From Sulfurimonas sp. HSL3-2 (lineage in GTDB: Bacteria; Campylobacterota; Campylobacteria; Campylobacterales; Sulfurimonadaceae): a stretch of DNA of 64,000 nucleotides. The translations under genes and the position numbers were made by a program. Location of the stretch: NCBI RefSeq assembly GCF_039645965.1, contig NZ_CP147917.1:992001-1056000 (forward strand). The letters are read 5' to 3'. Shown here piece after piece: positions 1-64,000 of this stretch. Below the pieces are notes generated by a model. That model was not told the origin of the DNA and searched no databases. It saw only the letters and a list, made by a program, of their open reading frames with translations. Position 1 is the first letter of the stretch; each line of letters opens with the position of its first letter.

Positions 1-2
1 AA

Positions 3-34
3 TTAACATAAAATTAACACTTCTGCATTAAAAT
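3..34 (+). promoter_or_regulatory. Direct-repeat operator and -10 of receptor operon
   Basis: TTAACAT (3-9), AAAA (10-13), TTAACAC (14-20), then 8 bp, then TAAAAT (29-34). Two 7-bp direct repeats on an 11-bp period directly upstream of a -10, with no separate -35, is the geometry of PhoB/OmpR-family activated promoters. The same arrangement recurs at 8513-8544. The binding protein is unknown. Confidence 0.65.
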
Positions 35-49
35 CAAGTCCTAATGTTC

Positions 50-105
50 CCTGCCTTCATTTAGTTTGGTGACTACAAGGCAGGAAACGGCGACAAGCAC
101 CGGGG
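50..105 (+). promoter_or_regulatory. Structured 5' leader RNA of receptor operon
   Basis: CCTGCCTT (50-57) pairs perfectly with AAGGCAGG (77-84). Inside it TAGT (62-65) pairs with ACTA (72-75), leaving the loop TTGGTG (66-71). GGTG of the loop (68-71) is complementary to CACC (98-101), allowing a pseudoknot. The element lies between the inferred transcription start (about 41) and the ATG at 183, whose ribosome site AGGAGAAG is at 173-180. I could not match it to a known riboswitch class. Confidence 0.45.
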
Positions 106-182
106 TTATATTATCATTTTTTTGTAAATTAAATCACAATATACACTTTGGTGCCGTTTTTAAACATAATCTAGGAGAAGAA

Positions 183-2360
183 ATGAAAAAAACAAACGGC
201 ATAGTTCTTTCTGCGATCTGCGCATTCAGTCTTAATCTATCGGCTTCGGACTTAGGGATGATCCAAGTCGAGTCCTCTACCATCGTTGATAAATTCATAT
301 CAAATAAAACTGAAGTATCAAGTACTGCAACGATCAGCGGTGAAACTGTTGATGATGCACACACAGAAAATATACAACAGATCTTACAATCTATTCCGGG
401 TGTGACAACGACATATACGGATGGTGACTCTTTGAAGATCCACTTAAGGGGTGTGGAAAATCAGATGTATATGGGTGAAAAACCGGGTGTAGCTGTCGTA
501 ATCGACGGTGTTCCTGTATTTGAAAGAACCGGAAGTGTCAATATTGACCTTGATAACATCGAAAGCATCAAAGTGATTAAAGGTGGGGCTTCATATCTGT
601 TCGGTGATGATGCACTCTCGGGTGCTGTAATCATCACGACAAAAAAAGGTGCACATTACAATAATAACTTCGGAACTTTTGAAATGGGAAGTTACGGTTA
701 TAAAAAGGTGTTGGCAAGAACAGGATATGCCGATGAAAACTTAAACTTCCATGTGCAGGCAAGTGAAAGAAAGTCTGACGGGTATTATGAAGACTCAGGA
801 TATGATGCCAAATATTTGAATGGTAAACTTCAATATTACATAGATGATACATCTGACCTGACATTTGGTCTTGAAGTCTCAGACAGAGCAAAAGATTCTC
901 ATGGTACCGTCGGTGGTGAAACGGAGGCAAAAAACAATCCAGAATCGATCTATGATGGTCATCAGGAAAGTCGGGATTATGTAAGAGATTACAAAGTTAA
1001 ACTGTTAAAACTATTTTTGACATATTCAAAAGACTTTGAGAATAACTCTAATCTGCTTGTAAACGGTTATATATATACGGATAAGACAAAGTTTATATCT
1101 AGCCCGCAGACAAGAGATGCAACGGGAGCAAAGGATAGTACTTTAGATGATAAAGACTATGTTTACAATAATGACTATGCTCAGATACAAAGAGGTATAA
1201 AAAGTGAGTATAGAACATCATCAGAGAACTTCGCAACACTTCTTGGTCTGGATCTAAGAGCTAATGAATACAAAAACAATACATCATATAGAGTAAATCA
1301 GGCTCTTATAACATCTTACTTTCCTTTTAGTGCAATACCGGATTTCTATAAAGCGGGTGAAACAAAGAGTAATGACAAGACAGATGAAAACGTATATGCG
1401 ATTTACGGCGAGTATAAGCAGGGTCTGACTCAAAATCTAAGTATGACTGCCAATATCAGATATGATCTTATTAAATTAAAATATGAAGATTATAAAGATC
1501 AAAGATTTGATAACAGCTTTGAAGTTTACTCTTATAGACTCGGTAGTAACTATCAATTAGATGAAACATCGACAATATTTGCAAATTATTCGACTGGGTT
1601 TAGAGCACCGACGGTATCTCAACTTTATGCAGGTGATTTAAGTGCATGGGGGTCGACGCAGAATAATCCTGACCTTAAGCCTGAAGAATCAAGAAATTAT
1701 GAACTAGGGTTTAGAACTAAAAAACATCAGATCAACTATGAGCTTTCAGTCTACGAACTTGATAGAAAAGATTTTATTATGAAAAGTTCAGGAAACTACG
1801 GAACAACAGATACGACTGATATGTGGGCAAATATTGGAGGCGCAAGACATAGAGGTCTAGAATTGGCAGCAAATGGTCCAGTGGCAAAGGAACTCTCTTT
1901 TACTCTGGCATATACCTACTTAGACGCAGTATATACAGATTATAAAAACTTTGGAATTGATTTAGGCGGACCAAGTGTGACAGTCTTTGACGTAACGGGT
2001 AACAGAATTCCTAGAACTTCTCAACATGAAGTTAATTTTATTACTTATTATTATCCGCTTAAAGGTCTGAAGCTCACCGGAGAAGTCAATGCTAAGTCTG
2101 ATTACTACGCAGATGATCTGAACAAATTAAAGATCAAAGGTCAAAGGTCTGTAAATCTGGGAGTCGAATATAAAAAGAAAACTTCTGATGGCGAGGTTGC
2201 TGTTTTTGCAAGAGTAGATAATGTCCTGGACAATCAATACTACAACGTAGCAAGAGCGAGCAGTGATAGAAACAGTGACGGTGTATTTGATTATGAAGAT
2301 CTTTCGATCACTGTAAATCCGGGTAGAGTATTTACTGCCGGTTTTTCATTGAAGTTCTAA
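183..2360 (+). CDS. TonB-dependent outer-membrane receptor
   Basis: This is a beta-barrel receptor that would import a chelate or cofactor using energy from ExbB-ExbD-TonB. The start at 183 is chosen because AGGAGAAG lies just upstream and the following residues form a signal peptide (MKKTNGIVLSAICAFSLNLSASD). Longer in-frame starts would run through the leader RNA. A plug domain spans about residues 55-160 (QILQSIPGV, HLRGVEN, IDGVPVF, IKVIKGGASYLFG, GAVIITTKKG). The barrel contains the TBDR signatures GFRAPTVSQLY and NPDLKPEESRNYELG, and the chain ends in an aromatic residue (SLKF). At about 725 aa it has typical family length. It is first in an operon with membrane electron carriers and a HgdB-type reductase, which makes an ordinary siderophore role less likely. 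The substrate cannot be read from sequence. Confidence 0.92.
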   Translation: MKKTNGIVLSAICAFSLNLSASDLGMIQVESSTIVDKFISNKTEVSSTATISGETVDDAHTENIQQILQSIPGVTTTYTDGDSLKIHLRGVENQMYMGEKPGVAVVIDGVPVFERTGSVNIDLDNIESIKVIKGGASYLFGDDALSGAVIITTKKGAHYNNNFGTFEMGSYGYKKVLARTGYADENLNFHVQASERKSDGYYEDSGYDAKYLNGKLQYYIDDTSDLTFGLEVSDRAKDSHGTVGGETEAKNNPESIYDGHQESRDYVRDYKVKLLKLFLTYSKDFENNSNLLVNGYIYTDKTKFISSPQTRDATGAKDSTLDDKDYVYNNDYAQIQRGIKSEYRTSSENFATLLGLDLRANEYKNNTSYRVNQALITSYFPFSAIPDFYKAGETKSNDKTDENVYAIYGEYKQGLTQNLSMTANIRYDLIKLKYEDYKDQRFDNSFEVYSYRLGSNYQLDETSTIFANYSTGFRAPTVSQLYAGDLSAWGSTQNNPDLKPEESRNYELGFRTKKHQINYELSVYELDRKDFIMKSSGNYGTTDTTDMWANIGGARHRGLELAANGPVAKELSFTLAYTYLDAVYTDYKNFGIDLGGPSVTVFDVTGNRIPRTSQHEVNFITYYYPLKGLKLTGEVNAKSDYYADDLNKLKIKGQRSVNLGVEYKKKTSDGEVAVFARVDNVLDNQYYNVARASSDRNSDGVFDYEDLSITVNPGRVFTAGFSLKF

Positions 2361-2381
2361 GATAGCGGTATTTGGATCAAA

Positions 2382-3044
2382 GTGGAAACAGTAACTTTCT
2401 TTTCACTCTTTATCATAGGGCTTTCTTACGGAAGTACGGCGTGCATGTTTTCTTGCATGCCGTTTCTTAGCCCGTTATTGGTGAAAAACTCAAACAGCAT
2501 AAGAGAATCTGTAAGTATTCTAATCCCCTTTAGTCTTGGCAGAATCTTTATGTATACCGTGATCTCTGTTATGGCCTTAAGCGGTGCCGGTCTGGTTAAA
2601 ACAGTATTAAATGACAATGCGGTATTTCAGTCTTTTTTAGGTCTTTTTACTTTATCTATGGGACTCTTTATGTTTTACAGGTTTTTTAAAAAGGAGAAAG
2701 TAAGCTGTTCTGCAAATAGATCTATATCAAGTAACCAGATCGCAAACGGATTTGGGTTGTTTGGTATAGGTGTACTGGTCTCTATAAACCCGTGTGCTCC
2801 TATCTTAACGCTTATCACACTGAGTGCAAACAGTACTTCTATGCCTAGTGCCATAGGCATGGGGCTCTCTTTTGGACTCGGCGCGGTGTTAGTCCCGTTC
2901 TTGTTTTATGGGTTTTTCCTCTCAACTGTTATAAGAGGATTACTCGTAGAGTTTAAAACGTATGCAAAAGCGATAGAGATGATGGCTTCATTGTTGTTAG
3001 TAATAGTCGGGATCTTGATAATCAGCGGTCAGATCAGACTTTAA
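2382..3044 (+). CDS. CcdA/DsbD-like membrane thiol-electron carrier
   Basis: A 220-aa protein with about six membrane segments in two related halves. Each half carries Cys beside Pro: C21 and C25 in ACMFSCMPFLSP, and C138 in SINPCAPIL. This matches the CcdA/DsbD transmembrane family, which passes reducing equivalents from the cytoplasm to periplasmic thiols. It starts with GTG 22 bp after the receptor gene and ends 12 bp before the next, so it is within the operon. A related reading is a UreH/TauE-type transporter of the same superfamily. The paired Cys-Pro motifs favour redox transfer, possibly keeping a periplasmic partner or imported ligand reduced. Confidence 0.65.
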   Translation: METVTFFSLFIIGLSYGSTACMFSCMPFLSPLLVKNSNSIRESVSILIPFSLGRIFMYTVISVMALSGAGLVKTVLNDNAVFQSFLGLFTLSMGLFMFYRFFKKEKVSCSANRSISSNQIANGFGLFGIGVLVSINPCAPILTLITLSANSTSMPSAIGMGLSFGLGAVLVPFLFYGFFLSTVIRGLLVEFKTYAKAIEMMASLLLVIVGILIISGQIRL

Positions 3045-3056
3045 AAAAGGGTATAA

Positions 3057-5435
3057 ATGGTTGATTTTATAAAAAGAGATAAAAATGATATTTTCGGCAA
3101 GCCTGTTTTAGGTTTTTTCTTTAAAAACCAAAAGTTTCTTTTAGCTCTTAGGATCGTCGTCACGGCGACGTTCTTTTATGCACTTTATTTTGGATTTGCA
3201 TATCCTGGTAAAGAAAATATCTTTACGGGAGCTCTCTTTTGGGGAGTTTTCTGGGCACTTTTTATGGTCGCGACACTTCCGACTTTCGGACGCATCTTCT
3301 GCGGTGTCTGTCCACACGGATTCTTAGGTAAATATATCACGAGATTCGGACTTAAAAAAACGATGCCGGAGTGGATGCAAAACAGATATATCGGGATATT
3401 TCTGCTTGTTATCGGATGGTGGGGCGTATATTACACATTTTCAGGGTTTTGGAACTCACCGTTAGTGACTGCTGCGATGTTTACGGTCATGACCCTGCTG
3501 GCGTTTGTACTTTACTACATCTACAAAGATATGAGCTATTGTAAGTCTATATGTCCCATAGGAACTTTGACCCGTGCTTACGACAAACTCTCATTTACAA
3601 AGTTGGAGACCTATACAGACTCTTGTAAAGATTGTAGGACATTTGAGTGTGCAACGGCTTGTTCGTACAACTTAAAGCCCTTTACATTCGCAAAGAAAAA
3701 TCAAAACGATGACTGTACTCTTTGTATGGACTGTAGTGCTGCATGCGAGGCTGTCAAGTTCAAGTTTACAAAGCCATCAGAGCAGCTTTTTTCTAAGTTT
3801 AAGACATTAAACGCAGAGGTATGGACCTATATACTTATCCTTGGTTCTATTCCTGTGTCGATGACCTTTGCTCACGGGCTTAACAGAAGCAGTATCGCCG
3901 ATTCGATGATATGGAACAAGACAGCTGTATACCTGGGACTTAGTGAATATGCAGGCGGCTTTGCATTTTTGTATGCACTTGTATTGACGGTCTTTTTCTC
4001 TGTACTCGGAGTTTTTCTGGCATCTAAAGTCCTGAAAAAAGATTATGCAGGCACTTTTTCCACCCTTGGTTACGGATATGCCCCATTGTTCATACTCGGC
4101 TCGCTCGGTCATACATTGGAGAGTTTCTTTACACATGAGTATCAAACGATAGTACAAGGGTTTGCTCAAGCATTCGGGTTTGCAATAGAGGTCGCACCGC
4201 TTGCTCATAGAGGAGACGCATGGCTTCATTATTTCGGACTGCTGAAGTGGATCGGGGTCATCTGGGCTTTTATCTTGATCTATAAACGACTTAAACTTAT
4301 CGAAGCTACAAAGGTAAGAAAGATATTTGGATATATCTTCGGCTCACTATTGGTGTTTTTCTTTATCGGCATCAACATCTACACCGGATATGTGTTTAAA
4401 ACATACGGCGCGAAGCAGGGCGGACACGGAGCTCACAGTTCTAAAGGGATGCATAGACCGTCATCCGAGGTATCAAAAGGTTTTACGAAATATGCAGGAG
4501 GAAGGGGTCTTAAAAAGGTCGTTTTAAAAGAGGATGAACCTATCTATTTTTCATTTACCAATCCGAACGATAGATCTAAGAGCGCATTTACTATGGGTAT
4601 GTTTTCACACGGCGGTAAAAAAACTGTTCCTACAAAAAAGCTATGGCTGGTCTACGGTGATGAGTTAAACGATGCAAAATCGGTTCCGCAGATGGATGTT
4701 CAAAGTTTCTACTACGACACCAAGAAAAATCTTAAAGAGACAAAGATCCAAGATGTAAAAGGTACGGCTTCTTTCAGCTTTGAGATACCAAATAACGGCT
4801 ACTACAACATCTTCGCAAAAAATGAGACACTAAAGAGCGGTACACTTTTTTACAGAGTCGCAAAGATGGAGTATCTGCACGCCAGCCACGGCAGTGAAGA
4901 GAGCTATACACAGAGCATAAAAGAGAGAGTTCAGGCAGATAAAAGTGACATAGATCTAGTTTTGCTGAAAAATGAGGATGAGAACAGTTTCTTTTACAGA
5001 CACTCTATGGGTGACGAGCTTCGATTTTTGGCACTTCTTCACAACAAACCTTTAACAAACGCAGATATCACAGTTCACATGAGCAGCGGATGGAACAAGC
5101 ATATTAAGACAGATGCAGAGGGGATAGCAAAATTTCATATCATAAGAGACTATTTTCCCGTTTGGAAAGAGTTTGATAAAAGACATAAAGAGGAGTTGTT
5201 AGTCACCTTGACATATACAACGGATGAGGTAGGAAAGTTTGATGGCAAAGAGTATAAAAACATAAAGTACATCTTGACCTATCCGGCATCGTTTTACCCA
5301 AACAACAGTGACTATGCATCATATGCTTATGCGCTTTTATTGGCTGTCTTGACTCTTTTAGTATCGGGGATCATCATATATAGATTTAGAAAGAACAGGA
5401 CAAGACCTTTTAGCGAGGTTCGCCATGTTGAGTAA
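3057..5435 (+). CDS. NapH/NosR-like polyferredoxin with large periplasmic domain
   Basis: A 792-aa inner-membrane protein. N-terminal helices bear the Cys-Pro motifs CGVCP (82-86) and CKSICP (162-167) typical of NapH/NosR/CcoG proteins. Two cytoplasmic cluster motifs follow: C190-x2-C193-x4-C198-x3-C202, and a ferredoxin-type C220-x2-C223-x2-C226-x3-C230. More helices lead to a His-rich patch near residues 455-467 (GGHGAHSSKGMH), then a roughly 300-residue periplasmic region ending in a helix near the C terminus. The periplasmic part resembles DUF4198-like beta domains associated with metal transport (LLHNKPLTNADITVHMSSG), which is a weaker call. It probably carries electrons across the membrane to or from a periplasmic ligand. 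The next gene overlaps its end by 11 bp. Confidence 0.7.
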   Translation: MVDFIKRDKNDIFGKPVLGFFFKNQKFLLALRIVVTATFFYALYFGFAYPGKENIFTGALFWGVFWALFMVATLPTFGRIFCGVCPHGFLGKYITRFGLKKTMPEWMQNRYIGIFLLVIGWWGVYYTFSGFWNSPLVTAAMFTVMTLLAFVLYYIYKDMSYCKSICPIGTLTRAYDKLSFTKLETYTDSCKDCRTFECATACSYNLKPFTFAKKNQNDDCTLCMDCSAACEAVKFKFTKPSEQLFSKFKTLNAEVWTYILILGSIPVSMTFAHGLNRSSIADSMIWNKTAVYLGLSEYAGGFAFLYALVLTVFFSVLGVFLASKVLKKDYAGTFSTLGYGYAPLFILGSLGHTLESFFTHEYQTIVQGFAQAFGFAIEVAPLAHRGDAWLHYFGLLKWIGVIWAFILIYKRLKLIEATKVRKIFGYIFGSLLVFFFIGINIYTGYVFKTYGAKQGGHGAHSSKGMHRPSSEVSKGFTKYAGGRGLKKVVLKEDEPIYFSFTNPNDRSKSAFTMGMFSHGGKKTVPTKKLWLVYGDELNDAKSVPQMDVQSFYYDTKKNLKETKIQDVKGTASFSFEIPNNGYYNIFAKNETLKSGTLFYRVAKMEYLHASHGSEESYTQSIKERVQADKSDIDLVLLKNEDENSFFYRHSMGDELRFLALLHNKPLTNADITVHMSSGWNKHIKTDAEGIAKFHIIRDYFPVWKEFDKRHKEELLVTLTYTTDEVGKFDGKEYKNIKYILTYPASFYPNNSDYASYAYALLLAVLTLLVSGIIIYRFRKNRTRPFSEVRHVE

Positions 5436-6426
5436 ACTCAAACGTCTTATAAACAATATGAACCTTATAAGAATAAGGTTTTGGATACAGCTTATCAGTT
5501 TTGTCCTTTTTGTTTACGGCGGGTATTTTGCCATATATCTAGGGTCTAAACTTCCCATCTTCGCATGTCCGTACAACGGCAAAAGCGCGGGAGCATGTTT
5601 TCTTATACCCCTGCAGCATCAGCTCTCCATGCCCGTTCAGATACTTCTCGGAGGTGCAGGGATCGCCGTCATATTCGGGATACTTACATTCTTGTTTTGG
5701 TTTATCTTTTTAAACAAGGCGTGGTGCGGTTATGTCTGTCCTTTTGGAACGTTTCAGGACTGGCTTACACTTTTGCGAAAACAGATCGGTATAAGATACT
5801 CTACATATACACAGCATCAGTTTGAGAAGCTCTCTAAAATAAAATATATTTTATTGGCAATAGTGATCTTGGTACCGCTTTTAATAGGTGTAGGAGCTCT
5901 TGGCGGAGAATGGTCTGCAGCATTTTGCCAGATATGTCCAGCGCGCATCATAAGCCCTACATTTGGCGGAGACTTCTCACAGTGGAGCATCGACTTTTCT
6001 ACAAAGACCTCTATGGTACTAACTGCTATCGGGATGATATTTGCGGGACTCTTCTTTATCGGAAGTTTTGTAAAAAAACGTTTTTTCTGTTTCTTCTGTC
6101 CTATGAGCGCACTGCATTATATCTTCTCAAAGTTCTCATTTGTACAGTTGAGAAAAGATGGAAGCAAATGTACAAGATGCGGGGACTGTTATGCCGTCTG
6201 TGACATGCAGATCAAAGATATCGCAGATGATGTCATAAGTACGGAGATACTGCGCGACGACTGTATCTTATGTCTGAAGTGTGTAGCCGCATGTCCGGAA
6301 GACGATGCGCTTCATTTTGATATATTGAAATTAAGAGCTTTCAGTTCCACAAAGCAGGGATTTGAAAAAAGAATGGGGATAGCAAAGCCAAAAGGAGATG
6401 CAGATGACAAGCATACAAGAGCATAA
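5425..6426 (+). CDS. NapH/CcoG-like membrane ferredoxin
   Basis: A 333-aa membrane protein with about five or six helices and the motifs WCGYVCPFG, FCQICPARI and FCFFCPMS. It ends in two [4Fe-4S] ferredoxin motifs, CTRCGDCYAVC and CILCLKCVAACP. NapH-type proteins hand electrons between quinol or periplasm and cytoplasmic clusters. It overlaps the previous polyferredoxin by 11 bp and the reductase gene by 23 bp, which implies translational coupling and a shared complex. It is not part of a nap or nos cluster, because none of those genes is present. The direct electron acceptor is inferred to be the HgdB-type reductase or its activator. Confidence 0.75.
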   Translation: MLSKLKRLINNMNLIRIRFWIQLISFVLFVYGGYFAIYLGSKLPIFACPYNGKSAGACFLIPLQHQLSMPVQILLGGAGIAVIFGILTFLFWFIFLNKAWCGYVCPFGTFQDWLTLLRKQIGIRYSTYTQHQFEKLSKIKYILLAIVILVPLLIGVGALGGEWSAAFCQICPARIISPTFGGDFSQWSIDFSTKTSMVLTAIGMIFAGLFFIGSFVKKRFFCFFCPMSALHYIFSKFSFVQLRKDGSKCTRCGDCYAVCDMQIKDIADDVISTEILRDDCILCLKCVAACPEDDALHFDILKLRAFSSTKQGFEKRMGIAKPKGDADDKHTRA

Positions 6427-7693
6427 GCAAGAACATAAGATAGAAACACCGAACGAAAAACAAAACAGACATAAGGCTATGGAAGCTCTCAAGGTCTTAA
6501 ACACTCTGAAAGAGGGATTTAAAACTCCGCCAAAAGCGATGGAGTATTTTTATGATCTTTTTGAAAATGTCTACTGTAACCATACGGCTTTACATCATGA
6601 TAAAGTGAAAGTAGGAACGATGTGTATTCAGATCCCCTCTGAGATCATCTATGCACTTGACGGAGTTCCCATAAGACTCTGTAACGGCTTTTACACCGAT
6701 GATGAGATAGGAAGTGACTTTTTACCGCAAAAGGCATGTCCTTTGGTAAAAGCAAGTGTGGGGCATCTGGCTTCCAAAAATCTCACAGACAAGCCTGACA
6801 TGATCTATTCGCCCACGACGTGCGATCAAAAGACAAAGGCAGGAAGTATCATAGAGGGGTTTGGGTACGACGTCGTCGATGTGGATTTTCCAAGAACCAA
6901 AGAGAGTGAGATAAGCAGGGAGTTCTTTCGAAGAAGCATCAGAGAATTCAGTGTCGATCTTTCTCAAAAAATGGGGAAAAAACTGACAAAGAAAAATCTG
7001 AGGTCTTCGATATCAAAGATCGGATACGCCCAGTCGCTGTATCATCAGATATCAGAGTTTAGAAAAAATAAAATCGTACCAATACTGGGCAATGATATGT
7101 TCTTAGTGACAAACGCTTTTTTCTTCGACAAGATAGATAATTGGATAGAAGCAGCAGAGGTGTTGGTTAAAGAACTCGAGCAGAGAGTAAAAGATGAGGT
7201 CCATGCAGCAGGCAAAGTAAGCCCGAGGATCGTTTACACAGGCTCGCCTCCCATCTTTCCAAACTATAAGATCCCGCTTATCATCGAAGATTCGGATGCC
7301 ATCATAGTAGCCGATGAAACATGTAGTTCAAACAGGATGTTTAACGACAGAGTAGCCGTTGATGAGTGGTTTGTAAACGATATGCTCGATTCTTTGGCAG
7401 ATAAATACTTAAAAGCGTGTACATGTCCCGTGTTTAGTAAAAATGACGACCGTATCAGACGTATCATAGAGCTTGTTCGCTCACATAACGCCGATGGTGT
7501 CATCTATCAGGCATTTGCAGGATGTACCGTTTATGAGCTGGAGCAAAGAAGCGTACTTGAAGCGATGGAAAGAGAGGGTATCTCTATTTTGTATATCGAA
7601 AGTGATTACAGCCCGTCTCAGCATGGACAGCTTAGTACGAGAGTCGAAGCGTTTGTAGAGTCTCTTAAAATAAAGAACAGGAACAAAAGATGA
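6404..7693 (+). CDS. HgdB-family (double-cubane-cluster-like) reductase
   Basis: A 429-aa member of the 2-hydroxyacyl-CoA dehydratase D-component (HgdB/BcrC) superfamily. Conserved features are CNGFYTDDEIG (C93), KACPLVKAS (C112), TTCDQK (C140), CTCPVF (C339, C341), FAGCTVYE (C374) and the C-terminal signature IESDYSPSQHGQLSTRVEAF. A single subunit with many Cys, paired with one activator and with no alpha/beta dehydratase partner and no CoA-pathway neighbours, fits the double-cubane cluster protein (DCCP) branch better than true dehydratases. DCCPs do ATP-dependent, very low potential reductions of small molecules. The start at 6404 is preferred over ATG 6398 because AAAGGAG (6391-6397) is better spaced. 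The substrate is unknown. Confidence 0.78.
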   Translation: MTSIQEHKQEHKIETPNEKQNRHKAMEALKVLNTLKEGFKTPPKAMEYFYDLFENVYCNHTALHHDKVKVGTMCIQIPSEIIYALDGVPIRLCNGFYTDDEIGSDFLPQKACPLVKASVGHLASKNLTDKPDMIYSPTTCDQKTKAGSIIEGFGYDVVDVDFPRTKESEISREFFRRSIREFSVDLSQKMGKKLTKKNLRSSISKIGYAQSLYHQISEFRKNKIVPILGNDMFLVTNAFFFDKIDNWIEAAEVLVKELEQRVKDEVHAAGKVSPRIVYTGSPPIFPNYKIPLIIEDSDAIIVADETCSSNRMFNDRVAVDEWFVNDMLDSLADKYLKACTCPVFSKNDDRIRRIIELVRSHNADGVIYQAFAGCTVYELEQRSVLEAMEREGISILYIESDYSPSQHGQLSTRVEAFVESLKIKNRNKR

Positions 7694-8496
7694 AATATTT
7701 TGCAGGTATCGATATAGGCTCGACTGCCATTAAGATAACGATCATTGATGAAAACAAGGAGATGGTAGGACACCGTATAAGCGGAAGCGGAAGCATGTTT
7801 TACAACTATGCCCACCAGACACTAAACGATCTTATCAATGATCTGAAGATCACTAAGGATGATATCGCTTATACGGTCGCAACAGGATATGGACGAAAGC
7901 TGTTTAAAGAAGCCGATGAAAACATCAGCGAGATCACGGCAAATGCCATCGGAGCCGTAGCAGCGGCTAAAGAGTTCGGAGAGATCAAGACGATCATAAA
8001 CATTGGCGGACAAGACAGCAAAGCTATCTCTTTAGACGATCAGGGGAATGTTGTCAATTTTGCAATGAATGACAGATGTGCGGCAGGAACAGGAAAATTC
8101 TTGGATGCATGTGCTATGAACCTTGAAATAGGCGTAGAGGAGTTGGCCCAGAGACATTTCAATGCTAAAGGCACACCACTTTCTATCAACAGTACATGTG
8201 CCGTATTTGCAGAGTCTGAGATCATCGGTCTTTTGGGCAACAACCACAATGTCGAAGATATCGTCAGCGGCGTACACTACTCGATCGCTAAAAGGATCGT
8301 CAAACTCGTAAAGCGCGTGGGTGTAAAAGAGGGGATCTATTTTGACGGCGGGCCTGCTCTAAACGGCGGGCTTGTAAATGCCATAGAAAACGAGATAGGG
8401 CAGAAGATATTTATACCTGCATATCCGCAAGTTACCACATCTTTAGGCGCAGCGATCTTAGGTGTCGATTCTTATAATTATCAAAAGTCAAGCTAA
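7690..8496 (+). CDS. ATP-dependent activator of HgdB-type reductase (HgdC/BadF family)
   Basis: A 268-aa ASKHA-fold ATPase. The nucleotide loop is GIDIGSTAIKITI (6-18). The Cys residues that hold the dimer-bridging [4Fe-4S] cluster are C130 in NDRCAAGTGKF and C170 in NSTCAVFAESE. NIGGQDSKAI and FDGGPALNGGLV are further family motifs. Such proteins couple ATP hydrolysis to one-electron injection into an HgdB-type partner. The ATG overlaps the reductase stop codon by 4 bp, the usual pairing. It is the last gene of the operon; a new promoter follows at 8513. Confidence 0.88.
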   Translation: MKYFAGIDIGSTAIKITIIDENKEMVGHRISGSGSMFYNYAHQTLNDLINDLKITKDDIAYTVATGYGRKLFKEADENISEITANAIGAVAAAKEFGEIKTIINIGGQDSKAISLDDQGNVVNFAMNDRCAAGTGKFLDACAMNLEIGVEELAQRHFNAKGTPLSINSTCAVFAESEIIGLLGNNHNVEDIVSGVHYSIAKRIVKLVKRVGVKEGIYFDGGPALNGGLVNAIENEIGQKIFIPAYPQVTTSLGAAILGVDSYNYQKSS

Positions 8497-8512
8497 TAAT
8501 AATGAGAGTTTC

Positions 8513-8544
8513 TTAACACAAAATTAACACTCATTTTATACAAT
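8513..8544 (+). promoter_or_regulatory. Direct-repeat operator and -10 of exbB operon
   Basis: TTAACAC (8513-8519), AAAA (8520-8523), TTAACAC (8524-8530), an 8-bp spacer, then TACAAT (8539-8544). The repeat unit, the AAAA spacer and the distance to the -10 all match the site at 3-34. This indicates one regulator for both operons. Confidence 0.7.
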
Positions 8545-8570
8545 GTAATCAAAAAAACAGGTATAGCATT

Positions 8571-9014
8571 ATGAATATAGAATTACTGCAAGACACTCTT
8601 GATTACGGAGTTATGGGAGTACTCGGTGTTATGAGTTTCATGACACTGTGGTTTTGGATAGAAAGAATCATGTTTTACCGTGTGGTGAGTCTAGACACCT
8701 ATAAAACAAAAGAAGCTCTTGAGATAGACTTGACGAACAACATAAGCATCATCTCCTCTTTTGGTTCAAACGCACCCTATATAGGACTTCTTGGAACTGT
8801 ATTTGGAATTATCATCACTTTTTATGTCATGGGGCAAAGCGGCGACTTAGATGCAAAAAGCATCATGACATCACTTGCTCTTGCACTAAAGGCTACTGCT
8901 ATGGGCCTAGCAGTGGCGATTCCGGCGATCTTTTTTCACACGCATATCGTAAGAAAGATGGAAGTACTTATCGCAAGATGGGAGATCATCCAAAAGGAAA
9001 ACCTTGAAGGTTAA
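8571..9014 (+). CDS. exbB: ExbB/TolQ-family proton channel
   Basis: A 147-aa inner-membrane protein with three predicted helices (about 12-30, 65-87 and 103-127). The conserved channel regions are NAPYIGLLGTVFGIIITF and LALALKATAMGLAVAIPAIFFH. With ExbD it forms the proton-driven motor that energises TonB. It lies right after the reductase operon with its own matching promoter and overlaps exbD. The context assigns it to the receptor at 183. Helicobacter-type ExbB proteins are similarly short. Confidence 0.9.
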   Translation: MNIELLQDTLDYGVMGVLGVMSFMTLWFWIERIMFYRVVSLDTYKTKEALEIDLTNNISIISSFGSNAPYIGLLGTVFGIIITFYVMGQSGDLDAKSIMTSLALALKATAMGLAVAIPAIFFHTHIVRKMEVLIARWEIIQKENLEG

Positions 9015-9387
9015 GAAGTTCGAGTCGATCAACGTCGTTCCTTTTATTGACATTATGCTCGTACTGCTTGTCATAGTGCTTACAACTGCGACATTCGTTG
9101 CAAAAGGGATCATTCCGGTTGAACTGCCCAACTCCAAGAGTGCTGCAAAACAGGAAAACCAAAAAAATATAACTATTACCATAAAAGAAAACGGTGATAT
9201 CTTTTTTGACGATACGAAGATTCTCTTAAAAGACATAGATATGTATATATCAAAATATGAAGTAAAGACACCTATAAACATCAACTGCGATAAAGAAGCA
9301 AAGTTTGATATGTTTGTGGCACTGCTGGACACTCTAAAACAGAAAAACTTTAACAACATCGGCATTATCACAAAAAAGCGGGATTAA
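9004..9387 (+). CDS. exbD: ExbD biopolymer transport protein
   Basis: A 127-aa protein with a short cytoplasmic N terminus (FESINVVPFIDIML), one helix containing the membrane Asp of the ExbD/TolR family (PFIDIMLVLLVIVL), and a periplasmic domain. The start is TTG at 9004, inside the end of exbB, preceded by AAGGAAAA. It is the second subunit of the TonB motor. Confidence 0.9.
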   Translation: MKVKKFESINVVPFIDIMLVLLVIVLTTATFVAKGIIPVELPNSKSAAKQENQKNITITIKENGDIFFDDTKILLKDIDMYISKYEVKTPININCDKEAKFDMFVALLDTLKQKNFNNIGIITKKRD

Positions 9388-9412
9388 AAGAGATTTTGAA
9401 AGGAAGGGACAG

Positions 9413-10126
9413 ATGAATAGATATATAAACTCTTTTTTAATTACACTGCTTCTTTATCTGTCCGCTTTCGGGGTGATAATCTATGAGTCTGCTACAGATA
9501 ACTACTGCGATAAAAAGACGTTTAACGAAAAGAGCAGCAGAATCTGTTTTTCTATGGTGACACCGCCTTCACCGATGAAGAAAGATGAACCTAAAAAAGA
9601 GAAAAAAGTTGAAAAGAAAATAGTAAAGAAAGTAGAGAAAAAGGCAGTAAAAAAAGAGATTGTGCAGGCAAAAAAAGAGCCGTTGCCAAAAGAGATTCAA
9701 AAAGAGATCCCTAAAGAAGAGGAACCTCAAGAGGTCGCTAAAAAGCAGGAAGAACAAACAGATACTCCTTCAGAAACCAGACCAAATGTCCAAAAAGTTG
9801 TGAATACAAATGTCCAAAAAACAGTGGATGAAGATATGGTCAAAGCAAAACAGGACAGATTTATAGCTCATCTTGTCGAGAGGATCAACTCAAATAAATC
9901 ATATCCTATGGCAGCCAGACGAAGAGGTATCGAAGGAGATGTAGAGGTAAAGTTTCATGTATTTTCTGACGGAACGGTACGATATATAAAAATGGTATCA
10001 GGAAAAAAAATATTTAGACACTCTACGCTTGAAGCTATCTCAAAAAGTTTTCCTATCGATATCGATAAAACACTCTTTAACTTCCCAAAAGAGTTCAGGA
10101 TTACTATCGCATATGTCCTAAAATAG
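9413..10126 (+). CDS. tonB: TonB protein
   Basis: A 237-aa protein with an N-terminal anchor (LITLLLYLSAFGVIIY), a Lys/Glu/Pro-rich linker (about residues 55-110, with repeated KKEKKVEKK-type blocks) and a C-terminal TonB domain (about 150-237, SYPMAARRRGIEGDVEVKFHVFSDG). It transmits ExbB-ExbD energy to an outer-membrane receptor. The gene begins 25 bp after exbD. The window also has a second receptor (39331-41403) with no local TonB, so this one might serve both. Confidence 0.93.
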   Translation: MNRYINSFLITLLLYLSAFGVIIYESATDNYCDKKTFNEKSSRICFSMVTPPSPMKKDEPKKEKKVEKKIVKKVEKKAVKKEIVQAKKEPLPKEIQKEIPKEEEPQEVAKKQEEQTDTPSETRPNVQKVVNTNVQKTVDEDMVKAKQDRFIAHLVERINSNKSYPMAARRRGIEGDVEVKFHVFSDGTVRYIKMVSGKKIFRHSTLEAISKSFPIDIDKTLFNFPKEFRITIAYVLK

Positions 10127-10192
10127 TCACTATAATTCGAGTTAAAGCAAAAAAAGGTTAAAATCGCGTCAAATAATATATGCGAGATACAA

Positions 10193-12232
10193 ATGCTAAA
10201 ACCTTTACTAATCGAAATCGGGGTGGAAGAGCTTCCTGCTGTTCCACTTTTAAAAGAACTAGAAAATATTGAGAAAAAGTGGTTAAAAATCTTAGAGCAG
10301 AACTCTCTTATCGGTGAGTTTGAATTTTACTATACTCCTCGTCGTTTAGTTCTTTGGCATAGAGAGTTTAAGACATCTCAAGAAGATAGTGAAATCGAGT
10401 TCTTCGGAGCTCCTATCGCTATGGCATATAAAGACGGTGAACCGACCCAAGCAGCACTTGGTTTTGCTAAAAAATGCGGTGTAGACATCAGTGAACTCGG
10501 CAAAGGAGAAAAGGGCGGAAAAGAGGTCCTTTACTACAAAAAAGAGCTTAAAGGAAGACCTTCAGTGGAGCTTCTGCCTGCGATGATAGAGGAGTGGGTA
10601 AAATCACTTGATTTTGGAAAAGCTATGCGCTGGGGAAGTCTGAGCGAGAGTTTTATCCGTCCTGTCAGATGGTTGAACGTTATGTTCGATAACAATTTGG
10701 TAGATGTGAAACTTTTTGACGTTACATCGACAAAACAGACTTATGTCCATAGAATCAGCTCGTTTGATGTTAAAGAGATCTCTTCTATAGCAGAGTACTT
10801 TGAGACACTTAAAAACGGTGCAGTCACACTCTATCCGGATGAGAGAAAGAAAAATATCCTTGCGCAGTTTGAAAACCTTCAAAACGAGCAAAATATAGAG
10901 ATCGAGATAGATGAAGACCTACTTGAAGAGGTCGTGGCTATTACTGAGCATCCTACAGCACTTGTCGGAAACTTCGATGAAGCATTTTTACGTCTTCCTC
11001 CTGAAGTGATCATCACATCGATGAAAGAGCACCAAAGATATTTTCCTGTCTTTAAAGACGGCAAACTGGTAAATAAATTCGTTGTGGTCTCAAACGCTTT
11101 GACAGATGATTTTTCAAATGTGATCGAAGGAAATGAAAAAGTCCTTCGTCCTCGTCTTGCCGACGGACTTTTCTTCTACGATAACGACCTTAAACGCGGA
11201 CTTACGCTTGACGGTTTAGAGAAAGTCGTATTTATGGATGGTCTTGGAACTTTAAAAGAAAAAGTAGAACGTGAGACGATTATAGCCAATCAACTGTTTC
11301 AACTTTACAAAAATGATATAGAGGGCGATGTCTCTGAAAACGAGACGATCGTTGAACGTGCTATTACACTGGCAAAAGCCGACCTTATGAGCGAGATGGT
11401 CTATGAGTTTACTGAACTTCAGGGGATCATGGGACACTACTACGCACTTGCTCTTGGTGAAAAACCTGAAGTGGCACTTGCTATAAAAGAGCAGTATCTT
11501 CCAGAGGGAGAAGACAGTGAAGTACCGTCTACCCCTCTTAGTGCTATCATCTCTATGGCTATAAAACTTGATACTCTTATAGGGCTTTTCAGTATTGAAC
11601 AGATCCCGACAGGTTCACGCGATCCGTTCGCACTTCGCCGTGCAGTTAACGGTATCGTGCGTATCTGTAATGAACATAATATGAAGTTTGACATAGTGCA
11701 TACTATTGCACCTTTGGCATCAAACTACAAAGCGTTCGATCTTGCTAAACTTGAAGAGTTCTTCTTAGAGCGTTTAAGACAGTTCTATAAAGTCAATCCG
11801 TCCATTATCGAAGCTGTTTTTGCTTCTGGTGAACGTGAGCTTTTAGCTATCGGTAAAAAGATAGCAGCAGTTACTGCGATGACACAAAACGACAACTTTG
11901 CTCAGACTTTTTCGACGTTCAAACGTCTTGCAAACATCACGAAAGATATGGATCTAAGCCAAGAGCTTTCAGTAAATCCTGCACTTTTTGAAGATGATGC
12001 AGAGCGTGAGCTGTTTAATGCGTACATCGCAGTCTTGGCAGGTGATTATGAAAGTTATATCGATGAACTAGAGACACTTTTAGAACTAAAACCGCAGCTT
12101 GATGCATTTTTTGACAACGTTATGGTCAATGCAGACGATGAGGAGATCAAAAACAATAGAAAATCGCTTGTAGCATTGATCTACAAAAGCTTCCTCCATA
12201 TAGCAGATATAAAAGAGATATCTGTTAACTAG
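10193..12232 (+). CDS. glyS: Glycyl-tRNA synthetase beta subunit
   Basis: 679 aa, the normal length for the bacterial GlyRS beta subunit. Typical sequences are LIEIGVEELPA at the N terminus, YYTPRRLV, MRWG in the core, EHQRYFPVF, RLADGLFFYDNDL, and GSRDPFALRRAVNGIVRI in the C-terminal half. With the alpha subunit (not in this window) it charges tRNA-Gly. A TAAAAT box lies at 10159-10164. Gene order suggests it is transcribed with the FAD oxidoreductase starting 8 bp downstream. Confidence 0.95.
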   Translation: MLKPLLIEIGVEELPAVPLLKELENIEKKWLKILEQNSLIGEFEFYYTPRRLVLWHREFKTSQEDSEIEFFGAPIAMAYKDGEPTQAALGFAKKCGVDISELGKGEKGGKEVLYYKKELKGRPSVELLPAMIEEWVKSLDFGKAMRWGSLSESFIRPVRWLNVMFDNNLVDVKLFDVTSTKQTYVHRISSFDVKEISSIAEYFETLKNGAVTLYPDERKKNILAQFENLQNEQNIEIEIDEDLLEEVVAITEHPTALVGNFDEAFLRLPPEVIITSMKEHQRYFPVFKDGKLVNKFVVVSNALTDDFSNVIEGNEKVLRPRLADGLFFYDNDLKRGLTLDGLEKVVFMDGLGTLKEKVERETIIANQLFQLYKNDIEGDVSENETIVERAITLAKADLMSEMVYEFTELQGIMGHYYALALGEKPEVALAIKEQYLPEGEDSEVPSTPLSAIISMAIKLDTLIGLFSIEQIPTGSRDPFALRRAVNGIVRICNEHNMKFDIVHTIAPLASNYKAFDLAKLEEFFLERLRQFYKVNPSIIEAVFASGERELLAIGKKIAAVTAMTQNDNFAQTFSTFKRLANITKDMDLSQELSVNPALFEDDAERELFNAYIAVLAGDYESYIDELETLLELKPQLDAFFDNVMVNADDEEIKNNRKSLVALIYKSFLHIADIKEISVN

Positions 12233-12240
12233 GAGCTGTT

Positions 12241-13332
12241 TTGTATGATGTAGCTGTTATCGGTGCAGGTGTAAACGGTTGTGCTGTAAGTTACTATCTC
12301 AAACAAAACGGTAAACAGGTCGCACTTTTTGACAGAGAAGCGATCGGTGCAGGAGGAAGCGGTGCCGCAGGTGCGTTTATCTCTCCAAAATTCTCAAAAT
12401 CGGGTGAGCTTAAAGAGCTTATGGAAAAAGCTTACCCCTTCGCTCTTGAATTCTACTCAAAAAACTTTCCCGCATGTATAAAAAATGCTCCGCTTCTGCA
12501 CATTGCTAAAGACGAGGATGAAGCAAAAAAACTCATAGCTTTTAAAGAGAACACGACTCTGGATATCGGTACACCTCCGCTGCAGGTGATACAGATTCTT
12601 ACAGCGTCTGCCCAAGAATGTGAAAATGTCTATGTACTTAAAGGCGGAGTCGTAGATGCGAAGGGTGTCTGTAACCAGATGACTGAGGGGATCGACTTTT
12701 TCAACTTTGAAGTCAGCTCTCTTACATGTAAAGACGGATACTATGAGATCGGAGATATAAAAGCCAAAGAGGTCATCCTGGCATACGGTGCGTATGAACC
12801 TCTTGTAGATGAACCCTACATAAACCTGCGCGGTATCTGGGGTCATCGTATCGATATAGGTACGTCAACACGCACAGAGGTCACGATGCACCATCATGTC
12901 TCGATCTCAAAGTGTGAGGAGGGTCTGATGGCCATCGGTGCTACGCATGACGTGCATTATCATCCGCAAAAGAACAAAGAACCCTACGACATAGAAAAAG
13001 GCCGTAAAGAGCTTCTGGAAAAAGCAAACCTTACCATAGAACTTAAAGATGTCGAGATCTTGGCAGATTATACGGGACTTCGCTGCGGTTCAAACGACTA
13101 TATGCCGCTTGTGGGAAAGATAGTCGAGAGCAAGAACAGCGATAAAGAGATAAGCTACTATCCAAACCTTACGATGATAAATGGGGTAGGCGGTTACGGT
13201 TTTGTGATGGCACCCTACATTGCAAAAAAGCTATGTGAGCATATAGTAGAGGGAAAAGAGATCGATGAATCGATCGCACCGGTCAGGTTTTACAAAAGAT
13301 ATATGAAACGACAGCAGGGCAAGAAAAGATGA
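12241..13332 (+). CDS. FAD-dependent oxidoreductase (DadA/glycine-oxidase-like)
   Basis: 363 aa with an N-terminal Rossmann fold (VIGAGVNGCAVSYYLKQNGKQVALFDRE) and the DAO-family end GVGGYGFVMAPYIAKKL. The start is TTG at 12241 after AGGAG; the nearby ATGs are out of frame. Proteins of this family oxidise amines or amino acids. The specific substrate is not evident, although it directly follows glyS. The gene contains an imperfect copy of the iterated palindrome at 12721. Confidence 0.8.
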   Translation: MYDVAVIGAGVNGCAVSYYLKQNGKQVALFDREAIGAGGSGAAGAFISPKFSKSGELKELMEKAYPFALEFYSKNFPACIKNAPLLHIAKDEDEAKKLIAFKENTTLDIGTPPLQVIQILTASAQECENVYVLKGGVVDAKGVCNQMTEGIDFFNFEVSSLTCKDGYYEIGDIKAKEVILAYGAYEPLVDEPYINLRGIWGHRIDIGTSTRTEVTMHHHVSISKCEEGLMAIGATHDVHYHPQKNKEPYDIEKGRKELLEKANLTIELKDVEILADYTGLRCGSNDYMPLVGKIVESKNSDKEISYYPNLTMINGVGGYGFVMAPYIAKKLCEHIVEGKEIDESIAPVRFYKRYMKRQQGKKR

Positions 13333-14084
13333 TATATCTGATATTTATACTGATCACTCTATCGGTATTGGTACTGGCTTTGTACCAGCTGCAGTTTTTC
13401 TTGGTTTTTGACCCGAAAAAGCATAAAAGAGAGCATCTTGATGAGAGATATACCGCTTTAGAGATAACAGCAGATGACGGGACTTTGCTTGAGGGGATCG
13501 AGTACACACCAAAAGAGTTTAAACATACTCTTTTTTATATCGGTGCAAGATCGCAGGACAGCGTCGCGCTTATACATAAACTCTCCCATCATTTTGAAAA
13601 GTGCAGGATATTGACGTTTAACTACCGTGGATACGGCAACTCACAAGGTGTCCCCAGCGAGAAAAACCTCTATAATGATGCTTTACATGTAGCCAAAAAA
13701 TTTCAAGAACACTACGGAGAGTTTAGTATTGCAGGTTTTTCTCTTGGAAGTTCGCTGGCTGCTTATGTCGCTTCAAAAATAAAAGTGAAACACCTGTTTT
13801 TACTGGGCGGATTTGACAGTGTGAGAGATCTTTTTATAAAAAGAGGTTTTCCCTCTTTTCTTATCAAATACAATTTTGACACGGTTTCGTATCTGAAAAA
13901 TGTCGATGCAGACACATATCTGGTCTCGAGTTTAGATGATGATATCGTACCGATTGAAAATGCTCATAATTTAAAAACTAATATAAAAAATCTAGTAGAG
14001 TATAAAGAATTATCTCGTTACAATCATGATGAAATTTTATTTTCTCAAGAATCTGTAGATCTTGTCAAAAAGGTGTTATGTTGA
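13329..14084 (+). CDS. Alpha/beta hydrolase, membrane-anchored
   Basis: 251 aa. One N-terminal helix (MIYLIFILITLSVLVLALYQLQFFLVF) anchors a serine hydrolase domain with the YRGYGNSQG loop, the nucleophile elbow GFSLGSS and a late Asp/His (SSLDDDIVP, YNHDEI). It resembles the Bem46/YqiA-type membrane hydrolases. It overlaps its neighbours by 4 and 7 bp, indicating an operon. The substrate is unknown. Confidence 0.75.
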   Translation: MIYLIFILITLSVLVLALYQLQFFLVFDPKKHKREHLDERYTALEITADDGTLLEGIEYTPKEFKHTLFYIGARSQDSVALIHKLSHHFEKCRILTFNYRGYGNSQGVPSEKNLYNDALHVAKKFQEHYGEFSIAGFSLGSSLAAYVASKIKVKHLFLLGGFDSVRDLFIKRGFPSFLIKYNFDTVSYLKNVDADTYLVSSLDDDIVPIENAHNLKTNIKNLVEYKELSRYNHDEILFSQESVDLVKKVLC

Positions 14085-15037
14085 AAAAAGATGCTGTCAT
14101 ATTACTGAATATGGGTGGACCCAATGACCTAAACGAGGTCGAACTGTTTTTAAAGAACATGTTTAACGATCCAAACATATTGACTATGAAAAGCGGCTTG
14201 CTTCGCAGATTTGTAGCGGGTATGATAGTCTTTTTTAGAACTGAGTCATCTCAGGAGATATACAGAACCATAGGCGGAAAATCTCCGATTGTCGATCTGA
14301 CGAAAGAGATAACGGGTAAACTTCAAAAAAGCCTTGGAGACAGTGTAATAGTCGATTTTGCAATGCGTTACACACCGCCGTTTGCAGATGAAGTCATCGA
14401 GAGATTAAAAGCACACGAGGTCTCAAAAATATACTTGATCCCGATGTATCCGCAATACTCCACGACGACGACAAAATCATCTTTGGAAGATTTTTATGAG
14501 CGCTTCGGTAAAAGCGGTATGGATGCCGAGATAGTGGATGTGGATTCATACTATGAGAACGAAAGCTACAACAAAGCGGTCTTAGAACGTATAAAAGAAG
14601 AGATGGGTGATGAGAACTTTCAAGAATATGAGATCATCTTCTCTGCTCACGGACTTCCTCAGAAGATCGTAGATGCGGGTGACGTATATCAAGAACAGAT
14701 CATTAAAAACGTGGATGTCTTAAAAGAGATGATGCAAAAAAACGGTATGGACTTTCAAGCTGTTCATCTTGCATATCAATCGAAAGTAGGGCCGATGAAA
14801 TGGCTTGAACCCTCTCTTGGAGATGCACTTGAAGGCATGAAAGACAAAAAGGTTATCATCTATCCTATAGCATTTACCGTAGATAACTCAGAGACGGATT
14901 ATGAACTGGCGATGGAGTACGAAGAAGTTGCGCAGGAGATAGGTGTCAAAGAGTATAAAGTCTGCAGATGCGTGAACGATCATCCGCTTTTTATTCAGGC
15001 TCTTACAGAGCTCTATGAAAAGATGAAGAGTGAATAG
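14078..15037 (+). CDS. hemH: Ferrochelatase
   Basis: 319 aa. It inserts Fe2+ into protoporphyrin IX in the last step of heme synthesis. Recognisable motifs are AVILLNMGGP, GGKSPI, MRYTPPF, LIPMYPQYSTTTTKSS, FSAHGLPQKIV (the catalytic His region), AYQSKVGPMKWL, and the late FTVDNSETDYELAMEY. The start is ATG 14078, overlapping the hydrolase end by 7 bp. Confidence 0.95.
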   Translation: MLKKDAVILLNMGGPNDLNEVELFLKNMFNDPNILTMKSGLLRRFVAGMIVFFRTESSQEIYRTIGGKSPIVDLTKEITGKLQKSLGDSVIVDFAMRYTPPFADEVIERLKAHEVSKIYLIPMYPQYSTTTTKSSLEDFYERFGKSGMDAEIVDVDSYYENESYNKAVLERIKEEMGDENFQEYEIIFSAHGLPQKIVDAGDVYQEQIIKNVDVLKEMMQKNGMDFQAVHLAYQSKVGPMKWLEPSLGDALEGMKDKKVIIYPIAFTVDNSETDYELAMEYEEVAQEIGVKEYKVCRCVNDHPLFIQALTELYEKMKSE

Positions 15038-15038
15038 C

Positions 15039-15683
15039 ATGAAGATCGTTATATTCGATATGGACGGTACACTTATCGATACGAAAAAGGATATAACGAT
15101 CTCCATAAACTATGTGAGAAAAGAGCATTATGACCTGCCGCCTTTGACAGAGCAGTTTATCGTCGATGCCATCAATATGCCGGTGCGCAATCTTCCCGAT
15201 CTTTTTTACAATACTTCGGTATATCAGGAAAAAGACAGAGACCTTTTTGAAGAACACTATTTTCAGCAGTGTATAAAATCACCCTATTTATATGAGGGTA
15301 TCGCCGATACGTTAGAGCAGTTGAAGTCCTTACATGTAAGCTTGAATGTCGCTACGAATGCGCCTACATTGTTTGCAAAGAGGATGTTGAGGCATCTGAA
15401 TGTGAGTGATATGTTCGATACTATTATAGGTGCCGACGAAGCGGGTGCTTCTAAGCCTGATCCTAAGATGCTTGAGATGATCCTTGCAAATTACGGATAC
15501 GGTTATATGCCTCACAAGGCATGGATGGTCGGAGACAACTCAAAAGATATAGAAGCCGCAAAAAACATCTCTATAGGTTCTATTTTTGCCACGTGGGGAT
15601 TCAGCAGTGAAGGCTATGCAGATTATGTGGTCTCCCATCCTTTGAATATTGTTGATATCGTGAAATGTCAAAAATTATTTTAA
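15039..15683 (+). CDS. HAD-family phosphatase (phosphoglycolate-phosphatase-like)
   Basis: About 215 aa with HAD motif I (FDMDGTLIDT), motif II (VATNAPT), a Lys in SKPDPKM, and motif IV (MVGDNSKDIEAAKN). ATG 15039 is preferred to GTG 15030, which lies inside the hemH stop. It probably dephosphorylates a small metabolite; phosphoglycolate or a pyrophosphate are the usual candidates. The gene carries a perfect CTTACATGTAAG copy at 15329. Confidence 0.85.
   Translation: MKIVIFDMDGTLIDTKKDITISINYVRKEHYDLPPLTEQFIVDAINMPVRNLPDLFYNTSVYQEKDRDLFEEHYFQQCIKSPYLYEGIADTLEQLKSLHVSLNVATNAPTLFAKRMLRHLNVSDMFDTIIGADEAGASKPDPKMLEMILANYGYGYMPHKAWMVGDNSKDIEAAKNISIGSIFATWGFSSEGYADYVVSHPLNIVDIVKCQKLF
15329..15340. 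repeat. Iterated palindrome CTTACATGTAAG (intragenic)
   Basis: A perfect 12-bp palindrome inside the HAD phosphatase gene. Confidence 0.8.
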
Positions 15684-15807
15684 TAAAAAATATAGCACAT
15701 TAAACTTTTCTCTTTAAGTTCATTTTATATAGAATATTTGTTAATTAATATAACTTGTATTTTATGCACTAAAATAGTTGAATTGAAAATCAAATTAAGG
15801 AAATATA

Positions 15808-16143
15808 ATGGCAGATGATGTGAAAATCGAAGAGTTAGAAAAAAAAGTTGAAGAGTTAAGAAGTCTAAAGGATAACTGTACTTTAACAAATGATATTAAA
15901 ATTGCTTTAGGAAAATATATTCAACAGAATAAAGCTAATCAGGACATACTTATAGAAGAAATTGCAAAGATAGTAAAGCCTGCAAAATTTAACTTAGTAC
16001 TCATAATATCCATTATATTGAACATATTATTATTGGTGTCTATAGGAAATCATTTTTATTTAAATTATTATGAAAAAAAAATTAAAGAAGAAGGACTTCA
16101 AACTATTCATAAGCAGCAAGAAGATAAGAATGCTGCAAAATGA
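15808..16143 (+). CDS. Small coiled-coil membrane protein, unknown
   Basis: 111 aa. A charged coiled coil (about 5-25, IEELEKKVEELRSLK) is followed by one hydrophobic helix (about 57-76, FNLVLIISIILNILLLVSIG) and a Lys/Glu-rich tail. The ribosome site is AAGGAAATATA. The last codon overlaps the start of the next gene, so the pair is probably co-translated. Base composition is much more AT-rich than hemH upstream. No family is recognised. Confidence 0.65.
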   Translation: MADDVKIEELEKKVEELRSLKDNCTLTNDIKIALGKYIQQNKANQDILIEEIAKIVKPAKFNLVLIISIILNILLLVSIGNHFYLNYYEKKIKEEGLQTIHKQQEDKNAAK

Positions 16144-17933
16144 TTTATACATGTAGTCATCCAAATTGTCAATTTGAGCAATTAATAAGTAGTAAAAATA
16201 AAAAGATTTATTATTTTGAAGATAACAAAAATATTGATAGCTATTGTATATTTCATGCACCTCTTAGCATTAAAAAGAATTTTAGAGTTTTTCAAAAAGA
16301 GTTATATAATGAAATTCTTGAAGATTATATATTTGAGTCTATTTTAAAAGAAAAGGATATTGATTTTTCAAATGTTGTTTTTTTGGATTATGATTTTAAG
16401 GATAAAAATTTTATTGGTTTAAACATTGATTTGACAAATGCAATTTTTCAAAACAATGTTAGGTTTGACAATTTAAAATGTAAAAAATTGATACTTAAAG
16501 ATACAAAGTTTTTAGATGGTGGTGGCATTAAAAATAGGCAAGAAGATAAAAACTTGCTTATTGAAGAATTACAATTCAGACCATATGCTTTGGAAAGTGA
16601 CTTTGTTATAGATATAGGTTCTTATATTAATGACAAGGGTTTAGTAGAGCTTAATAAACAAGGTGTAATCAAAAAAATACGATTTGAAAATCATAAAGTT
16701 GGCGCAGGAAAGATATTTTTTATAGGTTTAAATGAATATATAGAAGAAGCAAACTTTAGAAATATGTTATTAGACAATGTTTTTTTTCAAAATTGTTATT
16801 TAAAGAATTGTTATTTTCTAAACTCCAAAATTAATCAAACTGAGTTTAGAAATTGTTATTTTCCACAAATAACAAATAGAATATTAAATAATGAAATTCA
16901 GGGTAAAGACCATTGGATGATATTATTAATGTTTCCTTTGATCTTGCTAGTAGGTTGGCCTTTATTTCTTTCTTTCAAATATAATGATTTTCTTTTTTAT
17001 GTCTATTTGATTGTTTTTATACCATATATATTGATTTTTTTAGCATCACTAAATTTATGGGTAGAACTTAGCTCATATTTAATTAAAAAAATTAAGTTTA
17101 ATAATCATATAAGGTCTGTTAAAAGATTAAATAATATTGAGTTTTTCAATACACACTATTGTATAGCAGATGAAAGGTATATATATGAGAAGTTAGATGA
17201 GTTTTTAAAAATTAAAGATAAAACAACTTTGGAAAAACAAAGAGAAATAATACAAATGTCTTTAGATAGTTTAAGTTCATCATATAGTCAATTAAAAGAC
17301 AATTTTCAAGATAAAGATTTTCAAAGTGCGGGTGATTTCTTTTACTCTCAGAGGTACTCGGAAATGTTGTCTAGTCATAAAAAATCCCTTATAGATGTGA
17401 CGATTTTTAATATACATCATTTTACTAATGGTTTTGGTGAAAGTTATATGAAACCCTTTCTTTGGTTTGTATTAACAATTATTTTTTTTGCATTACCTTT
17501 ACAACCAAATCATGACTATGTTTCTACATCTGCTACACCATTGTTTTTAATTAAAGATATGAATATCTCGGATAATAATATTACTAGCAATTTATATATT
17601 AATTATCAAACAGATAATTTACTCAAAAATAGTTTCCAAAATTCTTTGCAAGTACATGGGCAACATAAAGAAAAAAATATCTTATACGGCTATGATAATA
17701 GGTATGATTTTAATATTACAAAGCAATATATTTTAAAATTAAATGAACAATATTTTGGATTGAGTTTGATTAAATCGTTTAGTAATATGATTTATCCATT
17801 TACACCTGAACAAAAAAAATGGTTCCAAAATATAAGTAAAGGAGCAGTTTTTTTAAGTTTATTAGAATCAATTTTACTCTGGTATTTTGCTATAGCTTTT
17901 ATTTTAGCTTTGTGGCATAGGATAAAAAGATAA
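16140..17933 (+). CDS. Pentapeptide-repeat membrane protein with Cys/His N-terminus
   Basis: 597 aa. The N terminus has zinc-finger-like spacing (YTCSHPNCQF then YCIFHAP). Degenerate pentapeptide strands follow (about 80-125 and 210-245, for example ANFRNMLLDNVFFQNCYLKNCYFLNSKI). Then come two helices (about 255-310), an amphipathic segment with AGDFFYSQRYSEML, and helices near 440-455 and 565-595. The layout (pentapeptides, then AGDFxY, then a GFGE loop, then terminal helices) is seen in uncharacterised bacterial membrane proteins related to channel architectures. Strong AT bias suggests horizontal acquisition with the 111-aa gene. Function is unknown; sensing or defence at the membrane is speculation. 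Confidence 0.6.
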   Translation: MIYTCSHPNCQFEQLISSKNKKIYYFEDNKNIDSYCIFHAPLSIKKNFRVFQKELYNEILEDYIFESILKEKDIDFSNVVFLDYDFKDKNFIGLNIDLTNAIFQNNVRFDNLKCKKLILKDTKFLDGGGIKNRQEDKNLLIEELQFRPYALESDFVIDIGSYINDKGLVELNKQGVIKKIRFENHKVGAGKIFFIGLNEYIEEANFRNMLLDNVFFQNCYLKNCYFLNSKINQTEFRNCYFPQITNRILNNEIQGKDHWMILLMFPLILLVGWPLFLSFKYNDFLFYVYLIVFIPYILIFLASLNLWVELSSYLIKKIKFNNHIRSVKRLNNIEFFNTHYCIADERYIYEKLDEFLKIKDKTTLEKQREIIQMSLDSLSSSYSQLKDNFQDKDFQSAGDFFYSQRYSEMLSSHKKSLIDVTIFNIHHFTNGFGESYMKPFLWFVLTIIFFALPLQPNHDYVSTSATPLFLIKDMNISDNNITSNLYINYQTDNLLKNSFQNSLQVHGQHKEKNILYGYDNRYDFNITKQYILKLNEQYFGLSLIKSFSNMIYPFTPEQKKWFQNISKGAVFLSLLESILLWYFAIAFILALWHRIKR

Positions 17934-17981
17934 ATCATATCTAACAAGGATGAATAGATATAGTAAAATAGGTTTTAATTA

Positions 17982-17990
17982 TGATAAAAT
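17982..17990 (+). promoter_or_regulatory. Extended -10 promoter (TGATAAAAT)
   Basis: TG-A-TAAAAT forms an extended -10 box, 23 bp before the ATG at 18014. The same nonamer occurs at 26992-27000. Confidence 0.5.
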
Positions 17991-18013
17991 AGAGGAAAAA
18001 GAGAGGTTTTGCA

Positions 18014-19255
18014 ATGCTTGAGCTCGACTTGATCATCTCATATACTTTGATGGTGCTTCTGTTCGTAAGACAGGTAAGTATTTTAAAACGACCAAACAAG
18101 ATCAACTATGCACCGCTTATGCTCTCCATCGGTGCACTCTCTGCAACTATCCATCTTATACTTTATATTGACTCAAATACCGTTGTCTTAGTCCTAAAAG
18201 ACTCTTTAGCCGTGATCGTCATAGCCCTTACTCTCTTTGTTATCATGAACATACTCCATCAGGCACAGAAAAATGCAGACGAGCAGCTGCAAAGAGAGTT
18301 CTCTTCATCTTTATCATCAAAGATATCCCAAATGGAGAGCTATATTGCTTTACTTGAAAGTAAGATAGCTTCTATGCATGACGACGAACAGCAGTCCCTT
18401 TTTGAGATAAGAGAGCAGATAAAAAAAGATATCTCGTCACTTAAAGTGATCCAGACAAATCAGGAAAGGTTTATAGGACAGTTCGAGACTATGATGCAGC
18501 AGCAGTCAAAAGTGATGCACAGCGTCGATAAGTTTACATCTGTCCAGCTTCCTGAACTGGACGATATCATGCATTCTCATATCGATATGCTGCGTGTGTC
18601 CGAACAAGACCACTACAATCGCATTAAAAAAGCATTTGACAGTGCAGATGCAGTCAGATGCGATATAAAAGACGAGATGGATGAAGTAAAAGAGGATATC
18701 AAGTCCATTAAAGATATATCTAACGAGATATCCTCTTCGATCGTTGAAAAGACTCTTTTAGAGCTCTCAGCCGTTACGTTAGAGTTTGAAAAACAGTTAA
18801 ACCATTTGCGTGCTCAGACAGAAGGTGTCTCTACATCACTTTTTGAAGGTGAGAACATACTCGATTCTATGCGTAAACAGAGTGAAATGGTGATGAAACA
18901 GATAGTCCTTTCATCAAACAACATGAAGACCTTAGAGGAACATAGCCGAAGTCTTGGCAATATATACAACCCTATAAAAGAGCTGATCGGCGATATAGAA
19001 GCTATAAAGGTCGATTATAAAAATGCGTATAAAGACCTGAGTGATCTGGCAACCTCTCTTAGTAAGAGTGAAAAAGAGCAGATCGAAGTGATGAAAGACA
19101 GAGTAGACGAACTGAGTGCAAAACTTATAGAGAAGATAGATATCTCTTTGGAGAGACTTCAAAGCCATTACCATTTAGCTTCAAAAGAGGTCACTAGTAC
19201 AGTTTCAGAACTTGCAAAGAAAGCAAAGTTCCAAAGCGGTTACGAGATAAAGTAA
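18014..19255 (+). CDS. Membrane-anchored long coiled-coil protein
   Basis: 413 aa. Three N-terminal helices (about 5-20, 32-50 and 58-80) are followed by more than 300 residues of heptad-rich coiled coil (LESKIASMHDDEQQSLFEIREQIKKDISSLK and onwards), with no enzymatic motif. The architecture resembles MCP-like or RmuC-like scaffolds but lacks the MCP hairpin signature. It sits 19 bp before a c-di-GMP enzyme and is probably co-transcribed with it. No function is assigned. Confidence 0.65.
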   Translation: MLELDLIISYTLMVLLFVRQVSILKRPNKINYAPLMLSIGALSATIHLILYIDSNTVVLVLKDSLAVIVIALTLFVIMNILHQAQKNADEQLQREFSSSLSSKISQMESYIALLESKIASMHDDEQQSLFEIREQIKKDISSLKVIQTNQERFIGQFETMMQQQSKVMHSVDKFTSVQLPELDDIMHSHIDMLRVSEQDHYNRIKKAFDSADAVRCDIKDEMDEVKEDIKSIKDISNEISSSIVEKTLLELSAVTLEFEKQLNHLRAQTEGVSTSLFEGENILDSMRKQSEMVMKQIVLSSNNMKTLEEHSRSLGNIYNPIKELIGDIEAIKVDYKNAYKDLSDLATSLSKSEKEQIEVMKDRVDELSAKLIEKIDISLERLQSHYHLASKEVTSTVSELAKKAKFQSGYEIK

Positions 19256-19274
19256 GAGTGAAGGGCAGTGCGAG

Positions 19275-22094
19275 ATGATTAGCAAAAGCAAAAATCAGGA
19301 AGAGATGAATACAAAGATTTGTGAAAGTGGTCATAAATTGGGACTGTTTATCGAATTTGCACCTTTTTCAATGGCTATGTTAGACAAAGATATGAACTAT
19401 CTCGCGGTAAGTAAAAACTGGATCAAAGAGTACCATCTTGAAGGAAAAGAACTTATAGGAAAGTCTCATTACGATCTTTTTTCAGATATGCCCGAAAGTT
19501 GGAAAGAAGCACACAGTCTTAGTCTGCAAGGGGAATATATACAAGAAGAGAACGGTTTCTTCCAAAATATCAGTGACGAGAGCAAATGGATAGTCTGGAA
19601 GATCCGTCCATGGTATACTAAAGATGACGTCATCGGTGGGATCATCATCCTTTCAGAGGATATGACAGAGCAAAAAAAGATAGAAGATAGATATCATACT
19701 TTATTCAATAAAACGGGAACATGTGCGGCAATAATAGAACCTGACGGTACTTTTTCCCTCGTTAATCAGACATTCGCAGACCTTGCAGAGAGTACTGTCG
19801 AAGATTTTACCGGAAGTTCATTTATTGACCTGGTTGATGATGTCGATAAAGAGAGGGTAGTCGGATATCACAAGAAAAGATTGAACTCCCAAGTAGTCCC
19901 CGAACATTATGAACTGAATTTTGTCACGACAAAGGGTAAGAAGGGGGTAGCTCTTGTTAATGCGGTTTTTTTACCGGAAACTATGCAGACACTGGTGTCG
20001 ATCATCGATATCACGGACCGTAAACATATCGAGTCTGAGTTGATAGCGCGTGAAAAAGAGTTGACGGCTGTCATAGACAATATCCCGATGATGATCTTTC
20101 TTAAAGATGCAAAGGATCTGCGATATATTCGCTTTAACAATGCCGGTGAAAAGCTTACCGGGATAAGTAAAGATGCACTGTTTGGAAAAAGCGATTATGA
20201 CTTTTTTCCAAAAGAGGAAGCTGATTTTTTTACTTCTCGCGACAGAGAGGTCTTGGATGAAAAGACAGTTTTGGATATTCCTGAAGAACCTATACATACA
20301 CACGAGGGCGAACGTATACTGCATACTAAAAAAGTAGCTATTTTAGATGAGAACGGAGAGGCAAAATACCTTTTAGGTATCTCTGAAGATATCACCGAGC
20401 GAAAACAAAAAGAGAACCAGCTTCTTCAGTCGTACAAAGTCATTGAAAATTTGGCCGAAGGTATCATCATTACGGATGCAAAAGCCAACATCTTGTCCGT
20501 AAACCCTGCATTTAGCGAGATAACAGGTTACAGTAAAGAAGAAGCCATCGGTCAAAATACAAGGCTTCTAAAATCAGGCAGACATGAGTATGAGTTTTAT
20601 ACAAACATGTGGAAGACATTACTGCAAGGCGATAAATGGCAGGGTGAGATCTGGAACAAACGAAAAAACGGTCAACTGTTCCCTGAGTGGCTTTCGATAA
20701 GCAGCATTAAAAATGAGCGTAACAAGATAGTAAATTATATCTGTGTCTTCGCAGATATATCAAATATCAAAAAGACGGAGGATGAGCTTCGTTTCTTGGC
20801 ACATTACGATACATTGACAGAACTGCCTAACCGTCTGCTCTTGACCGAACGTTTGGAACATTCACTCGAACGCGCTCATAGAAAGCGCGAAAATGTTGCA
20901 GTCTTATATCTGGATATCGACAGGTTTAAAGAGATAAACGACAGTCTTGGACATCCATACGGTGATCTGCTCCTGCAAAAAGTCGCTAAAAAGATAGAAG
21001 ACCTGCTAAGAGAAGAAGATACCATCGCACGTGTGAGCGGTGATGAGTTCGTTATGATCATAGAAGATGTAAAATCACCAAATGACGCCGCAATAGTCGC
21101 GCAAAAGATCTTGGTCGAACTCAATGATCCTATGACGTTAAATGAGCATGAAGTGACCATAACGGTGAGTATGGGTGTGGCCGTCAGTCCGATGGATGGT
21201 ACTGATGCTGTCACTCTGCTAAAAAATGCAGATACGGCACTCTACCGTGCAAAAGATCTCGGGAGAAACAGTTTTGAGTTCTTTTCTGCTGATATGGCGA
21301 CTTCCAGTTTTGAACTTCTTTATCTGCACAGCGCTTTGCATAACGCTTTGAAAAACGATGAGTTTGTAGTCTATTATCAGCCTCAGTTTGAGATGCAAAC
21401 GGGTGAGCTTCTAGGAGCAGAAGCACTTGTGAGATGGAACAGTCATGAGATGGGTTTAGTCCCGCCGGGCAGATTTATTCCTTTAGCTGAAGACACTGGG
21501 CTTATCGTTGCTTTAGGTGAGTGGATATTGCGACAGGCGTGTTTTCAGATGAAAAAATGGCTGGATGCGGGAATGCCGTTAAAATATATAGCAGTAAATG
21601 TTTCAGGACGTCAGCTATCCCGTGATAATATAGTTGAAACTCTTAGAAAAGCGCTAAGTGACGCCCAGCTTGATGCAAAATATATTGAGATAGAGATCAC
21701 CGAGAGCGTCATCATGAAAGATGAACTTTATATCGATCTCTTGAACAGTCTTAAAGAGTTAGGCGTACGTCTTTCTATTGACGATTTTGGAACAGGATAC
21801 TCCTCTTTGTCACGTCTAAAGCATATGCCGATAGATAAACTGAAGATCGACCAGTCTTTTGTCAGCGGAATACCGTTTGACAAAGATGATATGAATATAA
21901 CACAAGCGATCATAGGTCTGGCGGACAGCTTGGAACTGGATGTTATTGCCGAGGGTGTCGAGACAAAAGAACAGGCAGAGTTCCTTATAAAAGAGGGTTG
22001 TGCAAAAGTTCAGGGATATCTTTACAGCTTACCGTTAACGGTAGTTGATTTAGAGGAGTGGATGAGTAAAAACACTCATAAAAAGATATTTTAG
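19275..22094 (+). CDS. Multi-PAS GGDEF-EAL c-di-GMP protein
   Basis: 939 aa and no membrane helix. Four PAS/PAC modules can be seen (about 25-130, 140-250, 262-375 and 388-500, each with DITERK-type C-caps). A GGDEF domain follows (about 508-665) with its signature as SGDEF (RVSGDEFVMI), then an EAL domain (about 685-930) with AEALVRW, NVSGRQL, ITESV, DDFGTGYSSL, KIDQSFV and AEGVET all present. It likely hydrolyses c-di-GMP. The cyclase half may still be active, because SGDEF is tolerated in some enzymes. It is cytoplasmic and senses internal redox or ligand cues through PAS. Confidence 0.9.
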   Translation: MISKSKNQEEMNTKICESGHKLGLFIEFAPFSMAMLDKDMNYLAVSKNWIKEYHLEGKELIGKSHYDLFSDMPESWKEAHSLSLQGEYIQEENGFFQNISDESKWIVWKIRPWYTKDDVIGGIIILSEDMTEQKKIEDRYHTLFNKTGTCAAIIEPDGTFSLVNQTFADLAESTVEDFTGSSFIDLVDDVDKERVVGYHKKRLNSQVVPEHYELNFVTTKGKKGVALVNAVFLPETMQTLVSIIDITDRKHIESELIAREKELTAVIDNIPMMIFLKDAKDLRYIRFNNAGEKLTGISKDALFGKSDYDFFPKEEADFFTSRDREVLDEKTVLDIPEEPIHTHEGERILHTKKVAILDENGEAKYLLGISEDITERKQKENQLLQSYKVIENLAEGIIITDAKANILSVNPAFSEITGYSKEEAIGQNTRLLKSGRHEYEFYTNMWKTLLQGDKWQGEIWNKRKNGQLFPEWLSISSIKNERNKIVNYICVFADISNIKKTEDELRFLAHYDTLTELPNRLLLTERLEHSLERAHRKRENVAVLYLDIDRFKEINDSLGHPYGDLLLQKVAKKIEDLLREEDTIARVSGDEFVMIIEDVKSPNDAAIVAQKILVELNDPMTLNEHEVTITVSMGVAVSPMDGTDAVTLLKNADTALYRAKDLGRNSFEFFSADMATSSFELLYLHSALHNALKNDEFVVYYQPQFEMQTGELLGAEALVRWNSHEMGLVPPGRFIPLAEDTGLIVALGEWILRQACFQMKKWLDAGMPLKYIAVNVSGRQLSRDNIVETLRKALSDAQLDAKYIEIEITESVIMKDELYIDLLNSLKELGVRLSIDDFGTGYSSLSRLKHMPIDKLKIDQSFVSGIPFDKDDMNITQAIIGLADSLELDVIAEGVETKEQAEFLIKEGCAKVQGYLYSLPLTVVDLEEWMSKNTHKKIF

Positions 22095-22098
22095 ATCT

Positions 22099-22122
22099 GT
22101 AGCTATATAATCATATAGCTAC
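22099..22122. terminator. Convergent hairpin terminator
   Basis: GTAGCTATAT (22099-22108) and ATATAGCTAC (22113-22122) form a perfect 10-bp stem with a 4-nt loop, between the stop codons of two convergent genes. T-tracts are weak on both sides. Confidence 0.6.
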
Positions 22123-22130
22123 GATGTAGT

Positions 22131-25100
22131 TTATTCCTTTTTTTCGCCTGAGCTTTCAAGATCACTGTAACGTCTAAATATCTCATGTGCGTGAGCAGTA
22201 GCTACTTCTAGGAATGCTTCTGCATCTATGCTGTTTGCTTTTTCGACCATGCTGAACCTGGTCTCATTATACATATAGTTTTTGACTGGTATCCTTGGAC
22301 CTTTATAGTCAAGTCTCATAGGGTTTTTACCCTCGTCTTTAAGAGTAGGGTTATATCTAAAAGTAGGCCAGAGTCCGCAGTCTACTGCCAGTTTTTGCTG
22401 TTTCATCCCATCTTTGAGATCATATCCGTGAGCGATGCAGTGAGAGTACGCAATGATGATCGACGGTCCGTCATATTTCTCAGCTTCTGCAAAGGCTTTT
22501 ACTGTCTGAGAATAACTTGCTCCCATAGCCACACGTGCGACATAGACATTCTCATAACTCATAGCCATCAAAGCCAGATCTTTTGCCAGAGCGGGTTTAC
22601 CGCCTGCTGCAAACTTGGCGACTGCACCAGTAGGAGTCGCTTTTGACTGCTGTCCGCCCGTGTTTGAATACACTTGCGTATCAAGTACAAGGATATTTAC
22701 GTTCTTTCCGCTTGCCAGTACATGGTCAAGTCCGCCGTAACCTATATCATAAGCCCAGCCGTCACCGCCTATGATCCATACGGATTTTTTCACGAGATAA
22801 TCTGCCAGAGACAAGAGGCTTTTAGCATCTTCATTCTCTAGTTTATGGAGTTTCTCTTTTAGCTCTTTTACACGTTCTCTTTGTGCGAAGATCTCCTCTT
22901 CCTCTTCTTGAGGCGCGTTAAGGATAGCATCGCTAAACTCTTGTCCGAGTTTGTCTGAAAGTTTTTCGACCAGCTCTTTTGCCTGTACCGCATGTTTGTC
23001 TATGGTCAGTCTAAATCCGACCCCAAACTCTGCATTGTCCTCAAAAAGTGAGTTAGACCATGCCGGTCCAAGCCCGTTTTCGTTCTTTGCCCAAGGAGTG
23101 GTCGGAAGGTTTCCGCCGTAAATGGATGAACATCCCGTCGCATTGGCGACTATCATCCTATCGCCAAACAGCTGAGTCGCTAACTTGATGTATGGAGTCT
23201 CCCCACATCCCGGACATGCACCGGAGAACTCAAAAAGAGGCTGTAGAAACTGGCTGTCTTTTACTTTAGAGTGGTCGAGTTTCGCTCTGTCATACTCAGG
23301 AATAGTCAAAAAATAATCCCAGTTTTTTATGCCCTCTTCGAGCAGTTCTTCTATCGGAGTCATGTTGATAGCTTTGAGTTCAGGCTCCTGCTTGTTTATA
23401 CCTATGCACACTTCAGTACACAAAGCACACCCAGTACAGTCTTCCACGGCTACTTGGATGGTAAACCTCTCGTTCTCACCGAAGTTCCTTCCTTTTGCCT
23501 CTATGCTTTTAAAAGATTCGGGTGCGTCTTTTAAAAAGCTTTCATCGACTATTTTTGAGCGTATGACAGCGTGAGGACAGACCAGGACACATTCGTTACA
23601 CTGAACACAGGTGCTAGGGTCCCATAGGGGGACATCAAGAGCGATGTTTCTTTTCTCATACTGGGTAGTCGCACTCGGCCAGGTACCGTCTGCCGGCATC
23701 ATACTCACAGGTATCTCATCACCTTTACCCTCTATGATATTTGCCGTAACGTCAGCTATAAATTTGCTGAACTTTCCTTTTATAGGAGGCTGCAGCGAGC
23801 GTGTACTGGTCGGTTCTTTTGGAAGTTCTACTTTATGAAGATGCGCAAGAGCACTATCGACGGCATCAAAGTTGAGTTTGACTATCTCGTCACTTTTCTT
23901 GCCGTAGCTCTTCTGTATATATTTTTTTATCTGTTTTATCGCTTCTTCACGCTCCAAGATGCCAGATATAGCAAAAAAACATGTCTGCATAACGGTGTTG
24001 ATGCGTCTGCCCATACCGCTCTCTTTAGCGACTCTATAAGCATCGACTACATAAAACTCTATCTCTTTTTCTATCATCTCCTCTTGGATCGACTTTGGAA
24101 GATGCTTCCATACATCTTTTTCATCAAACGGAGAGTTCAGTAAAAAGATGGCTTTGTGCTTTGCATGCTGCAGGATGTCGAACTTCTCCATAAAGACGCT
24201 TTGGTGACACGCTACAAAGTCGGCTTTGTCTATAAGATAGGTCGAGTGTATAGGTGAGGGACCAAAACGCAGGTGTGACGTCGTCATAGAACCCGATTTT
24301 TTAGAGTCATAGACAAAATAGCCTTGAGCATAGTTTGGAGTCTGCGTTCCTATGATCTTGATCGAGTTTTTATTTGCTCCGACCGTACCGTCTGAGCCCA
24401 GACCGAAAAAGATCGCTTCAAAGGTGTCTTTTTTCGGCAGTGCGAAGTCATGGTCGTATGAAAGGGATGTATGTGTGATGTCATCGTTTATACCGATGGT
24501 GAAATGAATCTTTGGAGACTCTTTTTTGAGTTCGTCATAGATCGCTTTTATCATGGCAGGAGTAAACTCTTTGGATGAGAGTCCATATCTGCCGCCTATG
24601 ATAAACGGAGTATCAAACTCAAGAGAGCCATCCTCTTTCGCTTCGCTAAAAGCGCTTACGACATCAAGATAAAGCGGTTCTCCGACTGAGCCTGCTTCTT
24701 TCGTTCTGTCTAAAACTGCGATAGATTTGACGGTTTTTGGCAGTGAAGAGATAAAATACTTGATGGAAAACGGGCGGTACAGTCTTACTTTGAGCACACC
24801 CACTTTTTCACCCTGAGTGTTTAGGTACTCTACCGTCTCATGAACAGCTTCGGCACCAGAACCCATGATAATGATGATACGCTGGGCATCACTCGCACCC
24901 ACATAGTCAAAAAGATGGTAACTTCTCCCGGTCAGCGAGGCAAACTTATTCATACACTCCTGTACTATATCGGGAGTGTTTAGATAGTAGCTGTTGACGC
25001 TTTCTCTACCTTGAAAGTAGACATCCGGGTTTTGTGATGTTCCTCTTATGAAAGGGTTGTCCGGAGTAAGTGCCCGTCTTCTGTGTGCACTGACAAGTTC

Positions 25101-25691
25101 GTCGTCTATCATTGTCCTCATCGTCGTTTCATCAAGCAGATCGATCTTGTCTACCTCATGTGAAGTCCTGAAACCGTCAAAGAAGTGTAAAAAGGGGATG
25201 CGTGACTCCAATGTAGCAGCTTGGGAGATAAGTGTCATGTCATGCGCTTCCTGCACCGAGTTTGAACAGAGCATCGCAAATCCTGATTGACGGACACTCA
25301 TTACGTCGCTATGGTCACCAAAGATAGAAAGTGCCTGAGCGGCGATAGAACGTGCCGCTATATGAAATACGGTAGGCGTGAGCTCGCCAGCGATCTTATA
25401 CATGTTAGGAAGCATCAGCAGTAAGCCCTGTGAGGCAGTAAATGTCGTGGTCAGCGCTCCGCTTTGAAGTGCGCCGTGGATGGCACCGCTGGCTCCTCCT
25501 TCGCTTTGCATCTCCGTGACATCGGGTATGGTACCAAAGACATTTCTCTCCTGGTGTGTTGCATAGATATCACACAGTTCACCCATCACAGAAGCAGGCG
25601 TGATAGGGTATATGGCTATGATCTCATTTATCTTATAGGCAACACGTGCCACCGCTTCATTCGCATCTATCGTATCTGTTTGATGTTTCAT
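22131..25691 (-). CDS. nifJ: Pyruvate:ferredoxin/flavodoxin oxidoreductase
   Basis: 1186 aa, the full length of the fused homodimeric PFOR. It oxidises pyruvate to acetyl-CoA and CO2 and reduces ferredoxin or flavodoxin. From the N terminus: a pyrophosphate/pyrimidine domain (YPITPASVMGE, GGASGAIHGALQSGA), two [4Fe-4S] motifs (CVQCNECVLVCPHAV, CTGCALCTEVC), then the TPP-binding domain (CPGCGETPY, GDGWAYDIGYGGLDHV, QVYSNTGGQQSKATPTG). It is transcribed alone on the minus strand. It would supply low-potential electrons that the HgdB-type system could use, although that link is inference. A palindrome copy lies 10 bp upstream of its start. Confidence 0.95.
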   Translation of the reverse strand: MKHQTDTIDANEAVARVAYKINEIIAIYPITPASVMGELCDIYATHQERNVFGTIPDVTEMQSEGGASGAIHGALQSGALTTTFTASQGLLLMLPNMYKIAGELTPTVFHIAARSIAAQALSIFGDHSDVMSVRQSGFAMLCSNSVQEAHDMTLISQAATLESRIPFLHFFDGFRTSHEVDKIDLLDETTMRTMIDDELVSAHRRRALTPDNPFIRGTSQNPDVYFQGRESVNSYYLNTPDIVQECMNKFASLTGRSYHLFDYVGASDAQRIIIIMGSGAEAVHETVEYLNTQGEKVGVLKVRLYRPFSIKYFISSLPKTVKSIAVLDRTKEAGSVGEPLYLDVVSAFSEAKEDGSLEFDTPFIIGGRYGLSSKEFTPAMIKAIYDELKKESPKIHFTIGINDDITHTSLSYDHDFALPKKDTFEAIFFGLGSDGTVGANKNSIKIIGTQTPNYAQGYFVYDSKKSGSMTTSHLRFGPSPIHSTYLIDKADFVACHQSVFMEKFDILQHAKHKAIFLLNSPFDEKDVWKHLPKSIQEEMIEKEIEFYVVDAYRVAKESGMGRRINTVMQTCFFAISGILEREEAIKQIKKYIQKSYGKKSDEIVKLNFDAVDSALAHLHKVELPKEPTSTRSLQPPIKGKFSKFIADVTANIIEGKGDEIPVSMMPADGTWPSATTQYEKRNIALDVPLWDPSTCVQCNECVLVCPHAVIRSKIVDESFLKDAPESFKSIEAKGRNFGENERFTIQVAVEDCTGCALCTEVCIGINKQEPELKAINMTPIEELLEEGIKNWDYFLTIPEYDRAKLDHSKVKDSQFLQPLFEFSGACPGCGETPYIKLATQLFGDRMIVANATGCSSIYGGNLPTTPWAKNENGLGPAWSNSLFEDNAEFGVGFRLTIDKHAVQAKELVEKLSDKLGQEFSDAILNAPQEEEEEIFAQRERVKELKEKLHKLENEDAKSLLSLADYLVKKSVWIIGGDGWAYDIGYGGLDHVLASGKNVNILVLDTQVYSNTGGQQSKATPTGAVAKFAAGGKPALAKDLALMAMSYENVYVARVAMGASYSQTVKAFAEAEKYDGPSIIIAYSHCIAHGYDLKDGMKQQKLAVDCGLWPTFRYNPTLKDEGKNPMRLDYKGPRIPVKNYMYNETRFSMVEKANSIDAEAFLEVATAHAHEIFRRYSDLESSGEKKE

Positions 25692-25700
25692 TGTAAATCC

Positions 25701-25712
25701 CTTACATGTAAG
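25701..25712. repeat. Iterated palindrome CTTACATGTAAG (intergenic, upstream of nifJ)
   Basis: A perfect copy 10 bp before the nifJ ATG. In this position it could also affect translation or act as an operator. Confidence 0.8.
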
Positions 25713-25848
25713 CGTCTTAAATATATTCTATCTCAAAATTAGGAAATAGAGTATACGTTGTATGGATTTTTTTAAAATTTTTATTGTTCTATTTCATTTA
25801 AATCTATGATAGAATAGGTCATTTTGAGTTTAAAATGAGAGTTTCAGA

Positions 25849-26388
25849 TTGCATATCAGACATAAATTTTTAAAAGACCGGCCTCTTACATGTAAGAGGA
25901 TCCTTATCATCGGAACGTTCAATCCCGATGTGGAGTGCAACGATGCCGAGTTCTTCTACGGCAGGGTAAAAAACTTCTTTTGGGTGCTTTTGCCTGCAAT
26001 GTTCGATGAAAAAAGTATAAAGGGCGATGTGGAGTCACAAAAAAAGTTTTTATCTGAACACGACATAGAACTCACAGACCTGATACTCTCCGCCGAAATG
26101 GATAAAAAAGATATCTGCAACTACGGTGACGATAAACTCCAAAACGTCATACAGTACAACACGGACAATATATTGCGATATTTAGAGCAGGGCAGAACAA
26201 AAGAAGTCTACTTCACCAGAAAGTCGTTTGATAAAAGCGTGGCATGTATAAAAAACGAGATAGGGAAGATAAAAGAGTACTGCGACAAGAATGGCATAAA
26301 GTTCAGATTTCTCCCGACTCCATCACGGTTTTATAATGAGAAGAAGTTGGAGGAGTGGAGAGAGTACTTTGATACAAAAGACAGATAA
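25849..26388 (+). CDS. Uracil/hypoxanthine-DNA-glycosylase-fold protein
   Basis: 179 aa. LIIGTFNPDV followed by FFYGRVKNFFWVLLPAMF matches the first active-site motif and the YG-x-N-x-FW loop of the UDG-like superfamily (mismatch or hypoxanthine glycosylases). The distal motif is less clear (LPTPSRFYNEKK, where many have LPSxS). The start is TTG 25849; the ribosome site is weak, so the start is uncertain. The second perfect palindrome copy lies in its first codons (18-bp extended palindrome, 25882-25899). Confidence 0.6.
   Translation: MHIRHKFLKDRPLTCKRILIIGTFNPDVECNDAEFFYGRVKNFFWVLLPAMFDEKSIKGDVESQKKFLSEHDIELTDLILSAEMDKKDICNYGDDKLQNVIQYNTDNILRYLEQGRTKEVYFTRKSFDKSVACIKNEIGKIKEYCDKNGIKFRFLPTPSRFYNEKKLEEWREYFDTKDR
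25885..25896. repeat. Iterated palindrome CTTACATGTAAG (intragenic)
   Basis: Symmetry extends to CCTCTTACATGTAAGAGG (25882-25899), the longest single-copy arm extension in the window. Confidence 0.8.
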
Positions 26389-26400
26389 GGAGGTTAAAAT

Positions 26401-26970
26401 ATGCAACAGTTTTTAAAAGAGAGCGCATTAGTGGATTTTTCTCATCCTGATATCCAAGCTTTGGCACATACTTTGGCAGAGGGTCTGACTTCGGATGAAG
26501 AGATCGCTAAACGATGCTTCTTACATGTAAGAGATAAGATACGCCACAGCGGGGATGCTAAGGATGATATCACTACATATAAAGCAAGCGATGTCTTAAA
26601 GTACAAGACGGGATGGTGCTATGCAAAGAGCATCCTGCTTGCTGCACTTTTACGTGCGAACGGTATCCCTGCGGGATTTTGCTATCAAAGACTTTCATGT
26701 TCTGAGTACGAGCAAGATGTGTACTGCCTGCATGGACTGAATGCCGTGTATCTAAAAGAATACGGTTGGTACCGCATAGATGCCAGAGGCAATAAAGAAG
26801 GTGTGGACGCTCAGTTTATGCCTCCTTATGAAAAGCTGGCTTTTGAGCTGCAAGAGGGTGAGACAGATCTGCCAGATATCTACGACGAACCTTTGAATGT
26901 AGTCGTAGAGGCTCTTAAAAAGAACAAGACCTATGATGAGATGATCCACCACTTCCCTGATATTAAATGA
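26401..26970 (+). CDS. Transglutaminase-like cysteine-protease-fold protein
   Basis: 189 aa with a complete Cys-His-Asp triad: C73 in TGWCYAKSILLAALLRANGIPAGFCYQ, H111 in YCLHGLNAVY and D127 in WYRIDARGN. This is the core of the transglutaminase-like superfamily. It has no signal peptide, so it is probably cytoplasmic. An AAGGAGG site precedes the ATG. The substrate is unknown. It follows the UDG-fold gene by 12 bp. Confidence 0.8.
   Translation: MQQFLKESALVDFSHPDIQALAHTLAEGLTSDEEIAKRCFLHVRDKIRHSGDAKDDITTYKASDVLKYKTGWCYAKSILLAALLRANGIPAGFCYQRLSCSEYEQDVYCLHGLNAVYLKEYGWYRIDARGNKEGVDAQFMPPYEKLAFELQEGETDLPDIYDEPLNVVVEALKKNKTYDEMIHHFPDIK
26520..26531. repeat. Iterated palindrome CTTACATGTAAG (intragenic)
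   Basis: Encodes the LHVR stretch of the transglutaminase-like protein (FLHVRDKI). It is the third perfect copy within 1 kb. Confidence 0.8.
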
Positions 26971-26991
26971 GTTTGGTAATCCTTTATATTG

Positions 26992-27000
26992 TGATAAAAT
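26992..27000 (+). promoter_or_regulatory. Extended -10 promoter (TGATAAAAT)
   Basis: TG-A-TAAAAT ends 32 bp before the ATG at 27033 and is identical to the box at 17982. Confidence 0.5.
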
Positions 27001-27032
27001 AGGTCTATCTTTTTTTGTGATTGAGGATGACG

Positions 27033-28724
27033 ATGGCAGATAAATCTGATACATTGGGACTGCGTACGCAGGTTGAGCAGTACTCGATTCATGATGTCGA
27101 ATATGTCGGTGACAACACGATCATCTACCGTGCCGAGGATATGCGAGTCGGTAGAGAAGTATGGCTACGTGAATATTTCCCAAGTACAATAGCCAAACGT
27201 CATCACAAAGAGGGCGGGCAAAGTACAGTTTATGTCCATCCGACACAGAGTGAAGTATTCGCCGCAGGAAAGACAGAGCTGCAAACCCTCTACAACACTC
27301 TCAAGGGAGTAAATAATCCTGCCATTCCTGCCTTCTACCAGACTTTTGAGGCCGGTGGGACGCTTTATGCTACAACACAATACTCCGGCGGAATGAAAAC
27401 ACTTCGTCAGTTATACGATGCTAAGAAAATATTTTCAGAACAGCAGATCAGTACATTTGCTCTCTCCCTTGTTCGGGCATTAGTCATTTTACAGCGTACC
27501 GGATTACAGGTACGGTCATTGAATCCGGACACACTGTTGCTAAATACCGCTACAAACGAATGCAGCACTGCTTATGCAGAGTTTGTTTCTTTTAATGAGC
27601 AAAGAGTACAACAATTGATGCATGAGTTAGCAATAGTGTTGTACGGTATGATAGACAGTGAAAATATCGAAGATGACAAACCTCTTAAACCCTTAGAGCC
27701 TAATAGTGTTTATTCTGGAGCATTGTGCGGGCTGATAAATCGTATGGTATTTGAGGAGTCATCACAACGTCCGAAAATCTTTGAAGAGTTACAAACCCTG
27801 CTGCAAAGTTACCAGCCAAGTGAAGCAGAATGTGAGCCGATTGTATGTAAAAAAACGGACAACCCGTTTTCATCGCTTGCCAGTATGGCAAGTATCGTGC
27901 TTATCCTTGTTTTCGCTTATTATATTTTCACTCAGCCTAAAACTTTAGATATCAAGAAAGTAACATGGTTCGATGCAGCGCGCTATCATCTGGTCGCTTA
28001 TTTTGGTAATGCACAAGCGGAGTCCGGACTCGGGCAGATGTATGAAAAGGGATATGGTGTAGACCGAAATATTAAAGAAGCGCTGTTTTGGTATAAGAAA
28101 GCGGCAGAGCAGGGGAACCTTTATGCACAACTGAGTTTGGCGCAAATTTATCATAAGGGCATGGGTGTCAATAAAAATATTACAGAAGCAATACATTGGT
28201 ATGAAAAAGCGGCTTCAAACGGAGATAAACAGGTAAAGTGGCAACTAGCAAAGATATATATGGATCAAAAGGCATATGATAAGGCACAAAGATACTATGA
28301 GGAACTGGCAAGAGACGGTGATGTACAGGCTCAGAAAAATCTGGCATATATGAAAGTAAGCGGTAAGAGGAAGAAAGACCCTGAAGGAGCATTTAACATC
28401 TTCTTGAAGCTGGCAAAAACAGGAGATCTCTACGCCCAGCAAAGCCTTGGTTATATGTTTATATCGGGTAAAGGGACATCAAAAGACTATGCACAGGCAT
28501 TGTACTGGTTTAAACAAGCGGAAAAACAGGGTGATGGATATTCTTGCGGAGCTATTGGAGAGATGTATCTTTATGGTCTAGGTGTTTCTAAAAACAAGGA
28601 AGAAGCCCGTTATTGGTTTGAAAAAGGGCTTTCAAGAAACGATAAATACTCAAAACGGGCATTGATGAAAATGGGACAGGACGATACAGTTATTCAAAAA
28701 GTCCGTATAAAGAACAACACATAA
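27033..28724 (+). CDS. Pseudokinase fused to Sel1 repeats through a membrane helix
   Basis: 563 aa. Residues about 10-270 align in layout with bacterial Ser/Thr kinases of the KEYFP type. The ATP-binding Lys is Arg (WLREYFPS), the catalytic HRD loop is degenerate (RSLNPDTLLL, no His-Arg-Asp) and no DFG is seen, so catalysis is unlikely. One helix at about 281-300 (SIVLILVFAYYIFT) is followed by Sel1/TPR-like repeats (about 327-545; AESGLGQMYEKGYGVDRNIKEALFWYKKAAEQGN and four or more further units). ATG 27033 is chosen because GAGG sits 6 bp upstream. Orientation would put the kinase-like domain inside and the repeats in the periplasm, suggesting a transmembrane scaffold. Confidence 0.75.
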   Translation: MADKSDTLGLRTQVEQYSIHDVEYVGDNTIIYRAEDMRVGREVWLREYFPSTIAKRHHKEGGQSTVYVHPTQSEVFAAGKTELQTLYNTLKGVNNPAIPAFYQTFEAGGTLYATTQYSGGMKTLRQLYDAKKIFSEQQISTFALSLVRALVILQRTGLQVRSLNPDTLLLNTATNECSTAYAEFVSFNEQRVQQLMHELAIVLYGMIDSENIEDDKPLKPLEPNSVYSGALCGLINRMVFEESSQRPKIFEELQTLLQSYQPSEAECEPIVCKKTDNPFSSLASMASIVLILVFAYYIFTQPKTLDIKKVTWFDAARYHLVAYFGNAQAESGLGQMYEKGYGVDRNIKEALFWYKKAAEQGNLYAQLSLAQIYHKGMGVNKNITEAIHWYEKAASNGDKQVKWQLAKIYMDQKAYDKAQRYYEELARDGDVQAQKNLAYMKVSGKRKKDPEGAFNIFLKLAKTGDLYAQQSLGYMFISGKGTSKDYAQALYWFKQAEKQGDGYSCGAIGEMYLYGLGVSKNKEEARYWFEKGLSRNDKYSKRALMKMGQDDTVIQKVRIKNNT

Positions 28725-28759
28725 TATATAAAGCATTTTTACTAATGAGTAAAATATAT

Positions 28760-28765
28760 TATAAT
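28760..28765 (+). promoter_or_regulatory. -10 box TATAAT
   Basis: A consensus hexamer 32 bp before the lipoprotein start; no convincing -35. Confidence 0.45.
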
Positions 28766-28797
28766 TAAACTCTCTAGTATCTATAAAAGGAGAACGA

Positions 28798-29187
28798 ATG
28801 CGCTATATACCAATGATCTCAGCCGTAGTGGCTGTAACAGTTTTATCCGGATGCAGCTGTCTGTATGCTCCCCCATCTTCCTTGATAGACAACACGCCTG
28901 TCGTTAAGATGGGAAGCACGGTGAACCCTCCTAAAGAGTTCATACTATACATCCCTGCAAACAGTAAGTTTCCTATGAAGTTCTTGGCAAAAGGCGATGT
29001 TTTTGACACGAATGAGACCTCGACGGTCATGGTGAGTTTTACTAAAGATATCTATCTTTACGACCACTGGGCAAGTCTTGACGGTAAAAAATGGATCGAT
29101 TTTCACTCGATGTTTAAGGTGAAGCCCTCGGGTGGATTTGATTCGATGGGTGCAAAGATAGAGTTAAAAATGGATTATGCTAAATAA
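28798..29187 (+). CDS. Small lipoprotein, unknown
   Basis: 129 aa. A signal peptide with lipobox VLSGC puts the modified Cys at about residue 19. The mature part is a compact beta-rich domain (FILYIPANSKFPMKFLAKGDVFDTNETSTVMVSFTKDIYLYDHW). AAAGGAGAACG precedes the ATG. It has its own promoter and ends convergently, 22 bp from the diguanylate cyclase. No family is recognised. Confidence 0.75.
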   Translation: MRYIPMISAVVAVTVLSGCSCLYAPPSSLIDNTPVVKMGSTVNPPKEFILYIPANSKFPMKFLAKGDVFDTNETSTVMVSFTKDIYLYDHWASLDGKKWIDFHSMFKVKPSGGFDSMGAKIELKMDYAK

Positions 29188-29209
29188 ATACGAATTCTGT
29201 TTTATAGGT

Positions 29210-30424
29210 TCAAGCAGCTTTAACAGTCTTGTTGCGTCCTGTTTGTTTGGCTTTATAGAGTGCTTCGTCTACAATCTGCAGAAACTGCTGTAAATTCGCT
29301 GTTTGATGAGGCACACCAACTCCGACGCTGATAGTCATTCCGTATGCTTTTGTATGGTCTAGACTTTCGATTAAAAAACGCACTTTTTCGGCAAAATGAA
29401 AACCGTTTTCTAAGTCACTGTTTGGATATATGATCATAAACTCTTCACCGCCCCATCGACCGACCGTATCTGTTGAACGTGAAGAGTCTTTTAAAACCTT
29501 TGAGACATGCTTCAAAACTTCATCCCCTATAGGATGACCATATCGGTCATTGATGGTTTTAAAATTGTCTAGATCGATCATTAACAAGGCAAAAGATTTT
29601 CCGTATTCCTGATAGTTCTTATACTGGATATGAAGTTCTTGATCCAGTTGATAGCGGTTGTAAAGTTGTGTAAGAGGATCGGTAATAGAGCGTTTTGAGT
29701 AGTCGATATAAAGTTGGTGCACACGTTGATACTCCTTTTGCTTATGTTTGAGTATACTAATGTAAGTAAGTACGATAGAAAGAATGCCAAATGCAAATAA
29801 AAGAAATTCTAAAAGAGTCTTTAAAATATTTTGGTTTAAAAGTGCATCGACGTACGAAATATCTATATCTGCACCTACGACATAGAGATCTCCTTTTACT
29901 GTGCTCATCGGTAGAAAAACAGAACGATATGTTCCCCAACGATCGCTATAGACAGGTACGTATATTGGTTCATAAACTTCATTGCGTTTATTAAAATGAT
30001 TTGTTTTGAGTTGAAAACTTTGTTTAAGTGCGTCGCTTGCATCAGGGTAAGCAGTAAAGTAGTGTACCTCTGTGCCTTCTTTGATCTCTTCTGGAAGTGC
30101 ACTTGAACTGGTGAGTCTATAGGTTCCTTTGTTGTCTTGAATAACAGTATAGAGAAATTTAGTTCCTAGTCGATTATTGAGATTTGAAAGGTTTTTTATA
30201 TTTTGATTATCTTCAGTTTTATTAATGTCACTAGTACTTAGGGCTCGGTCATGAAAATCGTCTGCAAGGACAAACGGTACAGCAACTGCCGCTGCAAAAA
30301 GTTGTTTGTCGATTTGTGAAATAAGACGATCTTTTTCATAAAAATAATTCCAAATAGAATATATAGCTAGTACGCTTAGTGTAAAAGCTACAGCAGCTAT
30401 CATTTTTAGTGTTTCTAGTTTCAT
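29210..30424 (-). CDS. Membrane diguanylate cyclase with periplasmic sensor
   Basis: 404 aa. A helix (about 9-25), a periplasmic Cache-like sensor (about 30-195), a second helix (about 200-222), then a GGDEF domain (about 245-404). The active site is intact: RWGGEEFMII, with LDNFKTINDRYGHPIGDEVL. It makes c-di-GMP in response to an extracellular ligand. It is transcribed alone on the minus strand. Confidence 0.9.
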   Translation of the reverse strand: MKLETLKMIAAVAFTLSVLAIYSIWNYFYEKDRLISQIDKQLFAAAVAVPFVLADDFHDRALSTSDINKTEDNQNIKNLSNLNNRLGTKFLYTVIQDNKGTYRLTSSSALPEEIKEGTEVHYFTAYPDASDALKQSFQLKTNHFNKRNEVYEPIYVPVYSDRWGTYRSVFLPMSTVKGDLYVVGADIDISYVDALLNQNILKTLLEFLLFAFGILSIVLTYISILKHKQKEYQRVHQLYIDYSKRSITDPLTQLYNRYQLDQELHIQYKNYQEYGKSFALLMIDLDNFKTINDRYGHPIGDEVLKHVSKVLKDSSRSTDTVGRWGGEEFMIIYPNSDLENGFHFAEKVRFLIESLDHTKAYGMTISVGVGVPHQTANLQQFLQIVDEALYKAKQTGRNKTVKAA

Positions 30425-30731
30425 GTTGATTGAATCATACTAGTGTGAACCTTTAGCAAGAAATATTAAATAATGTAAAATATTATTGTACTTAAATTTA
30501 TTTTTTAAAGAAAGACTAGGTGGTACATTTTTCAATATACTAAATGTATTTACAAAAAGTGTTACAAACTCTTCATTAAATCAAAGTTGGTACGTTTTTG
30601 GCTTTTTAATAAACAATAGTTCAAGCAGAGAGAAATGTGAGAACATCTTAGTACGAAATATCCTAAAATACGTATTAGTATATTTTAGTAAACTAAGTAT
30701 ATTTTTATAAAAGAAAGCGTAGAATGCAGCC
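30425..30731. other. AT-rich intergenic region with possible operator
   Basis: 307 bp between two divergent genes. The right part holds TTAGT-AA-ACTAA (30685-30696) embedded in repeated AGTATA/TAGTA elements about 40 bp before the HxlR gene, a reasonable place for an autoregulatory site. A short open frame here has no ribosome site and no protein-like composition. Nothing else was recognised. Confidence 0.35.
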
Positions 30732-31193
30732 ATGATAGAACTTAATGACAAATCATATGACTCATCGGAAGAACTTTTCTTTGAGATATTTAATGACAGG
30801 TTGAAGCTTCAGATCATCTGGCTCCTTCAAAAAAATACGATGCGTTTTAAAGAGTTAAGCAGTGCACTAAGCCCCATCACAAACAAGACTCTTTCATCAA
30901 AACTAAAAGAGCTTGAAGCATTGCATCTTGTAACTCGTAAAAGTTACGGTGAAGTACCTCCGAGGGTAGACTATTCATTAAGCGTTCATGGTAAATATCT
31001 CAGACCTGTCATAGAAGAGATACTTTCATGGTCTAACAAATATGCTAAAGATTTTGCCTCTGTCGAGCAAGAAAACAAAAATAAGATTCCTATAAAAGTC
31101 ACAGAGAAATCTTACGTACCTGTCAGAAACCATTTGGAAAAAAGTGAAAAACTTGACAGACCTGCTAAACGGTGGTCTATTTTTGGAAGATAA
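30732..31193 (+). CDS. HxlR-family transcriptional regulator
   Basis: 153 aa. A winged helix-turn-helix of the HxlR type: FEIFNDRLKLQIIWLLQKNTMRFKELSSALSPITNKTLSSKLKELEALHLVTRKSYGEVPPRVDYSLS, followed by a dimerisation helix. The C-terminal tail (about 110-153) is longer than usual and charged. It probably controls itself and the SDR gene 29 bp downstream. Confidence 0.88.
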   Translation: MIELNDKSYDSSEELFFEIFNDRLKLQIIWLLQKNTMRFKELSSALSPITNKTLSSKLKELEALHLVTRKSYGEVPPRVDYSLSVHGKYLRPVIEEILSWSNKYAKDFASVEQENKNKIPIKVTEKSYVPVRNHLEKSEKLDRPAKRWSIFGR

Positions 31194-31222
31194 TCCGAAT
31201 TTAATAAATAAAAAGAGAAATA

Positions 31223-31915
31223 ATGAAAAAAACAGTTTTAATTACAGGCGGAAATAAAGGCATAGGGCTTGAAACGACTAAAAAATTTTTACAAATAGGT
31301 TATGAAGTCATAGTCGTTGCACGTGACTTTACAGGTTTTGAGTTCAAAGAGGACAAAAACGTCCGTTGTATCGAGTTTGATCTGAGTGATGTAGCAAAGG
31401 TTCCTGAACTTGTTTCGATGATAGACAGCATCGATGTGCTCATAAATAATGCAGGTGTGATGTACTCATTACCGTATGATGATTATCCAAAAGAGAAAGT
31501 GGATTTTATGATAGGATTAAACATCGAAGTACCCGTTAAGCTCATTGAACTTCTTTCTAAAAAGATGCCTGATGGCGGTAGAATAGTCAATGATGCTTCC
31601 ATAGCAGGGCAAATTGGTCATCCTGATGTTTGGTACGGCATAACAAAAGCAGGACTCATAAATGCGACAAAGAGCTTTGCAAAGATATTTGACGGTAGGA
31701 TCATCATCAACGCCGTTGCACCGAGTCCAGTTGAGACAGATATGTTAAACGTGATCCCAGAGGCACGACGTGAAGCATTCTTAAAGACAGTAACGGCAAA
31801 ACGTTTTGCTTATGCCGAAGAGGTGGCTAAAACAATGGTATGGCTTGCTACCGAAGCACCGGAGTACATCAACGGTACCTGCATAGACATCAACAGCGGG
31901 TCCTATCTGCGTTAG
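31223..31915 (+). CDS. Short-chain dehydrogenase/reductase
   Basis: 230 aa. Cofactor loop TGGNKGIGLE near the N terminus, NNAG motif (LINNAGVMYS), catalytic Tyr/Lys in WYGITKAGL, and a normal C-terminal substrate region (NGTCIDINSGSYLR). An NAD(P)-dependent carbonyl or alcohol oxidoreductase of unknown substrate. It is probably the target of the adjacent HxlR regulator. Confidence 0.88.
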   Translation: MKKTVLITGGNKGIGLETTKKFLQIGYEVIVVARDFTGFEFKEDKNVRCIEFDLSDVAKVPELVSMIDSIDVLINNAGVMYSLPYDDYPKEKVDFMIGLNIEVPVKLIELLSKKMPDGGRIVNDASIAGQIGHPDVWYGITKAGLINATKSFAKIFDGRIIINAVAPSPVETDMLNVIPEARREAFLKTVTAKRFAYAEEVAKTMVWLATEAPEYINGTCIDINSGSYLR

Positions 31916-31925
31916 AGGGAGAGTT

Positions 31926-32234
31926 ATGAATCCTATTAAAGTTGTACGAGAAAAGACAAAAAAACTCACAGATCTGCCCAATATCGGTAAATCTTTGGCA
32001 GATGACCTGCGCTCGATAGGTATAGATACACCCCAAATGCTAAAAGGTAAAGATCCTTACGAGCTTTATCAAAGACTCTGTGAAGTGACAAGCAGTAGAC
32101 AAGACCCTTGTGTACTTGATGTCTTTATGTCCGTTACCGACTTTATGAATGGTAATGAACCGAAAGTGTGGTGGGATTATACCGATGAGCGTAAAAAGCG
32201 GTATGGCAACGGTAAAAAAATAGCAGAAATATAG
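31926..32234 (+). CDS. Helix-hairpin-helix protein (Cdd1-like)
   Basis: 102 aa. LTDLPNIGKSLADDLRSIGIDTPQML is a helix-hairpin-helix, and DPYELYQRLC through WWDYTDERKKRYG matches the Pathogenicity-locus (Cdd1) family. It probably binds DNA or a nucleotide ligand; no reaction is known. It follows the SDR by 10 bp. Confidence 0.75.
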   Translation: MNPIKVVREKTKKLTDLPNIGKSLADDLRSIGIDTPQMLKGKDPYELYQRLCEVTSSRQDPCVLDVFMSVTDFMNGNEPKVWWDYTDERKKRYGNGKKIAEI

Positions 32235-32280
32235 CAATTGTTTCATTTGTGATATCATATCTTCAAGTAAAGGAGTAGAG

Positions 32281-33822
32281 ATGCAAATGAATAACGCCTA
32301 TCGTTTAGCAGTCATATCCGACGTACACATCGGAGATCCGAGATGTACGCTGTTTAGTATTATGGATGAAGATGAAAAAGTGACTCCCCATGCCCCTTAT
32401 AAAAAAGGGGAAATCTATTTTAACAGTGAAACACAAAATTTTTACAAATACCCCCAAGACAGACTTATCATTGAACGTCATAGTAAAGACCCGTATTACA
32501 GAGTGAAGCTTGATATGTCAAAAGACTCTCAGTACACAAGATTGGTAGAGATCGCAAAAGAGGTAGATAATCTTATAATCCTCGGAGATCTTTTTGACAT
32601 AGCGATGCAACGGAATGATATCGCTTATGAACTGGTCAAGGTGTTTCTTGATCAGCTCCGGAGTGATGCAGGAACAAAAGAGTTTATCTACATACCTGGC
32701 AATCATGACTACTCATTATGGCGTCATTTGCAATGGGAGAGTGATGTCACACAGCAAGTTAATGAACTAAATCCGGCGAAAATGGCTAGACATGTAGTCC
32801 CCGGTATTTTATCTTTTAAAGATAACAAAAAGCATTTACAGCTCTTTGAGTATGTCAATACGGAGATAACTAAAGATTATCCTGAGGATAACTCAGAGTA
32901 TTTACTGATAGAAAAAAAGGATTATGAACATACACATATGGATAAGATATTCGGTACGGCTGTTACTTTGGTGTACCCGAACCTTTATATCATCGATGAT
33001 CAAGATAGAGTCACGCTTCTTACACACGGTCAATATTTCGAAGATAACTGGTCTGAGATGAGTAATAGCATGAATAAGCACTGGGACAGATTTGTCGCTA
33101 TATTGGCTAAACAGTTTAATCTGACTCCTGAAGAACTTGCTGATCATGAGATAGCCAAAAAGATCGAAGCCTTCAAAGAACAGTCCGATAACTTTAATCT
33201 GCCTCAGTTCATACAAGCAAATGCGCTGGTAGGAAATGCACAATCAAATGACGGTTATGAAACAGGTACTCCAGCCCAGCTTGATATCCTTTTACGGAAC
33301 TATTATGAAGTACTCAATGATGGTAAACCACCGAAGGTAAAGCCTAGTACAGATTATATTACGGTAAGTAAGATCATCGAAAAGGCAGACGGTTCAAAAC
33401 CTAGCAGTAGTTCGGATGTCGAATGGTATATCTACAGAACTATTCGCGAACTGATGAAACTAACTAAGGACAGACACTACAAGATAAGTAAGTTTATATA
33501 TGGTCATACTCATGTTCCGGGAGTATCTAACTCTACTGTTTCATCACAGCTGTCGTCTTTAGGTCTTATTTCATCAGGTTCTTATGTGTCTGACTCCAAA
33601 GACACTTCTTCGAATCTCTTGTATGTCAATGCTCATCCTATAAAGCTTCAAGATCCTATGCCAAAACCGAATAAATATACGGTCATAAACACAGGCGGCT
33701 GGTTAAGAGATCATCCCCACCAAAAGAAAAAAGAAAAGTTTCACGGGTTTGGTAAACCTTGTGGGGCTGTTATCCCGATATTAGAAAATGGTGAAATTAT
33801 AGAAATCAGAGTACTTAAGTAA
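32281..33822 (+). CDS. Calcineurin-like metallophosphoesterase, large
   Basis: 513 aa with the full set of metal-site motifs: DVHIGD (near residue 13), GDLFD, GNHDYS, THGQYFED and GHTHVPG. Between the core motifs lie long insertions, so it is nearly twice the size of a simple phosphoesterase. AAGGAG at 32270-32275 supports the ATG at 32281. No signal peptide. The substrate is unknown. Confidence 0.8.
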   Translation: MQMNNAYRLAVISDVHIGDPRCTLFSIMDEDEKVTPHAPYKKGEIYFNSETQNFYKYPQDRLIIERHSKDPYYRVKLDMSKDSQYTRLVEIAKEVDNLIILGDLFDIAMQRNDIAYELVKVFLDQLRSDAGTKEFIYIPGNHDYSLWRHLQWESDVTQQVNELNPAKMARHVVPGILSFKDNKKHLQLFEYVNTEITKDYPEDNSEYLLIEKKDYEHTHMDKIFGTAVTLVYPNLYIIDDQDRVTLLTHGQYFEDNWSEMSNSMNKHWDRFVAILAKQFNLTPEELADHEIAKKIEAFKEQSDNFNLPQFIQANALVGNAQSNDGYETGTPAQLDILLRNYYEVLNDGKPPKVKPSTDYITVSKIIEKADGSKPSSSSDVEWYIYRTIRELMKLTKDRHYKISKFIYGHTHVPGVSNSTVSSQLSSLGLISSGSYVSDSKDTSSNLLYVNAHPIKLQDPMPKPNKYTVINTGGWLRDHPHQKKKEKFHGFGKPCGAVIPILENGEIIEIRVLK

Positions 33823-33835
33823 CTAAAATAACTTG

Positions 33836-33841
33836 TATAAT
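33836..33841 (+). promoter_or_regulatory. -10 box TATAAT
   Basis: A consensus hexamer 29 bp before the EamA transporter start. Confidence 0.45.
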
Positions 33842-33870
33842 TCCCGTTAAACTTAGGTGGTGACATTCAA

Positions 33871-34776
33871 ATGGAAGATAGTAAAAACTCTACTCGTTAT
33901 TTTATAGGCATGATCGTGGCTATGCTGCTTTGGGGTGTGGCTTGGACGGCAGGAAAAGCTGCTGCCGAGCATTCAAATGCCGAAGTCGCAGCCTTTTGGC
34001 GATATGCTATCTCTTTTATCAGCATCCTTCCCGTCATCTGGTACTTAAAAGTCCCTCTAAAAACCGATAGGATGGGATTTGTCTATATGCTTGGAGCAGG
34101 ATTGCTTACATCACTTTTTAACTACCTTTTTTTCGCAGGACTCTCTCACGGTCAGGCAGGTTACGGCGGTACGATGGTAACGGCTCTTGCTCCCATATTT
34201 ACATACCTGATGTCCATAGCCATCTTAGGTACGAAAGTATCGACACGCCAGGTCATAGCACTTTCTATCGGGGTCTTTGGCGCACTTATTTTACTTCGCG
34301 TACCGTTTGAGGGGTTCGCTTTTTTAAATGTGGAGAGCTCTTACTTTTTAGAGTGTGCCATCGTCTGGGCATTTGTGACCATCCTTTCACAAAAAGCGTC
34401 AAAAAGAGCGAACCCTATGTTTTATACACTTGTCGTCTTTGGAGTAGCAGGGGTGACAAACATGTTCTTTGCACTGCCGCATCATCCGTTTGATATTCAA
34501 GCTTATGACGGAGTTTTCTGGGCTACGATCATCTTTATAGGTGTGTTTCCGGGAACATTCAGCACGGCTCTCTTTTTCCTTTCAGCAGGTAAGATCGGAG
34601 CGCACAGGACGGGAGTCTTTATGTTCATCGTCCCGGTAGGTGCCATCGTATCGAGCTGGTTCGTGTATGGAGAGAGCATAGCGCTCTCGACAGTCATAGG
34701 ATGTCTGCTTGCTTTTTTTGCCGTTATGCTGTTTAATATGAAAAGAACTTCCAAAGCGGTAGAACAAAAGGTTTAA
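33871..34776 (+). CDS. EamA/DMT-family exporter
   Basis: 301 aa with ten hydrophobic segments in two EamA repeats (first about 10-145, second about 155-290). N-terminal motif LLWGVAWTAGKAAAE. A drug/metabolite transporter, probably exporting an amino acid or a metabolite. It ends 1 bp before the DUF815 ATPase start. Confidence 0.85.
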   Translation: MEDSKNSTRYFIGMIVAMLLWGVAWTAGKAAAEHSNAEVAAFWRYAISFISILPVIWYLKVPLKTDRMGFVYMLGAGLLTSLFNYLFFAGLSHGQAGYGGTMVTALAPIFTYLMSIAILGTKVSTRQVIALSIGVFGALILLRVPFEGFAFLNVESSYFLECAIVWAFVTILSQKASKRANPMFYTLVVFGVAGVTNMFFALPHHPFDIQAYDGVFWATIIFIGVFPGTFSTALFFLSAGKIGAHRTGVFMFIVPVGAIVSSWFVYGESIALSTVIGCLLAFFAVMLFNMKRTSKAVEQKV

Positions 34777-34777
34777 A

Positions 34778-35548
34778 ATGCAGCAGAATATTGACTGGAA
34801 AAACTGTTACGGAGCTATATGGCGGGCTAAAAAAGAGTATCTCAAACCTGTAAAAAACATAGATGAGATCACATTTGAAGATCTGATAGGCATAGAGAGA
34901 CAAAAAAAAGAGCTCATAACGAACACCGAGCGTTTTTTGGATGATCTTCCTTCAAACAATGTCTTGCTATGGGGTGCAAGAGGTACGGGTAAATCCTCGC
35001 TTATCAAAGCGGTTTTAAACGCCTACAACGCAAGAGGTCTTCGCATCATCGAGATAGACAGAGACGACCTAGACGATCTCATAGAGATATCGGACATGAT
35101 ACGTAACCTGCCTTACAAGTTCATCATCTTTTGTGACGACTTGTCATTTGAAGAGGGAGAGAAGGGCTATAAAGGTCTTAAACGCATACTTGAAGGTTCT
35201 ATAGAGACACCGCCTAGCAATGTCAAGATATATGCTACCTCAAACAGACGCCATCTTATCACCGAATATCAAAGAGAAAATGAGGGTACGGTGGTCGGAG
35301 AGAATGGCGAACTTCACTATTCAGACAGCGTAGAGGAGAAGATATCGCTCAGCGACAGATTCGGTCTGTGGCTCTCTTTCTATCACGGCACGCAAGCCGA
35401 GTATCTAGAAGTCGTAGACAGTTACTTTAAGGACTACAAAGGCGATAGAGAGTTCTTGCATGCAGAGGCTCTGCGTTTTGCGCAGGTGAGGGCAAGTAGA
35501 ACCGGCAGAACGGCAAAGCAGTTTTATAACAGCTATTTTCAAAAGTAA
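34778..35548 (+). CDS. DUF815-family AAA-type ATPase
   Basis: 256 aa. Walker A is LLWGARGTGKSSLIKA and Walker B is KFIIFCDDLSFE, followed by an Asn/Arg sensor region (IYATSNRRHLI). IDEITFEDLIGIERQKKELI is the typical DUF815 lead-in. The cellular role of the family is not established. Confidence 0.85.
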   Translation: MQQNIDWKNCYGAIWRAKKEYLKPVKNIDEITFEDLIGIERQKKELITNTERFLDDLPSNNVLLWGARGTGKSSLIKAVLNAYNARGLRIIEIDRDDLDDLIEISDMIRNLPYKFIIFCDDLSFEEGEKGYKGLKRILEGSIETPPSNVKIYATSNRRHLITEYQRENEGTVVGENGELHYSDSVEEKISLSDRFGLWLSFYHGTQAEYLEVVDSYFKDYKGDREFLHAEALRFAQVRASRTGRTAKQFYNSYFQK

Positions 35549-35557
35549 AGGGCAAAG

Positions 35558-35851
35558 ATGTTTATAGTATCACTCACATACACCGCTTCACTAGAGGAAG
35601 TGGACAAGTATTTAGCCTTACATGTAAGCTATCTTGAGGAGCAGTATGCATTAGGCAACTTCATCGCTTCAGGTCGTAAAGTTCCGCGTACAGGCGGTGT
35701 TATCCTTTCAAAAATGGATTCGCTTGAAAGTCTGCAGGCGGTTTTGGAAAAAGACCCTTTTAAGATCAACGATCTTGCCGCTTATGAGATCATCGAGTTT
35801 ACACCTAGCATGACGGCTAAAGGGTTTGAAAACCTAAAAGAGGAGATATAA
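35558..35851 (+). CDS. YciI-like protein
   Basis: 97 aa with the YCII ferredoxin-like fold pattern (FIVSLTYTASLEEVDKYLALHVSYLEEQYALGNFIASGRKVPRTGGVIL, then DPFKINDLAAYEIIEF). Small stand-alone members are mostly uncharacterised. The stop overlaps the next ATG (TAATG). It carries a perfect palindrome copy. Confidence 0.75.
   Translation: MFIVSLTYTASLEEVDKYLALHVSYLEEQYALGNFIASGRKVPRTGGVILSKMDSLESLQAVLEKDPFKINDLAAYEIIEFTPSMTAKGFENLKEEI
35617..35628. repeat. Iterated palindrome CTTACATGTAAG (intragenic)
   Basis: Encodes LHVS within the YciI-like protein. Confidence 0.8.
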
Positions 35852-36192
35852 TGAAAGATAAACTGCTTATAGTCATAAGTACCGACAATGCAGACAGCAT
35901 CATGAAGTTTCCGCTGCTTTACGGCGGAGTGTCGCTTCCTAGAGATTACTGGAAGAGAGTGCATGTGATGTTTTGGGGCGCTTCCATCATGCAGGCGAGA
36001 GATAATAAGATCATTAGAGAAAAAGTGCTCTCGATGCAAAAAGACGGTGTGGAGTTTAGTTCATGCATCGTCTGTGCTCAGGAATACGAAGCCGTCGAGT
36101 CCTTAGAATACATCGGCATACCGTGTAACCATACGGGAGAACTTTTGACCGAGGCTCTTAAAAGCGAGGAGTGGTCTGTACTGACCATATAA
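35851..36192 (+). CDS. DsrE-like protein
   Basis: 113 aa with a Rossmann-like fold of the DsrE/DsrF superfamily: LLIVISTDNADSIMKFPLLYGGVSLPRDYW, VHVMFWGASIM, and a Cys pair region SCIVCAQEYEAVESLEYIGI. Members with a Cys at this position act in sulfur relay; the role here is inferred. It is coupled to the YciI-like gene. Confidence 0.65.
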   Translation: MKDKLLIVISTDNADSIMKFPLLYGGVSLPRDYWKRVHVMFWGASIMQARDNKIIREKVLSMQKDGVEFSSCIVCAQEYEAVESLEYIGIPCNHTGELLTEALKSEEWSVLTI

Positions 36193-36219
36193 GTACCCTA
36201 TTTTTTTTAAAGGAAAAAG

Positions 36220-36780
36220 ATGAAGTTAAAGATAGCAGAACTTAGTGATATAGATAAAGTCCTGGAACTTCATTTCAAGTACCAGATAGACTCCATCAAG
36301 GAGGAGGATAAAAAAGACGGTTTTGTCACGACTCCTTTTACAAAAGAACAGCTTTCTGAGCTCATAGAAAAAGAGCAGGGGCTTTTTATCGCACTCCAAG
36401 AGGGTGAAGTCGTAGCGTATGTTATGGCGGCATCGTGGCAGTTTTGGTCAAGATGGCCGATGTTCGCTTATATGATAGAAGGTCTGGGAGATCTTGAATA
36501 TCTGGGAAAAAGACTGAGTACAGAGAACTCTTACCAGTACGGTCCTATCTGTATCGATAAAAGTGTGAGGGGAAGCGGAGTACTTGAAGCGATATTTGAG
36601 TTTGCAAGAGGCGAGATGGCAAAACGTTACCCGATACTTGTGACATTCATAAACAAGATAAATCCGCGCTCATACGAAGCTCATACAAGAAAGCTGGGTC
36701 TTGATGTCATAAAAGAGTTCTCATATAACGGTAACAACTACTATGAGCTGGTATATGATACTTCCAAGTCATTAAGATAA
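36220..36780 (+). CDS. GNAT-family acetyltransferase
   Basis: 186 aa. The N-terminal pattern IAELSDIDKVLELHFKYQ and the later YGPICIDKSVRGSGVLEAIFEFARGEM (acetyl-CoA loop region) are GNAT-like, ending LGLDVIKEFSYNGNNYYELVYD. The substrate is unknown. It converges with, and overlaps by 9 bp, the GGDEF-EAL gene on the opposite strand. Confidence 0.75.
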   Translation: MKLKIAELSDIDKVLELHFKYQIDSIKEEDKKDGFVTTPFTKEQLSELIEKEQGLFIALQEGEVVAYVMAASWQFWSRWPMFAYMIEGLGDLEYLGKRLSTENSYQYGPICIDKSVRGSGVLEAIFEFARGEMAKRYPILVTFINKINPRSYEAHTRKLGLDVIKEFSYNGNNYYELVYDTSKSLR

Positions 36781-38712
36781 GGAAAACTCTGCTTGCGGTT
36801 CTGCAAGGAAGAATCCTTGTGTACGGTCGATCTTCAACTCTTTAGCTTTTATGTAGACCGCTTCAGTGTGAACATACTCTGCGATAGTAATAATATTTAA
36901 TTTTTTTGCAAAGTTTACGATCGTTTCGACGACTATTTGAGCATTTGGATCGGTATCAAGATGCTTTATCAACGAGCCGTCTATCTTGATGTAGTCAATA
37001 TCAAGTCGAAGAAGATGTTCAAAACTTGAATACCCTGAGCCAAAATCATCTATAGCGATTCTACAGCCGAGAGCCTTCATCTCACTGATAAAAGTTGATA
37101 CCTCTTGATAATTATCTATACCTTCCGTTTCGAGGATCTCAAAGATTATCTTTTTGCTGACATTGTATTTTTCTATATTGTGTTTTATATATTCTATCGT
37201 AGCTTCATCCAAGATATCTTCTACCGATAGATTTACTGAAAAATCACAATCTATATCTTCAAAGTATTTACAACTTTTTTGAACCATTATTTTTGTCAAT
37301 TTGCTATACAGCTTACTTTTTTTTGCAATAGTTAAAAACTCATAAGGGCTGATAACAGTATTACCATTATCGATGAGACGTATAAGGGATTCGACACTTA
37401 CGATCTTGTTGGATACATTGTCATAGATAGGTTGAAAGTAGGGCGCGATCCTATCTTCTTCTATGGCTTTTGCCAACTTTTTCCCCCATTCGATATTGTT
37501 TTTATAGAGTTTTTCCACATTATGTTTTCCATCATAAAGTAAAAAGGATTTTTTCTGTTGTTTAGCTGATTTTAAAGCGATATCAGCTTTTTCCAAAGCT
37601 CCTTCTATCTGAAATGCTCCTCCGATAGTGATTCGGATAGATAGTTCATTGTTTTCATGATAAAAGACCATTTTTTCCACATTGTCGATTAGTTTTTGAG
37701 CGATCTGTATAAATTCGTTTAACAAAGGTTTTTTCGTAAACAGTAAAGCGAACTCGTCACCGGAAAGATGCATCAGGATCACATCATCCTCATTTGCAAA
37801 CATATTCTCGAGTGTACGTGCGAAAGAGATTAAAACAGTATCTCCTGCAATATGACCGAAAAAGTCATTGATCTCTTTAAAGTCATCAATATTGATGACC
37901 AGAAGCGCACCATCAGTATAGTTGCTTATCTCATTGAGTAAACTTAGTCTATTTGGTAGTCCTGTCAGACTGTTTGTATAAAGCTGTTTTCGAAGTTCCA
38001 CTGTTTTTTCATTTACTTTATCTTCAAGAAAATGGTTTGCATCTTCTTGCTCTTTTGAATATTCTAAGATCTTCTCTTGCATATGGCTAAGAGCGTTTGA
38101 GATAAGACCGATCTCATTATGTTCTTCTATTAAAGGAAGATGAACTTTTTTATTCGGTGAGAAATTTTTTAATGCCTTTGCTATCTGTCTCAGAGGAGAG
38201 AGAAGTCTCTTCACGTAGAGACTAAACAGTAAAAAGAACAAAACGAGTGCTATCAAGATTTCGATGAGTAAAGTGGTATATTTATCTATCAATACTTTAT
38301 AGTTTTTAGTAGAGTAGACAAGAAGTAACGTCCCGATCTGCTTTTGTGAATTTGGTTGTAAAATGGCTTTTTCAACTTTAAAAGAGTCATTGACATTACT
38401 GCTGTAATCTTTAGATTTCATCTCTTTGATTATCTTGTCGTCTTTTATGACTTTAATGGCTAAAATATTGGGATTTTCGATGAGTTTTAACAGTGTATCG
38501 TCTATTTTACCGTTCATATCAAGGTAGATGTTGAGTGCGACCAGCGGTTCAATGGTCTTTAGGACAAGATCGGCTTTTTCCATCTCAATACTGTAAAAAG
38601 CCTGTTTATTGATCCTTTCAAAAACATTAAAGATCACTACGACAGAAAGCAGCGATACCAATGAAATCGAAAGTACGATTTTTGTAGAAAGTGACTTAAA
38701 TTCTTGTTTCAT
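36772..38712 (-). CDS. HAMP-GGDEF-EAL membrane c-di-GMP enzyme
   Basis: 646 aa. A helix (about 11-27), a periplasmic region (about 30-140), a second helix (about 145-167), HAMP (about 168-225), GGDEF (about 245-395, signature SGDEF in HLSGDEFALLF), then EAL (about 410-640). The EAL signature reads ESLIRL, with DDFGSGYSSF and IAEYVH; the metal-binding acidic residues appear kept, so phosphodiesterase activity is possible. It is last in an operon behind a YfiR-like periplasmic protein, the arrangement in which YfiR-type proteins control a membrane cyclase. Confidence 0.88.
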   Translation of the reverse strand: MKQEFKSLSTKIVLSISLVSLLSVVVIFNVFERINKQAFYSIEMEKADLVLKTIEPLVALNIYLDMNGKIDDTLLKLIENPNILAIKVIKDDKIIKEMKSKDYSSNVNDSFKVEKAILQPNSQKQIGTLLLVYSTKNYKVLIDKYTTLLIEILIALVLFFLLFSLYVKRLLSPLRQIAKALKNFSPNKKVHLPLIEEHNEIGLISNALSHMQEKILEYSKEQEDANHFLEDKVNEKTVELRKQLYTNSLTGLPNRLSLLNEISNYTDGALLVINIDDFKEINDFFGHIAGDTVLISFARTLENMFANEDDVILMHLSGDEFALLFTKKPLLNEFIQIAQKLIDNVEKMVFYHENNELSIRITIGGAFQIEGALEKADIALKSAKQQKKSFLLYDGKHNVEKLYKNNIEWGKKLAKAIEEDRIAPYFQPIYDNVSNKIVSVESLIRLIDNGNTVISPYEFLTIAKKSKLYSKLTKIMVQKSCKYFEDIDCDFSVNLSVEDILDEATIEYIKHNIEKYNVSKKIIFEILETEGIDNYQEVSTFISEMKALGCRIAIDDFGSGYSSFEHLLRLDIDYIKIDGSLIKHLDTDPNAQIVVETIVNFAKKLNIITIAEYVHTEAVYIKAKELKIDRTQGFFLAEPQAEFSLS

Positions 38713-38721
38713 TGAAAAACT

Positions 38722-39330
38722 TTAAACTCCCGGATCAAATGATTTACTCTGTAACACTGGATCGTAGTCCAACAGAGATAAGTCTTTAAAACTGCTGCTG
38801 TCCATAAACTTGACTATCTGCAGTAAGGAATCGACAAAATCTATTTTTTGTGTACCAAGGGTGTCTTTATTAAGATATAGTATTGTTGATTGTTCAATAA
38901 GTAATGAAAACATGATCCCTTCTTTTAAGTCCATTATATCGTATGAAAAAGAGATAACACCTTTCTCTTTGGCAATATCTGCTATTTTTTTGACACATCC
39001 GTTCACATTAAGTATATATATAGCGGATGCTTTCGTATCTTCTGAAAATTTTGAGCACTCTACAAAGTTAAGAGTATAGCTATATGTATCCAGATAGCCT
39101 TTATATTTTAAGTCAATATATTTTCCTATCTCCAATGCGACATTATAGTCACTGTTATTATAGACGATCGTATAAACTATCTTACCGTCTATGAGTTTAT
39201 TATCTAATTTTTTATCCAAGAGCAGGATCTTAGGAAAAATAGATGCTTGCGCTTTAAGCAATACATCATCATAGTTATGCGCAAAGGCTAGACTAACAAG
39301 AGCTAAGTAGATGAAGAGTATTCTTTTCAT
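38722..39330 (-). CDS. YfiR-like (DUF4154) periplasmic protein
   Basis: 202 aa with a signal peptide (MKRILFIYLALVSLAFAHN). The mature region, LLKAQASIFPKILLLDKKLDNKLIDGKIVYTIVYNNSDYNVALEIGKYI through SAIYILNVNGCVKKIADIAKEKGVISFSYD, follows the DUF4154/YfiR pattern. It begins 1 bp from the receptor stop and ends 10 bp before the GGDEF-EAL start. Inferred role: a periplasmic relay that couples receptor state to the c-di-GMP enzyme. The family call is moderate. Confidence 0.55.
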   Translation of the reverse strand: MKRILFIYLALVSLAFAHNYDDVLLKAQASIFPKILLLDKKLDNKLIDGKIVYTIVYNNSDYNVALEIGKYIDLKYKGYLDTYSYTLNFVECSKFSEDTKASAIYILNVNGCVKKIADIAKEKGVISFSYDIMDLKEGIMFSLLIEQSTILYLNKDTLGTQKIDFVDSLLQIVKFMDSSSFKDLSLLDYDPVLQSKSFDPGV

Positions 39331-41403
39331 CTAGAACTCTTTCTTTAATGTTATCAGGAAGTTTCTGCGCTCTTGTTCATAATCCTCTATATATGTATGT
39401 GGAGGAGAGGCATAGGCGACTCTGGCATCAAAGATATTTTTAACACTCAAAAGCAGACTATAGTCATATTTTCGGTTTTGATATCCAAGTGAAGCATCTA
39501 AAGTGGCATAGGCATTGAGCTTATCGCGTGTATCACCGGGTGCTCTGTCTTTTTCACTGACATATTTTGCAACACTGCTAAGAGATAGGTTCTCATTGAG
39601 ATTATAGATATAGTACCCTTTAGCCAGATGATGTGAGACGTTTGGCAAAGAGTCATTTACTGCTTGATCTTTTATATGAGATGAACCGGTCACGTATGAG
39701 TAGTTTAGATATAACTTATCTACAGATGAGAGATGTCCTTTATATTCAAATTCAAAACCATATATATCCGTATCCCCGACATTTCTATATACAGGATCAG
39801 TAGCTGAATTATATATTTGATTTTTATTAAGAAGATAAAAAAGGTTTGTCTGCAGATAAGAGTCGTTTGAAAACTTTTTAATGTAAGCGAGCTCAAAAGC
39901 ATCTACTTTTTCCGGTTCTAGATCCTTGTTCCCGACTCTTGCAAGATTGTTTTTGGTAAACATCTCCTGCCATGACGGGTTTCTATGTGCACGGCTGTAT
40001 ATAGCTTTAAAGATGTTTTGCTGGTCGAGTCTGTAGACCATAGAGACTCTAGGTTCAAGACCTGCATCTTTATATGAGGTCTGTTCATAGTTGATACCGT
40101 ATATGAAGCTGAGGTCGTCGTTAAACCAAAATTCATCCTGCAGTGAGAGGATAAGGATGTCCCGTTTGGCATCCTTATCAAAAAATGGCAGTGTATCGGT
40201 ATAATCGACCAATGCGACATCACCGGTGGACCTGTTTGAAAGTTTTGAGATCATATCTACGGTCTCTTCTCTTATGATGCGGTATCCTGTGGTAATGATA
40301 TGATCATCCAGTCCATAGTATTTTAAATAGGTAGATTGATACAGAGTCCTCTGCTTGGCGATATGCTCTCCGTATATCCCGTTAGGAAAAATGATGCCGC
40401 TGAGGTTAAGATCATCCGGACCCAGTTTTGAATAGGAGTCAAAGTTATCGTATTTTACACCGGCCTTGATGTCAAACTTATAATCGTTTATCTTTTTATC
40501 ATAGCCTAGTTCGAGGTAGTAACTTGGCAGTTTTAATCTGTCACTTTTTTGCGGCAGTGCCAAGTTTATGCCGTAGGCACTTCCCTGTTTATGTTCTAAT
40601 ATGCGGGCTTTAACGGAAAAATCTTTATATTTCATATTAACACCAAGAGAGTAGTCCTCAAGCCATAGCGGTGCATCGCCGGACTTTGAGAGTCCGATAT
40701 TTGCCAAACCTAATGCTCCTTGTGAAAGTCCGTCAGGGCCTGCAGGAAGCTTTTTATCATCTTTTTGATAGTAAAAATCTACAAATAGCTTTAGATCATC
40801 GGTCTTTAAAGTTTTTAGAAAACCTCCCATCTTGTAGTCGTATGAACCGTATTTAAATACGATGCCGTCTTTTGACTCAAATCCTTTAAAGTCTTCTGCA
40901 TAAGTTATGACATTGATGGAACCGGCATAGGCATTGACCCCGTTTGTCTTGCTTCCAGGACCTCTTACGACCTCGATCCTTTTGATCATCTCTATAGGCA
41001 TACCGAGGTATTCCGAGTAAGCATCAAGAAAAAGATTGTTGACAAGCACATCATCTATAAAAAGTTTTGTCTGCCCGTATGCAAGTGAGTTTGAACCGCG
41101 AAAAATAGGTGTCTGGATATTACTGTTATCTGTAGCCATGTCGATGCCGGGAACGAGTTCTATCGCTTCTTTTAAATTTGAGACACCGAGTTTTTCAAGC
41201 TCTTTTCCTTGAAAGACAGAGATGATGTAGGGCTGGTATTTCTCATTCTCTTTTGTGACTGTCGCGACTTCATTGAAGTGTTCCATATCGTTAGATATAG
41301 AAGTGATGATGTCGTCCATCTTCGCATCCAGATTTGAGAGGCTCATGAGTAAAAACAGACTGCTTATGAGTTTGGCTTTACTAAAACAGTTCTTACATAA
41401 CAT
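39331..41403 (-). CDS. TonB-dependent outer-membrane receptor
   Basis: 690 aa. A signal peptide (about 1-27) is followed by a plug domain (YQPYIISVFQGKELEKLGVSNLKEAIELVPGIDM, IFRGSNSLAYGQTKLFIDDVLV, IKRIEVVRGPGSKTNGVNAYAGSINVIT). A TBDR barrel ends in EF, with AHRNPSWQEMF and NKDLEPEKVDAFELAY. It belongs to the Cir/vitamin-B12/siderophore receptor type. It overlaps the acyltransferase gene by 11 bp, which ties reception to local production of an acylated molecule (inference). No tonB or exbBD gene is in this operon. Confidence 0.9.
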   Translation of the reverse strand: MLCKNCFSKAKLISSLFLLMSLSNLDAKMDDIITSISNDMEHFNEVATVTKENEKYQPYIISVFQGKELEKLGVSNLKEAIELVPGIDMATDNSNIQTPIFRGSNSLAYGQTKLFIDDVLVNNLFLDAYSEYLGMPIEMIKRIEVVRGPGSKTNGVNAYAGSINVITYAEDFKGFESKDGIVFKYGSYDYKMGGFLKTLKTDDLKLFVDFYYQKDDKKLPAGPDGLSQGALGLANIGLSKSGDAPLWLEDYSLGVNMKYKDFSVKARILEHKQGSAYGINLALPQKSDRLKLPSYYLELGYDKKINDYKFDIKAGVKYDNFDSYSKLGPDDLNLSGIIFPNGIYGEHIAKQRTLYQSTYLKYYGLDDHIITTGYRIIREETVDMISKLSNRSTGDVALVDYTDTLPFFDKDAKRDILILSLQDEFWFNDDLSFIYGINYEQTSYKDAGLEPRVSMVYRLDQQNIFKAIYSRAHRNPSWQEMFTKNNLARVGNKDLEPEKVDAFELAYIKKFSNDSYLQTNLFYLLNKNQIYNSATDPVYRNVGDTDIYGFEFEYKGHLSSVDKLYLNYSYVTGSSHIKDQAVNDSLPNVSHHLAKGYYIYNLNENLSLSSVAKYVSEKDRAPGDTRDKLNAYATLDASLGYQNRKYDYSLLLSVKNIFDARVAYASPPHTYIEDYEQERRNFLITLKKEF

Positions 41404-41986
41404 GTCGTTTCTCCCAATATCTGATCAGTTCCGGATTGTCTTCGCCTAGCTGCTGTGTGTATAAAACGCATGGATAACGAAAGCCGAACAGATCATGAAG
41501 TTGTTGTTCCGCTAAAGTGTGGTAATGTACTTTATAGATCTTCAGGAGTCTTAGAAATGCTTTTTCAAGTGAACCGTAGCTGTACTCTATACCCAGCTCT
41601 TTCATTTTGGAATACATAAACTTTTTTGCTCCCTCTATGATGATCTTTGTAGTTTTAAGATCTCTGTACTTGGCATCTACAAATATTCTCGACATTTCGG
41701 CAAGTTTGTCTCTTGAAAAGATCTCTTTGTTAAAATGCATACTGTTCTCTGTGGGGTATCCGACGGGGGAGTTATATATCAGTCTAAGTGTGGCGCAGAC
41801 TTGGTCTTTATCATCTATAGCTGCAAAATGAACAGCATAAGGATCGTATTTATCGTGTTCTTCATTATCATACAGGTTTGAGATTTTTAAATATTCAGGA
41901 TAGATTTCAGAAAGAATCTTATACCTGAAAGCATAAACTTGTTTTAACAGATCACCCTCTTTGACTTCTAAAAAAGTAAAACTCAA
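41393..41986 (-). CDS. LuxI/FeeM-fold acyltransferase
   Basis: 197 aa. FRYKILSEIYPEYL near the N terminus, HFAAIDDKDQVCATLRLI in the core and KLAEMSRIFVDAKYR are the conserved stretches of the autoinducer-synthase / N-acyl-amino-acid-synthase GNAT group. LuxI proteins carry the equivalent R/E residues. It would move an acyl chain from acyl-ACP to an amino donor. It is first gene of the four-gene operon. The product is unknown: an acyl-amino acid or a lipid-like signal is plausible, and true homoserine-lactone synthesis is not shown. Confidence 0.65.
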   Translation of the reverse strand: MSFTFLEVKEGDLLKQVYAFRYKILSEIYPEYLKISNLYDNEEHDKYDPYAVHFAAIDDKDQVCATLRLIYNSPVGYPTENSMHFNKEIFSRDKLAEMSRIFVDAKYRDLKTTKIIIEGAKKFMYSKMKELGIEYSYGSLEKAFLRLLKIYKVHYHTLAEQQLHDLFGFRYPCVLYTQQLGEDNPELIRYWEKRHVM

Positions 41987-42193
41987 GATATCCCCTTTAT
42001 TCGCTAAAAACGAACTTGTTTGAATATGACCACTCTGTTGAATATAACCTTTTACTTCTAAACATAATAGTAAATAATAACCTATTTTTTTCTTATAAAT
42101 TTCATAAGTTTTAACATAAAATCAAAAAAATATGATAAAAATAGAGAAAATTCAAGCTGACACGCTTAGTTGTAGAAACTAGATTTTAAACCC

Positions 42194-42221
42194 ATAGCAC
42201 TCTTAATGATATGAGTGCTAT
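42194..42221. promoter_or_regulatory. Inverted repeat upstream of 42255 gene
   Basis: ATAGCACTC (42194-42202) and GAGTGCTAT (42213-42221) are perfect arms around a 10-nt loop, 33 bp before the ATG. There is no T-tract, so it is an operator or RNA hairpin rather than a terminator. The remaining AT-rich 41987-42193 divergent region shows no firm element apart from a half-site, TTAACATAAAAT, at 42111. Confidence 0.45.
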
Positions 42222-42254
42222 AACATAATTGAAGACCCAGTAAAAGGAGTTTTC

Positions 42255-43115
42255 ATGAAACGGATAATCAGTATTTACACTGAACATAAAAACAGTGTAC
42301 AGTTCTATATTCGTACGACAATGGAAAACTTTCATCCTACCTCATGTGATGAGAGGGACCTGCGCCGTTTTTTCGAGTTTGAAAAAGCCGCAGAGTTCAT
42401 CTATTCCGTTGATGATACTTATATTCAGACAAGTCCAAGTTACGGTAGAAAATATATTGACGAAAGTCGTGACGGGACGGATAAGTCTTTTTATTTTAAA
42501 TGGGTGAGTTTTAAAGATGAACCCATCCACATAAGCAATCCGTACCTTCATCACATCACGGGACAGCCAACATTGACAGCTGTAAAACGTCATAATGACG
42601 AGTATGTAGTAGTGGATTTCGATATGTTGAAGCTGCTTGCAGAGCTGCGTCTTATAGAACATAACGGTGCATTTGCAAAGATCAATACGTATGTCTTAGG
42701 CGGCGGCGGGGTATTACTTGGAATCGTATCTATCTTTTTGATTCTGTACGGCGGGTATATCTTTTTCGCTATGCTTATAGACAACAGTACGGGAAAAGAT
42801 GTGATGCATGAGATATTTACCTCTATCATCTCCATCACCATAGGACTTGCGATCTATGATCTGGCAAAGACCATTATCGAAAACGATGTTTTATTTAAAA
42901 AATTTAACTACGGTAACGATCTGCAGAACAAGACTCTTAGCAAGTTCTTGACCTCTATCATCGTAGCGCTCTCCATCGAGTCTTTGATGGCAGTGTTTAA
43001 GATAGTGTTAGATGATTACAGCAAACTGATAAACGCGTTTTACCTGGTACTTGGAGTCACACTGCTCATCGTCGGAACAGCGGTATATAACAGGCTTTCA
43101 AGATCGGAGAAGTAA
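42255..43115 (+). CDS. PDC-sensor-like membrane protein
   Basis: 286 aa. Residues about 1-130 resemble a PDC/Cache sensor (FEFEKAAEFIYSVDDTYIQTSPSYG, FKWVSFKDEPIHISNPYLHHITGQPTLTAVK). No helix precedes them, so the domain should be cytoplasmic. Four helices follow (about 147-170, 190-205, 235-255 and 262-280). There is no output domain. AAAGGAG precedes the ATG. Function is unknown; it may work with a c-di-GMP or kinase partner. Confidence 0.6.
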   Translation: MKRIISIYTEHKNSVQFYIRTTMENFHPTSCDERDLRRFFEFEKAAEFIYSVDDTYIQTSPSYGRKYIDESRDGTDKSFYFKWVSFKDEPIHISNPYLHHITGQPTLTAVKRHNDEYVVVDFDMLKLLAELRLIEHNGAFAKINTYVLGGGGVLLGIVSIFLILYGGYIFFAMLIDNSTGKDVMHEIFTSIISITIGLAIYDLAKTIIENDVLFKKFNYGNDLQNKTLSKFLTSIIVALSIESLMAVFKIVLDDYSKLINAFYLVLGVTLLIVGTAVYNRLSRSEK

Positions 43116-43235
43116 ATAGAGTTTAGTATAGAAGCACAAGCAACATTATCGACTTTGTCCTTCCATAGCGTTTTCCTTTTGTTAAAGTCGTGTTAGTGTA
43201 TTATGACATTATTATTAATTTAGAAGGATTAGAGA

Positions 43236-43841
43236 GTGGCATCGGACATAATTGTAGATAAGATGGACGTTTTTGCAGAAAAATTTGAGGGAATCGACCT
43301 TCATGGCAAGAAGATCACAAAAGCGGAGTTTGAAGATTGTACTTTTATCTCCTGTGATTTTAGTGAAACTTTTTTTTCTTCGTGCAAGTTTATCGGATGC
43401 CGTTTTGAAGACTGCAATTTAGGTCTAATGAAGCTGACCAATACAAAGATGGGTGATGTTGATTTCGTGTCGTGTAAAATGATCGGGATAGATTGGACGA
43501 TGTTGGACTACAAAAGTCTGCTCGCCACTGATCCTCTGCGATTTAAAGAGTGCATCTTAAACGATAGCAATTTCTTTGGTTTGACATTGGAGGGAGTTGT
43601 GATGAAAGAGTGCCGCGCCAAAGATGTCGATTTTAGCAATGCAAAACTTCAAAATGCAAATTTTACAGGCAGCGACTTCAAAGGTGCACTGTTTGCCAAT
43701 ACATATCTAGAAAATGCCAATTTTACAGACGCTCAAAACACTTCCATCGATATACGTTCCAATCACCTTACAGGTGCAATTTTCAGCCGTTATGAGGCAC
43801 TGTATTTGCTAGAGACAATGGGTATAGTCTTGGTAGATTGA
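43236..43841 (+). CDS. Pentapeptide-repeat protein (soluble)
   Basis: 201 aa built from A(D/N)LxX-type repeats through about residues 20-185 (FEDCTFISCDFSETFFSSCKFIGCRFEDCNLG, then DVDFSNAKLQNANFTGSDFKGALFANTYLENANF). This is a right-handed beta-helix related in form to Qnr and MfpA, which mimic DNA and bind gyrase. No helix or signal is seen. The start is GTG 43236 after AGAAGG. Gyrase binding is not shown. It overlaps the next ATG. Confidence 0.8.
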   Translation: MASDIIVDKMDVFAEKFEGIDLHGKKITKAEFEDCTFISCDFSETFFSSCKFIGCRFEDCNLGLMKLTNTKMGDVDFVSCKMIGIDWTMLDYKSLLATDPLRFKECILNDSNFFGLTLEGVVMKECRAKDVDFSNAKLQNANFTGSDFKGALFANTYLENANFTDAQNTSIDIRSNHLTGAIFSRYEALYLLETMGIVLVD

Positions 43842-44227
43842 TGAAAATAACGAGAACCTCTTTTGAAAAAGACAGCACGGGTGAACATGCCGAACTCTTC
43901 TTACATGTAAGAGATTTCATAAAGATATGTATAGGAAATGATGCCAAAGAGAAATACAGCGAAAATATCACGACCTTGTACTCAAAAGAGGGCGGATTCT
44001 GCTACATACGTGTAAAAGAAGACTACATACACCTCGGCTGGTTCAGAGGCAGACATATAGACGATAAGTATAATCTACTCTTTGGAAAAGGCAAAACCAT
44101 AAGAGGACAGAAAGTCTATAAGCTAGATAAGTCCACACGCAATGCCATAAAACACTACGTCCATGAGACTTTGATGTTTTTATTTGAGCATAATGCGTTG
44201 ATGAAGTTAAGAAGCTGTAACATATAA
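43841..44227 (+). CDS. DUF1801-like small protein
   Basis: 128 aa. The pattern of ELFLHVRDFIKICIGNDAKEKYSENITTLYSKEGGFCYIRVKEDYIHLGWFRGRHIDD resembles YdhG/DUF1801-type proteins (an IKWxxPxYxxxG-like core, weakly). ATG 43841 overlaps the previous TGA. A palindrome copy forms its LHVR stretch. The assignment is tentative. Confidence 0.5.
   Translation: MKITRTSFEKDSTGEHAELFLHVRDFIKICIGNDAKEKYSENITTLYSKEGGFCYIRVKEDYIHLGWFRGRHIDDKYNLLFGKGKTIRGQKVYKLDKSTRNAIKHYVHETLMFLFEHNALMKLRSCNI
43900..43911. repeat. Iterated palindrome CTTACATGTAAG (intragenic)
   Basis: Encodes LHVR, exactly as at 26520, although the two proteins are unrelated. Confidence 0.8.
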
Positions 44228-44253
44228 GTAGTTAAATTTATGGAGAAATATAA

Positions 44254-44811
44254 ATGTATGAAATTCATATCAAACTAAAAGACGATTTAGAAAATGCTGA
44301 TTTGTGGTTAGAGATAATAAATCAGTGGATACAAAATAATAAAGATTATTTGGAAGAAAATGATTTTAAAGATGCCGCTTATTGGCATAATGAAATGGCA
44401 AATATAAGTTGTCTTGTTGGTGCAATATGGAAAATAGGCGGTGTCGCTATCTCTGAATACAGCGTTGATAAAAAAGGTAAAACAGATTTAAGTAATAGAG
44501 CAGATTTGTACTTTTCAAAAAATAAAGTTAGATATATTATTGAAGCAAAATATATTAGAAATCAAAATATTAACATAACATCAGTGATGGATATGGCTCG
44601 TAAAGAATGCAATAACATACAGGAAAATGAATGTAAAAAAATGGGAATGGTATTTGTGTCTCCTAACGAAAATCAGTCAATTACATTTGATGATTTTGAT
44701 TACGATATTAATGTTATGTTTAAAATAAATGGAAATAAAAAACCTGATTATGAAGGAAAAGTTTATAATACGGTTTATTTATTTGGTAAATATATAGCAT
44801 TAGAAAAATAA
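44254..44811 (+). CDS. Possible PD-(D/E)XK nuclease-fold protein
   Basis: 185 aa. RADLYFSKNKVRYIIEAKYI has the D-x(n)-E-x-K spacing of PD-(D/E)XK nucleases (RAD, then IIEAKYI), and an upstream Glu lies in VAISEYS. Composition is AT-rich and Lys/Asn-rich compared with neighbours, suggesting acquisition. No methyltransferase or partner is next to it. It may be an orphan restriction-like or effector nuclease; activity is unproven. Confidence 0.5.
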   Translation: MYEIHIKLKDDLENADLWLEIINQWIQNNKDYLEENDFKDAAYWHNEMANISCLVGAIWKIGGVAISEYSVDKKGKTDLSNRADLYFSKNKVRYIIEAKYIRNQNINITSVMDMARKECNNIQENECKKMGMVFVSPNENQSITFDDFDYDINVMFKINGNKKPDYEGKVYNTVYLFGKYIALEK

Positions 44812-44841
44812 ACCTTTAAGGCAATAAAAGCTAAACTTTTA

Positions 44842-44857
44842 CCAAACAACCGTTTGG
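44842..44857. promoter_or_regulatory. TetR operator, site 1
   Basis: CCAAACAACCGTTTGG: arms CCAAAC and GTTTGG, 12 bp before the regulator ATG. It matches site 2 at 14 of 16 positions. Confidence 0.7.
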
Positions 44858-44868
44858 GAAAAGTTACT

Positions 44869-45426
44869 ATGGCAATCAAAAAGACATCACGGGAAGAGAT
44901 TTTAAAAGGGGCTATCAGGCTTTTTAAGATTCGTGGGTATTACAACACTTCTATGGCGAACATCGCCGAGGCTTGCGGGCTGATAAAAGGGAGTATTTAC
45001 CACCATTTTAAGAGCAAAGATGAGATCGGTTTGGAGTCTTTGAAGTACATACACCACTATTTTTCAGAGCATATTTACGCCATTGCAGATAGAAGTGATT
45101 TGTCAGATGATGAAAAAGTCAGACTCTTTGTAAAGAAAACGGATGATTACTTTTTGCATAGTGAGGGTGGTTGTTTACTTGGAAATTTAGCGTTGGAAGT
45201 GTCTGCTGAGAACCTGGAGTTCAAAGAGGAAATAAAGTCCTATTTTACGAATTGGGAAAATGCCTTGGCTAAGATATTACAAAACAAGTACGCCAATAAT
45301 GAAGCTCATTTATTGGCAAAAGAGTATGTAGCTTTGACGCAGGGTGCCATCATGATGATGAACCTTTACGGTACTTCAAAAGATTACTTACATGTAGGAG
45401 AAAAGATTATCGGCTTGCTCCGGTAA
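44869..45426 (+). CDS. TetR-family repressor
   Basis: 185 aa. N-terminal helix-turn-helix: ILKGAIRLFKIRGYYNTSMANIAEACGLIKGSIYHHFKSKDEIGLESLKY. The C-terminal domain, with GGCLLGNLALEVSAEN, resembles the group including AcuR/YxaF-like repressors. ATG 44869 is preferred to TTG 44854 because the operator would otherwise lie inside the gene. It likely represses itself and the NTF2-like gene through the paired sites. Confidence 0.9.
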   Translation: MAIKKTSREEILKGAIRLFKIRGYYNTSMANIAEACGLIKGSIYHHFKSKDEIGLESLKYIHHYFSEHIYAIADRSDLSDDEKVRLFVKKTDDYFLHSEGGCLLGNLALEVSAENLEFKEEIKSYFTNWENALAKILQNKYANNEAHLLAKEYVALTQGAIMMMNLYGTSKDYLHVGEKIIGLLR

Positions 45427-45445
45427 TTTTTTTTGTTTTATTTAA

Positions 45446-45461
45446 TCAAACAATCGTTTGG
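45446..45461. promoter_or_regulatory. TetR operator, site 2
   Basis: TCAAACAATCGTTTGG: arms CAAAC and GTTTG, 23 bp before the downstream ATG. It shares centre and arms with site 1. Confidence 0.7.
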
Positions 45462-45484
45462 TTGTTAAAAAAAGGAAGAGAATA

Positions 45485-45958
45485 ATGAATGAAGAGTTAA
45501 GAAAACCGTTGCCTCCATTTGATATGGAAGGGGCTGTACAAAAAGTTAAAATGGCTGAAAACGCTTGGAATCTAAAAGATGCACAAAAAATATCGATGGC
45601 TTATTCGTTAGATAGTCAGTGGAGAAACCGTGATCTATTTTTAATCGGTCGAGATGAAATCGTTTCATTTTTAAAAGTGAAGTTTGCAAAAGAAATTGAT
45701 TACAAGTTATGTAAAGAACTATGGGCATTTACAGATAATAAAATAGCCGTAAGATTTGCCTATGAATGGCGTGATAAGAAAGGGCAATGGTATAGAAGCT
45801 ATGGTAATGAGAACTGGGAGTTTGATGAGAAAGGCTACATGCAAAGGCGTATAGCGAGTATCAATGACTTGCCGATAAACGAAAAGGAAAGAAAATTTCT
45901 TTGGGACACAGAAATACGACCTGGTGACTATCAATCATTGAGTGAGATGGGATTATAG
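45485..45958 (+). CDS. DUF1348/NTF2-like protein
   Basis: 157 aa. AENAWNLKDAQKISMAYSLDSQWRNRDLFLIGRDEIVSFLKVKF and YEWRDKKGQWYRSYGNENWEFDEKGYMQRRIASIND are the signature of the DUF1348 branch of the SnoaL/NTF2 fold. ATG 45485 follows AGGAAGAG. It is probably the regulated target of the TetR protein, perhaps in detoxification of an organic compound (inference). Confidence 0.85.
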   Translation: MNEELRKPLPPFDMEGAVQKVKMAENAWNLKDAQKISMAYSLDSQWRNRDLFLIGRDEIVSFLKVKFAKEIDYKLCKELWAFTDNKIAVRFAYEWRDKKGQWYRSYGNENWEFDEKGYMQRRIASINDLPINEKERKFLWDTEIRPGDYQSLSEMGL

Positions 45959-45969
45959 TAAAAGACAGA

Positions 45970-45998
45970 TTGACAAAGTTACACAATCTAAATACAAT
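45970..45998 (+). promoter_or_regulatory. Sigma-70 promoter TTGACA-17-TACAAT
   Basis: -35 TTGACA (45970-45975), a 17-bp spacer, -10 TACAAT (45993-45998). The PEBP gene starts 27 bp after the -10 with AGAAGGAG ahead of it. It is the clearest canonical promoter in the window. Confidence 0.75.
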
Positions 45999-46025
45999 AT
46001 ATAAAGTTCAACAGAAGGAGTCATC

Positions 46026-46553
46026 ATGCGTTTTTTAGTCTTAGTGTTGTTTCTTTTAAACATCTCATATGCGGGTAATTTCACTCTTTTAAGTGACGAT
46101 CTAGGTGGTCAGTTTACCATCAAGCAGGTCTATAATGGGTTTGGATGCAGCGGGGAGAACATCTCTCCTGAGCTTCGATGGAAGGATGCGCCTGAAGGGA
46201 CGCAGAGCTTTGCGATAACTATGTACGACCCTGATGCTCCGACGGGAAGCGGATGGTGGCACTGGATCGTGTTTAACATACCAAAAGAAACGACGAGTAT
46301 CCCTGCCAATGCAAGCAGATTAAAACTGCTTCCAATCGGTTCAATGGAAAGTGTAACAAGTTATGGGGTCGGCGGTTTCGGCGGTGCTTGTCCTCCTCGC
46401 GGAGACAGAGCTCATAGATATGTCATCACGGTCTATGCACTTGATGTCGATAGATTGGATCTAGGTATAGAATCTACTCCGGCACTAGTAGGGTACAACC
46501 TAAACGCTCACGCAATACAAAAGAGTTCTATTATCTCCTACTATGGCAGATAA
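46026..46553 (+). CDS. YbhB/YbcL (PEBP) family protein, exported
   Basis: 175 aa with a signal peptide (MRFLVLVLFLLNISYAGN). PEBP motifs: DPDAPTGSGWWHWIVFNIP and GGFGGACPPRGDRAHRYVITVYALD. Binds phosphate-type ligands; the bacterial role is unsettled. The next gene overlaps its end by 11 bp. Confidence 0.9.
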   Translation: MRFLVLVLFLLNISYAGNFTLLSDDLGGQFTIKQVYNGFGCSGENISPELRWKDAPEGTQSFAITMYDPDAPTGSGWWHWIVFNIPKETTSIPANASRLKLLPIGSMESVTSYGVGGFGGACPPRGDRAHRYVITVYALDVDRLDLGIESTPALVGYNLNAHAIQKSSIISYYGR

Positions 46554-47244
46554 CAAGATACTGCAGATATATAAGTCTCTGTACGAAAAGTACGGAGCAC
46601 AGGGGTGGTGGCCGTTTATCAATGACGGCGGTTACCATCCAAAGAAGTATGACTTTCCAAAAGACGAGAATCAAATCTTTGAAGTCTGTCTTGGCTCCAT
46701 CCTGACACAAAACACTACCTTTACCTCGGTCGTAAAATCCCTGCAAAATCTCAATGCTATGGAGTGTTTAGACTATAGATGTATCAAGAAGATGCCTTCA
46801 AAAGAGCTAAAAACTGCCATACGACCCTCGGGGTATTTCAACCAAAAAGCCGCGTATATACTAGAGTTTATAGATTTTTTTGAAAAGCTGGATGGCAGGA
46901 CGCCATCGCGCACGGAACTCTTACATGTAAAGGGTGTCGGACCTGAAACGGCTGACTCAATCCTGCTTTATGCCTACAACGAGCCTGAGTTTGTCGTCGA
47001 TGCCTATACAAAGAGGATGCTCATTCATCTTGGTCTGATAGAAGAGAGTGCAAAATATCACGATATCAAAGAGCTTATGCAGCAAGAGATACAAAAAGAG
47101 GTCAAAGAGGCAAAAGAGCTTGTCGTCCTTTATCAAGAGTTTCATGCTCTCATAGTCGCACACGCAAAAAGATGCTACTCCAAAAAGCCTTACGGAGTGG
47201 GGTGCTTTTTAGATATAATTTCATCAAAAAAAAGCAGAGATTGA
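46543..47244 (+). CDS. HhH-GPD DNA glycosylase (MagIII/EndoIII-like)
   Basis: 233 aa. CLGSILTQNTTFTSVVKSLQNL, the helix-hairpin-helix LLHVKGVGPETADSILLYA, and catalytic Asp in FVVDAYTKRM. Only two Cys remain where EndoIII has a four-Cys [4Fe-4S] loop, as in Helicobacter MagIII (3-methyladenine glycosylase), and the size matches. Removes alkylated bases (inferred). Confidence 0.8.
   Translation: MADNKILQIYKSLYEKYGAQGWWPFINDGGYHPKKYDFPKDENQIFEVCLGSILTQNTTFTSVVKSLQNLNAMECLDYRCIKKMPSKELKTAIRPSGYFNQKAAYILEFIDFFEKLDGRTPSRTELLHVKGVGPETADSILLYAYNEPEFVVDAYTKRMLIHLGLIEESAKYHDIKELMQQEIQKEVKEAKELVVLYQEFHALIVAHAKRCYSKKPYGVGCFLDIISSKKSRD
46920..46931. repeat. Iterated palindrome, one-base variant
   Basis: CTTACATGTAAA: 11 of 12 matches, forming the LHVK of the HhH motif. 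Confidence 0.6.
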
Positions 47245-47990
47245 TGAGAGAGTTTTATACACAAGTTGAAGATGGCGATTTAGTCAAGATAGAGGTCGAA
47301 CTTGAAGCACAGCAGATGATAGATGAAGTAGAGTTTTACCCTTGGCTCTACACTGTGTTTATAAAGCTGAAAAATCCTCTGCCTAACGGTCTTGCCGATG
47401 AGGATGAAGAGGATTTTCTTTTCGAATGTAAAGACAGACTCGCAGTAAAGCTTGAAGATAAAGAGAAAGCTGTCTATGTCGGTTCTAAAACGACTGCCGG
47501 CTGGTACGAACTCTACTTTTACCTGCAAGACCCAAAAGGGATCGAAAATCAGACCAAAGATATCTTAAACGCTTTTGACTACAAGTTTGAGAGCAATGCT
47601 GTAAAAGACAGAAAATGGAACCTTTACGAGACAAGCCTTTATCCGAACCTTCTACAGTCTCACCATATACAAAGCCGTCAGATCATAGACGAACTTGTAG
47701 AAGAAGGCGATGATATTTCAAAGCCTAGAGAGGTCGAACACTATGTGCTTTTTCAGACTGCATCGCTCAGAGAGAAGTTTGTAGCTTCACTGCAGGAGCA
47801 CAACCTTACATGTAAGGATGAGTTCGAACGTGATGCCGAGGAGTATGAATACGGCATAATAATACCCGTCGTGCAAGCTGTAGATGCAGAGACAATGAAC
47901 AAGACGACAGATATGTTTATGGAACTCTGTACAGAAGGTCACGGTTACTATGAGGGTTGGAGTACATCAATGTCGGATGAGCAAAATTGA
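47244..47990 (+). CDS. DUF695 / RraB-like protein
   Basis: 248 aa from the ATG at 47244, which overlaps the glycosylase stop (TGATG). Residues about 1-125 fit DUF695 (WLYTVFIKLKNPLPNGLADEDEEDFLFECKDRL, GWYELYFYLQDP). The rest resembles RraB (EHYVLFQTASLREKFVASL, YGIIIPVVQAVDAETMNKTTDMFMELC, ending GYYEGWSTS). RraB binds RNase E in other bacteria; the partner here is unclear. Confidence 0.75.
   Translation: MREFYTQVEDGDLVKIEVELEAQQMIDEVEFYPWLYTVFIKLKNPLPNGLADEDEEDFLFECKDRLAVKLEDKEKAVYVGSKTTAGWYELYFYLQDPKGIENQTKDILNAFDYKFESNAVKDRKWNLYETSLYPNLLQSHHIQSRQIIDELVEEGDDISKPREVEHYVLFQTASLREKFVASLQEHNLTCKDEFERDAEEYEYGIIIPVVQAVDAETMNKTTDMFMELCTEGHGYYEGWSTSMSDEQN
47805..47816. repeat. Iterated palindrome CTTACATGTAAG (intragenic)
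   Basis: Read here in a different frame (LTCKD rather than LHV), so protein sequence does not explain it. Confidence 0.8.
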
Positions 47991-49822
47991 ATCGAATTTT
48001 TAGAGTAAACGGCATCATTTACTACACTCTTGCACTCTTTTTAAATGCCTTTACGGACCTCGGTCATAAGATCATCATCCAAAACACTATCTTTAAGATA
48101 TATGACGGTAGTGAGCAGATAGTGCTTACCGCCATCGTAAACGCGATGATACTGCTTCCATTCATCCTTCTTTTTACACCATCAGGGTATCTAAGCGACA
48201 GATTCGCTAAAAACGTCATCATGAAGTACTCGGCACTCTTTGCTGTTTTCATCACGCTTGGCATAACTGTTTCATACTACATGGGATGGTTTTTGAGCGC
48301 ATTTTTCCTTACCTTTTTACTTGCACTTCAAAGCGCGCTTTATTCGCCTGCAAAATACGGGTACATAAAAGAGCTTGTCGGCATCAAACTTCTCACGGCC
48401 GGTAATGCACTTGTCCAAGCTACGACGACAGTAGCGATCCTTGGCGGGATCATCTTTTACACCATACTTTTTGAGATGAATATCACCCCGTCATTTGTAA
48501 ATGAAGGGGACATCTTAAAGATGGTCGCACCTCTTGGCTGGCTCTTGGTCATAGGCTCGATCATAGAGTATATCTTTACAAGCAGACTGCCAAACAAGAT
48601 GATGATGCAGAGCCAAAATATTTTTAATATTAAAAAATATGTAATCGGATATTATCTGAGAAAAAACTTGATGATAGTTGCTAGAAAGCGTGATATCATC
48701 GAGTCTATCGTGGCATTGTCCGTCTTTTGGTCTATCTCTCAGGTCGTACTCGCCATCTTTGGAGCGTATGCAAAAGATACCTTGCAGATAACCAATACCA
48801 TCTACGTTCAAGGTGCTATGGCACTAGCCGGCATCGGCATCATCGCAGGCTCTGTTTTGGCTTCAAAGTTTTCAAAATACTATGTCAATATCGGGATGGT
48901 TCCCTTTGCTGGGTTTGGGCTGAGTATGATGGTCCTGCTGCTGCCGTTTAGCTCATCATTTTTAGAAGTAATAGTGCTTTTTATGCTCTTTGGCGTGTTT
49001 GCAGGACTTTTCATCGTTCCTCTAAACGCGTACATACAAGAACTTGCTCCACGTGTGCATCTTGGGACCATACTTGCAGGTAACAACTTCATCCAAAATA
49101 TCTTTATGTTTTTCTTTTTATCGGTCACGACAGTCTTTGCATATTTTGGGATGAATGTGGAAGTCCTCTTTTATATCATGTTCTTTGTCGGTCTTATTAT
49201 GGCTGTTTATATGCTCCGCCGTCACCTTATCATGTTCTTATGGTTCCTGTTCGAGTCTATCTTGGGATTTCGTTACAAGTTCAAGTTTCATGGAGTCGAG
49301 AACATTCCGCATGAAGGCGCGATACTTTTTATGGGGAACCATATAAGCTGGATAGACTGGATCATAATGCAGTTTCCTATCAAAAGGCGCGTGTCGTTTA
49401 TGATGGAGAAAGATATCTACCATTGGAGGTTTTTTCATAAGCTCTGGAAACTTGGAAATGCCATTCCTCTTTCAGTCAAAGCGAGTAAAGATGCTTTTTT
49501 GGAAGCTAGACGCCGTATAGCCGATGGAAAATGTGTCGTTATCTTCCCTGAAGGTCAGATAAGTTACACCGGAGAGATGGGAGAGTTCTATCGCGGGTAT
49601 GAATTAATCGCAGGTAAAAGTGAAGGTGTTATAATTCCATATTACATCGGCGGTATGTGGGGAAGCGTGCTTTCACGCAGTAAAAAACGACATAATGAGA
49701 CAGGCGGTCTTTTTAAACGCCATATCACCGTTATATACGGTAAACCGATACCGCTTGACACAAAAGTGGAAGAGATCAAAATAGAGCTGCACAGACTAAA
49801 GGAAAAATATGAAGCCAAATAA
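47987..49822 (+). CDS. LplT-type MFS transporter fused to PlsC acyltransferase
   Basis: 611 aa. Residues about 1-410 are a 12-helix MFS transporter of the lysophospholipid LplT type (SGYLSDRFAKNVIMKYS). Residues about 430-610 are a 1-acylglycerophosphate acyltransferase with GNHISWIDW (HX4D) and FPEGQISYTGEMGEFYRG. The Aas acyl-ACP synthetase domain that often completes this fusion is absent. The likely role is to flip and re-acylate lysophospholipids. The TTG start overlaps the previous stop. DgkA overlaps its end by 14 bp. Confidence 0.88.
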   Translation: MNRIFRVNGIIYYTLALFLNAFTDLGHKIIIQNTIFKIYDGSEQIVLTAIVNAMILLPFILLFTPSGYLSDRFAKNVIMKYSALFAVFITLGITVSYYMGWFLSAFFLTFLLALQSALYSPAKYGYIKELVGIKLLTAGNALVQATTTVAILGGIIFYTILFEMNITPSFVNEGDILKMVAPLGWLLVIGSIIEYIFTSRLPNKMMMQSQNIFNIKKYVIGYYLRKNLMIVARKRDIIESIVALSVFWSISQVVLAIFGAYAKDTLQITNTIYVQGAMALAGIGIIAGSVLASKFSKYYVNIGMVPFAGFGLSMMVLLLPFSSSFLEVIVLFMLFGVFAGLFIVPLNAYIQELAPRVHLGTILAGNNFIQNIFMFFFLSVTTVFAYFGMNVEVLFYIMFFVGLIMAVYMLRRHLIMFLWFLFESILGFRYKFKFHGVENIPHEGAILFMGNHISWIDWIIMQFPIKRRVSFMMEKDIYHWRFFHKLWKLGNAIPLSVKASKDAFLEARRRIADGKCVVIFPEGQISYTGEMGEFYRGYELIAGKSEGVIIPYYIGGMWGSVLSRSKKRHNETGGLFKRHITVIYGKPIPLDTKVEEIKIELHRLKEKYEAK

Positions 49823-50180
49823 ACCGAAATATACACTATTTAAAAATGCGACTTATGCGATGGAGGGTTTTATCGAGATAACAAAGCATGAGAGCTCTTT
49901 TAAACTGCAGCTGCTTCTTTTTGTAGTTATGAACATCATCGCATGGGTGATTGATATCAGTTTCCTGCATAGTGCTATGCTTTCACTTTCACTCTTTATT
50001 CCGATCATCGCAGAGGTCACGAACAGCGCTATAGAACGTGTTGTCGATCTTGTCACTGTCGAGCATCACATCATGGCAAAACGTGCCAAAGATGCAGGTG
50101 CTACGCTTGTTCTACTAAGCCTTGTCCTTACAGGATGTATCTGGCTTGTCGTCCTTTTAGTATCTTTTGATATAGTCTGA
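49809..50180 (+). CDS. dgkA: Diacylglycerol kinase
   Basis: 123 aa with three helices. Conserved region LFIPIIAEVTNSAIERVVDLVTVEHHIMAKRAKDAGA holds the Glu and Asp catalytic residues. Phosphorylates diacylglycerol to phosphatidate. It is coupled to the LplT-PlsC gene. Confidence 0.93.
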   Translation: MKPNKPKYTLFKNATYAMEGFIEITKHESSFKLQLLLFVVMNIIAWVIDISFLHSAMLSLSLFIPIIAEVTNSAIERVVDLVTVEHHIMAKRAKDAGATLVLLSLVLTGCIWLVVLLVSFDIV

Positions 50181-50224
50181 TTTTCGTTACTTACTTGTAA
50201 TAATCGAGATGTAGAATCTCGGTC

Positions 50225-50962
50225 ATGAACTATAAGTCAATATTTGTATCAGATATCCATCTTGGAACACGTTTCTCTCAGGCTGAAGTTTTTTTGGATT
50301 TTTTAAAAGATACGGAATCCGAAAATTTAATCTTTGTCGGTGACATCATCGACGGTTGGGCTATTAAGCGAAAGTTTAAATGGGCGCAGTCGCACTCCGA
50401 TGTTATTCAAAAAATTCTCCGTAAAGCCAGAAAAGGCACAAAAGTCCACTACATCACAGGCAATCACGACGAGTTTTTAAGAGACTTTATCCCTCTTTTC
50501 TTAGGCGATAACTTCGAGATATCAAACGAGATGGACTACCATGCACAAAATGGCAAGCGTTATCTTGTGACGCACGGGGATTTCTTCGACAGTATCACGA
50601 TGACGAAAAAATGGCTGGCGATACTCGGTGATATAGGCTATGACTTCACGCTTTACTTAAACCACCATCTCAACAACATAAGAAGACTTTTTGGCATCAA
50701 GAAACACTGGTCTCTTTCAAAGTATGTGAAGGACAACGTCAAAAGCTCCGTAAGCTTTATAACGAACTTCGAAGATATCCTCAGCGAACATGCAAAACGT
50801 CAGAGCTATGACGGTGTCATCTGCGGGCATATTCATAAAGCGGAGATAAAAAGCATAGATAGGGTAGAATACTTAAACTGCGGTGACTGGGTAGAGTCGT
50901 GTACGGCAATCGTCGAGCACCATGACGGCAGATTTGAGATCATACATTGGTTGGACAGATGA
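50225..50962 (+). CDS. LpxH-like metallophosphoesterase
   Basis: 245 aa. DIHLGTRF, GDIIDGW, GNHDEF, THGDFFD and GHIHKAEI form the two-metal site of UDP-2,3-diacylglucosamine diphosphatase-like enzymes (LpxH group). A short inverted repeat (CGAGAT 50205-50210, ATCTCG 50216-50221) sits just before the ATG and no normal ribosome site is seen. Lipid A or phospholipid metabolism fits the neighbours. A TAATAAT -10 lies at 50198-50204. Confidence 0.8.
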   Translation: MNYKSIFVSDIHLGTRFSQAEVFLDFLKDTESENLIFVGDIIDGWAIKRKFKWAQSHSDVIQKILRKARKGTKVHYITGNHDEFLRDFIPLFLGDNFEISNEMDYHAQNGKRYLVTHGDFFDSITMTKKWLAILGDIGYDFTLYLNHHLNNIRRLFGIKKHWSLSKYVKDNVKSSVSFITNFEDILSEHAKRQSYDGVICGHIHKAEIKSIDRVEYLNCGDWVESCTAIVEHHDGRFEIIHWLDR

Positions 50963-51708
50963 AAGAGATAACATTAGCCCTTTCAGGCGGTGCCGCACGC
51001 GGTGCTTACCACTTGGGAGTCTTACAGTTCATTGAAGAGAACGATATCGAGGTAAAAGCGATCAGCGCGACATCCATCGGGGCTATCATCGGTGCCAGCT
51101 GGCTGAGCGGAGTGAGCGCAAAAGAGCAGCTTGCTATCTTTAAATCAAAAGAGTTCAAAAAGATCTTTAAATTTAATTTCTTTAGAAAATCGATCTATAA
51201 GATAGACACGGATGCAAAGATTCTGGACAGACTGGTATTAAAGAAAAACATTCAAGACCTTGAGATCCCGTTTTTTGTGACTGCCGTTGATCTTAACAGC
51301 GGACAGAACATCTATTTTGACAGCGGGGATATCAAGACTCTGTGTTTTGCATCGTCAGCGCTTGTACCGATATTCGCACCTGTGAAATACAACGGGTACA
51401 GACTGGCTGACGGCGGGTTCATAGATCATATACCGACACAGCCTCTGCGCTCGTTTCCTTTTGAGATAGTTGGGGTCAACCTTCACCCCATATATGCGAG
51501 CGAGACAGAACAGAGCATCTTCAGTTACATCAAAAGGGTCCTTTACATCAGCATGTACAGAGACAGTTACGATGCAAAGCTCAACTGCGACATCTATATA
51601 ACATCCAAAAAGCTGCTCAAGTACAGTATTTTTTCTTTTAGCCATTTTGATAAACTGTTTGAACTTGGGTATCATGATGCTAAAGAGAAATTTAGTTCAA
51701 AATTGTAG
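50959..51708 (+). CDS. Patatin-like phospholipase
   Basis: 249 aa. Oxyanion loop SGGAARGAYHLGVL, nucleophile ATSIGAIIG (Ser in a G/AxSxG elbow) and the Asp in DGGFIDHIP complete the Ser-Asp dyad. ATG 50959 overlaps the previous TGA and is preferred to TTG 50947. Cleaves acyl esters. Together with dgkA and LplT-PlsC it implies membrane-lipid recycling. Confidence 0.88.
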   Translation: MKEITLALSGGAARGAYHLGVLQFIEENDIEVKAISATSIGAIIGASWLSGVSAKEQLAIFKSKEFKKIFKFNFFRKSIYKIDTDAKILDRLVLKKNIQDLEIPFFVTAVDLNSGQNIYFDSGDIKTLCFASSALVPIFAPVKYNGYRLADGGFIDHIPTQPLRSFPFEIVGVNLHPIYASETEQSIFSYIKRVLYISMYRDSYDAKLNCDIYITSKKLLKYSIFSFSHFDKLFELGYHDAKEKFSSKL

Positions 51709-51716
51709 TGTTTAAA

Positions 51717-51725
51717 TGCTATAAT
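51717..51725 (+). promoter_or_regulatory. Extended -10 promoter (TGCTATAAT)
   Basis: TG-C-TATAAT, a full consensus extended -10, 29 bp before the ATG at 51755. Confidence 0.6.
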
Positions 51726-51754
51726 TTTATAGATAATATTAATTAGGAATGAAT

Positions 51755-52930
51755 ATGGCAACAACATTGATTATAGGCGCTGGCGGAGTAGGCCGCGTCG
51801 TAGCACACAAGTGTGTTATGAATAAAGAAGTATTTGGTCGTATCGTGCTTGCGAGTAGAACTCTGGGTAGATGTAAGACGATCCAAGAAGAGTTAAACGG
51901 TGCTATCGAGATAACTACGGTCGATGCCGACAAAACAGAAGAAGTAATAAAATTAATCAATGAAGTTGGTGCTGATATCGTTATAAACGTGGCACTGCCA
52001 TACCAAGACTTGGCTATCATGGACGCATGTATCGCGACTAAGACACCATATCTTGATACTGCTAACTATGAACACCCTGATGAAGCGAAGTTTGAGTATA
52101 AACTTCAATGGGAAAGAGACGAGAAGTTCAAAGAAGCCGGGATCATGGGACTTCTTGGTTCAGGGTTTGACCCGGGTGCGACAAACGTGTTTTGTGCATA
52201 TGCTCAAAAACATTACTTTGACGAGATCCATACGATCGATATCCTTGACTGTAATGCGGGTGATCACGGTTATGCGTTCGCGACAAACTTCAACCCTGAG
52301 ATTAATCTTCGTGAAGTAAGTGCAAACGGCCGCTACTGGGAAAACGGTGAGTGGATAGAGACAAAACCTTTAGAGATCATGCAGGTCTGGGATTATCCGG
52401 AAGTAGGACCGAAAGACTCTTACCTTCTTTACCATGAAGAGATGGAATCTTTGGTTCAAAATATTAAAGGACTTAAACGTATCCGTTTCTTTATGACATT
52501 CGGTCAAAGCTATATCAAGCATATGGAAGTTTTACAAAACGTGGGTATGCTTGGGATCGAACCTGTCGAACACCAAGGGATGAAGATCGTGCCTATCGAG
52601 TTCTTAAAAACACTGCTTCCTGATCCGGCAAGTCTAGGTGCCCGTACAAAAGGCAAGACAAACATCGGTATCGTCGCAGAGGGTATCAAAGACGGTAAAA
52701 AGCGTAAGATCTATATCTATCAGGTAAAAGACCATGAAGAGTGTTACGCAGAGACGAAAAGCCAAGGTGTTTCATACACTACGGGTGTTCCTGCGATGAT
52801 CGGTGCAAAACTGATGCTAAAAGGTATCTGGAACGGAAAGGGCGTGTTCAATATGGAACAGATGGACCCGGATCCGTTTATGGAAGAGATGAATACTCAA
52901 GGTCTTCCATGGCAGGTTAAAGAGCTGTAA
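51755..52930 (+). CDS. Carboxynorspermidine/carboxyspermidine dehydrogenase (saccharopine dehydrogenase family)
   Basis: 391 aa. LIIGAGGVGRVVAHKC at the N terminus binds NADPH, and GSGFDPGATNVFCAY is a family signature. With the decarboxylase at 53725 it makes norspermidine or spermidine from aspartate semialdehyde and a diamine, the usual route in Campylobacterota. ATG 51755 is favoured over 51749 by the AGGA at 51745. Confidence 0.9.
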   Translation: MATTLIIGAGGVGRVVAHKCVMNKEVFGRIVLASRTLGRCKTIQEELNGAIEITTVDADKTEEVIKLINEVGADIVINVALPYQDLAIMDACIATKTPYLDTANYEHPDEAKFEYKLQWERDEKFKEAGIMGLLGSGFDPGATNVFCAYAQKHYFDEIHTIDILDCNAGDHGYAFATNFNPEINLREVSANGRYWENGEWIETKPLEIMQVWDYPEVGPKDSYLLYHEEMESLVQNIKGLKRIRFFMTFGQSYIKHMEVLQNVGMLGIEPVEHQGMKIVPIEFLKTLLPDPASLGARTKGKTNIGIVAEGIKDGKKRKIYIYQVKDHEECYAETKSQGVSYTTGVPAMIGAKLMLKGIWNGKGVFNMEQMDPDPFMEEMNTQGLPWQVKEL

Positions 52931-52936
52931 GGCTCT

Positions 52937-53686
52937 TTGTACACTGTTTTGTACTTTGCTCTCATAAATTTCATCTTCTCAGGCTTAATAGGTATAGTCG
53001 GCATCAAGACCCTGCGAAAAGTAAGTTCGCCAAATGAGGTCATATTTGCCAGTCTTCCTCTACTTTTTGCAATACATGAGTTTACTCAAGGCTTTGTCTG
53101 GCTTGGAGTTTATGGCTATATAGAGCCAAGAGCACTTGAGATAGCAGAGAGCATCTTTGTATTTTATGCTCAAGGGTTACTGCAGTTTATCGTTCCCTTA
53201 GCTATCTGGATGATAGAACCTAAAGGGGTGCGTAAAGACCTTATAGCGATGCTTATGATCATGGGTGCACTGCTTTCTGCATACACTCTGTGGGGTCTTA
53301 GCTTTCAGCCGACAAGTGTGACTTTAAAAAATCATCTGCTTTATTACGTAAATCCTACGACGGACCAGCACTGGGTAGGCATCATCTATATACTGACGAC
53401 CTGCGGTTCTTTGATACTCAGCAGAAACATCTCGATCCAGCTTTTTGGATGGTTGAACCTGCTTGGGATCAATCTTGTGTACTGGACCATGCCGTATGCA
53501 CTTACATCACTCTGGTGTCTTTATGCCGCAGTCGTAAGCACAGTCTTATACCTCTATTTTGTCAAGCGCCGTATAGAGTTTTTAGAGATGATCAAAAGAA
53601 ATGAGAGTCAGTGGGGAAAACAGTTCGATAGTGAGCTGGAAAGACTTGCAGAGCGTTATCCAAACTTTATAAGCAAGATAAAATAA
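52937..53686 (+). CDS. DUF6629-like multi-pass membrane protein
   Basis: 249 aa with about seven helices. FASLPLLFAIHEFTQGFVWLGVYG near the N terminus is a recognisable family stretch. TTG start, 6 bp after the dehydrogenase. Lies between the two polyamine genes, so a transport or sensing link is possible but not shown. Confidence 0.7.
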   Translation: MYTVLYFALINFIFSGLIGIVGIKTLRKVSSPNEVIFASLPLLFAIHEFTQGFVWLGVYGYIEPRALEIAESIFVFYAQGLLQFIVPLAIWMIEPKGVRKDLIAMLMIMGALLSAYTLWGLSFQPTSVTLKNHLLYYVNPTTDQHWVGIIYILTTCGSLILSRNISIQLFGWLNLLGINLVYWTMPYALTSLWCLYAAVVSTVLYLYFVKRRIEFLEMIKRNESQWGKQFDSELERLAERYPNFISKIK

Positions 53687-53724
53687 AGAAAAATGATACA
53701 ATTTTAAAAAAAGTAGATGAACAG

Positions 53725-54870
53725 ATGAATATAGAAACTATGAAGACACCTTGTTATGTGTGTGAAGAACAGCTTTTAGAAAACAATCTTAAACTTCTTG
53801 ACCGCGTTCAAAAAGAGAGCGGAGCAAAAGTTATATTGGCGCTTAAAGGCTTTGCGATGTGGTCTACGTTTGACCTTGTCAGCAAATACCTTTACGGCTG
53901 TACTTCCAGCGGGCTTCACGAGGCTAAACTTGCTTACGAAGAGTTTAAAAAGTTTGATGCAAGCAAAGAGGTACATACATACTCTCCCGCCTTTAAAGAT
54001 GAAGATATAGACGAGATAGCGAAAATATCGGATCATATCGTCTTTAACTCACCTTCTCAGTTGATGCGTTTTAAAGACAGAGTGTTAGAGATCAATCCAA
54101 ATATCTCAATTTCTATCCGTATAAATCCAGAGTTTTCGTCATCTCCTGCAGATATGTACAATCCTTGCGGACTTTACAGCCGTCTTGGAACGACACTTGC
54201 AAACTTTGATGAGAGTGTTTTAGAGCATATAGACGGCTTGAACTTCCATGCACTTTGCGAGCAGAACGTTGATGCGTTAGAGGGAGTGCTGGAAGCTTTT
54301 GAAGAGAAGTTCGGCAAATACATCGACGGTATGAAATATATCAACTTCGGCGGCGGTCACCACATAACTCGTAAGGATTATGATGTAGAACGCCTAATAG
54401 AGGTCATAAAAGCGTTTAAAGCAAGACATAACGTAGAGGTCTATCTTGAACCCGGAGAAGCTGTAGGGTGGCAGACGGGCTATCTGGTCGCAACGGTTTT
54501 AGATATCGTGCATAACGGTATGGATGTAGCCATCCTTGATACCTCTGCTGAAGCGCATATGCCAGACACGTTAGCGATGCCTTACCGTGCAGATGTCCGT
54601 TTCTCAGGTGAAGCGGGAGAGAAGAAACATACATATAGATTCGGCGGAAACACCTGTCTGGCAGGCGACATCATGGGAGATTATTCGTTTGACGAGCCTT
54701 TACATGTAGGACAAAGAATAATCTTCGAAGACCAGATCCACTACACGTTTGTCAAAAACACGACGTTTAACGGTATCAAGCTTCCATCTTTGGCAATCTT
54801 GAGAAAAGACGGCAGACTCGATATCGTCAAAGAGTTCGGTTACGAGGATTACAGAGACAGACTTTCTTGA
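53725..54870 (+). CDS. nspC: Carboxynorspermidine decarboxylase
   Basis: 381 aa, alanine-racemase-fold PLP enzyme. Catalytic Lys is K41 in LALKGFAMWS. Further motifs are IRINPE, GLNFHALCEQNVD, NFGGGHHITR, LEPGEAVGWQTG and CLAGDIMGDY. Converts carboxy(nor)spermidine to (nor)spermidine. It carries an imperfect palindrome copy at 54700-54709. Confidence 0.92.
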   Translation: MNIETMKTPCYVCEEQLLENNLKLLDRVQKESGAKVILALKGFAMWSTFDLVSKYLYGCTSSGLHEAKLAYEEFKKFDASKEVHTYSPAFKDEDIDEIAKISDHIVFNSPSQLMRFKDRVLEINPNISISIRINPEFSSSPADMYNPCGLYSRLGTTLANFDESVLEHIDGLNFHALCEQNVDALEGVLEAFEEKFGKYIDGMKYINFGGGHHITRKDYDVERLIEVIKAFKARHNVEVYLEPGEAVGWQTGYLVATVLDIVHNGMDVAILDTSAEAHMPDTLAMPYRADVRFSGEAGEKKHTYRFGGNTCLAGDIMGDYSFDEPLHVGQRIIFEDQIHYTFVKNTTFNGIKLPSLAILRKDGRLDIVKEFGYEDYRDRLS

Positions 54871-54896
54871 AAAAATAAGATCTTAAAAGACAGGTG

Positions 54897-56114
54897 ATGA
54901 TAAAAAAGATAAAGAAACATGCTACTACAAACAAGCTGGTGATAGTCGGGATACTCTTAGGGGTGTTGTTTGGTTCTTTCCTTCCTGAACTGGCATTAAA
55001 GCAAAAGCTTATAGGAACGGCATTCATCTACTTTTTAAAGATGCTGGTTGTCCCGCTTGTGTTCGCCAGCGTCTACACTGCGATCTTAGGACTTGGTTCG
55101 CTTGAACATCTTAAGAGAATGGGTCTTAAAACCATAGGTCTTTATCTTTTTACTACTGCTTTGGCTGCTTTGGCAGCAATCGTAGCTATGAACATCTTTC
55201 AGATCGGCGAAAGAGTGAGTCATGAAGGGCTGCAGTATGCCCAAGCTGCTCAGATAGCACCATTTTCATTTTCATCCATGATCCTCAGTTTTATCCCCGT
55301 AAATATCTTTAAAGCGCTCGGTGAAGGCTCGATGATGCAGATCATCGTCTTTGCCATCCTTTTTGGAGTGGCATCGCTATACTTGAAAAAAGAACAACAG
55401 CAACCAATGTTTGATTTCTTTACGGCTGTCAGCAATGTGATGCTGAAAATGGCCGAGTGGGTCATACTACTTACTCCTATCGGTGTCTTCAGTCTCATAT
55501 CGTATGTCATTGCAGACCAAGGTATAGAGGTCGTTGCAGGTTTGTGGAAATATCTGCTTATGGTCATCGGAGTGATCCTTTTTCACGGAGTCGTCACACT
55601 GCCTGCCGTGCTTGCGTTCTTTGGAAGAGTCAATCCCTATCGCTATCTCTCAGACGTTCGAGAAGCGAGTATCATGGCATTTTCTACCGCTTCTTCTGCA
55701 GCTACGCTTCCTATCTCTATGCGTGTCGTAGAAGAGGACGGAGAGGTCGATGCAAAGACCGCTTCGTTTGTGCTTCCCTTAGGAGCTACGGTCTCTATGG
55801 ACGGTACTGCGGCATATCTGAGTGTCGCAGTATTATATATAGCAAATATGGCGGGAGCGACTCTTAGTTTTGGTGATCAGCTTCTGCTTGGTATCACGGT
55901 AGTGGCACTTAGTGTCGGAGTCGCAGCACTTCCCAGCGCTTCACTTGTGATGATGGTCGTGATACTTAACCAGTTAGGACTGCCTGTAGAGTATATGGCA
56001 CTTATTATCGCGGTAGACCGCATACTTGATATGTGTCGCACCTCACTCAACGTGACTTCAGACCTGGTAGTCGCCAAGGTCATAGACCAGTATGAAAAAA
56101 GAGATAAACTATAG
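54897..56114 (+). CDS. Dicarboxylate/amino acid:cation symporter (DAACS)
   Basis: About 405 aa, eight helices plus re-entrant loops of the GltP/DctA family. STASSAATLPISMRV is the serine-rich re-entrant loop, and GATVSMDGTAAYLSVAVLYIAN and DRILDMCRTSLNVTSDLVVAKVID are the binding-site segments. Imports C4-dicarboxylates or glutamate/aspartate with Na+ or H+. Confidence 0.9.
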   Translation: MIKKIKKHATTNKLVIVGILLGVLFGSFLPELALKQKLIGTAFIYFLKMLVVPLVFASVYTAILGLGSLEHLKRMGLKTIGLYLFTTALAALAAIVAMNIFQIGERVSHEGLQYAQAAQIAPFSFSSMILSFIPVNIFKALGEGSMMQIIVFAILFGVASLYLKKEQQQPMFDFFTAVSNVMLKMAEWVILLTPIGVFSLISYVIADQGIEVVAGLWKYLLMVIGVILFHGVVTLPAVLAFFGRVNPYRYLSDVREASIMAFSTASSAATLPISMRVVEEDGEVDAKTASFVLPLGATVSMDGTAAYLSVAVLYIANMAGATLSFGDQLLLGITVVALSVGVAALPSASLVMMVVILNQLGLPVEYMALIIAVDRILDMCRTSLNVTSDLVVAKVIDQYEKRDKL

Positions 56115-56127
56115 TGAAAGGAACACG

Positions 56128-56682
56128 ATGATAGAAGATAAAGAGAGATGGAATATTAGACATGTAGAAAAACCGATGCCTCATTATGTGGCACCGATAC
56201 TTGAGAAATATACAGAGCTGGCTAATGTCGGCACAGCGCTCGACGTAGCATGCGGAATAGGGCGCAACACACACTACCTGGCAGATCTGGGTTTTACGGT
56301 GGATGCGATCGATCTTTCCGATTATGCACTGGGACAGATCAGAGAAGATGAGAAGATCATCAAGTATGAGGTCGATCTGGATTTTTATGACCTTGAAAAG
56401 CAGAAGTATGATCTTATCATCAATATCAACTATCTTAACAGAAGATTGATGGCGCAGATGACAGAAGCTCTTAATGCAAAGGGGACAGTGATATTCGAGA
56501 CCTTTATCGTTGCCCACGATAAGCCTGAAAAAGGGAGTATGAACCCGGATTATCTTTTAAATCCAAATGAACTTCTTAATGCATTTAAAGATCTTAATAT
56601 TATCTACTATGAAGAGAAAGATGTTATCAATCTAAGAGGGGAAGAGGCGAGACTAGCCTCTTTGGTAGCTAAAAAGTTCTAA
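56128..56682 (+). CDS. SAM-dependent methyltransferase (TehB-like)
   Basis: 184 aa. LDVACGIGRNTHYLADLGFTVDAIDLSDYAL is the SAM-binding motif, and YDLIININYLNRRLM is the later acid region. ATG 56128 after AAAGGAACACG is preferred to the upstream ATG inside the symporter gene. Resembles the tellurite-resistance TehB methyltransferases in layout. Target unknown. Converges with the next gene on the other strand with 1 bp between. Confidence 0.8.
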   Translation: MIEDKERWNIRHVEKPMPHYVAPILEKYTELANVGTALDVACGIGRNTHYLADLGFTVDAIDLSDYALGQIREDEKIIKYEVDLDFYDLEKQKYDLIININYLNRRLMAQMTEALNAKGTVIFETFIVAHDKPEKGSMNPDYLLNPNELLNAFKDLNIIYYEEKDVINLRGEEARLASLVAKKF

Positions 56683-56683
56683 C

Positions 56684-57499
56684 TTATAATAGTCTTTTCA
56701 TAAGCTCGATATGGTAACTTTCCTGATAGTTTACAAAGTTAAAAAATCTTTTTAAACCGTCATCTTCTATGGCACCTGAAAGCGTTCTGCACATCTCTTT
56801 TGCAGCTTCCTCTTCGGCGATGCCGTCAACTACGAACTTCTGGATATCTTTTACCTTATATGTCAGCTCGTGAAGCTCTCTAGGCAGGGCTAAGATACCC
56901 ATTTTTGCCATCATCTCTCCAAAAGACTGCAGGTGAAAATGCGACTCGTCTATAAGGTCTTGAAAGACATTGAAGTGAGTCAGATTCTCTGTGCGTGCCT
57001 GCATGTAAGCATAGACTAAAATAAGTTCATACTCTTTATAAGACTCTTCAAACAGGAACATCGTCAGTGCATCGATCTGATCTTGGGGAAGATGTTTATC
57101 TCCGTAAGTTCTTTTCATGTTAAAAGCGGTCACTTCTGCATTGTTATTTCTATCTTCAAGAAGCGTTGTTATATAGCTTATCATATAGTCTTCGTCAGTT
57201 TTCATCCTCGTGTCTAAGACATTTTCAGAATAAAGTGACGCAGTCTCTTCGAGTTCAGCGAGCAGATGTACGAGTACCTCAAAGACACTTCCGCTTTTTT
57301 TGAGAGTCTTTGTCCTGTCGTAGTTATAGTCATCACCGCTTCTTAAAGTATCGCCGCCGACCCATTTCATATGACGGAACTCTATTGTCGAGAAGTTGTA
57401 GAGGTCTCTTTTTATCTGTTTGTCATTGATCGCAAACGATGCGAACAGTACGCTTAACCAAAGCTCATGTTTTGCCTGATATAGTTTACTCATTTTCAT
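56684..57499 (-). CDS. Ferritin-like (diiron) protein
   Basis: 271 aa. Almost entirely helical with repeated E-x-x-H-type pairs: IEFRHMKW, EESYKEYELI, IDESHFHLQSF and NYQESYHIELM, placed to form a dinuclear site. It may be a ferritin-like oxidase or a binding protein. Lies 86 bp downstream of the IscU-like gene on the same strand. No family name is sure. Confidence 0.55.
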   Translation of the reverse strand: MKMSKLYQAKHELWLSVLFASFAINDKQIKRDLYNFSTIEFRHMKWVGGDTLRSGDDYNYDRTKTLKKSGSVFEVLVHLLAELEETASLYSENVLDTRMKTDEDYMISYITTLLEDRNNNAEVTAFNMKRTYGDKHLPQDQIDALTMFLFEESYKEYELILVYAYMQARTENLTHFNVFQDLIDESHFHLQSFGEMMAKMGILALPRELHELTYKVKDIQKFVVDGIAEEEAAKEMCRTLSGAIEDDGLKRFFNFVNYQESYHIELMKRLL

Positions 57500-57565
57500 C
57501 TGTATCCCTTTATTTAAATCTCATATAGTATGGACTTTGTTCATGTTATATTCAGTCACTGAAGC

Positions 57566-57585
57566 TTCATCTTTGGTGAGATGAA
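57566..57585. terminator. Weak hairpin after the IscU-like gene
   Basis: TTCATCT (57566-57572) and AGATGAA (57579-57585), 6-nt loop, abutting the stop codon. No T-tract, so attenuation or mRNA stability is as likely. Confidence 0.3.
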
Positions 57586-58038
57586 TCATTCTGATTCTAC
57601 CTCGCAGCTGTCTTTCATCTTGATGATATGGACTTCCTCTTTCTCTCCGCGAAGCAGGTTCTCACGGTTAATAAGCGAAGCTACGAACGCTTCAAGCACC
57701 ATATCCGTACATATCCTCTGTTTTGGAGTAAGACCACCGAGTTTCAACTCCATTTTCGCTATCGCTTTTTTGCCGTAGTCTATGTTTTGCGTTTTTATCA
57801 TCTCGCTGAACATAGAACCTACGACTACGGTATCCTGACAGCCGTTTGTTGCGTATCTGACATCTTCTATGATGTCACCTTCGGTCTTTATATAAAAGAT
57901 GACATACTCTCCCGTCTTTTCATCAACACCGATGCCGACACCGCTGGTATCATCAAGTTTTCCGTAGTTTTTTGGAGCCATAAGGTGCTCTAAGACCTCT
58001 GGATTCATACCTTCAGGCATTTTTACATTTTCAAACAT
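57586..58038 (-). CDS. IscU/NifU-like scaffold lacking one cluster Cys
   Basis: 150 aa with the NifU-N fold: EHLMAPKNYGKLDDTSGVG, ATNGCQDTVVVGS (second Cys) and LTPKQRICTDMVLEAF (third Cys). The first of the three ligand Cys is missing (GVGIGVDEK where most have a Cys). An extra Cys lies near the C terminus. It may hold clusters differently or serve as a sulfur or iron acceptor. Confidence 0.75.
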   Translation of the reverse strand: MFENVKMPEGMNPEVLEHLMAPKNYGKLDDTSGVGIGVDEKTGEYVIFYIKTEGDIIEDVRYATNGCQDTVVVGSMFSEMIKTQNIDYGKKAIAKMELKLGGLTPKQRICTDMVLEAFVASLINRENLLRGEKEEVHIIKMKDSCEVESE

Positions 58039-58085
58039 ATTTATATCTTCAATTTTATTTGGGCTTATTATACATCAACATCCTG

Positions 58086-58091
58086 TATAAT
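58086..58091 (+). promoter_or_regulatory. -10 box TATAAT
   Basis: A consensus hexamer 20 bp before the YgiQ start; possible divergent control with the IscU-like gene. Confidence 0.45.
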
Positions 58092-58111
58092 ACGTAAAAA
58101 AAGAATCTTCT

Positions 58112-59887
58112 ATGAGTAAAAGACAATCAAACAAAAATAACCAATCAGACACTTATAAATTTACACAAAAAGATTTTTTACCTACGACAAAAGCCGAGAT
58201 GGATGCTCTTGGATGGAAGCAGTGCGACGTCATTCTTGTAAGCGGGGATGCCTACATCGACTCACCGTTTATCGGAGTCGCAATGGTCGGCAGGATGCTG
58301 CAGCGTATGGGCTACAAAGTAGGTATCATCGGTCAGCCTGATATCAACAGCGATACCGATATAAAAAGACTTGGAGAACCTCGTCTTTACTGGGGTGTAA
58401 GCGGAGGAAGCGTAGACAGTATGGTGAGTAACTATACTGCGACAAAAAAGTTTAGAAACTCCGATGACTACACACCCGGCGGTGTCAATAACAAGCGTCC
58501 GGACCGTGCAGTATTAGTGTACTGTAACCTTATCCGCCGTTACTTTAAAGATACTGCACCAATCGTACTCGGCGGTATAGAAGCGAGTCTTAGACGTATC
58601 ACTCATTATGACTATTGGTCGAACAAACTTCGTAAACCTATCCTTTTTGATGCCAAGGCCGACGCGCTGATATACGGGATGGGAGAGATAGCTTTACAGG
58701 AGTTGACAGAGGCGATAGACAAGGGAAAGGATTACAACGATATCCGCGGGGTATGCTATATCTCAAAAGAGCCAAAAGAGGAGTATATCCAGCTTCCCTC
58801 ACACACAGAATGTCTGCAAAACAAAGAGCGTTATATAGATATGTTCGATGATTTTTATGACAATAATGACCCGATCTCGGCAAGAGGACTCTGCGAAGAG
58901 GTCGATGGCAGATACCTGATCCAAAATCCTCCGTGCGATTACTTGACGGAAGAGGAGATGGATGCAAACTCGAACCTTCCTTTTACAAGAGAACTGCATC
59001 CCTACCATGCAAAAGAGGGGAAGGTCAAATGTCTTGAAACCATAAAGTTTTCCATTATGACGCATCACGGTTGCTGGGGTGAGTGTAACTTCTGTGCCAT
59101 AGGCGTGCATCAGGGCAGGACGATCCGAACACGCTCGGAAGAGAACATCTTAAATGAAGCAAAAGAGTTTAACAGGTATAAAGATTACAAAGGGATCATA
59201 AGCGATGTCGGAGGTCCGACTGCGAACATGTATGGTTATGAGTGTAACAAAAAGCTCAAACTAGGGACTTGTGATCATCAGCGCTGTGTGGATGCCGATC
59301 ATCTGTGTAAATCTATGAAAGTCGACCATAGCCGTAATATAAACCTTTTAAGACGTGTACGTGAAGTCGAAGGCGTACGTAAAGCGTTCGTGGCTTCAGG
59401 GGTAAGATATGACCTTATAAACGCAGATAAAAAACATGGATACAGCTACTTAAAAGAGATGGTCAGACATCATATCTCGGGACAGATGAAAGTCGCTCCG
59501 GAACACACGCAGCAAAATGTACTAGAACTTATGGGAAAACCGGGTAAGCAGGAACTTGTCGAGTTTAAAAAGCTTTATGACAAGTTAAACAAGGAAGAGG
59601 GCAAAAAGCAGTTTTTGACCTACTACCTTATAGCCGCACATCCGGGATGTACTGAAAAAGACATGCATGAGCTTAAACGCTTTACAAGCGAAGAGCTGAA
59701 GATGAATCCTGAGCAAGCGCAGGTGTTTACTCCGACTCCGGGAACATACAGTGCAGTGATGTACTATACCGAGATGGATCCAAAAACACGCAAAAAAATA
59801 TTTGTGGAGAAAGATACTCTTAAAAAAGAGAAGCAAAAGAGTATAGTAGTGGCAAAAGATGGCTTTAAAAGCGGTTTTGCTTCATAA
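58112..59887 (+). CDS. YgiQ-family radical SAM protein
   Basis: 591 aa. N-terminal B12-binding-like domain (SGDAYIDSPFIGVAMVGRMLQRMG), radical SAM motif HHGCWGECNFCAIGVHQGR (C-x3-C-x2-C), and C-terminal VAPEHTQQNVLELMGKPG. The family reaction is not known. Probably acts on protein or RNA. Confidence 0.9.
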   Translation: MSKRQSNKNNQSDTYKFTQKDFLPTTKAEMDALGWKQCDVILVSGDAYIDSPFIGVAMVGRMLQRMGYKVGIIGQPDINSDTDIKRLGEPRLYWGVSGGSVDSMVSNYTATKKFRNSDDYTPGGVNNKRPDRAVLVYCNLIRRYFKDTAPIVLGGIEASLRRITHYDYWSNKLRKPILFDAKADALIYGMGEIALQELTEAIDKGKDYNDIRGVCYISKEPKEEYIQLPSHTECLQNKERYIDMFDDFYDNNDPISARGLCEEVDGRYLIQNPPCDYLTEEEMDANSNLPFTRELHPYHAKEGKVKCLETIKFSIMTHHGCWGECNFCAIGVHQGRTIRTRSEENILNEAKEFNRYKDYKGIISDVGGPTANMYGYECNKKLKLGTCDHQRCVDADHLCKSMKVDHSRNINLLRRVREVEGVRKAFVASGVRYDLINADKKHGYSYLKEMVRHHISGQMKVAPEHTQQNVLELMGKPGKQELVEFKKLYDKLNKEEGKKQFLTYYLIAAHPGCTEKDMHELKRFTSEELKMNPEQAQVFTPTPGTYSAVMYYTEMDPKTRKKIFVEKDTLKKEKQKSIVVAKDGFKSGFAS

Positions 59888-59959
59888 TTGTTATTTTTTT
59901 AAAGAGATTGAAAGATTTTAGATTATATACTCTTCACAAATAGTAACGTAGGATTTTAA

Positions 59960-62140
59960 ATGGCTGCAGAATCTTGTAAAAACTTAGAACTTGAGACACT
60001 GCAAGAGGTCACTATAACAGAACAGGAATTTGAGAGTATCTTAAATCTGCAGTCTGTTATATTGGAGATGCTGGCACTCGGTAAAGATTCTGTAGTAATT
60101 TTAGATAAACTTTGTAATCTTGCAGAAGCACTTCTTCCTAATTCCGTAGCCTCTATTATGCTGGTAGATACCAAGACAGGGCTTTTAAATGTTTTAGCTG
60201 CTCCAAGTGTCCCACAAAGCGGTCATCAAGCATTAGCAGGTTTAAAACCGGGAGCTGACGGCGGATCATGCGGCAATGCCGTTTTTTCAAATCAACCTAC
60301 CTTTGTCGGCGATACTTTTAATGATCCTAAATGGAAAGATATAAGAAAAGTAGCCTATGATTTTAATCTTCGTTCATGCTGGTCTATGCCGGTCAGAAAT
60401 GAAGAAAATAACCCTATAGCGACATTTGCACTTTCTTCATTTGAAAAGAGGATGCCTTCACCTTTTCATAAAAAACTGCTTGGAACTGCAGCAGCTATTG
60501 TCAATATAGTCCTCAAAAATGAAGATCAGAAAAAGATCATCCTTGAAAAAGAGAAAAAGATCAATCTTTTTACGACCGCCCTGAAAAACACATCCGAAGG
60601 GTTCTATATCACTGATAAAGAGAATAATATTTTAGAGATAAACGATTCTTTTACCAAAATCATGGGATATACAAAAGAGGATGTTATCGGCAAAAATCCA
60701 AAAATATTATCATCAGACAAGCATGATAAAAAATACTTTGAAGAGATGTGGAGAAGTATCATAGAAGATAAACATTATGCAGGTGAAGTCATAAATAAAA
60801 AGAAAAACGGCGAGCTGATCACCCAGTGGATGAGTATTAATCCGATTTATAATGAAAATGACGAACTTCAAAACTATGTTGCTGTCTTTACGGATATATC
60901 CAAACTCAAAGAGTCTGAGGCAAAGATAGAGTACTTGGCATATCATGACCCTTTGACATCTTGTTACAATAAACTCTATTTAGAAGATAGACTCGAAGGA
61001 GAAAATCCCGATAACCGTTCGTTGATCCTTTTAAATGTAGATAACTTCAGTTATGTCAATCTTTCTTACGGATTTGATATAGGGGATAAACTTTTAGTCG
61101 GTATATCAAATGAACTCAAAGAGATATGTAAAGAATCTCAAATATTCAGGATCAACTCTGATGAGTTTGCACTTCTTTGTGACAGTACGGCTGATGTCAA
61201 AGCTAGTATCGAGAAGATAAGGACACATTTTAACAGAGTGTCGTTTTATATAGACAATATCAACATCAACGTCTCATTTAGCTATGGAGCTTCGTATGAC
61301 GGTAACTGCTCTCTACAAAACTCCGCTTTGGCATTAAAACAGGCAAAAGAGAGCGGTAAAAACAGGTTTTATATATTTAGTAAAGACGACACGAATATAG
61401 ATGTAAATAAAAGAGAGAACTTTGTTAAATATAACAATATCCTTCATGAAGCTATAGAGTTTGGATATTTAGTGCCATACTTTCAAGGGATAAGGGATAA
61501 CAGAACAGGTGAGATAGTCAAGTATGAATCACTTGTAAGAATTATAAAAGATGATGAAGTGATACCGCCTTTTCAGTTTTTACAAACGGCAAAACTTTCA
61601 GGGATGCTTCCTGACATCACGAAGATCATGATAGACAAAAGCTTTGCTGTTATGGCATCAAATGATTACACATTTTCGATAAATATCACGGAAGATGACT
61701 TGGATTTGGATTATCTTGAAAAGTATCTGCAGGAAAAATCACAAGAGTATGGTATCGCTCCCCAGAGAATTACTTTAGAGATGCTTGAAGGAATGAGCTC
61801 CACGGGTAAAAGAGATCATATAAGACAGTTGAATGCTTTAAAAAGAGACGGTTATCTTCTTGCTATAGACGACTTTGGTGCAGAGTATTCCAACTTTGAG
61901 AGAGTACTTGATCTTGATATCGACTTCTTAAAGATAGATGCGAGATATATTAAAAATATCGATATAGATAATAAAAGTTATGAGATTACTAAGTCGATAG
62001 TCTATTTTGCAAAAAATGCAGGTATCCCGTGTATTGCAGAGTTTGTTCACAATGAAAATGTTCAAGATATAATTGAAAAGCTAGGGATTGAATACTCTCA
62101 AGGTTTTCTGTTTAGCGAGCCTAGCGAGACTATAGGTTAA
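59960..62140 (+). CDS. GAF-PAS-GGDEF-EAL protein
   Basis: 726 aa without a membrane helix. GAF about 30-190 (SIMLVDTKTGLLNVLAAPS, GGSCGNAVF), PAS about 205-320, GGDEF about 325-470 with a degenerate signature (NSDEF in RINSDEFALL) and EAL about 480-725 (ESLVRI, DDFGAEYSNFERV, AEFVHNENV). The cyclase is probably inactive; the phosphodiesterase residues seem partly kept. Related in style to the enzyme at 36772. Confidence 0.85.
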   Translation: MAAESCKNLELETLQEVTITEQEFESILNLQSVILEMLALGKDSVVILDKLCNLAEALLPNSVASIMLVDTKTGLLNVLAAPSVPQSGHQALAGLKPGADGGSCGNAVFSNQPTFVGDTFNDPKWKDIRKVAYDFNLRSCWSMPVRNEENNPIATFALSSFEKRMPSPFHKKLLGTAAAIVNIVLKNEDQKKIILEKEKKINLFTTALKNTSEGFYITDKENNILEINDSFTKIMGYTKEDVIGKNPKILSSDKHDKKYFEEMWRSIIEDKHYAGEVINKKKNGELITQWMSINPIYNENDELQNYVAVFTDISKLKESEAKIEYLAYHDPLTSCYNKLYLEDRLEGENPDNRSLILLNVDNFSYVNLSYGFDIGDKLLVGISNELKEICKESQIFRINSDEFALLCDSTADVKASIEKIRTHFNRVSFYIDNININVSFSYGASYDGNCSLQNSALALKQAKESGKNRFYIFSKDDTNIDVNKRENFVKYNNILHEAIEFGYLVPYFQGIRDNRTGEIVKYESLVRIIKDDEVIPPFQFLQTAKLSGMLPDITKIMIDKSFAVMASNDYTFSINITEDDLDLDYLEKYLQEKSQEYGIAPQRITLEMLEGMSSTGKRDHIRQLNALKRDGYLLAIDDFGAEYSNFERVLDLDIDFLKIDARYIKNIDIDNKSYEITKSIVYFAKNAGIPCIAEFVHNENVQDIIEKLGIEYSQGFLFSEPSETIG

Positions 62141-62691
62141 CCAAACATCTTCCTCATCGAGTCAAAGAATTTTGCTCCAATACCTTTGTACTCGACAAGT
62201 TCTTTCATATAAGTATCATAATCCGTGTTTTTCTCTTTAAAATAGTTCAAAAGATACTCTTCAGAAGCTCTTATCCCATCTCTATGTTCGATCTGTAGCA
62301 GTTTTTTATAAAGAGGTATAACGGCTTCGACGGCTTTTTTAGGGGCTGCTTGTCTGATAGCCAGATAACCTTCCGGTCTTTTCTCAAAAGGGTGGTATTT
62401 TGTTTCAAAGAGAGTAGTGACCCAGTAATAATCGCCGTTTTTTGATCGATTTTTTACTACTGCCAAGATATCTTTGTTCTGTCTTAGTCTTTCCCACATC
62501 AACTTAAATATCACTTTTGGCATGTCTGGATGTCTGATGATGTTATGAGGTGAACCGATAAGTTCTTTTTCGGTATATCCGGAAACCTCCGTGAAATAGC
62601 TGTTGCAATAGGTGATATTGCCCTTTAGGTCTGTTCTGCTGTAGATGGACAAAACATTGCTGAGCTTGATCTCTTTAGGATTACTGTTCAT
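62137..62691 (-). CDS. PAS protein of CetB/Aer type
   Basis: 184 aa. GNITYCNSYFTEVSGYTEKELIGSPHNIIRHPDMPKVIFKLMWERLRQ and NGDYYWVTTLFETKYHPFEKRPEGYLAIRQ are the FAD-binding PAS of Aer and of Campylobacter CetB. There is no signalling domain, as in CetB, which works with a separate receptor (CetA). Likely senses redox for energy taxis. Overlaps the preceding gene end by 4 bp (convergent). Confidence 0.8.
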   Translation of the reverse strand: MNSNPKEIKLSNVLSIYSRTDLKGNITYCNSYFTEVSGYTEKELIGSPHNIIRHPDMPKVIFKLMWERLRQNKDILAVVKNRSKNGDYYWVTTLFETKYHPFEKRPEGYLAIRQAAPKKAVEAVIPLYKKLLQIEHRDGIRASEEYLLNYFKEKNTDYDTYMKELVEYKGIGAKFFDSMRKMFG

Positions 62692-62810
62692 ACTTTTACT
62701 CCTTTATAGGAATGGACTAAATAAAAAGTATTTTAGCACAAATTAAAACTTTATCTATTACGCAGTTGTATAAAATTTAGTAGTGAGGAGAAAATGAATA
62801 TAAAAAGCAG

Positions 62811-62838
62811 TTACATGTAAGAGACTCTTACATGTAAG
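62811..62838. repeat. Paired palindromes forming a 27-bp inverted repeat
   Basis: Two copies of the TTACATGTAA core (62811-62820 and 62828-62837) with an A at the centre of symmetry (62824) and 13-bp arms. Lies just downstream of ychF (minus strand), where it could act as a terminator. Immediately before it, a GAGGAG and ATG at 62794 open only an 8-codon frame. Confidence 0.7.
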
Positions 62839-62847
62839 AAAAGGCGG

Positions 62848-63948
62848 TTAAACGTTAAATCTGAAGTGCATGACATCGCCGTCTTGTACGATGTACTCTT
62901 TTCCTTCTAAACGCATCTTTCCTGCTTCTTTTGCTTTTGCTTCGCCGCCGCACGCTATGTAATCGTCATATGCGATAACTTCTGCACGGATAAAACCTTT
63001 TTCAAAATCGTTATGAATAACTGCAGCTGCTTTTGGAGCAGTCGTATTTTTACGGATGGTCCAAGCACGGACCTCTTTTACACCTGCTGTGAAGTAACTC
63101 ATCAGTCCTAGTTTATCAAATCCTTTTCTGATGATCTGTGCAAGTCCCGACTCTTCGACACCGAGATCTTGTAAGAACTCTTGTGCTTCATCTTCTTCAA
63201 GACCTACAAGTTCCTCTTCGATCTTTGCACAAAGCTTTAATACTTCACAGTTTTGAGCGTTTGCGTGCTCTTTTACCGCTTTGACATACTCATTGTCTTC
63301 AAGAAGACCGTCTTCATCGACATTTGCTCCGTACATGATCTCTTTTGCCGTAAGGAGTCTTAGGTCTCTGTTGAGTTCATGAAACATCTCACTGTCTGCT
63401 TCAGGGAAGTTACGAGCCAGTTTTCCGTCAGCCAGGAACTCCATTAACGTGTCTGCAAAGTCGACCAAAGCTTTTGCGCCTTTGTCTGCTTTTGCTTGTT
63501 TTTGAAGACGCTGGATTCTGTTTGAAAGAGCTTCGATATCGGCAAGGATAAGTTCGTTTTCGATGATATCTATATCGCGTAGAGGATCGATATTTCCCTC
63601 TGTATGGACGATGTTCTCATCTTCAAAACATCTGACGATCTGTAGGATCACCTCAGTCTCGCGGATGTTTGATAAAAATTTATTTCCCAGACCCTCACCT
63701 TTACTTGCACCTTTAACAAGACCTGCGATATCGACAAAGTCAAGTGTAGAGTGTTGTACACGCTCAGGATTGACTATTTTTGAAAGTTCGTTAAGACGGG
63801 CATCCGGTACAGGAACGATAGCTTTATTTGGTTCTATTGTACAAAATGGATAGTTTGCAGCTTCTGCATTTTGAGCTTTTGTTAAAGCATTGAAAGTTGT
63901 TGATTTTCCTACGTTTGGTAGTCCTACTAGACCTATTGCTAATCCCAT
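62848..63948 (-). CDS. ychF: Ribosome-binding ATPase YchF
   Basis: 366 aa, full length. G1 is GLPNVGKSTTFNAL, G3 region is DIAGLVKGASKGEGLGNKFL, and the C-terminal TGS domain ends DGDVMHFRFNV. Binds ATP rather than GTP in known members and associates with ribosomes. Conserved housekeeping gene. Confidence 0.95.
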   Translation of the reverse strand: MGLAIGLVGLPNVGKSTTFNALTKAQNAEAANYPFCTIEPNKAIVPVPDARLNELSKIVNPERVQHSTLDFVDIAGLVKGASKGEGLGNKFLSNIRETEVILQIVRCFEDENIVHTEGNIDPLRDIDIIENELILADIEALSNRIQRLQKQAKADKGAKALVDFADTLMEFLADGKLARNFPEADSEMFHELNRDLRLLTAKEIMYGANVDEDGLLEDNEYVKAVKEHANAQNCEVLKLCAKIEEELVGLEEDEAQEFLQDLGVEESGLAQIIRKGFDKLGLMSYFTAGVKEVRAWTIRKNTTAPKAAAVIHNDFEKGFIRAEVIAYDDYIACGGEAKAKEAGKMRLEGKEYIVQDGDVMHFRFNV

Positions 63949-64000
63949 TTTAGACCTTTATTGCGCTTATAAAATAATTGTGTAATTCTATCTAAAGTTT

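Follow-up and report, generated by a model that had tools for sequence, protein, structure and literature searches.

The DNA window analysed here, a stretch of 64,000 nucleotides from Sulfurimonas sp. HSL3-2, holds a nine-gene locus that is probably a new route by which cells release a metal in short supply from its carrier molecule, copper being the likeliest candidate. We infer the underlying biochemistry of the system, and the reading that we tentatively favour is an accessory metal-acquisition system in which electrons injected outward at the expense of ATP reduce a metal chelate after its import into the periplasm, with copper placed first. The nine genes lie on one strand and mostly overlap, and family searches were concordant with the initial annotation, which had proposed a series running from a receptor gene to tonB: every member is present and in that order. 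All features of the locus given below are on the + strand. The products include a TonB-dependent receptor with both plug and barrel (183-2360; PF00593/PF07715), ExbB (8571-9014; TIGR02805 above cut-off), ExbD (9004-9387; family profile matches) and TonB (9413-10126; PF03544), which together make up a TonB uptake system; glyS starts at 10193, downstream of tonB. An operator and a structured RNA leader were found at 3-157, ahead of position 183, where the locus had first been taken to start. Since exbB is preceded by its own copy of the operator, the locus probably forms two transcription units.

The gene set occurs in scattered sulfur-oxidising Campylobacterota. When core genes were counted by tblastn over the loci with enough flanking sequence (n = 43), the DUF4198 domain and a NapH-like protein with 16 cysteines (16-Cys NapH) were present in 43/43, and the TonB-dependent receptor, the CcdA-like gene and the HgdC activator were each present in 41/43; both loci without HgdC belong to genomes that hold a second copy of the system. 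The order NapH-HgdB-HgdC was maintained across loci, and none of seven ordinary Campylobacterota loci for double-cubane cluster proteins (DCCPs) had receptor or NapH genes. The neighbourhood is conserved in 50 loci, which excludes a chance association; the genes do stay together in other genomes, and the earlier proposal of a conserved, dedicated system is borne out. A 1206-aa gene beside two of the loci suggested CobN by its length; its sequence reads as DNA polymerase III alpha.

HgdB (6398-7693; HGD-D family) had been described as a double-cubane-type reductase; its cysteines and tree position uphold that description and speak against an acyl-CoA dehydratase. Among system HgdB proteins, defined as those at least 55% identical to that of the window, C76, 95, 114, 142, 309, 343 and 376 align with the cluster-region cysteines of ChDCCP in 50/50, and two extra clade-specific cysteines, Cys60 and Cys341, are invariant in the same 50/50. 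These proteins form a single clade with 100/100 support inside the DCCP family, far from acyl-CoA dehydratases and apart from HadC, BzdN and MbdN, which stand for the 2-hydroxyacyl-CoA dehydratases and benzoyl-CoA reductases. The clade has its own long branch and the window protein scores 321.5 bits against the double_cubane model NF040772, under the cut-off of 350, so it is best seen as a divergent subfamily and not as an equivalog. HgdC (7690-8496) is an ATP-dependent activase (archerase) of the BcrAD/BadFG type that matches PDB entries 4eht and 1hux, scores 218.8 bits against TIGR00241 (cut-off 125.4) and keeps its two bridging cysteines, Cys130 and Cys170, in 46/46 cases. The Carboxydothermus DCCP (6eno, 7yyl) and E. 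coli YjiM/YjiL share with this pair the seven aligned ChDCCP cysteines and a paired activase, but they are only about 30% identical, HgdB here has two more cysteines, and YjiM has neither a TonB receptor nor a NapH gene among its neighbours. HadBC, BzdN and MbdN share the fold family and an ATPase partner, but they occupy separate deep branches and lack several of the double-cubane cysteines. We know of no natural job for the double-cubane reductases, YjiM of E. coli included. A literature search found no paper that unites a double-cubane protein, or a 2-hydroxyglutaryl-CoA dehydratase/activase, with TonB-dependent uptake, in line with the initial annotation, which knew of no described pathway with these parts.

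Two adjacent genes, at 3057-5435 and 5425-6426, encode proteins that score 76 and 30 bits against TIGR02163 (cut-off 213) and are therefore NapH-like and not NapH. Both had been taken for polyferredoxins; the NapH-like character holds for each, but the 792-aa product of the first is more than a polyferredoxin because its NapH-like part is joined to a further membrane part, a DUF4198-fold domain in the periplasm and a final transmembrane helix. The second, 16-Cys NapH, keeps its cysteine pattern in 49/49 proteins: two four-cysteine ferredoxin motifs in the cytosol, a pair of CX3CP-type motifs (one of them CX2CP) on the cytosolic face, and invariant Cys48, 58, 168 and 171 on the periplasmic face, as placed by topology prediction. 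The periplasmic cysteines are missing from a CcoG-like and another NapH-like control. The NapH structure model (pLDDT 53) was too poor for use. Upstream lies a CcdA/DsbD_2-like membrane thiol carrier (2382-3044; PF13386, PF02683) in which Cys21, 25, 109 and 138 are invariant (44/44), and carriers of the CcdA type move electrons outward.

The NapH-DUF4198 protein has 12 invariant cysteines, and its DUF4198 part, a putative metal-binding domain, is divergent, reaching 24.1 bits in the window protein against a Pfam cut-off of 34. By sequence it had no match in the PDB; a fold search alone succeeded, matching the metal-bound Zcp and Ni-DUF4198 structures (9mhl, E 7.6e-10; 9gcb, E 1.9e-6). Because the domain is internal to a fusion, the free N-terminal metal-binding histidine is absent, and a GGHG motif (His460 region) and His611 are conserved instead. 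A NosL (copper chaperone) domain is inserted in 10 of 32 NapH-DUF4198 proteins, that of the window being without it, and both the DUF4198 and NosL domains are predicted to be periplasmic.

The outward direction of CcdA carriers, the periplasmic cysteines of NapH, the periplasmic metal-binding domains and the lack of a strong match to a FecCD-type siderophore/B12 permease in four carrier genomes (weak matches only, as to ABC-3-type permeases) suggest that electrons are sent to the periplasm. The initial annotation had placed the reduction in the cytoplasm: a cofactor or metal complex would enter the cell to be reduced by HgdB, with the NapH proteins supplying HgdB. HgdB and HgdC are cytosolic, and the C-terminal ferredoxin motifs of NapH face the cytosol, as this would require; we nevertheless regard it as unlikely, given the evidence for the periplasm just listed and the fact that no inner-membrane importer is conserved in the locus. 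Quinol, moreover, is too positive in potential to feed an archerase without an input of energy. In the outward scheme that we prefer, the receptor would bring a metal chelate into the periplasm, as expected of its family, while the cytoplasmic ATPase HgdC would load HgdB with very-low-potential electrons, as is established for these families. HgdB may then hand the electrons to NapH, a putative four-helix Fe-S wire with cysteines at both membrane faces, a transfer suggested by gene adjacency and the clade-specific extra cysteines. Electrons that reach the periplasm would reduce the metal within its chelate and free it, the CcdA-like carrier assisting, and the freed metal could be held by the DUF4198 domain and, in some species, also by NosL.

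Parts of this scheme have counterparts elsewhere. The cupric reductase CcoG is likewise a NapH-like membrane ferredoxin, reducing metal for the cbb3 oxidase (PMC8267372), but it works without a receptor or HgdB/HgdC, and the CcoG-like control has no periplasmic cysteines. PepSY-DUF2271-DUF4198 clusters (PMC8238504; Caulobacter CCNA_03155-03159, PMC11870441) combine a transmembrane electron carrier with periplasmic DUF4198 and often a TonB receptor, and there too metal reduction is thought to be periplasmic (PMC8238504, PMC11870441); they differ in having flavin/PepSY carriers and Fur regulation, with no Fe-S wire and no HgdB/HgdC. A family search found no PepSY, DUF2271 or FMN-binding protein among the nine genes, so the locus is not a flavinylated ferric reductase cluster. 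The pyoverdine system (FpvA/FpvGHJK/PvdRT-OpmQ) also joins a receptor to periplasmic reductive release and exports the empty chelator by a pump, but it has no ATP-driven reductase. Some operons of the present system hold an RND permease gene without a visible adaptor, and this permease may return empty chelator to the outside.

Receptors are 22-80% identical across loci and are paired with one conserved HgdB. This pattern counts against the idea that HgdB acts on the chelator itself, destroying a copper- or iron-binding ligand by nitrogenase-like reduction (of isonitrile or N-O groups, for example), and the ligand would also need to enter the cytoplasm. Jeoung and Dobbek are reported to have found in 2018 (a study cited in PMC10418091) that a double-cubane protein reduces small unsaturated substrates, which together with the copper link lends the idea some appeal; we think it improbable.

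The operator TTAACATAAAATTAACA (3-19), a direct repeat with an 11-bp period, stands before a -10-like TAAAAT (29-34), and the second copy, TTAACACAAAATTAACA (8513-8529), precedes exbB with a TATACA -10 at 8537-8542; a second site within the operon was also seen in genomes G002, G031 and G082. TTAACA-N5-TTAACA, with at least 11/12 matches, occurs upstream of 37/49 operons against 0.5 in shuffles, and the host genome has only six exact sites. The same operator precedes genes for cbb3 oxidase, SCO1/COX1, CopZ-like proteins and TonB-copper functions, in carriers and non-carriers alike. A Pho-box/PhoB reading of the operator was rejected, there being none near pstC among the listed sites in four genomes. 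The earlier proposal of an imported cofactor or metal complex is better narrowed to a metal chelate, copper first, than to an imported cofactor. Cobalamin uptake was also rejected: the sole FecCD-type permease in the host genome lies beside a separate BtuB, and no known riboswitch was found.

Copper is more likely than iron, and ferric iron is the main alternative. Copper and an ATP-driven reductase fit poorly, since copper(II) reduction needs no such low-potential electrons. Ferric catecholates would suit very-low-potential electrons better. It is conceivable, if somewhat unlikely, that the same outward injection serves siderophore-bound ferric iron, the siderophore perhaps being a catecholate with a potential below that of NADH, and that the Fe(II) then enters through FeoB. 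This would account for the need for such electrons; FeoB is present with no ferric-siderophore permease, and the receptor lies nearest to siderophore models (PDB matches to YncD/PqqU; 190 bits against TIGR01783, under the cut-off of 223.5), being siderophore-like and not copper-like. That receptor score and the lack of NosL in the window protein count against copper; a copper-type receptor adjoins the operon in L116/L117. DUF4198 relatives, too, occur in Fur-regulated ferric-reductase clusters (PMC8238504, PMC11870441). Against iron stand the other targets of the operator, which are copper and oxidase genes, the NosL domains, and the finding of Fur-box-like sites in just 5/49 upstream regions (1.7 expected). 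The host genome has one good Fur-box match upstream (contig 991973-991987), its genome-wide matches are no richer than the control, and Fur regulation was not convincingly above chance across loci. Nickel or cobalt is very improbable: the Ideonella DUF4198 protein has an affinity of 18 nM for nickel, and NikR and TonB genes lie near its own (PMC12537917), but the regulon and NosL favour copper here, and the genes seen next to the operon include neither NikR nor a nickel transporter.

Between operator and receptor lies a leader hairpin that is an undescribed RNA element (44-112), with a stem at about 46-57/77-88 and a near-invariant loop, AGTTTGGYGACT (63-74). This stretch of the leader folds at z -3.5, and the evidence for the stem is complementary arms read sequence by sequence, as sequence-only alignment misaligns the stems. 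Eight further copies were found, 7/8 in loci of the system; there was no Rfam match, none was found in plasmids, and model R1 had no matches beyond the known leader copies in 1.2 Mb. A second hairpin (97-157), formed by GCACCGGGG (97-105) and CTTTGGTGC (146-154) and followed by a T-run, is a possible expression platform.

Our findings tie a DCCP clade to an electron wire and periplasmic metal-binding domains in all flanked loci, and nearly always to an importer, so that its role can be tested in a cultured organism. In its fullest form our proposal is more tentative: an ATP-driven double-cubane reductase would supply a transmembrane Fe-S wire with sub-NADH electrons, by which metal is stripped from an imported chelate that could not otherwise be reduced, giving the double-cubane family a physiological role, under tuning by a leader RNA that may sense metal or chelate. 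If this is true, cells can use ATP for the reduction of highly stable metal complexes that lie beyond the cytoplasm, and it would explain how sulfur-oxidisers in sulfidic water may get copper.

The operon at window positions 183-10126 contains the nine genes that the initial annotation had listed; both gene reading and family searches found the genes for a TonB-dependent receptor, a CcdA-like carrier, the NapH-DUF4198 protein, the 16-cysteine NapH protein, HgdB, HgdC, ExbB, ExbD and TonB, in a single-contig genome of 2.24 Mb belonging to the Sulfurimonas family. NapH-DUF4198 had been described as the first of two polyferredoxins. Its NapH-like part stands, but the protein is more than a polyferredoxin: it has three parts, the NapH-like one, a further membrane part and a periplasmic domain of the DUF4198 fold, after which a last transmembrane helix closes the protein. 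An operator and an RNA leader both lie upstream of the start that the annotation had given. Elsewhere in the window, positions 36772-41986 hold genes for a TonB receptor, an autoinducer-synthase-like acetyltransferase and a GGDEF/EAL protein on the minus strand.

Among solved structures, HgdB is closest to 6eno and 7yyl, the double-cubane proteins of Carboxydothermus (E about 1e-59), and the seven cysteines that align with those proteins are kept in 50 of 50 HgdB sequences. A further pair, Cys60 and Cys341, does not vary within the clade and is missing from eight ordinary double-cubane cluster proteins (DCCPs) and from the Carboxydothermus protein ChDCCP. The clade is fully supported and lies apart from HadC, BzdN and MbdN, of the acyl-CoA dehydratases and benzoyl-CoA reductases, and the NCBIfam double-cubane model gives 321.5 bits, slightly under its cut-off of 350. 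HgdB is therefore best called a divergent DCCP subfamily. Its partner HgdC is, judging by its model match and two bridging cysteines, an ordinary archerase.

HgdB matches in 397 genomes of the phylum form two groups, one of at least 55% identity (29 places, a fragment excluded) and one of at most 36%. The proposed conserved neighbourhood is present at every checked locus of the first group; at seven loci of the second (L122-L128) no receptor, NapH or CcdA gene was found beside HgdB and HgdC. Among the 43 loci with enough flank, tblastn found the 16-cysteine NapH and DUF4198 at all 43, and the receptor, CcdA-like protein and HgdC at 41 each; ExbB was present at 20, TonB at 19, an RND permease at 13 and NosL at 11. 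HgdC is absent from two loci, L037 and L042; their genomes, G033 and G074, have a second copy of the system (L038 and L043), in both cases with HgdC. Receptors share 22-80% identity with that of the window, against 54-92% for HgdB, so the same core is used with more than one receptor. The RND permease, of the multidrug type, follows hgdC in L024, L005, L018, L025, L110 and others, with no membrane-fusion partner visible at these loci. The receptor gene is broken into two reading frames in L110 (8827-11006) and L112, which come from Sulfurovum mangrovi and a second genome.

One contig scan of genomes gave 31 loci, all from Campylobacterota except one filed under Petrimonas, which is taken as a binning error. 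Two of eight genomes in the window's genus carry HgdB, and 25 of 121 in the family have any HgdB match. Sulfurimonas, Sulfurovum and Arcobacter are intermixed in the HgdB tree, suggesting transfer within the phylum. One copy is on a 395-kb S. mangrovi replicon whose record calls it a plasmid; its annotation lists these genes in unchanged order, with an RND permease and a second receptor in addition. Separately, the ordinary DCCP genes of about ten species in genus g20 (e.g. G317, G167 and G265) have a single in-frame stop within the matched stretch, representing decay or a recoding event.

Sixteen cysteines are invariant in NapH. Eight make up two cytosolic ferredoxin motifs, four belong to the CX3CP and CX2CP motifs of the cytosolic face, and Cys 48, 58, 168 and 171 are in loops that the positive-inside rule predicts to be periplasmic. 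Equivalents of the last four are missing from two controls, one CcoG-like and the other a further NapH-like protein, and are present in the NapH of HgdB-less sister modules in the Sulfuricurvum-like L041 and L047. This layout is what a transmembrane wire would need, with clusters presumably bound. Four invariant cysteines are also conserved in the CcdA-like protein. The sister modules (L041 15278-19358, and L047) adjoin a full system and consist of a receptor 53% identical to that of the window, a free DUF4198 protein, a 16-cysteine-type NapH and CcdA.

The C-terminal part of the NapH-DUF4198 structure model matches Zcp bound to zinc, cobalt or copper (E 7.6e-10) and nickel-bound DUF4198 from Ideonella (E 1.9e-6). 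A domain of NosL, the chaperone that serves nitrous oxide reductase with copper, occurs in 10 of 32 NapH-DUF4198 relatives, including L006, which is close to the window, and L036; in relatives examined one by one the matches exceed the NosL cut-off. In G070, a genome without HgdB, a receptor is followed by a NapH-NosL protein with 53-55% identity to the 900-residue forms over its whole length. Sulfurovum-like loci have a separate DUF4198 protein, mostly with CC or CXXC right after the signal peptide or membrane anchor.

The annotation had placed reduction of an imported complex in the cytoplasm. We favour a path in which HgdB-HgdC would be the energised source and electrons would flow outward, because that is the direction of CcdA carriers, NapH extends to the periplasmic side of the membrane, the predicted location of the metal-binding domains is the periplasm and there is no conserved route into the cytoplasm. 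FecCD-type permeases gave no strong match in four carrier genomes; in the window's genome the only one is beside BtuB, and FeoB is present. Gene content, conservation, folds and the operator are direct observations; from them we infer this path, the place of reduction and the substrate, for which a copper chelate is the leading candidate. Iron remains a serious rival, since potentials this low are not required for copper, and the window's receptor scores as siderophore-like. The pairing of a TonB receptor with DUF4198 and a membrane reductase is already known (PMC8238504, PMC11870441); those systems use flavin/PepSY carriers, whereas here a putative 16-cysteine Fe-S wire takes their place and a predicted ATP-driven double-cubane reductase is added, a combination of which we found no description in a literature search that covered mainly papers outside subscription journals.

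Between the operator and the receptor start, a hairpin with the near-invariant loop AGTTTGGYGACT is found in the window (leader at 44-157), L003, L004, L010 (4024-4140), L020, L037 (4996-5066) and, in two copies, L042 (2780-2852 and 5297-5410). A ninth copy, at L080 in the window's genome (4293-4385), is downstream of the same operator and precedes a membrane cytochrome c pair. The stem arms vary yet remain complementary (CCTGCCTT/AAGGCAGG in the window, GCTTGTCTATG/CATAGACAAGC in L080, CCCTTGC/GCAAGGG in L010), and a second hairpin with a T-run, possibly a switch hairpin, lies downstream. Folding z-scores range from -4.8 to -0.4; in some loci the stretch also allows a reading as a short leader peptide (MATST...). 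Rfam gave no match, and a model from the nine copies found no others in 1.2 Mb of DNA; we regard this as an undescribed leader RNA, preceding both the operon and the cytochrome c pair. That pair (L080 4424-8742; 464 and 440 residues) is followed by thioredoxin-like and CcoG-like genes; the only Pfam match in each member is to cytochrome c, at the C-terminus, and together they may form an oxidase or reductase that has so far escaped recognition.

The operator consists of TTAACA-N5-TTAACA as a direct repeat, with a -10-like box downstream, and occurs ahead of 37 of 49 operons compared with 0.5 in shuffled sequences; its logo was built from 30 sites, near-identical loci being counted singly. Its layout is that of an OmpR-family activator site; Fur-box and Pho-box readings were ruled out by site searches. 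The strict pattern has 84 matches in the 121 family genomes, against 6 for a reversed control, and the window's genome has sites at 664215, 992003, 1000513, 1387536, 1925547 and 2050305. Its other targets include a DsbD_2 gene with cbb3 oxidase, a periplasmic CopZ/MerP-like protein, TonB-copper receptors (with one mismatch at the site in the window's genome), SCO1 with COX1, the membrane cytochrome c pair with its thioredoxin and CcoG-like genes, a gene upstream of cytochrome c peroxidase, MacAB-type genes and pairs of a receptor with a NapH-like protein; the remaining matches have no evident theme. In L116 and L117 a TonB-copper-type receptor directly adjoins the operon, with a response-regulator gene beside it in L116. 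The theme of the operator is copper and heme-copper oxidases, and TTAACA-N5-TTAACA would mark a small copper/oxidase-type regulon in the Sulfurimonas family.
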